22,638 nt of DNA. It comes from a virus. Position numbers and translations under genes: made by a program. The DNA lies in the IMG/VR virus record IMGVR_UViG_3300039191_000258, positions 1 through 22,638 of that record. One strand, 5' to 3'. Below, one piece after another: positions 1-22,638 of the stretch. The notes under the pieces were generated by a model. The model searched no databases. It had not been told where the DNA came from and saw only the letters and a program-made list of their open reading frames with translations. Position 1 is the stretch's first letter; each line of letters begins with the position of its first letter.

Positions 1-495
1 ATAGTTAATCCAGGAGAATTTTTAAGAGATGGTGTGCCGTTTATAGACACTTCTACAAGAATTTCTGTAGTAGGTGGATATAGAGCTAACGTATTCTATT
101 CTTTAATGGAAGGTAGTGGAGATAGATTTAGTGTTAAAGTTCTTTCAAGAGCAGAAGATCTTTCTAACTTAGGAGGACACCTTTATGCTTTAGAGGATAG
201 AGATCACAACTATTTTACAGGAGTTCAGAGACATAGACATGCTGATGGCCACCAAAATGAGTTTGTAAAAGCTTTACTTGGAGAAGAGTCAGTTCTTATA
301 GCAGATGCACAATATGTAACATACAAATTGAAAGTATCTCCTGAATCTAGTTCTCAGAGTATGGGTCAAAGAATCCAAGAACACCTTGTTTATATGGTTT
401 CTGCTGAAGTCGGTAAACATAAAGATGCAGAGGAACTACTTAATAGCCTTGTCGCTACAGTAGGACTACCTACAGTAAAAGCTTACGGGGCATAA
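1..495 (+). CDS. Phage structural protein, C-terminal part (possibly major capsid protein)
   Basis: The reading frame is open at the left edge, so this is the last 164 residues of a longer protein; a GTG at 34 is an internal codon rather than a convincing start. The sequence is mixed alpha/beta and soluble, with no signal peptide or membrane segment, and ends ...VKAYGA. I do not recognise a diagnostic motif. It is followed at once by a strong hairpin and then by lysis and fibre genes, which fits the end of a highly expressed head gene block. In crAss-like phages the major capsid gene lies upstream of the tail genes, so a capsid or head protein is plausible, but that rests on position only. 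Confidence 0.5.
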   Translation: MVNPGEFLRDGVPFIDTSTRISVVGGYRANVFYSLMEGSGDRFSVKVLSRAEDLSNLGGHLYALEDRDHNYFTGVQRHRHADGHQNEFVKALLGEESVLIADAQYVTYKLKVSPESSSQSMGQRIQEHLVYMVSAEVGKHKDAEELLNSLVATVGLPTVKAYGA

Positions 496-501
496 TAACT
501 T

Positions 502-537
502 TAAATACAGGGGGATGAAATATGCCCCCTATATTTA
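502..537 (+). terminator. Strong hairpin after the upstream structural gene
   Basis: The left arm 502-514 (TAAATA, c, AGGGGG) pairs with the right arm 525-537 (CCCCCT, a, TATTTA). That is 12 pairs with a single c/a mismatch and a 10-nt loop. The arms are A/T-rich at the base and G/C-rich at the top. An AT-rich stretch follows but there is no clean T-run, so it may act as a terminator, as an mRNA 3' end stabiliser, or as both. It separates the upstream gene from the holin. Confidence 0.7.
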
Positions 538-566
538 TTAATTAATAATCACTACTATAATTAATT

Positions 567-1055
567 ATGTCTTTAAAGCTTTTCCTAGCAAAATTAACAA
601 ACTTAGACCCAGATACATGGGAATATATAACATATTTAACTTACGCTGCCTTTTCATATTTGAGCTTAGATATTGATATTGTAAAAATATTAATGTGGCT
701 TATGATTATAGACACCTTTTTTGGTGCAATAAAAGCAGTAAGAGTTGCAAAAATAAAATTCAGTTTAAAAACAATGCTTTGGGGTATTTTAACTAAAGCA
801 ACAATACTAACAATACCTATGATATTAGCACTAGTCGCATTAGGACTAGGATACGATTTTATATGGCTAATAGATATAGTAATTAAAATATTAGTTTTAC
901 ATGAGGGGATATCAATTATAACAAATATGATATCCATAAGGCAAAATAAAGATGTAGTTAATGCCGACATAGTAAGTGTAATGCTATTAAAAATAAGAGA
1001 AGTATTCACAGATTTAGTAAAAAGGCTAACAGGGGATGTCCCTAAAAACGAGTAA
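567..1055 (+). CDS. Phage holin family protein
   Basis: This is a 162-residue, very hydrophobic protein with about three to four membrane segments, near residues 20-33, 36-52, 78-96 and 98-115. It carries the holin-family pattern D49-T-F-F-G-A-I-K-A after the second hydrophobic stretch and an EGISI-type motif near residue 113, both typical of the Bacteroidota/Firmicutes phage holin family (Phage_holin_4 type). The C-terminus is charged. Holins form inner-membrane lesions that release or activate the endolysin at the end of infection. It is the first gene after the hairpin at 502-537 and is followed 2 nt later by a DUF5675 gene, a common lysis-cassette order in Bacteroidota phages. The ATG is preceded by an AT-rich leader with no Shine-Dalgarno motif. 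Confidence 0.85.
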   Translation: MSLKLFLAKLTNLDPDTWEYITYLTYAAFSYLSLDIDIVKILMWLMIIDTFFGAIKAVRVAKIKFSLKTMLWGILTKATILTIPMILALVALGLGYDFIWLIDIVIKILVLHEGISIITNMISIRQNKDVVNADIVSVMLLKIREVFTDLVKRLTGDVPKNE

Positions 1056-1057
1056 AA

Positions 1058-1468
1058 ATGAAAATACTGATTGACAGATATAGCCCAGAGAAAAATCAAA
1101 TTATAGGTAAACTATACTTGCTAGACAACAACAACTCCGTTATTGATAGTTGGGACTCTTTAGAGCTTCCTTGGTTGGACAATCAGAAGTATATAAGTTG
1201 TATTCCAAAAGGGAGTTACAAGGCCAAAAAGCACAATTCTCCAAAATTCGGGGAATGCTTATGGATTCAAGATGTACCTGGCAGAAGTGAGATATTAATA
1301 CACAAAGGGAATTATTACACAGATATTTTAGGTTGTGTTTTAATCGGTACAGGATTAGGCTATATTAATAAAGACGGTATAGTAGATGTAACTAATTCAA
1401 AGGTAGCAGTAGGAGGAATGTTATCTTATCTAAAAGAAGTAGACGGTATAATGATAGAAATTAAGTAA
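1058..1468 (+). CDS. DUF5675 family protein, candidate lysis enzyme
   Basis: This 136-residue soluble protein shows the DUF5675 signature in its middle. A PKGSYK motif (residues 50-55) is followed by KHNSPKFGECLWIQDVPGR (58-76) and then by ILIHKGNYYTDILGCVLIG (79-97). The family is common in Bacteroidota phages and prophages and has no established activity that I can name. H82 and G92-C93 recall the His...Gly-Cys active site of YkuD L,D-transpeptidases, although the spacing here is shorter. It lies between a holin and a membrane-anchored coiled-coil protein, the slot where an endolysin is expected, so a peptidoglycan-related role is inferred. It starts 2 nt after the holin stop, implying translational coupling. 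Confidence 0.8.
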   Translation: MKILIDRYSPEKNQIIGKLYLLDNNNSVIDSWDSLELPWLDNQKYISCIPKGSYKAKKHNSPKFGECLWIQDVPGRSEILIHKGNYYTDILGCVLIGTGLGYINKDGIVDVTNSKVAVGGMLSYLKEVDGIMIEIK

Positions 1469-1478
1469 ACAAAAAGCT

Positions 1479-2210
1479 TTGAGCATACTTCGTAAAAATT
1501 GGGTGACAATATTTTTATTTATACTAGCCTTACTTATAGGTTGGTATTTAGCTAATAAATTTTCAGATAACCAAATAAAAAGTTTACAAAAGGAAGTAAA
1601 AAGCATGGTGTTAAAAAATGACAGTCTTGTACTAATAGAAAAAGGTCTTTACTCAAAACTAGTAGCAGATACAGCTAAAACAAAACAGCTTAGAATAAAA
1701 GTAGAGGAGTTACAATTAGAATTAAAAAATCCAAATCTAGTTATTGAAAAAGAAGTATCGTTTGATACAATAATTACAACAGTAGAAGTGGTAGAAGAAT
1801 CGGAAGGTAGTTTTGAATTTAATGACTACTATCCAACAAAAGAAAATTACTATATAAAATATAGTGCAAAAGTAGATACTAAAAATAAAACAGGAGAAGG
1901 CGAGTTTGTATTAAAGCCTTTATCTTTCTCATTAGGAATAGAAGAACAACCTAAAGGCATGTATAGAATAAATGCCAAAGTTCCAGATTTTGCAAAAGTA
2001 TCTAAACTAGATGCAATATCAATACCCTATAAAGAGAAATATAAAAAAGACACTTTTGGTTTTATTTTTGGAGCAGGATACGGAAAATCATTTGAAACAA
2101 ATTCAGAGTTTTTACAGATGAACACAGGTATTAGAATTAATAAGACATATTTATTTATAAACGCAGGGACAAACCAAACGGTAGGTGCCTCATTAATGGT
2201 AGAATTTTAG
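1479..2210 (+). CDS. Membrane-anchored coiled-coil protein, possible i-spanin
   Basis: This is a 243-residue protein. An N-terminal basic stretch (RKNW) and one transmembrane helix (about residues 8-24) suggest an N-in/C-out anchor. A charged coiled coil follows (about 30-85), then a beta-rich exported part (about 90-243) whose end (FGFIFGAGYGKSF...) alternates Gly and aromatic residues like outer-membrane strands. The start is TTG at 1479. It is the only ATG/GTG/TTG between the upstream in-frame stop (1455) and the membrane helix, and the next ATG would delete the anchor. The layout and the position after holin and DUF5675 match an Rz-type spanin, but the C-terminal domain is larger than in classic i-spanins. 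No lipobox-bearing partner was found nearby. Function is inferred. Confidence 0.6.
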   Translation: MSILRKNWVTIFLFILALLIGWYLANKFSDNQIKSLQKEVKSMVLKNDSLVLIEKGLYSKLVADTAKTKQLRIKVEELQLELKNPNLVIEKEVSFDTIITTVEVVEESEGSFEFNDYYPTKENYYIKYSAKVDTKNKTGEGEFVLKPLSFSLGIEEQPKGMYRINAKVPDFAKVSKLDAISIPYKEKYKKDTFGFIFGAGYGKSFETNSEFLQMNTGIRINKTYLFINAGTNQTVGASLMVEF

Positions 2211-2211
2211 C

Positions 2212-2775
2212 ATGGCAGAACCAATAAAAGAAATACCTAAGATATCAAATATAGGTAAAATAAGACTAGACTTTCAAATCTTAGATTCTGGGGACCCAAG
2301 GGTTATTCTTGTATCTGATTTTTCAGAATGGTTAGTAATTGAAGGCATGCCAGCATATCTGTATATTACACCACCCAATCAAGAAGAAGCGATAGTAAGG
2401 GTGTATAACAAAAATGCAACAAATGGACTTAACAGTTTAAATTTAGGTCTGAGTTGTGGCAACGAGTTGGAGAATTTGACAGACGGAGTATGGAATATAG
2501 AAGTACGTGGAGGAAAAAATGGAGAAAGAACTGTTGAGAAGTACTATTTAAAAAAAGATGAACTACAAATAGAGCTAGATAAGGCTTGGATAAAGCTAGG
2601 AATAGAGTATGACATTTTTGATAAAGAAGTCAGAGATTATTTGCTGTATATCGTAGGTTTTTTAGAAGCAGCTTCTTCTGCAATAAGACAAGGAGATGTA
2701 CCTAAAGCTAGGGAATTTTTTAAGCTTGCTCAGAATAAAATGGAAGCATATAAGGAATGTAAAAACTGTATTTAA
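2212..2775 (+). CDS. Unrecognised phage protein, beta-rich N-terminus and helical C-terminus
   Basis: This is a 187-residue protein of unknown function. The first ~115 residues look beta-rich and sandwich-like (for example LVIEGMPAYLYITPP, then GVWNIEVRGG). The rest is helical, with ALKL-type amphipathic patterns, and ends CKNCI. It has no signal peptide and no membrane segment. It starts 1 nt after the previous stop and abuts the next ATG, so it is co-translated with both neighbours. Position at the junction of the lysis genes and the adhesin array suggests a virion-assembly or tail-associated role, but nothing in the sequence proves this. Confidence 0.75.
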   Translation: MAEPIKEIPKISNIGKIRLDFQILDSGDPRVILVSDFSEWLVIEGMPAYLYITPPNQEEAIVRVYNKNATNGLNSLNLGLSCGNELENLTDGVWNIEVRGGKNGERTVEKYYLKKDELQIELDKAWIKLGIEYDIFDKEVRDYLLYIVGFLEAASSAIRQGDVPKAREFFKLAQNKMEAYKECKNCI

Positions 2776-3117
2776 ATGCCACTAAGTAATCAAATAAAGA
2801 ATTTAGCTATAGTATCTTTAGAGGTAGAAAAAAGCCTTGTGAGTCATACAACAAAAGAGAACTTAAAGAAAAGATTTGGAATAGGTGAGGTTGTTGAAAA
2901 AGATAGATTTTTACACACTCTAATGATACATAAAATATTATCAGAACCATTGTGTGAAATTAGGAATTTTACTGAAAAAGTAATACTGGAAGGCAATGAA
3001 GATTGTAAAGAACAGTACAACAAAACTAAAATAAAAACAGTATACGTAAATAAGGAGACTTCAGATAATGTAAACGAAATTCCCAATGTTAACTGTGTAT
3101 CAAAAATAGAATGGTAA
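2776..3117 (+). CDS. Small unrecognised phage protein
   Basis: This 113-residue soluble protein starts directly after the TAA of the preceding gene with no gap. The first ~75 residues are predicted helical and charged (KNLAIVSLEVEKSL..., then FLHTLMIHKILSEPL). The C-terminus holds a short beta-like segment and three cysteines (C75, C84 region and C108, approximate). There is no recognised domain. The zero-gap junction with the 187-residue gene upstream and the 1-nt gap to the fibre gene downstream suggest the pair acts with the adhesins, for instance as an assembly or chaperone factor. That is inference from context only. Confidence 0.7.
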   Translation: MPLSNQIKNLAIVSLEVEKSLVSHTTKENLKKRFGIGEVVEKDRFLHTLMIHKILSEPLCEIRNFTEKVILEGNEDCKEQYNKTKIKTVYVNKETSDNVNEIPNVNCVSKIEW

Positions 3118-3118
3118 A

Positions 3119-4072
3119 ATGAATGAACTAAAAAAGTTTTTTGTTTTAGGATTACCGCAAAAAGAAGATAGGTGCCCTAACGCTCTTTACATAGTTAAAA
3201 CGGATGTAGATAAGGTAGAAATATTCTTTACTGATAGACTTAAAAATGCTCTAAAACCTGATTTTAAAGTAAATCAAGAAGGAGAGCCAGGAGAAGTGGA
3301 AGTAGATCTAACTTCAACTATGGGAACCATAGAGGTCATAAACGTAGGTGGTAATACAAACATAGAGGTTGCTCAGTATATCCTAAATGCATTAACTAAT
3401 GAAGTAGAGTATGCAGAACCTTCTGCAAGTCTATCTTTAGGAGAGACTTTAGTAGAAGCAGGAACCACTGTAAAAAGAATAGTAACATCTACTTTTATTC
3501 AAAATGATGCTGGTCTTGTAAATAGACAAAGGATAAGAAGGGGTAAAATAATCATACTAGATAGTTTTTCTACAGACTTAGTAAAAACAGTAGATGATGC
3601 TGTAACAGTTAATAGGGGAAGTATAGATTATATTTCTCTTATAGATTATAATAAAGGACCCATAAAAGAAAATAATTTGGGACAGCCTGATGCTACCAAT
3701 AGAATACCTAAAGGAAGCATTGAAAGAACAGTTTCTATAAATGGGAGACTTAAAATGTTTTACAAAACAGCTAGTAGTTTTTCACAAGATGGCGAAGAGC
3801 TAAGACAAACAGCAACAGGTAGTGTTTTTGATAATTCAAATTCTTTTTCATTTATTGTTAGTGGAACACATACTAGTATAGCTTTACCTATAGATAAGGA
3901 CGTATCTAACATAGAAATTAAAACATCAAATGATGAAGATATTACCCTAAATTTTACAAATACAGAAAGTAGTATAAACATACCAGATGCAGGTTTTAAC
4001 TTACAACCTTATAGGATTTATAACTACTCTTCTGGAGTGCCTTTAAATGCAAAAATAACAATCACTTTATAA
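3119..4072 (+). CDS. Putative tail fibre/adhesin
   Basis: This is a 317-residue protein. Residues 1-95 form a small alpha/beta N-terminal domain (MNELKKFFVLGLP..., then ALYIVKTDVDKVEIFF) unlike the docking domains of the next genes. Residues ~98-317 form a beta-rich module that resembles the C-terminal half of the next gene. Shared landmarks are a PSxSL start, an NDAGLVNRQRIRRG-like stretch, an NxTNNF/ITLNF stretch followed by a DAG, and a Y..Y......P.......I.L ending. This style of beta module recurs in tail proteins of Bacteroidota phages. It is probably a receptor-binding or fibre-tip protein, with the N-terminus mediating attachment to the particle. Assignment rests on the shared module and the neighbours. 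Confidence 0.6.
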   Translation: MNELKKFFVLGLPQKEDRCPNALYIVKTDVDKVEIFFTDRLKNALKPDFKVNQEGEPGEVEVDLTSTMGTIEVINVGGNTNIEVAQYILNALTNEVEYAEPSASLSLGETLVEAGTTVKRIVTSTFIQNDAGLVNRQRIRRGKIIILDSFSTDLVKTVDDAVTVNRGSIDYISLIDYNKGPIKENNLGQPDATNRIPKGSIERTVSINGRLKMFYKTASSFSQDGEELRQTATGSVFDNSNSFSFIVSGTHTSIALPIDKDVSNIEIKTSNDEDITLNFTNTESSINIPDAGFNLQPYRIYNYSSGVPLNAKITITL

Positions 4073-4079
4073 AAAAACA

Positions 4080-5228
4080 ATGAACACATTTAATTTATTA
4101 AACTTAATAAAGATAGTTAATCCACATGCTAATGTTGATTTCTATTATGGACCCTACGATTCAATACTAGAAGCTAGAGTTGCAGTAGACGAAGCAATTA
4201 GAGCGAAAGGAAAAACAGTAGGTATTTTACAAGGTACAAAAGTAGTAGAGTATTGGTGGAGAGACGGTATAACGGATACAGACCTTATAGAAAAGTCTAG
4301 TGAAATAGATTTATCGGAATATGTAACACAGGAACAGTTACAGAATCTGATAAAAGATTATTATACAAGAACACAAATTGATGACCTTCTTTTAGGAGTA
4401 TCAGCTCTTGTAGGTTTAGAAGAAGAAATAACCGCTACTATAGTTGCAGGTAATATAAGCATAGGGGATGTATTAGAAGAAGGTCTTTCTTTTACAGATT
4501 TCGTAAAAAAGTTAGTAGAGACAACTTACAATCCAACTTTTATAGCACCATCTTTAGCACTTACAAATGACCAAGCAGGGACAAAAGAAATAGGACAATC
4601 ACTTACAGTCGAACTAGAAGCTAACTTTAATAGAGGTCAGATAAAAGGGGTTTTATTTGATGGTCTTTGGAGATTTAATGGGATTCAAGGTTTTAGAGCT
4701 GGGGAAGCATCTCAGTACAGAATAAATGGATCAATAGAAGCAACAAACTCTGTTAGTCTTGCACATACTGTTTTACAAGGCGTAAACACTTTTACTGCCC
4801 AAGTAGATCACTTAATAGGACCACAACCAACCGACAGTGAGGGAAACAACTTTAGCTCTCCTTTAGCTGCTGGAACTTTAATAAGAAATAACACACAGAT
4901 GGTAGGACAGTATAAAATATTTTTAGGAAATGTAGTTAATTTTCCAACAAACTCTTCTCAAGTTAGGGCCCTACCTTTAGACTTTTTCCAAAGTAACTCT
5001 ACAAATACCATAGATGCCTTTTTAAGTTCCACTAAGTTTGTAATAGCAGTACCGCCAGGACAAACCCTACAAAGTGCTATCACAGGAAACAACGAAAACA
5101 TAACTAATAATTTTGTATTAGAAAACTTAACAGTTCAAGATGCGGGTGGAAGTAATGTTTCTTATACTTTGTACAAATTAACAAATGCTTTAGCACCAAA
5201 TGTAGATGTAGTAATAGTTTTATCATAA
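4080..5228 (+). CDS. Tail fibre protein with docking domain, pair A member 1
   Basis: This is a 382-residue protein. Residues 1-~70 are a Bacteroidota-phage fibre docking domain with landmarks FNLLN, KIVNPHANVDFYYGPY, GKTVGI and EYWW, nearly the same as in the next gene. A linker with an YYTRTQIDDLL motif (residues 94-104) follows; Y-T-x-x-x-ID/VD-x-L repeats are common in fibre stalks. Residues ~150-382 are the beta module shared with the preceding gene. The 7-nt gap upstream is A-rich and lacks a Shine-Dalgarno motif. The likely role is a tail appendage that binds a surface polysaccharide or protein, with specificity in the C-terminal module. The docking-domain match is from memory of the family pattern. 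Confidence 0.75.
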   Translation: MNTFNLLNLIKIVNPHANVDFYYGPYDSILEARVAVDEAIRAKGKTVGILQGTKVVEYWWRDGITDTDLIEKSSEIDLSEYVTQEQLQNLIKDYYTRTQIDDLLLGVSALVGLEEEITATIVAGNISIGDVLEEGLSFTDFVKKLVETTYNPTFIAPSLALTNDQAGTKEIGQSLTVELEANFNRGQIKGVLFDGLWRFNGIQGFRAGEASQYRINGSIEATNSVSLAHTVLQGVNTFTAQVDHLIGPQPTDSEGNNFSSPLAAGTLIRNNTQMVGQYKIFLGNVVNFPTNSSQVRALPLDFFQSNSTNTIDAFLSSTKFVIAVPPGQTLQSAITGNNENITNNFVLENLTVQDAGGSNVSYTLYKLTNALAPNVDVVIVLS

Positions 5229-5232
5229 AAAT

Positions 5233-7221
5233 ATGGCTAGCTTTAATCTTTTAAACAAAGTAAAAATAGTTAATCCTCATGCAAGTGTAGATTTTTACTA
5301 TGGACCTTACACCTCATTATCTCAAGCTAAAGCTCAGGTACCTGCGGAAATAAGAGAAAAAGGAAAAACAGTAGGGATTATTTCAATAGATAATGGAGAA
5401 TCAAAAATAGAAGAGTACTGGTGGCAAACTGATACAAATGATGAAGACCTAGTTTTAAAAGGGGGAAGCTCTGACATAAAGCCCTTTTTAAGGCTAATAG
5501 AAGCAATTGTAAGTGTAGACCAAAGTAATGCTGTAGAAGATGTTAGAGAGATTGTAAGACAAGCTGTAAATACTTTAAACACACCTTTAGTTATATTAAA
5601 AGGTAGTTTTCCAATTTTACAGACAATATATGAAAATGAAGTATATAGGCTAGTTCTTAATACTGATTCTGGTAATTATGGTTCAGGTTTATCACTAATT
5701 CAAAATAAGGAGCAAGTTATAGTAATATCTAAGTCTCCTTTAAATTCAGGCACAATAGGGGACTCTGTAAGAGAGACTGTAGAGCTAGGCAATATAGGAA
5801 CTCAAACAATAGAAAGTGTAGTCAACCAAGGCACCTATGAAATAAGAGATTTATCTGAGGGATATACTGCTTTTAGGGCTGTACAGAACAACAGGCAAAA
5901 GTTATGGCTGTATATAGGAAATTCAGGAACAATAGGAGTAGGAGGTCAAATAGTAGAGCCAGAAGATTTTAATGATATAAGCACAACCAGAACCGTCATA
6001 CCTAGTTTGCAAGACGTTTTAAATGTGGGGCCACTAACCTCAGCGTTTTTTCCATCTAATGTAGAAATTACAGATGACGGGGAAAAAGTATCTTTTAAAA
6101 AAAGCAATTCTTTAATATCTATATCTGAAGATAGGGTAGAGTTAAATTCAGACCAACTAATAATTAAAAACAGCTTACCTGAAAATGCAGGACAAATATT
6201 AAAAGTAAACTCTAATGGCTACTTTGAATTAGCTGTACCAGCAGACACTATATATGATGATAGCGATGTATTAAAAGATAGCGATACAGTAAGTGAGGTA
6301 ACTGAGAATAATAAACTAATAACAGAACAAGACTATGGAGGGCTAGTCTACATAGATCAATGGAACCCCTCTACAAATACACCTGAACTTACAGACGCAA
6401 ATATATCTAAGGCTAGAAATGCTTATATATGCACTACTACAGGCACTCTTTTTGGAATAGATTGGGAGAAAGGCGATTACTTAGTATACGATGTAACTGG
6501 AGACATATTTAGGGAGCCCAACCCTCTTTTAGGTGTAGTGTCTACAGTAGGATTTAGTAATGATTATGAAGACTTAGATAATAAACCTACTATTACAACC
6601 TACGCAGAAATACCTGAAGCAGAGATAACAACAGGCACTGCCAGCACATTACGAACAATTACAGCTAGGCGATTAAAGTTTGCCACCGATGCTATAAAAG
6701 CGTTTGTCACCAATGGTTTTATAGCATTAACTGGCAACCAAACTATTGAAGGTATAAAAACATTTTCAAGTTCCCCAATTATACCTGCACCTACTACTGA
6801 TTTACAAGCAGCTACTAAAAAATATGTAGATGATAATTCTAGCGGCAGTGCAGGTGAGGTAAACTTTGTTTCAAATGTAGCTACAGATACTATTTTAGGT
6901 AGAATTTCTGCTGGTTCAGGAAATTCTGAAGAACTTACTCCAAGTCAACTTCGTACATTAATAAATGTAGAAGATGGCTCAGATAAAACAGATTCAGCAA
7001 ATGTAAAAGCAGCAGGTGCTTTAATGGATAGTGAGGTAACAAACCTAGCACAAGTAAAAGCCTTTGATTCTAGTGATTACGAACCAACTAAAGAAATAGA
7101 TGACAATTACGTTACAGATGATGAAAAAGTTGTTATTGGAAACACAAGTGGAACAAATACAGGAGATCAAGATATAAATATAGGAGATCAAGTAATAATA
7201 TTTGAAAATAATTTAATTTAA
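5233..7221 (+). CDS. Long tail fibre protein with docking domain, pair A member 2
   Basis: This is a 662-residue protein. Residues 1-~75 duplicate the docking domain of the previous gene (FNLLN, NPHASVDFYYGPY, GKTVGI, EYWW). The middle holds beta-rich shaft segments, including a G..FG..W..GDYLVYD module (about 400-430). After these comes a fibre-type repeat (about 460-530) with ITTGTASTLRTITARRL, an ALTGNQTIEGIKTF motif and a TKKYVDD motif, all common in phage side-tail fibres. Residues ~594-647 carry a repeat shared with the gene at 7897 (GALMDSEVTNLAQVKAF, then TSGTNTGDQD). It ends IFENNLI, close to the end of the next gene (IFETAL). The role is a receptor-binding fibre; no enzymatic motif is visible. 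Confidence 0.8.
   Translation: MASFNLLNKVKIVNPHASVDFYYGPYTSLSQAKAQVPAEIREKGKTVGIISIDNGESKIEEYWWQTDTNDEDLVLKGGSSDIKPFLRLIEAIVSVDQSNAVEDVREIVRQAVNTLNTPLVILKGSFPILQTIYENEVYRLVLNTDSGNYGSGLSLIQNKEQVIVISKSPLNSGTIGDSVRETVELGNIGTQTIESVVNQGTYEIRDLSEGYTAFRAVQNNRQKLWLYIGNSGTIGVGGQIVEPEDFNDISTTRTVIPSLQDVLNVGPLTSAFFPSNVEITDDGEKVSFKKSNSLISISEDRVELNSDQLIIKNSLPENAGQILKVNSNGYFELAVPADTIYDDSDVLKDSDTVSEVTENNKLITEQDYGGLVYIDQWNPSTNTPELTDANISKARNAYICTTTGTLFGIDWEKGDYLVYDVTGDIFREPNPLLGVVSTVGFSNDYEDLDNKPTITTYAEIPEAEITTGTASTLRTITARRLKFATDAIKAFVTNGFIALTGNQTIEGIKTFSSSPIIPAPTTDLQAATKKYVDDNSSGSAGEVNFVSNVATDTILGRISAGSGNSEELTPSQLRTLINVEDGSDKTDSANVKAAGALMDSEVTNLAQVKAFDSSDYEPTKEIDDNYVTDDEKVVIGNTSGTNTGDQDINIGDQVIIFENNLI
7012..7173 (+). 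repeat. Direct repeat copy 1 (shared by two fibre genes)
   Basis: This segment is about 155 bp and matches 8143-8300 imperfectly at DNA level. The best block is a 35-nt stretch with one mismatch, containing an identical 20-mer at 7048-7067 (matching 8179-8198). It encodes GALMDSEVTNLAQVKAF...SGTNTGD in the same codon phase in both genes. The final TSGTNTGDQD part also occurs a third time at 8038-8070. Confidence 0.85.
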
Positions 7222-7240
7222 CCTTTAAAAACAAAAGAGA

Positions 7241-7885
7241 ATGAGTTTACAAGCAAGAATAACAAGCGTAGTATCAAGAATTGCTACAGAATTTAAAACA
7301 GTTAAGTCGTTAATCTCTGGTAACAATACTGGAAATTTATCATCACTTGCAACAACTAATAAAGACAGTTTATTAGAAGCTTTAAATGAAGTAAAAGGAA
7401 TTGCAGATGGCAATCAAAGTAATTTAGGATTTACTCCTGAAAACGAAGCTAATAAAGGAAATGCAAATGGTTACGCTTCTCTTGACGGTGGAGGTAAAGT
7501 ACCAGCAGCTCAATTGCCAGCATTTGTAGATGATGTTCTACAGTTTGCTGATTTAAGTTCATTCCCTAGTTCAGGTGAAAATGGAATACTTTATGTTGCT
7601 GAAGACACAAATATAGTGTATAGATGGACAGGTAGTAATTATGTATCAACAAACGGTGCTTTAGCATTAGGTGAGACTTCTTCTACAGCATATAGAGGAG
7701 ATAGAGGTAAGATAGCTTACGATCACTCTCAAGTTTCTGGAGCTAACCCTCACGCAACAACTTTTTCACAATTAAATTCTAAACCTACTACAATTAGTGG
7801 ATTTGGAATAACAGACGCTTTTACAAAAACAGAAATAGGAGATGTTACAACAGATTTTGTGACCATATTTGAAACAGCATTATAA
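7241..7885 (+). CDS. Short tail fibre protein, pair B member 1
   Basis: This is a 214-residue protein. Residues 1-~25 (MSLQARITSVVSRIATEFKT) match the start of the next gene (MSLKSKIKDVVERIATEF), so the two probably share an attachment helix. The body holds classic fibre motifs. GYASLDGGGKVPAAQLP (residues 78-93) is followed by a small beta module with YVAEDTNIVYRWTG (118-131), then STAYRGDRGKIAYDHSQVSG and ANPHAT...QLNSKPT (169-183), then GFGITDAFTK (187-196). It ends DFVTIFETAL. Such repeats form trimeric beta stalks in phage tail fibres. The 19-nt upstream gap is A-rich. It could be a complete short fibre or an adaptor linking longer ones. Confidence 0.8.
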   Translation: MSLQARITSVVSRIATEFKTVKSLISGNNTGNLSSLATTNKDSLLEALNEVKGIADGNQSNLGFTPENEANKGNANGYASLDGGGKVPAAQLPAFVDDVLQFADLSSFPSSGENGILYVAEDTNIVYRWTGSNYVSTNGALALGETSSTAYRGDRGKIAYDHSQVSGANPHATTFSQLNSKPTTISGFGITDAFTKTEIGDVTTDFVTIFETAL

Positions 7886-7896
7886 TATAATAAATT

Positions 7897-9657
7897 ATGA
7901 GCTTAAAAAGTAAAATAAAAGATGTAGTAGAAAGAATAGCCACAGAATTTAATTCTGTGGCAACTGCCTTAAATAACAAAGTTGATAAGGTTACTGGAAG
8001 TAGTTTAATAGCTGATACTTCGATTACAAGACTAGCTAACACAAGTGGTACAAATACTGGAGATCAAGATTTAAGTCCTTATAGTACAGCAACAGGAGTA
8101 GAAGACAATGCTGATGTAACTGATACAACTAATGTAACAGGTGCAGGTGCGCTAATGGACAGCGAGGTAACAAACTTAGCACAAGTAAAAGCCTTTGACG
8201 CTTCGGATTATGAGCCAGCTAAAGGAGCAGATGATAATTTTGTAACAGATGCAGAAAAGACAGTAATTGGTAACACCTCTGGAACTAATACAGGAGATAA
8301 TGCAACAAACAGTCAATATTCAGGACTAGTATCAGACACTGGTACACCTGCAATACTTTCTAATGGTTCAACGCCAACCTTAAACTCAGGTATAACTGCA
8401 AGTGAAATTAGAACTCTTATTGGTGCAGGTACAAGTTCTACAGACACAGACACACAACTAAGTACAGAGCAAGTTCAAGACATAATGGGTTCTACTTGGA
8501 TAGATGGAAAAAACACAACTGTAGTCTATGATGATACAAATGGGACTTTAAAGATAGATGCTATAGATCAACGTAGTGATGAAGAAATAAGAGATGTATC
8601 ATCTGCACAATGGATAGATGGAACAAACACAACTGTAGTAAAAGACGATGCTGGAAACACTATTAAAATTAACTCTGTTGACACAAACACACAGTACAGT
8701 ACTGGTTCAGGGTTAGATAGCTTTGATACAATTTTTAGTCATGCAGACACATCTTCACAAGAATCAAGTACTAATTCTGGTAGAACTTATATTCAAGATA
8801 TAGTTTTAGATACTTATGGTCATATAACTGGGATTGATACCGCTACAGAAACTTCTACTAACACAGACACACAACTAACAAACGCACAAGTAATAGCATC
8901 AGTACTTACAAACTTTACACCATTTTTTACAGCTTCTAATATAATAGCCACAGATTCTATCTTCACAGCATTTAGAAAGTTGCAATACAGGGTCGCACTT
9001 AATGACGATAAGGTTACAAACAATACAAATGCTGATACTTTAGATAATTTAGATAGTACAGATTTTGTAAGAAGTACTGGAAATACCAGTCAAAATGTTA
9101 ATGGAAATAAGACATTCTTAAATAAAGCATTACTACCTAATCAAAGTGGAACTAAAGGAGCAGGAATAGGAAGTAATAGCTCTTCTTTTTATTCATTTTA
9201 TCAACCTAACGGAACAACACGCAAAGGTTATATTGGATTTCCTATAACTACGAACTCGGATCTTAGCATAAAAAATGATACTTCTAACAAATATTTAACT
9301 TTAAGAGAAAACGGTAATTTGGATTATAATGGTGATGTTACAGCGTCTGGATTTTTTGAAAGTTCAGACAAAAGATTAAAAATCGATATAAAGAAAATAT
9401 CAAAATCAGTATATTCTTATGAATTAAAAACCCAACCAGGGATTACTGTATATGGCACTATTGCAGATGAAATCATAAAAACCAATCCAGAAGTTGTAAA
9501 AAAACCAGATGACGGTGGAATGATGTCTGTTAATTATAATAGTTTCTTATCTCTTAAACTTGCAGAGCAGGAAAATGAGAATAAAGAGCAAAATAATAAG
9601 ATAGATAGCTTACAACAGCAAATAGACGAATTAAAAGAACTCATAAAAAATAAATAA
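7897..9657 (+). CDS. Tail fibre with C-terminal Peptidase S74 chaperone, pair B member 2
   Basis: This is a 586-residue protein. It opens with the helix shared with the previous gene (residues 1-20) and two TSGTNTGD stalk repeats (near 49 and 127). The GALMDSEVTNLAQVKAF repeat is shared with the gene at 5233. Residues 189-225 and 226-263 are an internal duplication built around W-I-D-G-x-N-T-T-V-V. A beta shaft follows. The last ~97 residues are a Peptidase S74 intramolecular chaperone: SDKRLK starts at residue 490, so S490 and K495 form the expected self-cleavage Ser-Lys dyad, followed by Y-G-x-I-A-D-E and a terminal coiled coil. In this family the chaperone drives trimerisation of the fibre and then cuts itself off, leaving a mature fibre of about 489 residues. 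Confidence 0.88.
   Translation: MSLKSKIKDVVERIATEFNSVATALNNKVDKVTGSSLIADTSITRLANTSGTNTGDQDLSPYSTATGVEDNADVTDTTNVTGAGALMDSEVTNLAQVKAFDASDYEPAKGADDNFVTDAEKTVIGNTSGTNTGDNATNSQYSGLVSDTGTPAILSNGSTPTLNSGITASEIRTLIGAGTSSTDTDTQLSTEQVQDIMGSTWIDGKNTTVVYDDTNGTLKIDAIDQRSDEEIRDVSSAQWIDGTNTTVVKDDAGNTIKINSVDTNTQYSTGSGLDSFDTIFSHADTSSQESSTNSGRTYIQDIVLDTYGHITGIDTATETSTNTDTQLTNAQVIASVLTNFTPFFTASNIIATDSIFTAFRKLQYRVALNDDKVTNNTNADTLDNLDSTDFVRSTGNTSQNVNGNKTFLNKALLPNQSGTKGAGIGSNSSSFYSFYQPNGTTRKGYIGFPITTNSDLSIKNDTSNKYLTLRENGNLDYNGDVTASGFFESSDKRLKIDIKKISKSVYSYELKTQPGITVYGTIADEIIKTNPEVVKKPDDGGMMSVNYNSFLSLKLAEQENENKEQNNKIDSLQQQIDELKELIKNK
8143..8300 (+). repeat. Direct repeat copy 2 (shared by two fibre genes)
   Basis: This is the second copy of the segment at 7012-7173. 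The offset is 1131 bp, a multiple of three, so recombination between the copies would keep the reading frame. The two copies differ mostly at third codon positions, which suggests an old duplication held by selection on the protein rather than a recent copy. Confidence 0.85.
8461..8683 (+). repeat. Internal duplication in the S74 fibre
   Basis: Two adjacent units of about 111 bp (8461-8571 and 8572-8683) encode related 37-38 residue segments. Both contain W-I-D-G-x-N-T-T-V-V followed by DD and a short K-I-D/N ending. This fits a repeated stalk element of the fibre. Confidence 0.7.
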
Positions 9658-9885
9658 ATGGCTAGAGTAGCAAATAGCATGGTAACATTTAAAGACTTAG
9701 ATGACATGGTCAGTTTTGAGGGGTTTTCTTATGTGGCAAACCCTATAACACCACCTAGAAATCGAAATACTTGTGCTACTAAACTTGATGTTTTAGGTTA
9801 CATAGATGCAGATTTAACTGTTACTATTGCTGATAATCAATTAGTAAACTATAGTATTATAAATGAACTTATTATCATCATGTAG
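9658..9885 (+). CDS. Truncated docking-domain protein of a former BACON adhesin
   Basis: This 75-residue frame starts directly after the TAA of the S74 fibre gene. It has an N-terminal linker (MARVANSMVTFKDLDDM...) followed by NTCATKLDVLGYIDADLTV and DNQLVNYSI. This Cys-containing pattern resembles N-terminal regions that I recall from Flavobacteria/Bacteroidota phage surface proteins. The last residues (INELIIIM) are low-complexity and end at a TAG. The frame that continues just beyond, shifted by -1, encodes the second half of a BACON domain. The gene therefore looks like the front of a longer adhesin that suffered an internal deletion. It may still make a small protein, but its function is doubtful. 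Confidence 0.55.
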   Translation: MARVANSMVTFKDLDDMVSFEGFSYVANPITPPRNRNTCATKLDVLGYIDADLTVTIADNQLVNYSIINELIIIM

Positions 9886-9992
9886 ATGAAAATAATGATA
9901 CTGATTCAAGATCTGTTACAGTGACATTTACAGTGACAAGCTCAGGTAGCACTGCAAATGTTGTAATAAACCAAGCTGGACTTGATGTATAA
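9867..9992 (+). pseudogene. Out-of-frame remnant of a BACON domain
   Basis: This frame, -1 relative to the 75-residue gene, is open from 9867 to a TAA at 9990-9992 but has no start codon of its own. It encodes ...NNDTDSRSVTVTFTVTSS, then GSTANVVINQAGLDV. The spacing of SRS, the V-T-V strand and the terminal INQAG match the back half of the first BACON domain at 11654 (NNSRSYLLNVTAG ... FFISQGA). The front half of the domain, with its S-W signature, is absent from the window at this point. No slippery heptamer is seen in 9864-9885, so a deletion scar is more likely than programmed frameshifting. A sequencing or assembly indel alone would not restore the missing half. Confidence 0.6.
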
Positions 9993-10061
9993 ATGCATGT
10001 AAAAAATAATCAAACAAACACAATGCCACAAAACAAATTAAAAACTTTATAAAAAAATAAA

Positions 10062-10649
10062 ATGGGAGATTGTAAAAAAACTATAAACGTAGAATACCCC
10101 GATGCAGAACCTTGTGAAATAAAATCAACAGACTGTGTTGTAACACCGCAAGCTATAACCTATTTAGGAATAGAACAGGGGGAAAATACAACTTTAATTG
10201 TGAGTAAACTTCTAGACTCATTAATGAATGCTAGAGCTAGACTAAAAGATGCAGAAGATGCAATATCAGAAAATACTGTAGGACTACTTAAAAGAGTCAA
10301 AGTTTCGCTAACTTCTCTCCAAGTAAATAACATAGGTACACCAGTAGAAATTATACCTACACCAGGAGTCGGAAAACTTATAAAGGTTGTATCAGCATTT
10401 TCTAGAATAAATTTTGAAACTATTAATTTTGACAGTAATAAAATCTTTATTGCTTACTCAGACGGATCTAATATTTTAGAGCAGACAGCTAGTTTTTTAA
10501 GTTCAACCACCACTAAAATAGAAACAGCCACTACAGCTAATAATGCGTTACTAGAAAATAAGGCAGTGGAGGTCATAGGAACTAACAGTGGATCAAATGC
10601 TGATGGAACTGTAGACATATACATAACTTACGAGGTAGTAGACCTTTAA
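10062..10649 (+). CDS. Short appendage protein with Cys-rich N-terminus, pair C member 1
   Basis: This is a 195-residue protein. It starts MGDCKKT and has cysteines at about 4, 18 and 25. A segment ITYLGIEQGENTTLIVSKL (residues 32-50) parallels VIYKG...ESIVHKL in the next gene, so the two share an N-terminal module (Y-x-G, then an L-x-x-I-V-x-K-L helix). A helical linker (50-75) leads to a beta-rich C-terminal domain (about 78-195) ending TVDIYITYEVVDL. That looks like a compact jelly-roll or knob-type head. It is probably a small tail or head appendage with a binding domain at the tip. The 176-nt upstream region holds the BACON remnant and no visible promoter. Confidence 0.65.
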   Translation: MGDCKKTINVEYPDAEPCEIKSTDCVVTPQAITYLGIEQGENTTLIVSKLLDSLMNARARLKDAEDAISENTVGLLKRVKVSLTSLQVNNIGTPVEIIPTPGVGKLIKVVSAFSRINFETINFDSNKIFIAYSDGSNILEQTASFLSSTTTKIETATTANNALLENKAVEVIGTNSGSNADGTVDIYITYEVVDL

Positions 10650-10662
10650 AAAACCAAAAATA

Positions 10663-11652
10663 ATGGAAAACGATTGCACACCAAAATGCGGAGATTTATC
10701 TGCACCAATATCAGCCTCTTCTGTAATATACAAAGGAAATATACTCACATGTATAGGGGCCGAGATACCAGATACTTTAGAATCAATTGTCCACAAACTA
10801 GACCAAGCTATTTGTGACAAGCTAAAAGATATTGGATCCTTAACTCAATTAGCAAATACTGGAGGAGGTATAGAACTGTATTTAGGAGACTCAAACACAG
10901 GCAAAAAAGAAATTGCTACACTAAGATCACCAGATGATTCTGTAAGCATAGTTTATAACAGTGAAACAAAGGAGGTAGACATAGAAGTAGATTTCCCACA
11001 GATTCAAAGTTATATTTTTAGTAGTGATGACGGGTCTGTTGATATTACAACAAATGAAGAAGGGAATGAAGTAGATTTTTCAATTAATTTTCCAGATCAA
11101 GAGTTTTTAAATCTAACAAGTACTAATTCTTCTGTGACTATTACAGATGGTTTAAATCCAAACACTAAAAACTTAGAAGTAAACTTTCCAGATCAAGAAG
11201 CTGTAGAATTAGAGAGTGAGGACGGCTCTATTATTATATCAGAAGGTTCAACGGTTGACAAAAGAGACTTATCTGTTAATTTCCCGTCACCAGTCACACA
11301 AGTAAATTCAGATGTAAGTGAAAATAATCCATTTAGTTTAGCTTTTATAAAAAATAAAAACCCTACTGAAGTTAAAGATAACAACTATACATTAGTACCA
11401 GGGGATAATAACCATGTCATTTTATTAGACACAACTATAAGAAATATAACAATAAGCATACCTGCAACATTACCTATTAACAACTATTTTGTAGGTTTCA
11501 TACAAAAAGGAACTAATCTTGCATCAATAAATAATTCTGACATAAAACCAGTAGGCTATACAAATGTAATAGAAGGGGAAGGGCATAGTGCTGCTATAGA
11601 AATTATAGAAGGAGAGGTTTTTTTATTAGGAAGTTTAAAAGAAGAAAGCTAA
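10663..11652 (+). CDS. Repeat-shaft fibre protein with Cys-rich N-terminus, pair C member 2
   Basis: This is a 329-residue protein. It starts MENDCTPKCG and carries the same N-terminal module as the previous gene (VIYKG, then ESIVHKLDQAIC, residues 21-51). Residues 86-208 are four tandem units with an exact 32-residue period. The S-x-D/N-x-S-V/I element falls at 89, 121, 153 and 185, and the D/N-F-P element ends at 112, 144, 176 and 208. Residues ~215-329 are a beta-rich tip domain (NYTLVPGDNNHVILLD, then NITISIPATLP), a pattern seen in fibre-tip modules. The repeats probably build an extended trimeric shaft. The 13-nt gap to the previous gene suggests co-translation. Confidence 0.72.
   Translation: MENDCTPKCGDLSAPISASSVIYKGNILTCIGAEIPDTLESIVHKLDQAICDKLKDIGSLTQLANTGGGIELYLGDSNTGKKEIATLRSPDDSVSIVYNSETKEVDIEVDFPQIQSYIFSSDDGSVDITTNEEGNEVDFSINFPDQEFLNLTSTNSSVTITDGLNPNTKNLEVNFPDQEAVELESEDGSIIISEGSTVDKRDLSVNFPSPVTQVNSDVSENNPFSLAFIKNKNPTEVKDNNYTLVPGDNNHVILLDTTIRNITISIPATLPINNYFVGFIQKGTNLASINNSDIKPVGYTNVIEGEGHSAAIEIIEGEVFLLGSLKEES
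10918..11286 (+). repeat. Four tandem 96-bp coding repeats (32-residue fibre shaft)
   Basis: Four units of exactly 96 bp lie in one reading frame, each ending in an Asp/Asn-Phe-Pro turn. DNA identity is low except at the boundary, where units 2 and 3 share TTTCCAGATCAAGA. The fixed length with diverged sequence shows selection for a structural period. Confidence 0.85.
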
Positions 11653-11653
11653 T

Positions 11654-12796
11654 ATGAATAGTTTTAAAAGACACATATATAAAAATAGCAAGGTAAAACA
11701 AAAAATAACGCTATTAACCCTTACCCCAACTAGCGCAAATTTATTAGGATTTTTACCTGATGATACGATTGTCCAAGTAAGGTCAAATTCAAGTTGGTTA
11801 GTTGGACCAACACCTAATTGGTTTAGTATAAGTAGTGGAGGTGTTAGTGGAAATGGTGATGGACTATTTATTATTAATACACAGAGCAACTCTACTAACA
11901 ACAGTAGATCTTACCTTTTAAATGTCACAGCAGGTGAAGTTGGAGAAACTGTAACAAAAACATTTTTTATAAGTCAGGGAGCGTTTATACCAACTTTAAC
12001 ACTTGACCCGTCTAGTAAGATTTTACCAGAAACTGACCCTAGTAATTTTAATGTAAATGTCACATCTAATACAAGTTGGATAGTAGGAGATACACCCGAT
12101 TGGTTTAGTGTTGGAGGGGGAAACGACAATAACAGTGGTTTTGGAAGTGGTAATGGCTTTTTCACTATTATACCCACAGACAATACAACAGGCAGTAATA
12201 GGGAGTATGATCTGATAGTTACAGCAGGTACAGAGGGTAATACAATTACAAAGGTATTCAGCCTATCACAAATAGGAGTTAATAAGCAGATAACCATTTC
12301 TCCAGAATTTAAGGATACTAACAGAAATCTTGAAACTTACCCCATTACTATTACATCTAATGCTAGTTGGACAATTACAATCCCAGATGAGTTTTCTTGG
12401 ATAACGGCTGATGAATTTAGCGGTTCAAATAACGGTAGTGTAAACGTAACTGTATCTAAGAATGAAACTGACTATGAAAGAACAGGCGAAGTAATATTCG
12501 CTACTGACGATGTACCTATAACACATACAGTAACACAAGAAGGTATTGATGTGAGTAACTTAAAAGAGTACACTGTATCGAAAGCAGCCACTTCATCAGA
12601 AGCTTGCAATACCTCACCAAGTATACCTGTATTTTCAAATAGTGATGATTTTGGTGGAAGCGAAATACTTTATGAAAATATTGAAGGATCATCAAGAGTT
12701 GGTGAAGGATTCTACAGAAGAGGAATAGTAGTATTAGAATTTAATAACAACGGGGAGAGAATCTCTATTAGCGAGGATGAAATATGTACAGGTTAA
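11654..12796 (+). CDS. Triple BACON-domain protein with C-terminal surface module
   Basis: This is a 380-residue protein. It has three BACON domains at about residues 17-109, 112-208 and 210-297. Each shows the N/S-x-S-W signature (W48, W142, W239), a second Trp (W56, W150, W249), an SRS- or Y-containing strand and a terminal Q-x-G (SQGA, SQIG, TQEG). BACON domains are carbohydrate- or mucin-binding candidates common in Bacteroidota proteins and known from crAss-like phages beside the tail genes. Residues ~303-378 form another module (EYTVSKAATSSEACNT..., GFYRRG, NNNGERISI, EIC) that resembles the end of the large protein at 14986. There is no signal peptide, so it is a virion protein. It is the last gene of its operon, followed by a terminator. 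Confidence 0.85.
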   Translation: MNSFKRHIYKNSKVKQKITLLTLTPTSANLLGFLPDDTIVQVRSNSSWLVGPTPNWFSISSGGVSGNGDGLFIINTQSNSTNNSRSYLLNVTAGEVGETVTKTFFISQGAFIPTLTLDPSSKILPETDPSNFNVNVTSNTSWIVGDTPDWFSVGGGNDNNSGFGSGNGFFTIIPTDNTTGSNREYDLIVTAGTEGNTITKVFSLSQIGVNKQITISPEFKDTNRNLETYPITITSNASWTITIPDEFSWITADEFSGSNNGSVNVTVSKNETDYERTGEVIFATDDVPITHTVTQEGIDVSNLKEYTVSKAATSSEACNTSPSIPVFSNSDDFGGSEILYENIEGSSRVGEGFYRRGIVVLEFNNNGERISISEDEICTG

Positions 12797-12797
12797 A

Positions 12798-12837
12798 TAT
12801 AGATAGATAGGTTTTTTGGTTTTCCTTTCTATTTATA
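12798..12837 (+). other. Upstream hairpin at the operon end
   Basis: Arm 12798-12811 pairs with 12824-12837 over 14 positions with one T/T mismatch and one G/T wobble, leaving a T-rich 12-nt loop. It begins just after the stop of the BACON gene. Its last base overlaps the stem of the next hairpin, so the two may form alternately. It could stabilise the mRNA 3' end. Confidence 0.5.
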
Positions 12838-12866
12838 AGGGGTGTAGTTTTTCTGCATCCCTTTTT
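12837..12866 (+). terminator. Intrinsic terminator with U-tract
   Basis: AAGGGGTGTAG (12837-12847), a 5-nt T loop and CTGCATCCCTT (12853-12863) form an 11-bp stem with two G/U wobbles. The DNA then runs into TTTTT (12862-12866). This is a textbook rho-independent terminator ending the lysis/adhesin operon. Confidence 0.85.
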
Positions 12867-12870
12867 AACG

Positions 12871-12904
12871 TTTTTGGAGTTTAGGTAATTATAACGTATT
12901 TTTG
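12871..12904 (+). promoter_or_regulatory. Bacteroidota-type promoter for the ring/tail operon
   Basis: TTTG at 12873-12876 (within TTTTTG) and TATTTTTG at 12897-12904 match the Bacteroidota primary sigma factor pattern, -33 TTTG and -7 TAnnTTTG, with a 20-nt spacer. It sits between the terminator and the ATG at 12910. A start site about 5-6 nt past the -7 box would fall on or next to that ATG, so the transcript may be leaderless. Confidence 0.65.
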
Positions 12905-12909
12905 CAAAC

Positions 12910-13584
12910 ATGTCAAAGAAAGAAATAGTCAGTAGAATCCTTACAGAGCTAAGGCAAAAAGTTAAAGACAGATGGATGTCTAAAAGATTTGTTTTACATA
13001 TTTTAGAACAAAAGATGACATTCTTTCTATCTCAGAAACTTAGAGACAGAACATTATACAGAGAGTCTAATTTGTTCTCTGTTATAAATTGTTATGAATT
13101 AGAAAAGATAGATACTGTAAGTTGTGACATTATAGAGTTTAAAACTTGTGATGTTGTGATGAAAGGAAAAGAAAAACTCCCAGAACTAATCTTTTCAAGG
13201 TACGGTAGCTCTGTTCGATATGTAGCGACATTAGATCAATCAGAAAGAATTTACCCCACAACACCAACAGACTTTATAAGAAACAAAGATAGAAAATCAA
13301 ACCATAAGCCTATATCTTTTTATATAAGAGATGGCTACCCATATTTTGTTAATACTGAAATAGAAGCAGTTTTTTTAGAAATACTTACGTTAGACACAAA
13401 GAGAGCACAAGAGGTAGGAGACAACAGTAATTTTAATGCTTGTGAAAGTGCTTTAAGTTATGACTTTATAGGTAGTGACAAATTACAAGAGTTAGTCATT
13501 CAGGAGACCATAAAAGAGATAATGGGAACATATGTGCAAATACAACCAGATGAAAATCCAGACAGTAATGAAAACTCCATTTAA
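12910..13584 (+). CDS. Putative crAss-like neck/ring (collar) protein
   Basis: This is a 224-residue soluble protein. A basic helical N-terminus (residues 1-45) precedes a beta-rich core with CYELEKIDTVSCDI, a PELIFSRYGSSVRYV segment and SFYIRDGYPYFVN (about 75-150). A helical tail follows, with IQETIKEIMGTY. I do not recognise a named domain with certainty, but this kind of protein sits just before the ring and muzzle genes in crAss-like phages as I recall them, which suggests a ring or collar component of the neck. It is the first gene after the promoter at 12871-12904 and overlaps the next gene by one base (TAATG). Confidence 0.55.
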   Translation: MSKKEIVSRILTELRQKVKDRWMSKRFVLHILEQKMTFFLSQKLRDRTLYRESNLFSVINCYELEKIDTVSCDIIEFKTCDVVMKGKEKLPELIFSRYGSSVRYVATLDQSERIYPTTPTDFIRNKDRKSNHKPISFYIRDGYPYFVNTEIEAVFLEILTLDTKRAQEVGDNSNFNACESALSYDFIGSDKLQELVIQETIKEIMGTYVQIQPDENPDSNENSI

Positions 13585-14114
13585 TGATAGGAACTCGTAA
13601 AAAGATAAAAAAAGAAGTAAAGCCTAGTAAAGAAAAATCCAAAAACCCTCAAGTTCTAAATATGTTATTGCCTCACGATCAAAGAGCTTGGTCACACTAC
13701 AGAGGTTTTAGAAAAACAATAGAGCCAGAATTAGAAAACAGATCTACCTATGCAAAGGTAGTAAGAGAGATATTTAATTCAGTATCAGAGCTAATGCTAG
13801 AGTATGAAGGAGGAGTTTTCTTAGAAGAGTATGGGTATTTCTATGGAAGCATTATACCTTGGAAAAATGAGGGGTACAAAAGCAAATTTCATCCAGACCC
13901 ATTGTACCATACAAACGGCCAACAGTACACATTACAATTTAATTCAAAGTTATCCACCAAGAGTTGTATAGGGGGCATGGTTATGGATAGAACATTCAAC
14001 CACAAACTCAAAAAAGATTTTTATTCAAGCTTATACTCAGGATTCAGACCCAAATTAAACTTTACAATGTTAGAGAGTCTACACAGCAGAGCATCAAAAA
14101 GAGATAGAGAGTAA
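13584..14114 (+). CDS. Putative crAss-like tail/neck structural protein
   Basis: This is a 176-residue protein. It has a very basic N-terminus (RKKIKKEVKPSKEKSK) and a core with RAWSHYRGFRKTIEPE (about 35-50), EYEGGVFLEEYGYFYG (about 73-88) and YHTNGQQYTLQF (about 106-117). It ends in a basic helical tail. The aromatic- and Gly-rich EGGVF..GYF segment resembles a conserved small protein that precedes the ring genes in crAss-like phages, as I recall. It has no membrane segment. It overlaps both neighbours by one base, so all three are translationally coupled and probably made in fixed ratios for neck assembly. The exact role is unknown. Confidence 0.55.
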   Translation: MIGTRKKIKKEVKPSKEKSKNPQVLNMLLPHDQRAWSHYRGFRKTIEPELENRSTYAKVVREIFNSVSELMLEYEGGVFLEEYGYFYGSIIPWKNEGYKSKFHPDPLYHTNGQQYTLQFNSKLSTKSCIGGMVMDRTFNHKLKKDFYSSLYSGFRPKLNFTMLESLHSRASKRDRE

Positions 14115-14983
14115 TGACAACAGAAAAGCAAATATACGCAGAGATAAGAAACACTTTCAAATCTTACGATGAGGCAGGACTTGTAGATGAAATATCTTTA
14201 AGAGGCTGGCTAAGAACTGAACTAAAAAGGTTTGGCACCAATGTCATGGTAAACACACAAGACATACTTAAAGTCAAACAAGGAAAAGCAGAACTACCCA
14301 AAGACTTTTGGTCATTACAAGAAGTTTGGAGATATCATGCTTCCCATTACAAAACAGAAGCTGTAGAAATACAAAGGGACTCACACTTTAGAACAGAAAT
14401 TGCAAGTAACTTTGAGTGTGATAATGGAGAGTTTGGTAATAATTGCCTAATGGAAAATTACGATACTAAATATGGAAGTGTAGCTCTTTACTATAACAAC
14501 CCACAGATATTAAGAATTAAACCAGGATTTAGCAGGAGTTCTGTAACCAAAGACTGTGTAAATTTACCCAATAAAGTTCAAAAAATAAATGGGAATCAAG
14601 TAGAAAAGCAAGGCAATTTCCTCTCTGTAGAGTTTACAGACGGCCATTTATTTGTTGTTTATAAAGCCTTACCTACAGATGAAGATGGGGACCTATTAAT
14701 ACCTGAAACTCAACACGATTCTTTATCGGAGTATTTAACAAGAAATTTAGAATACAGATTTTTAAGGTCTTTGGTATTAAACGAAGATGCTCCAAATCTA
14801 GGTTCAAGGCTACAACTACTTAAACAAGAGTCTGATGATGCTTTTAGTCTTGCAATGACAGAGAGTAAAGCTTCTGTATTAGACCCTTCAGTTTGGAAAA
14901 GCATAGTACAGATGAACAGGAAAAGGTACAGAAGATTTGAAAACCTAACCCCTGCACAAAACCTTAACAGAAGAAACCACTAG
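14114..14983 (+). CDS. Putative ring / tail stabilisation protein (P22 gp4-like position)
   Basis: This is a 289-residue protein. A helical N-terminus (KQIYAEIRNTFKSYDEAGL, then LRGWLRTELKRFG) leads to a beta core (about 55-200) containing LPKDFWSLQEVWRYH, a typical turn region of head-tail adaptors. The C-terminus is helical and ends in a basic patch (MNRKRYRRFENLTPAQNLN). The length, fold pattern and location directly before the giant muzzle-like gene match the crAss-like ring 1 / tail stabilisation protein, whose relatives (P22 gp4 type) attach to the portal and extend the neck. It overlaps the upstream gene by one base and is followed 2 nt later by the next ATG. Confidence 0.65.
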   Translation: MTTEKQIYAEIRNTFKSYDEAGLVDEISLRGWLRTELKRFGTNVMVNTQDILKVKQGKAELPKDFWSLQEVWRYHASHYKTEAVEIQRDSHFRTEIASNFECDNGEFGNNCLMENYDTKYGSVALYYNNPQILRIKPGFSRSSVTKDCVNLPNKVQKINGNQVEKQGNFLSVEFTDGHLFVVYKALPTDEDGDLLIPETQHDSLSEYLTRNLEYRFLRSLVLNEDAPNLGSRLQLLKQESDDAFSLAMTESKASVLDPSVWKSIVQMNRKRYRRFENLTPAQNLNRRNH

Positions 14984-14985
14984 AA

Positions 14986-17900
14986 ATGAACAAAAAAAAT
15001 ATAACGCCTTCATTTGCTAGAACAGGTATGAACAAAAGTGTTCATTTTTCTGCCTTAAAACCAGAGGAGTATACTCATGCAAAGAATGCTAATTTCTCGA
15101 ACGAAACAGGAAATGGATGGTTGATTCAAAATGAGCATTCAAACATACTAGCCTCTAAATTTAAAGATGGTTTTTCTGTGGTAGGTTATAAGAACGATAT
15201 TTTTTTAAACAGGACATTTTATTTTTTGAGCAATCCTGTTACAGGTTTCTCAGAAATAGGAGTTATAACCCAAAACATTTCTTTTGATGACACAAACACA
15301 ACAACCAATGAGCATCAAGAGTACACTACTTTATTAAATGACGATGGGGAATTAAATGACGAATCTAACAAATGCTTAAATCTTTCTACAAGGTTTCCTA
15401 TAAAGACTATAGAGATTCATAATGAGAAATTAGGCACAATAATTTATTGGACAGACAATCTCAACCCACCTAGATATTTAAACCTAGATAAGTTAGAAGA
15501 ATATAAATTCACAGGACAAATACTTTGTGGAGAAGACTTAACAGAAGTTACTTGTGTTGCTTGTGACAAACTTAAAATGTTCAAGGAGCCCGAAGTATTA
15601 GAGCTAAGACCTTCGGAAGTTGTACTTGGAGGTAGACTTAAAAGAGGCTCTTACGAGTTCATAGCAGCCTATTGTGATATACTAGGAAATGAACAGTCTA
15701 GATTCTTTTCTTTAACTAACTCAGTAAATATTTTTGACGAACAAGAAAACATCCTACAACAAAGCGAAATTGCAGATGAAACGGGATATGCCATAAAAAT
15801 AAAAGCTAATAATTTAGATACTAGCTTTTCGCATTACAAGGTTGTGGTAATTCAAAAAAATGATATAAACTCTGCAACAACTTATATAGAGGAGGGCATA
15901 CACTCTACATCAGACGACACTATTCTTTTTGATACGGATGCAAATAAGGCTGATTATGAAATGCCATTACAATTAGCACAACCTGCTGTCAAAATAGAAA
16001 GGGCACAACAGTTAAAAGAAATAAACAACTCTTTATTTTTAACAGGAATAACAAATAAAAAAGTACCTAACTTACAAAAAGTAGTAAACCTTTTAGGTAT
16101 ATACTTACAGTGGCAATCTTTTATAGCTAGAGAGGATTTATATAAAGACGGAGTTTCTTCTGCAAATTACAAAGGGTACTTTAGAGATGAAACATATCCA
16201 CTATCAATACGGTTTATAAAAGATGGAGACTACACCCCAAATTACCCTCTAATAGGTAGACCACCAACAACAGAAGACTTAGATGTAATAGATAATAGGG
16301 ACTCAAACTCTGTAAATAAGCAGAACTTTGATGAGGAGGGAAACGTACTAGACTTAGGAAATCAAATTAATAAAAGGTGGCAATTGTACAACACCGCAAC
16401 AAAAAACAGTGGAGAAAACCCTTTACTTAGTAACTTGACTTCTAGCATATTTACAGAGAGTACAACAAAAGTAACTATAGTTTTAGACTTAGGTGAATTG
16501 TTAAGTGGCTCATTTACTTTAAGCTTAGAAGAAGGTGATGATTTCACAGATTTAGAGGGTTATCTAAACGAAAATTTACAGGAACTTTTAGACACAGATC
16601 CTTTAGACTTAGATTCAGGGTTAAACCAAGTTTTAGCTCTATTCAGAACGAGCAATTACGAAGGAATAAATGCTTTACCAGATTACTCGGAGATAGGAGA
16701 TTGCGATGATGCAGAGTTGGAAAGTGAAGAAATAGATGTCCAAGAAATAATTCCAGAAGGTTTAACATTTGAACCTAGAATTTTTCCAATTGAGTATTCT
16801 AAAGCAAGAATGGAAACTACCGCAGCTTGTCAACTATTTGACTTAAACCTTGATGGTTCTCTTAAAGGTTTTGCAAAATGGTCGGGTAGAGATAGAATAT
16901 TTTTTAGGACACAAGGAGTAATTGTAGGGGATTGTATAAATAGCACACCACTTATTTTAATACAAGATATAGGTGAAGCAACTTTTCCAGTAGATAGTTT
17001 CTCTTACTACCCATCAGTTTTTACTGAAGGTACTACATCCTCTGACCCTAATGAAGAAAGAATGTCAGAAGCGTTAACCAATAAAGTAGCAAGCACACAA
17101 GGAGCACCAGTAAACAGTTTTGATGATGTTATTTTTACCAATAGGGTTGCGAAGAATGCTGCATGGTATGAATACATTCCTCAAAATAAAGAGGACACTT
17201 TTGTACTAGATTTTTCAAGATCCTTTTTTAAAGATAGAGATAACTTAGGGCAGACAAACTATAGATTATCTATATACAGCTCATGTTCAAATTCAGAAGG
17301 GCCCATTTTCCACAACTTTTTTGATTATAGGCTTGGCACAATGTTACAATTTAAGAAAGATGGAACAGACCTTATAATAACAGATGACAAAGGTAAAACA
17401 GAGACCATACAAGGCATTCCTTCTAGTTATCAAATAGCAGTAGAAAACGGCATATTGACTTTTATAGGGGATACACTATTTGCTCCAGATGAACAGTCTA
17501 GTGAACTTTTACAAGTCTATACAGAACCATTGCCTCAGCCTCAATTTATAGCATTAGGTTCTCAAGGCTGTTTTAAAATATCAATATTTCCAGAGAGGTT
17601 TAAAAGTGTGACTGTCACTTATGACAAAATAACAAGTAAGAAAACACAAATATGGAGAGCCCTTTGCAGCTTTAGCGTATTTAATTTAAAGCAAGGCAGC
17701 GACCCATTATCTTATGAAAATGGACAGTTCGCTTATGTAGAAAGCACAGTAAATTATCCAGACAATGCTGAACTTTACAACTCTAAAGATTTAAGTATAA
17801 GCCCAGAAGATTTTTCAGAAGGTACTTTAACAAACACTTCTACAGGATTTAAGGATTTTTTTGAAGAAAATTACACAGAGGGCATAGTAAACAATGGGGA

Positions 17901-20900
17901 GTACATTTTAAAAGACATTACCGATTTTAGGTGTAAACCTATTAGGCATTTTAGAATGCCAGATAATAAAATATCTCCTTTTATGTCGTCCAACACAATA
18001 GGGTCTTTTGCTCAAAGTCTAGTACACCCTTTAGGTATAACTGTAAATGAAGAGGTAATAAATGATTTTTTAAAAATAGCTGTTAAAAATAGCCTCATCA
18101 CAGAAGAAGAAAGAAAAGCCATAAAAGGTTATGAAATACTCAGAGGTGACAGAGAATCGGAAAAATCTATTGTAGCTAGAGGTATTACATTTGACTTATA
18201 TAAGTATACTGAAAAAGGTAGAGATGTCCACTATGCAAATTATCCTTTTAATTCTTTAGGTGATGATGTTATGCACTACAAGGACAAAGATAGGGACAAT
18301 TTCATATCACATCCGTATAATAGCCAAGAAAATTCAAATTGGACTTTCCATTCGCCAGACACAGACTATAATTCACAAAATGCTTCTGCATCTTATTTAG
18401 TAGTAGACGGCTACATATATGGTAAAAGTGAGGGTAATATGGATGTAGTTAGAGACCACCCTAAATACACAATACTAGGAAGGAAATTAAAAAGACTTGC
18501 TAGTACTTTAGCAACCTTAGAAATTCTAGCAGAATCTTTATCACAAATAGCAGATATTGTTTCTAGAACTTGGTTTGTTGGTGGTCCAGGCTCTACTGGT
18601 GGTAATTTTATAGCACCAATAATAGGAGCAGGGCTTTCTGTTTTTAGCAGTGTACTAGGTTCTATCTTTAAGTATTCGAGGTATAAATACCAATGGCTAG
18701 AGACTTTTAGAGATTTAGGTAAAAGAAGAGATTTTGCTAATTTCTATACAGCTCATGGATATTACAACTATTTTAAACCTAATAACTCTATTGAAGACAA
18801 CATAAGATTTCTTAACATAAACAGAGGTTTGAATGAAGGTAGGTTCAGTTTTATAGACAGTGTTCAAGGAGAAAGATTAGAAGTAAATAATATAGACAGA
18901 GAAAAAACAACTATACTAGCTACTGGTAGCGACCATACGATAGAGTATTATCCCGATTATATAAATTACGACAATGCAAGTGGTAACAGAAATACAGCAT
19001 CTAAAACTTATGCAAGTGCAGATGGTATATGTCAATCAGCAAAATCGGATGACATAAGGTCTAATGTGGCTTCTATGTATGTGACTTTAAAAAACTATTT
19101 ACCTGCTCAGTATGGAACAATAGGGAGTATAAAGTGGATAACTACTGGGTATACAGGAGACTTAAACAAAACAAAGACAGAATGGTTTGGTATTTTTGGA
19201 GGAGACTGTTATATATCAAGACACACCTTTAGAAGGGGCTTTCCTTTTTTCAACACAACGGCTATGAATCAAGCCGACATGCAAGCATTCGAATATAAGT
19301 TCTATGCAAATATAGGTAAAGAACCAAGATTCTATTTGAATTTTGGCATAGATTCAGAAGAAAGAGAAGGGGGGAAGTTGTTCCCCTTCCAAAACAGTGA
19401 GTATAGTCTAGATTGTGTAGATTATTCAGGCTCTTATGTTAAGGAGCCGTCTAAATTTTATTTGGAGTATAATGGCATCCCTAACTTTTTAGTAGAGTCT
19501 ACTGTAAATACTAACTTAAGATACGGTAAACCAGAGCCAGAAAATAACTTTTTCCCAAATGTAGGGGATAAGATGGAGTGGACGCAACCCTCTACAAATC
19601 CAAGTAGAAGAGGAAACACCTTTTTCTATAACAAGAATTACTCGCCCTCACCTTTAAAACTAAATAAGAATGTATTACCTGTAAATTATAATCAAGAAGA
19701 GTATAATAAGAAGTCGGATATGCTGAATGGTACTATGTATTCTTTAGCAGATAATTCTGAAAATTCAGATGTAAACCCCTGGTTGATTTTTAGGGCACTA
19801 AACATGTACGAATTTAGAACTTCTTACGGTAAATTTACAGGGATGTCTGAGTTAGAAAGTGGGCAGGTATTAGTTACTTTTGAAAATACTTCTGTTATAT
19901 TTAATGCGGTAGATCAAATAGTAGATGATGGACAAAACCCACAAGACCAAGTACTTGGTACAGGAGCTATATTTAGAAGAAGACCTACAACAATGTCTGA
20001 TACAGAGTTGGGCTATAGAGGTAGCCAAAGTTTTCAAATACTAGGTACACCTAATGGACACATTTTTGTGGATGCTAAAAGAGGACAGATATTTTTAAAA
20101 CCTTTGGGGCAAAACGGTTTTGAAGAAATCTCTAAAAGCTATGGAGAGGAAAGAACAAACATGGAAGCTTGGTTTAAAGAGCAATTGCCTTTTAAAATAT
20201 TAGAGGGTATACCCAACTACGATGTAGATAACCCTTTTAATGGTGTAGGAATTACTATGGGGTATGATAGTAGGTATAACAGGATCTTTATTACTAAAAA
20301 AGATTATATACTAGAAAATGATAACTGCATAGAGTATAGCGAAACAGGGGGTCTTGTAATAAATGGAACAGATTGTGAAGGAACAGTTTCAACAAATTGC
20401 CCAGAAGGCTATACTTATGATGAAGATTCACAAAAATGCCAAGGTATTGCTATAACAAATTTATGCCCAACAGGGTTTACTTATGATAGTGCAAACAAAA
20501 AGTGTGTAAAGGTAGAGACTATTCAAATAGTATTACCACCAACTGTGGTAGCAACACCAAGTTCGCTCACAGCAAACGAAGGAGAAGAGTTTACAATAAG
20601 CTTATCAAGTCCTTCTGAGGGGGATATTGAATTTTATTGGGAAGTACAAGAAACAGGAGTTACGGGTGCATCTAGCGGAACAGGCGAAACAATAATCCAA
20701 ACATTGCAGGGAGATGGAACTGCTGTTTATACTATTAATGCTTATAACAATGACACAGAATGTGAAGGAGAACCTATAGAAGTAACTGTAATATCAAATG
20801 AAGTTTCCGATCCCGATCCAGAAACGTGGTCATCGTTTCAAAGTTTTGAAGGCAGACCAGAGGCAGGTAAGTGTGGAACAAACACAGAGGATATTTATTA

Positions 20901-21066
20901 TGAACACAATGGAAGCGGCGCATTGCCAGCTATAGGAAATTTAATTCGAAATATAACAGACGAAGTTTTGGTAGGCATATTATTTATTAAGATGCCTAAT
21001 ACTGGTTATGGTTTTGAAACAGATGAAAATAGTGTAGTCTTAGGCACATACTTTTGTGTACCTTAA
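14986..21066 (+). CDS. Giant muzzle-like tail protein with Cys repeats, Ig-like and surface module
   Basis: This is a 2026-residue protein, the largest gene here. The N-terminus (MNKSVHFSALKPEEYTHAKN, then GNGWLIQNEHSNI) and overall size match the large crAss-like tail muzzle protein as I recall it. A hydrophobic segment at about 1206-1228 (FIAPIIGAGLSVFSSVLGSIF) could be a membrane-active or core helix. After about residue 1790 the character changes. Two Cys units come first (CPEGYTYD at 1805, CPTGFTYD at 1827), then an Ig/PKD-like beta domain (about 1846-1938). The last ~85 residues form a module (WSSFQSF..., KCGTNTED, then ...YFCVP) like the end of the BACON protein. The stop TAA is in frame with the next gene, and the DNA between them has no further stop. 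Confidence 0.7.
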   Translation: MNKKNITPSFARTGMNKSVHFSALKPEEYTHAKNANFSNETGNGWLIQNEHSNILASKFKDGFSVVGYKNDIFLNRTFYFLSNPVTGFSEIGVITQNISFDDTNTTTNEHQEYTTLLNDDGELNDESNKCLNLSTRFPIKTIEIHNEKLGTIIYWTDNLNPPRYLNLDKLEEYKFTGQILCGEDLTEVTCVACDKLKMFKEPEVLELRPSEVVLGGRLKRGSYEFIAAYCDILGNEQSRFFSLTNSVNIFDEQENILQQSEIADETGYAIKIKANNLDTSFSHYKVVVIQKNDINSATTYIEEGIHSTSDDTILFDTDANKADYEMPLQLAQPAVKIERAQQLKEINNSLFLTGITNKKVPNLQKVVNLLGIYLQWQSFIAREDLYKDGVSSANYKGYFRDETYPLSIRFIKDGDYTPNYPLIGRPPTTEDLDVIDNRDSNSVNKQNFDEEGNVLDLGNQINKRWQLYNTATKNSGENPLLSNLTSSIFTESTTKVTIVLDLGELLSGSFTLSLEEGDDFTDLEGYLNENLQELLDTDPLDLDSGLNQVLALFRTSNYEGINALPDYSEIGDCDDAELESEEIDVQEIIPEGLTFEPRIFPIEYSKARMETTAACQLFDLNLDGSLKGFAKWSGRDRIFFRTQGVIVGDCINSTPLILIQDIGEATFPVDSFSYYPSVFTEGTTSSDPNEERMSEALTNKVASTQGAPVNSFDDVIFTNRVAKNAAWYEYIPQNKEDTFVLDFSRSFFKDRDNLGQTNYRLSIYSSCSNSEGPIFHNFFDYRLGTMLQFKKDGTDLIITDDKGKTETIQGIPSSYQIAVENGILTFIGDTLFAPDEQSSELLQVYTEPLPQPQFIALGSQGCFKISIFPERFKSVTVTYDKITSKKTQIWRALCSFSVFNLKQGSDPLSYENGQFAYVESTVNYPDNAELYNSKDLSISPEDFSEGTLTNTSTGFKDFFEENYTEGIVNNGEYILKDITDFRCKPIRHFRMPDNKISPFMSSNTIGSFAQSLVHPLGITVNEEVINDFLKIAVKNSLITEEERKAIKGYEILRGDRESEKSIVARGITFDLYKYTEKGRDVHYANYPFNSLGDDVMHYKDKDRDNFISHPYNSQENSNWTFHSPDTDYNSQNASASYLVVDGYIYGKSEGNMDVVRDHPKYTILGRKLKRLASTLATLEILAESLSQIADIVSRTWFVGGPGSTGGNFIAPIIGAGLSVFSSVLGSIFKYSRYKYQWLETFRDLGKRRDFANFYTAHGYYNYFKPNNSIEDNIRFLNINRGLNEGRFSFIDSVQGERLEVNNIDREKTTILATGSDHTIEYYPDYINYDNASGNRNTASKTYASADGICQSAKSDDIRSNVASMYVTLKNYLPAQYGTIGSIKWITTGYTGDLNKTKTEWFGIFGGDCYISRHTFRRGFPFFNTTAMNQADMQAFEYKFYANIGKEPRFYLNFGIDSEEREGGKLFPFQNSEYSLDCVDYSGSYVKEPSKFYLEYNGIPNFLVESTVNTNLRYGKPEPENNFFPNVGDKMEWTQPSTNPSRRGNTFFYNKNYSPSPLKLNKNVLPVNYNQEEYNKKSDMLNGTMYSLADNSENSDVNPWLIFRALNMYEFRTSYGKFTGMSELESGQVLVTFENTSVIFNAVDQIVDDGQNPQDQVLGTGAIFRRRPTTMSDTELGYRGSQSFQILGTPNGHIFVDAKRGQIFLKPLGQNGFEEISKSYGEERTNMEAWFKEQLPFKILEGIPNYDVDNPFNGVGITMGYDSRYNRIFITKKDYILENDNCIEYSETGGLVINGTDCEGTVSTNCPEGYTYDEDSQKCQGIAITNLCPTGFTYDSANKKCVKVETIQIVLPPTVVATPSSLTANEGEEFTISLSSPSEGDIEFYWEVQETGVTGASSGTGETIIQTLQGDGTAVYTINAYNNDTECEGEPIEVTVISNEVSDPDPETWSSFQSFEGRPEAGKCGTNTEDIYYEHNGSGALPAIGNLIRNITDEVLVGILFIKMPNTGYGFETDENSVVLGTYFCVP

Positions 21067-21084
21067 CAACTAATAAAACAAAAA

Positions 21085-22011
21085 ATGGATTGTAAATGCC
21101 CAGATGATAGTTATACTATTGTAGAAGAAGGAGGACAAACACTATGTAAAAAAACCACTGAGATACTAAACGTAGAATGCCCTGAAGGGTGTGAAACAAT
21201 AGTAGACTCAGAGGGTTTTGCTACTTGTATTTGTCCAGATACTGTCGACCCAATAGTAGAAAGCGTAGTTACAGAGATAGACATATTTGATGAGCAGTAT
21301 TTTAGAGAGTCATCTTGGACTATGGCATTCAGTCTAGATATTGGTGGATGGATATCTTTTTACGACTTTAAACCTAACTTTTATGTAAACCACAACGATT
21401 ACTTCCAAACAGGTTACAACATAGTTAATAATAGCTCTAAAAAAGGTCTGTGGACCCATTTACTTACTAACAAGAGCTACCAAGTTTTCAATGGGGAGAG
21501 TTATGATTGGGAGATAGAAGTGCCTATAGAGAATAAGCAGGTAAACAAATATTTACAAAGTTTCGCTTACAGACTAGACTCTAGAAAGTATCTGACAGAA
21601 ACGGAATATCATCAGAACCAAGACATAGGTTTTGACAGTGTATTTATTTACAACGGAACAAACTCAACAGGAAAATTAAAACTGGACTTACAAAAAACAT
21701 TAAGACAGTTGTCTCAATATCCAATATTAGAAGAAGACTCACAGAGAATACTTCAGACTAGACAAGATGAAGAGTTTAGATTTAATTATTTCTATAATAG
21801 GGTACCCAATGAGTCTCTTATAAAAGCACTAGTAACTCACGATGAAAATAACATCAACAGAGAAGTGAATACAGAGGCCGTTAGCTTTTTAGGTAAAAAA
21901 GTATTAGAAAGAATGAGAGGGACATCCTTTTTGGTAAACTTAAGATCTGAGGACACAGAACATAAAAAGATATTTGAAATTTCCACCATGTCTGAAAACC
22001 TATACAAATGA
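21085..22011 (+). CDS. Detached C-terminal part of the muzzle-like tail protein
   Basis: This is a 308-residue protein. The first ~55 residues hold Cys units (CKCPDDSYTI, CPEGCETIVD, ATCICPD) that continue the repeat style found near the end of the preceding protein. From about residue 60 it has an aromatic beta-rich domain: SSWTMAFSLDIGGWISFYDF (76-95), then KPNFYVNHNDYFQTG, then HLLTNKSYQVFNGES. I associate this with the C-terminal region of the single large tail protein of related phages. It lies in the same frame as the upstream gene, 18 nt after its stop, and its own A-rich leader (ACAAAAA) suits re-initiation. It probably joins the muzzle complex as a separate chain. It ends with a 4-nt overlap (ATGA) into the lysozyme gene. 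Confidence 0.65.
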   Translation: MDCKCPDDSYTIVEEGGQTLCKKTTEILNVECPEGCETIVDSEGFATCICPDTVDPIVESVVTEIDIFDEQYFRESSWTMAFSLDIGGWISFYDFKPNFYVNHNDYFQTGYNIVNNSSKKGLWTHLLTNKSYQVFNGESYDWEIEVPIENKQVNKYLQSFAYRLDSRKYLTETEYHQNQDIGFDSVFIYNGTNSTGKLKLDLQKTLRQLSQYPILEEDSQRILQTRQDEEFRFNYFYNRVPNESLIKALVTHDENNINREVNTEAVSFLGKKVLERMRGTSFLVNLRSEDTEHKKIFEISTMSENLYK

Positions 22012-22638
22012 GAGTAAAAGAAAAAATAAAAGAAAAAGACAATAGGCAAAAAGCTTTTACTTATTTAAGAGAAAAGGGCTACAAAGACCATGAGATAGCA
22101 GGTATACTAGGAAATTTTGTAAAGGAATCAGGAAGGACTAGTTTAAAGGTAGATGCCTATAATCCAGACGATAGGGGGTCTCCTTCTTTTGGTCTAGCAC
22201 AGTGGAGAGCAGAAAGATTAGACACTCTTAAAGAAATGCAAGGGGATGATATGTATACTCTTGAAGGACAGTTAGACCACATGGATTGGGAGTTAAAAAA
22301 TACTCATAAGAAAGCTTATAGAAAATTGAAAGAGGCAAAAACAGCAGAAGAAGCTGCCTTAGCTTTTTCTACACATTTTGAAAAACCTTACGCACCGACA
22401 GCAGCTAATGACGAAAGACAGGATTATGCTAGAGTTTTTTACGACTCCTATTCAGACATAAATGATAAAGACCTAGTTTACATAAAAGACAACGGCAACA
22501 TAAAGACTAAGGACAGAACTACAGCTACAACTATGGAACTGTATGACTCTCAAAAATATAAAGAGGAAGTATCTGGATTAGCTTTTGATATATCTACACA
22601 AAATTTAAAAGACACATACTTAACAAATTTGCAGGACA
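22008..22638 (+). CDS. Phage tail lysozyme protein, N-terminal part
   Basis: The frame is open to the right edge; 210 codons are visible. Residues ~15-150 match the phage tail lysozyme domain (Phage_lysozyme2 type): IAGILGNFVKESG (30-42) with E40 as the likely catalytic acid, then SFGLAQW (60-66), a QLDHMDWEL helix (88-96) and AFSTHFEKP (119-127). These landmarks are typical of virion-borne hydrolases that cut peptidoglycan to let the tail or ejected proteins pass the wall. After the domain the sequence becomes charged and helical, suggesting the start of a much larger virion or injected protein. The ATG overlaps the TGA of the preceding gene (ATGA), so translation is coupled to the tail protein. 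Confidence 0.85.
   Translation, partial: MRVKEKIKEKDNRQKAFTYLREKGYKDHEIAGILGNFVKESGRTSLKVDAYNPDDRGSPSFGLAQWRAERLDTLKEMQGDDMYTLEGQLDHMDWELKNTHKKAYRKLKEAKTAEEAALAFSTHFEKPYAPTAANDERQDYARVFYDSYSDINDKDLVYIKDNGNIKTKDRTTATTMELYDSQKYKEEVSGLAFDISTQNLKDTYLTNLQD

Follow-up and report, generated by a model that had tools for sequence, protein, structure and literature searches.

A probable two-chain crassvirus muzzle with an adhesin-type cassette at the break

The locus considered here raises the question of how a phage tail protein is encoded when a stop codon separates most of it from what looks like its own C-terminus. It lies in a stretch of 22,638 nucleotides (the window; IMG/VR virus record IMGVR_UViG_3300039191_000258, positions 1–22,638), which is a fragment of one phage. 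The protein concerned is the muzzle, which plugs the tail tip; it is the most distinctive tail protein of crassviruses and their proposed ejection gate. The crassvirus muzzle is hexameric and comprises a ring-joining domain, a seven-bladed propeller, Ig insertions and a crass domain (PMC10172136). Variation in its length is put down to insertions within the crass and IG2 regions, and splitting of the chain is not described (PMC10172136). The features of the locus are as follows.

14986–21066, plus strand: muzzle chain 1, 2026 aa, comprising the muzzle core and a C-terminal cassette; stop codon TAA at 21064–21066
14986–20307, plus strand: muzzle core, ending in putative strand B of a propeller blade (IFITKKDY); placed by alignment with fused relatives and by hhalign to crAss001 gp44
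20308–20514, plus strand: Cys units 3' of the core (NCPEGYTYDEDSQKCQGIAITNLCPTGFTYDSANKKC), read from the sequence; like units occur in split and fused relatives
about 20536–20805, plus strand: putative Ig/PKD-like domain of the cassette, from a weak Ig_3 match and from PKD_5/Ig_7 at the matching place in relatives
20812–21063, plus strand: terminal 84-aa module of chain 1, present only in this phage among the collections searched
21064–21084, plus strand: stop codon TAA, then the A-rich 18-nt leader of chain 2, read from the sequence
21085–22011, plus strand: muzzle chain 2, 308 aa, from phrog_37948, fused relatives and an AF2 model
21085–21312, plus strand: putative Cys connector head of chain 2 (MDCKCPDD..CPEGC..ATCIC.., 76 aa), from CxC heads in relatives
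21313–22008, plus strand: conserved C-domain of chain 2, with predicted strands C and D of the divided blade followed by the remaining muzzle C-terminus

An earlier note, made from the letters of the DNA, had called the large protein muzzle-like, and this is borne out by a match of chain 1 to the Pfam family crAss_MUZ (PF25731; E=1e-36, 127 bits against a cut-off of 27) and by the gene directly upstream (14114–14983), which encodes the tail ring protein CrAss_Ring_1. The window also encodes a tail-fibre-like protein (7897–9657) that weakly matches the Peptidase_S74 chaperone close to its end, a protein with three BACON-type stretches (11654–12796) and a phage tail lysozyme domain gene (22008–22637) whose start shares 4 nt with the end of the chain-2 gene.

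The 308-residue protein is the muzzle C-terminus, as the same note had proposed, because phrog_37948 covers both window proteins in order and the two are fused in named relatives. Residues 13–1812 of chain 1 align to positions 12–1768 of the 2289 in this PHROG, and residues 60–291 of chain 2 align to positions 2048–2274; both parts lie within one ORF in phi4:1, phi17:2, csAssE-Sib and Leptolyngbya phage Lbo-JY46. The fused muzzle product of phi4:1, gp42, owes its annotation to MS/MS proteomics, and residues 14–1812 of chain 1 are 38.7% identical to this structural protein. Sequence searches of the PDB with the window muzzle or a C-domain profile gave no match, and comparison of folds was required. 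The crAss001 muzzle was the top Foldseek match both for the AF2 model of chain 2 (7qok_A, E 1.4e-5; 7qol_P, E 2.7e-5; prob 1.00) and for the C-terminal region of a fused relative, and hhalign of the fused region of relatives to crAss001 gp44 gave a prob of 95.6 (E 1e-8). The window does not encode the muzzle as one polypeptide (TAA at 21064, restart at 21085), and single-chain encoding was not treated as defining the family, because split members nest among fused ones.

The two reading frames, the Cys units, the TAA and the in-frame gap were confirmed letter for letter. The 18-nt gap (CAACTAATAAAACAAAAA) contains no stop, is flanked by Cys units on both sides, and would join the chains into 2341 residues if the TAA were read (2026+1+6+308). 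Being in frame is unremarkable in itself, since chance puts a third of junctions in frame. Sequencing error is an unlikely source of the split: a second IMG/VR contig (3300012145_000030), of uncertain independence, overlaps positions 17073–22638 with zero mismatches, and many relatives are split.

The position of the break was located from relatives in which the muzzle is whole. In fused relatives without a cassette, about 31–47 aa lie between the end of the core (FITKKDY) and the start of the C-domain (SWTxAYS). In a profile alignment that is low in identity at the exact break and does not fix the blade number, the break maps near residue 1200 of crAss001 gp44, where strand follows strand nearly directly. 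The AF2 model of the region in fused relative L069 has strands A (270–277), B (282–288), C (324–329) and D (334–339), with the break between B and C; its mean pLDDT is 58.9, with values of 61–88 in ten-residue blocks around the break, and its best PDB match is the crAss001 muzzle 7qok (E 2.3e-9). Chain 2 modelled alone has a pLDDT mostly of 78–95 from residue 141, and mostly below 50 in residues 96–138, right after the blade strands. These profiles and the low-confidence model, on which homology at the break rests, suggest that strands A–D form one propeller blade, with A and B supplied by chain 1 and C and D by chain 2.

Between the two muzzle parts, at this hairpin (loop 1), lies an adhesin-type cassette with its own stop, as the earlier note had held. 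The Ig-like domain that it placed there has only a weak match within the window (Pfam Ig_3, E=0.07, below cut-off); relatives have clear PKD_5 domains, and also Ig_7, in the corresponding position. The whole cassette had no match in the phage collection, and the terminal 84-aa module retrieved only the identical contig from the collections searched; family searches reach described domains only. Relatives fill the same position differently. The inserts of fused muzzles include vWA domains (above the Pfam cut-off in L060, below it in L054 and L091), vWA-like inserts recognised by eye from a MIDAS-like motif only (L051, L077, phi4:1, L070, L101) and a DUF5122 propeller (L009), and the chain-1 cassettes of split muzzles include PKD/Ig strings, Fib_succ_major, Lcl-like and DUF285 domains and leucine-rich repeats. 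In the pair L047 and L048, the cores are 88% and the C-domains 97% identical, and the cassettes only 28%. On this domain evidence, the hairpin is a cassette slot for vWA, Ig/PKD, leucine-rich repeat, lectin-like or propeller domains, and it is from the domain types that an adhesin role may be proposed. The distribution fits a pattern, confounded by ancestry, in which compact domains with neighbouring ends remain within the chain and elongated ones terminate it; split L048 does have a vWA-like domain, but after two PKD domains. The FISUMP- and Lcl-type ends of some chains 1 prompted consideration of a diversity-generating retroelement as the driver of C-terminal cassettes, but there was no RVT_1 match in 17 records, several of which, the window's own contig included, are fragments. 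One fused muzzle without a loop-1 cassette (L052, ORF at 1622–9200) carries NHL-type propeller repeats elsewhere (Pfam NHL, E=5e-71).

The break is not confined to this phage. Scanning with the core end gave 338 relatives; the best 80 were taken forward, and removal of duplicates left 76: 25 are fused, 19 split at loop 1, 25 split at a second loop (loop 2, between YFQTG and GLWSH), three split at both and four unclear. The split state was thus seen in 47 of these 76 loci, counts that mirror similarity to the query rather than prevalence. On the core tree, the fused/split state takes nine changes, and starred branches force at least eight for the fused label. The split, which the earlier note had treated as one event, appears from the tree to have arisen repeatedly, with about 8–9 state changes and at two loops. 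A split phage with a cassette (L102) and a fused one with an empty loop (L109) are sisters, with C-domains 80% identical, and the fused, loop-1-cassette-free pair L052/L053 is nested inside a split clade, where its fusion may be a reversal; ancestral splitting followed by several re-fusions is possible. A single origin for all loop-1 splits was considered as well: grouping the window with the main split clade was rejected (core, p=2.7e-5; C-domain, p=0.019), though the C-domain test no longer rejected this when L054 was added (p=0.28), and the window split may be independent of that clade.

Split muzzles share a further trait, in that the downstream chain opens with a characteristic head. A CxC-type Cys head lies close after the start methionine of chain 2 in 18 of 19 loop-1-split relatives, the exception being L090. 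That locus (= L020, 1–8732) holds a phi4:1-like muzzle in three consecutive ORFs, of which the middle one encodes a 363-aa repeat-like protein; its vWA-like domain stays with the C-terminal muzzle piece. Both L047/L084 and L044/L086 have an extra chain (635–736 aa) between the muzzle pieces; it likewise begins with Cys units, and its profile similarity to chain-2 heads is weak (best E 0.006). At loop-2 splits, a conserved head domain of about 80 aa opens chain 2, and in eight phages the intervening ORF opens with a homologue of this head (E 2e-10 to 6e-17). Extra adhesin-like chains can occupy the space between muzzle pieces, and the heads of chain 2 and of the extra chains are candidate docking connectors, perhaps involving disulfides. 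Other small ORFs are found in the junctions. L098, L099 and L100 have a 194-aa ORF exactly at the split (9046–9630), HNH/homing endonuclease-like by eye with no Pfam match, which the near-identical L097 and L114 lack; between chain 1 and the extra adhesin-like chain of L044 (2809–3201; = L086, 2827–3201) lies an ORF of 124–130 aa that resembles MNT-type nucleotidyltransferases by eye.

The locus very probably encodes a two-chain muzzle, in which chain 1 ends in a free-hanging adhesin and chain 2 docks to complete the propeller. Most known relatives make the subunit of this tail-tip hexamer as one polypeptide. Here the hairpin joining strands B and C of a single blade would have taken up a cassette of Cys units, an Ig/PKD-like domain and a terminal module, closed by a stop codon, with translation restarting 18 nt on, at the ATG of the 308-aa chain. 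This second chain would present its Cys connector units first, then strands C and D and the remaining muzzle C-terminus, and would dock onto chain 1 during assembly. The cassette would then hang free at the tail tip, where it would probably contact the host surface and might bind receptors. Such a break would allow elongated, one-ended adhesins to be displayed and exchanged without threading the chain back into the propeller.

It is improbable that chain 2 has become an independent structural protein outside a muzzle that works without its C-terminus. Its separate encoding, and the extra chains that some relatives have between the pieces, speak for this; the chain-1 core, however, still closes with blade strands A and B, and phages split at both loops retain every piece. 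The pieces also seem to remain one functional unit, because L052/L053, nested among split phages, are fused.

Still less probable is programmed or leaky readthrough of the TAA yielding some continuous 2341-residue muzzle, functional in this long form and with the adhesin internal, which the earlier note had offered as an alternative. The same-frame, stop-free gap is compatible with it, as are similar gaps in L096 and L103, and the CAACTA directly 3' of the TAA fits the CAR-YYA context known at leaky stops of plant viruses. However, this context is not common to the relatives, and neither frame nor stop-free extension is conserved among them: the downstream chain is out of frame at 9 of 13 adjacent-chain loop-1 junctions (window included), one of the four in-frame junctions has a further stop, L042/L081 reads TAG TAA, and whole genes separate the chains in several other relatives. 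The window ordinarily uses TAA as its stop, at 16 of 20 gene ends, and recoding of this codon was also rejected. Chain 2, in addition, has its own start, with 8–11 A among the last 12 nt 5' of the ATG in all nine split loci compared. Readthrough was rejected as a conserved mechanism because frames are mixed, genes lie in some junctions and chain 2 has its own ATG with an A-rich leader.

That a nonsense mutation has turned the 308-aa protein into a decayed remnant without function, as the one TAA between the parts in this phage might suggest, is the least probable reading, given that many relatives share the split with both parts full-length, that the C-terminal part of chain 2 models confidently and that, in those split relatives whose dS can be measured, its C-domain is under strong purifying selection (dN/dS about 0.03–0.05, well below 0.1; dN 0.018 and dS 0.41 for L047–L048, 0.055 and 1.59 for L041–L048).

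A broader proposal, advanced tentatively and with somewhat less than even confidence, is that many crAss-like muzzles are modular multi-chain assemblies. The two propeller hairpins would be break-and-display sites, at which adhesin chains could be added in series, each with a docking connector (at loop 1 of Cys type, at loop 2 a domain with a GPF motif), and receptor-binding modules could be swapped as whole genes with the gate undisturbed. If two or three polypeptides, meeting at fixed breaks, routinely make up the propeller, exchangeable host-contact modules would be located, one reason for the large variation in muzzle length would be given and sites for structural study would be indicated; in many uncultured phages, annotation would then split off or miss the C-terminus of the muzzle. 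The open-access literature searched held no account of a split muzzle.

The nozzle of phage T7 differs from the crassvirus muzzle in that it has no crass domain, and it is not known to have a cassette slot of this kind; the ring-joining domain and propeller of the muzzle resemble this protein (PMC10172136). The crAss001 muzzle, gp44 (PDB 7qok, 7qol and 8ckb; PF25731), is homologous to the window protein in its N- and C-terminal parts by Pfam, hhalign and Foldseek, but consists of a single 1371-aa chain, in which the loop broken in the window has essentially no residues. The closest named relative is the muzzle of Cellulophaga phages phi4:1 and phi17:2 (phrog_37948), with 38.7% identity in the core and 37% in the C-domain. 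It carries a 329-aa insert, vWA-like by motif, at the same loop, but as an internal part of a single 2289-aa chain.
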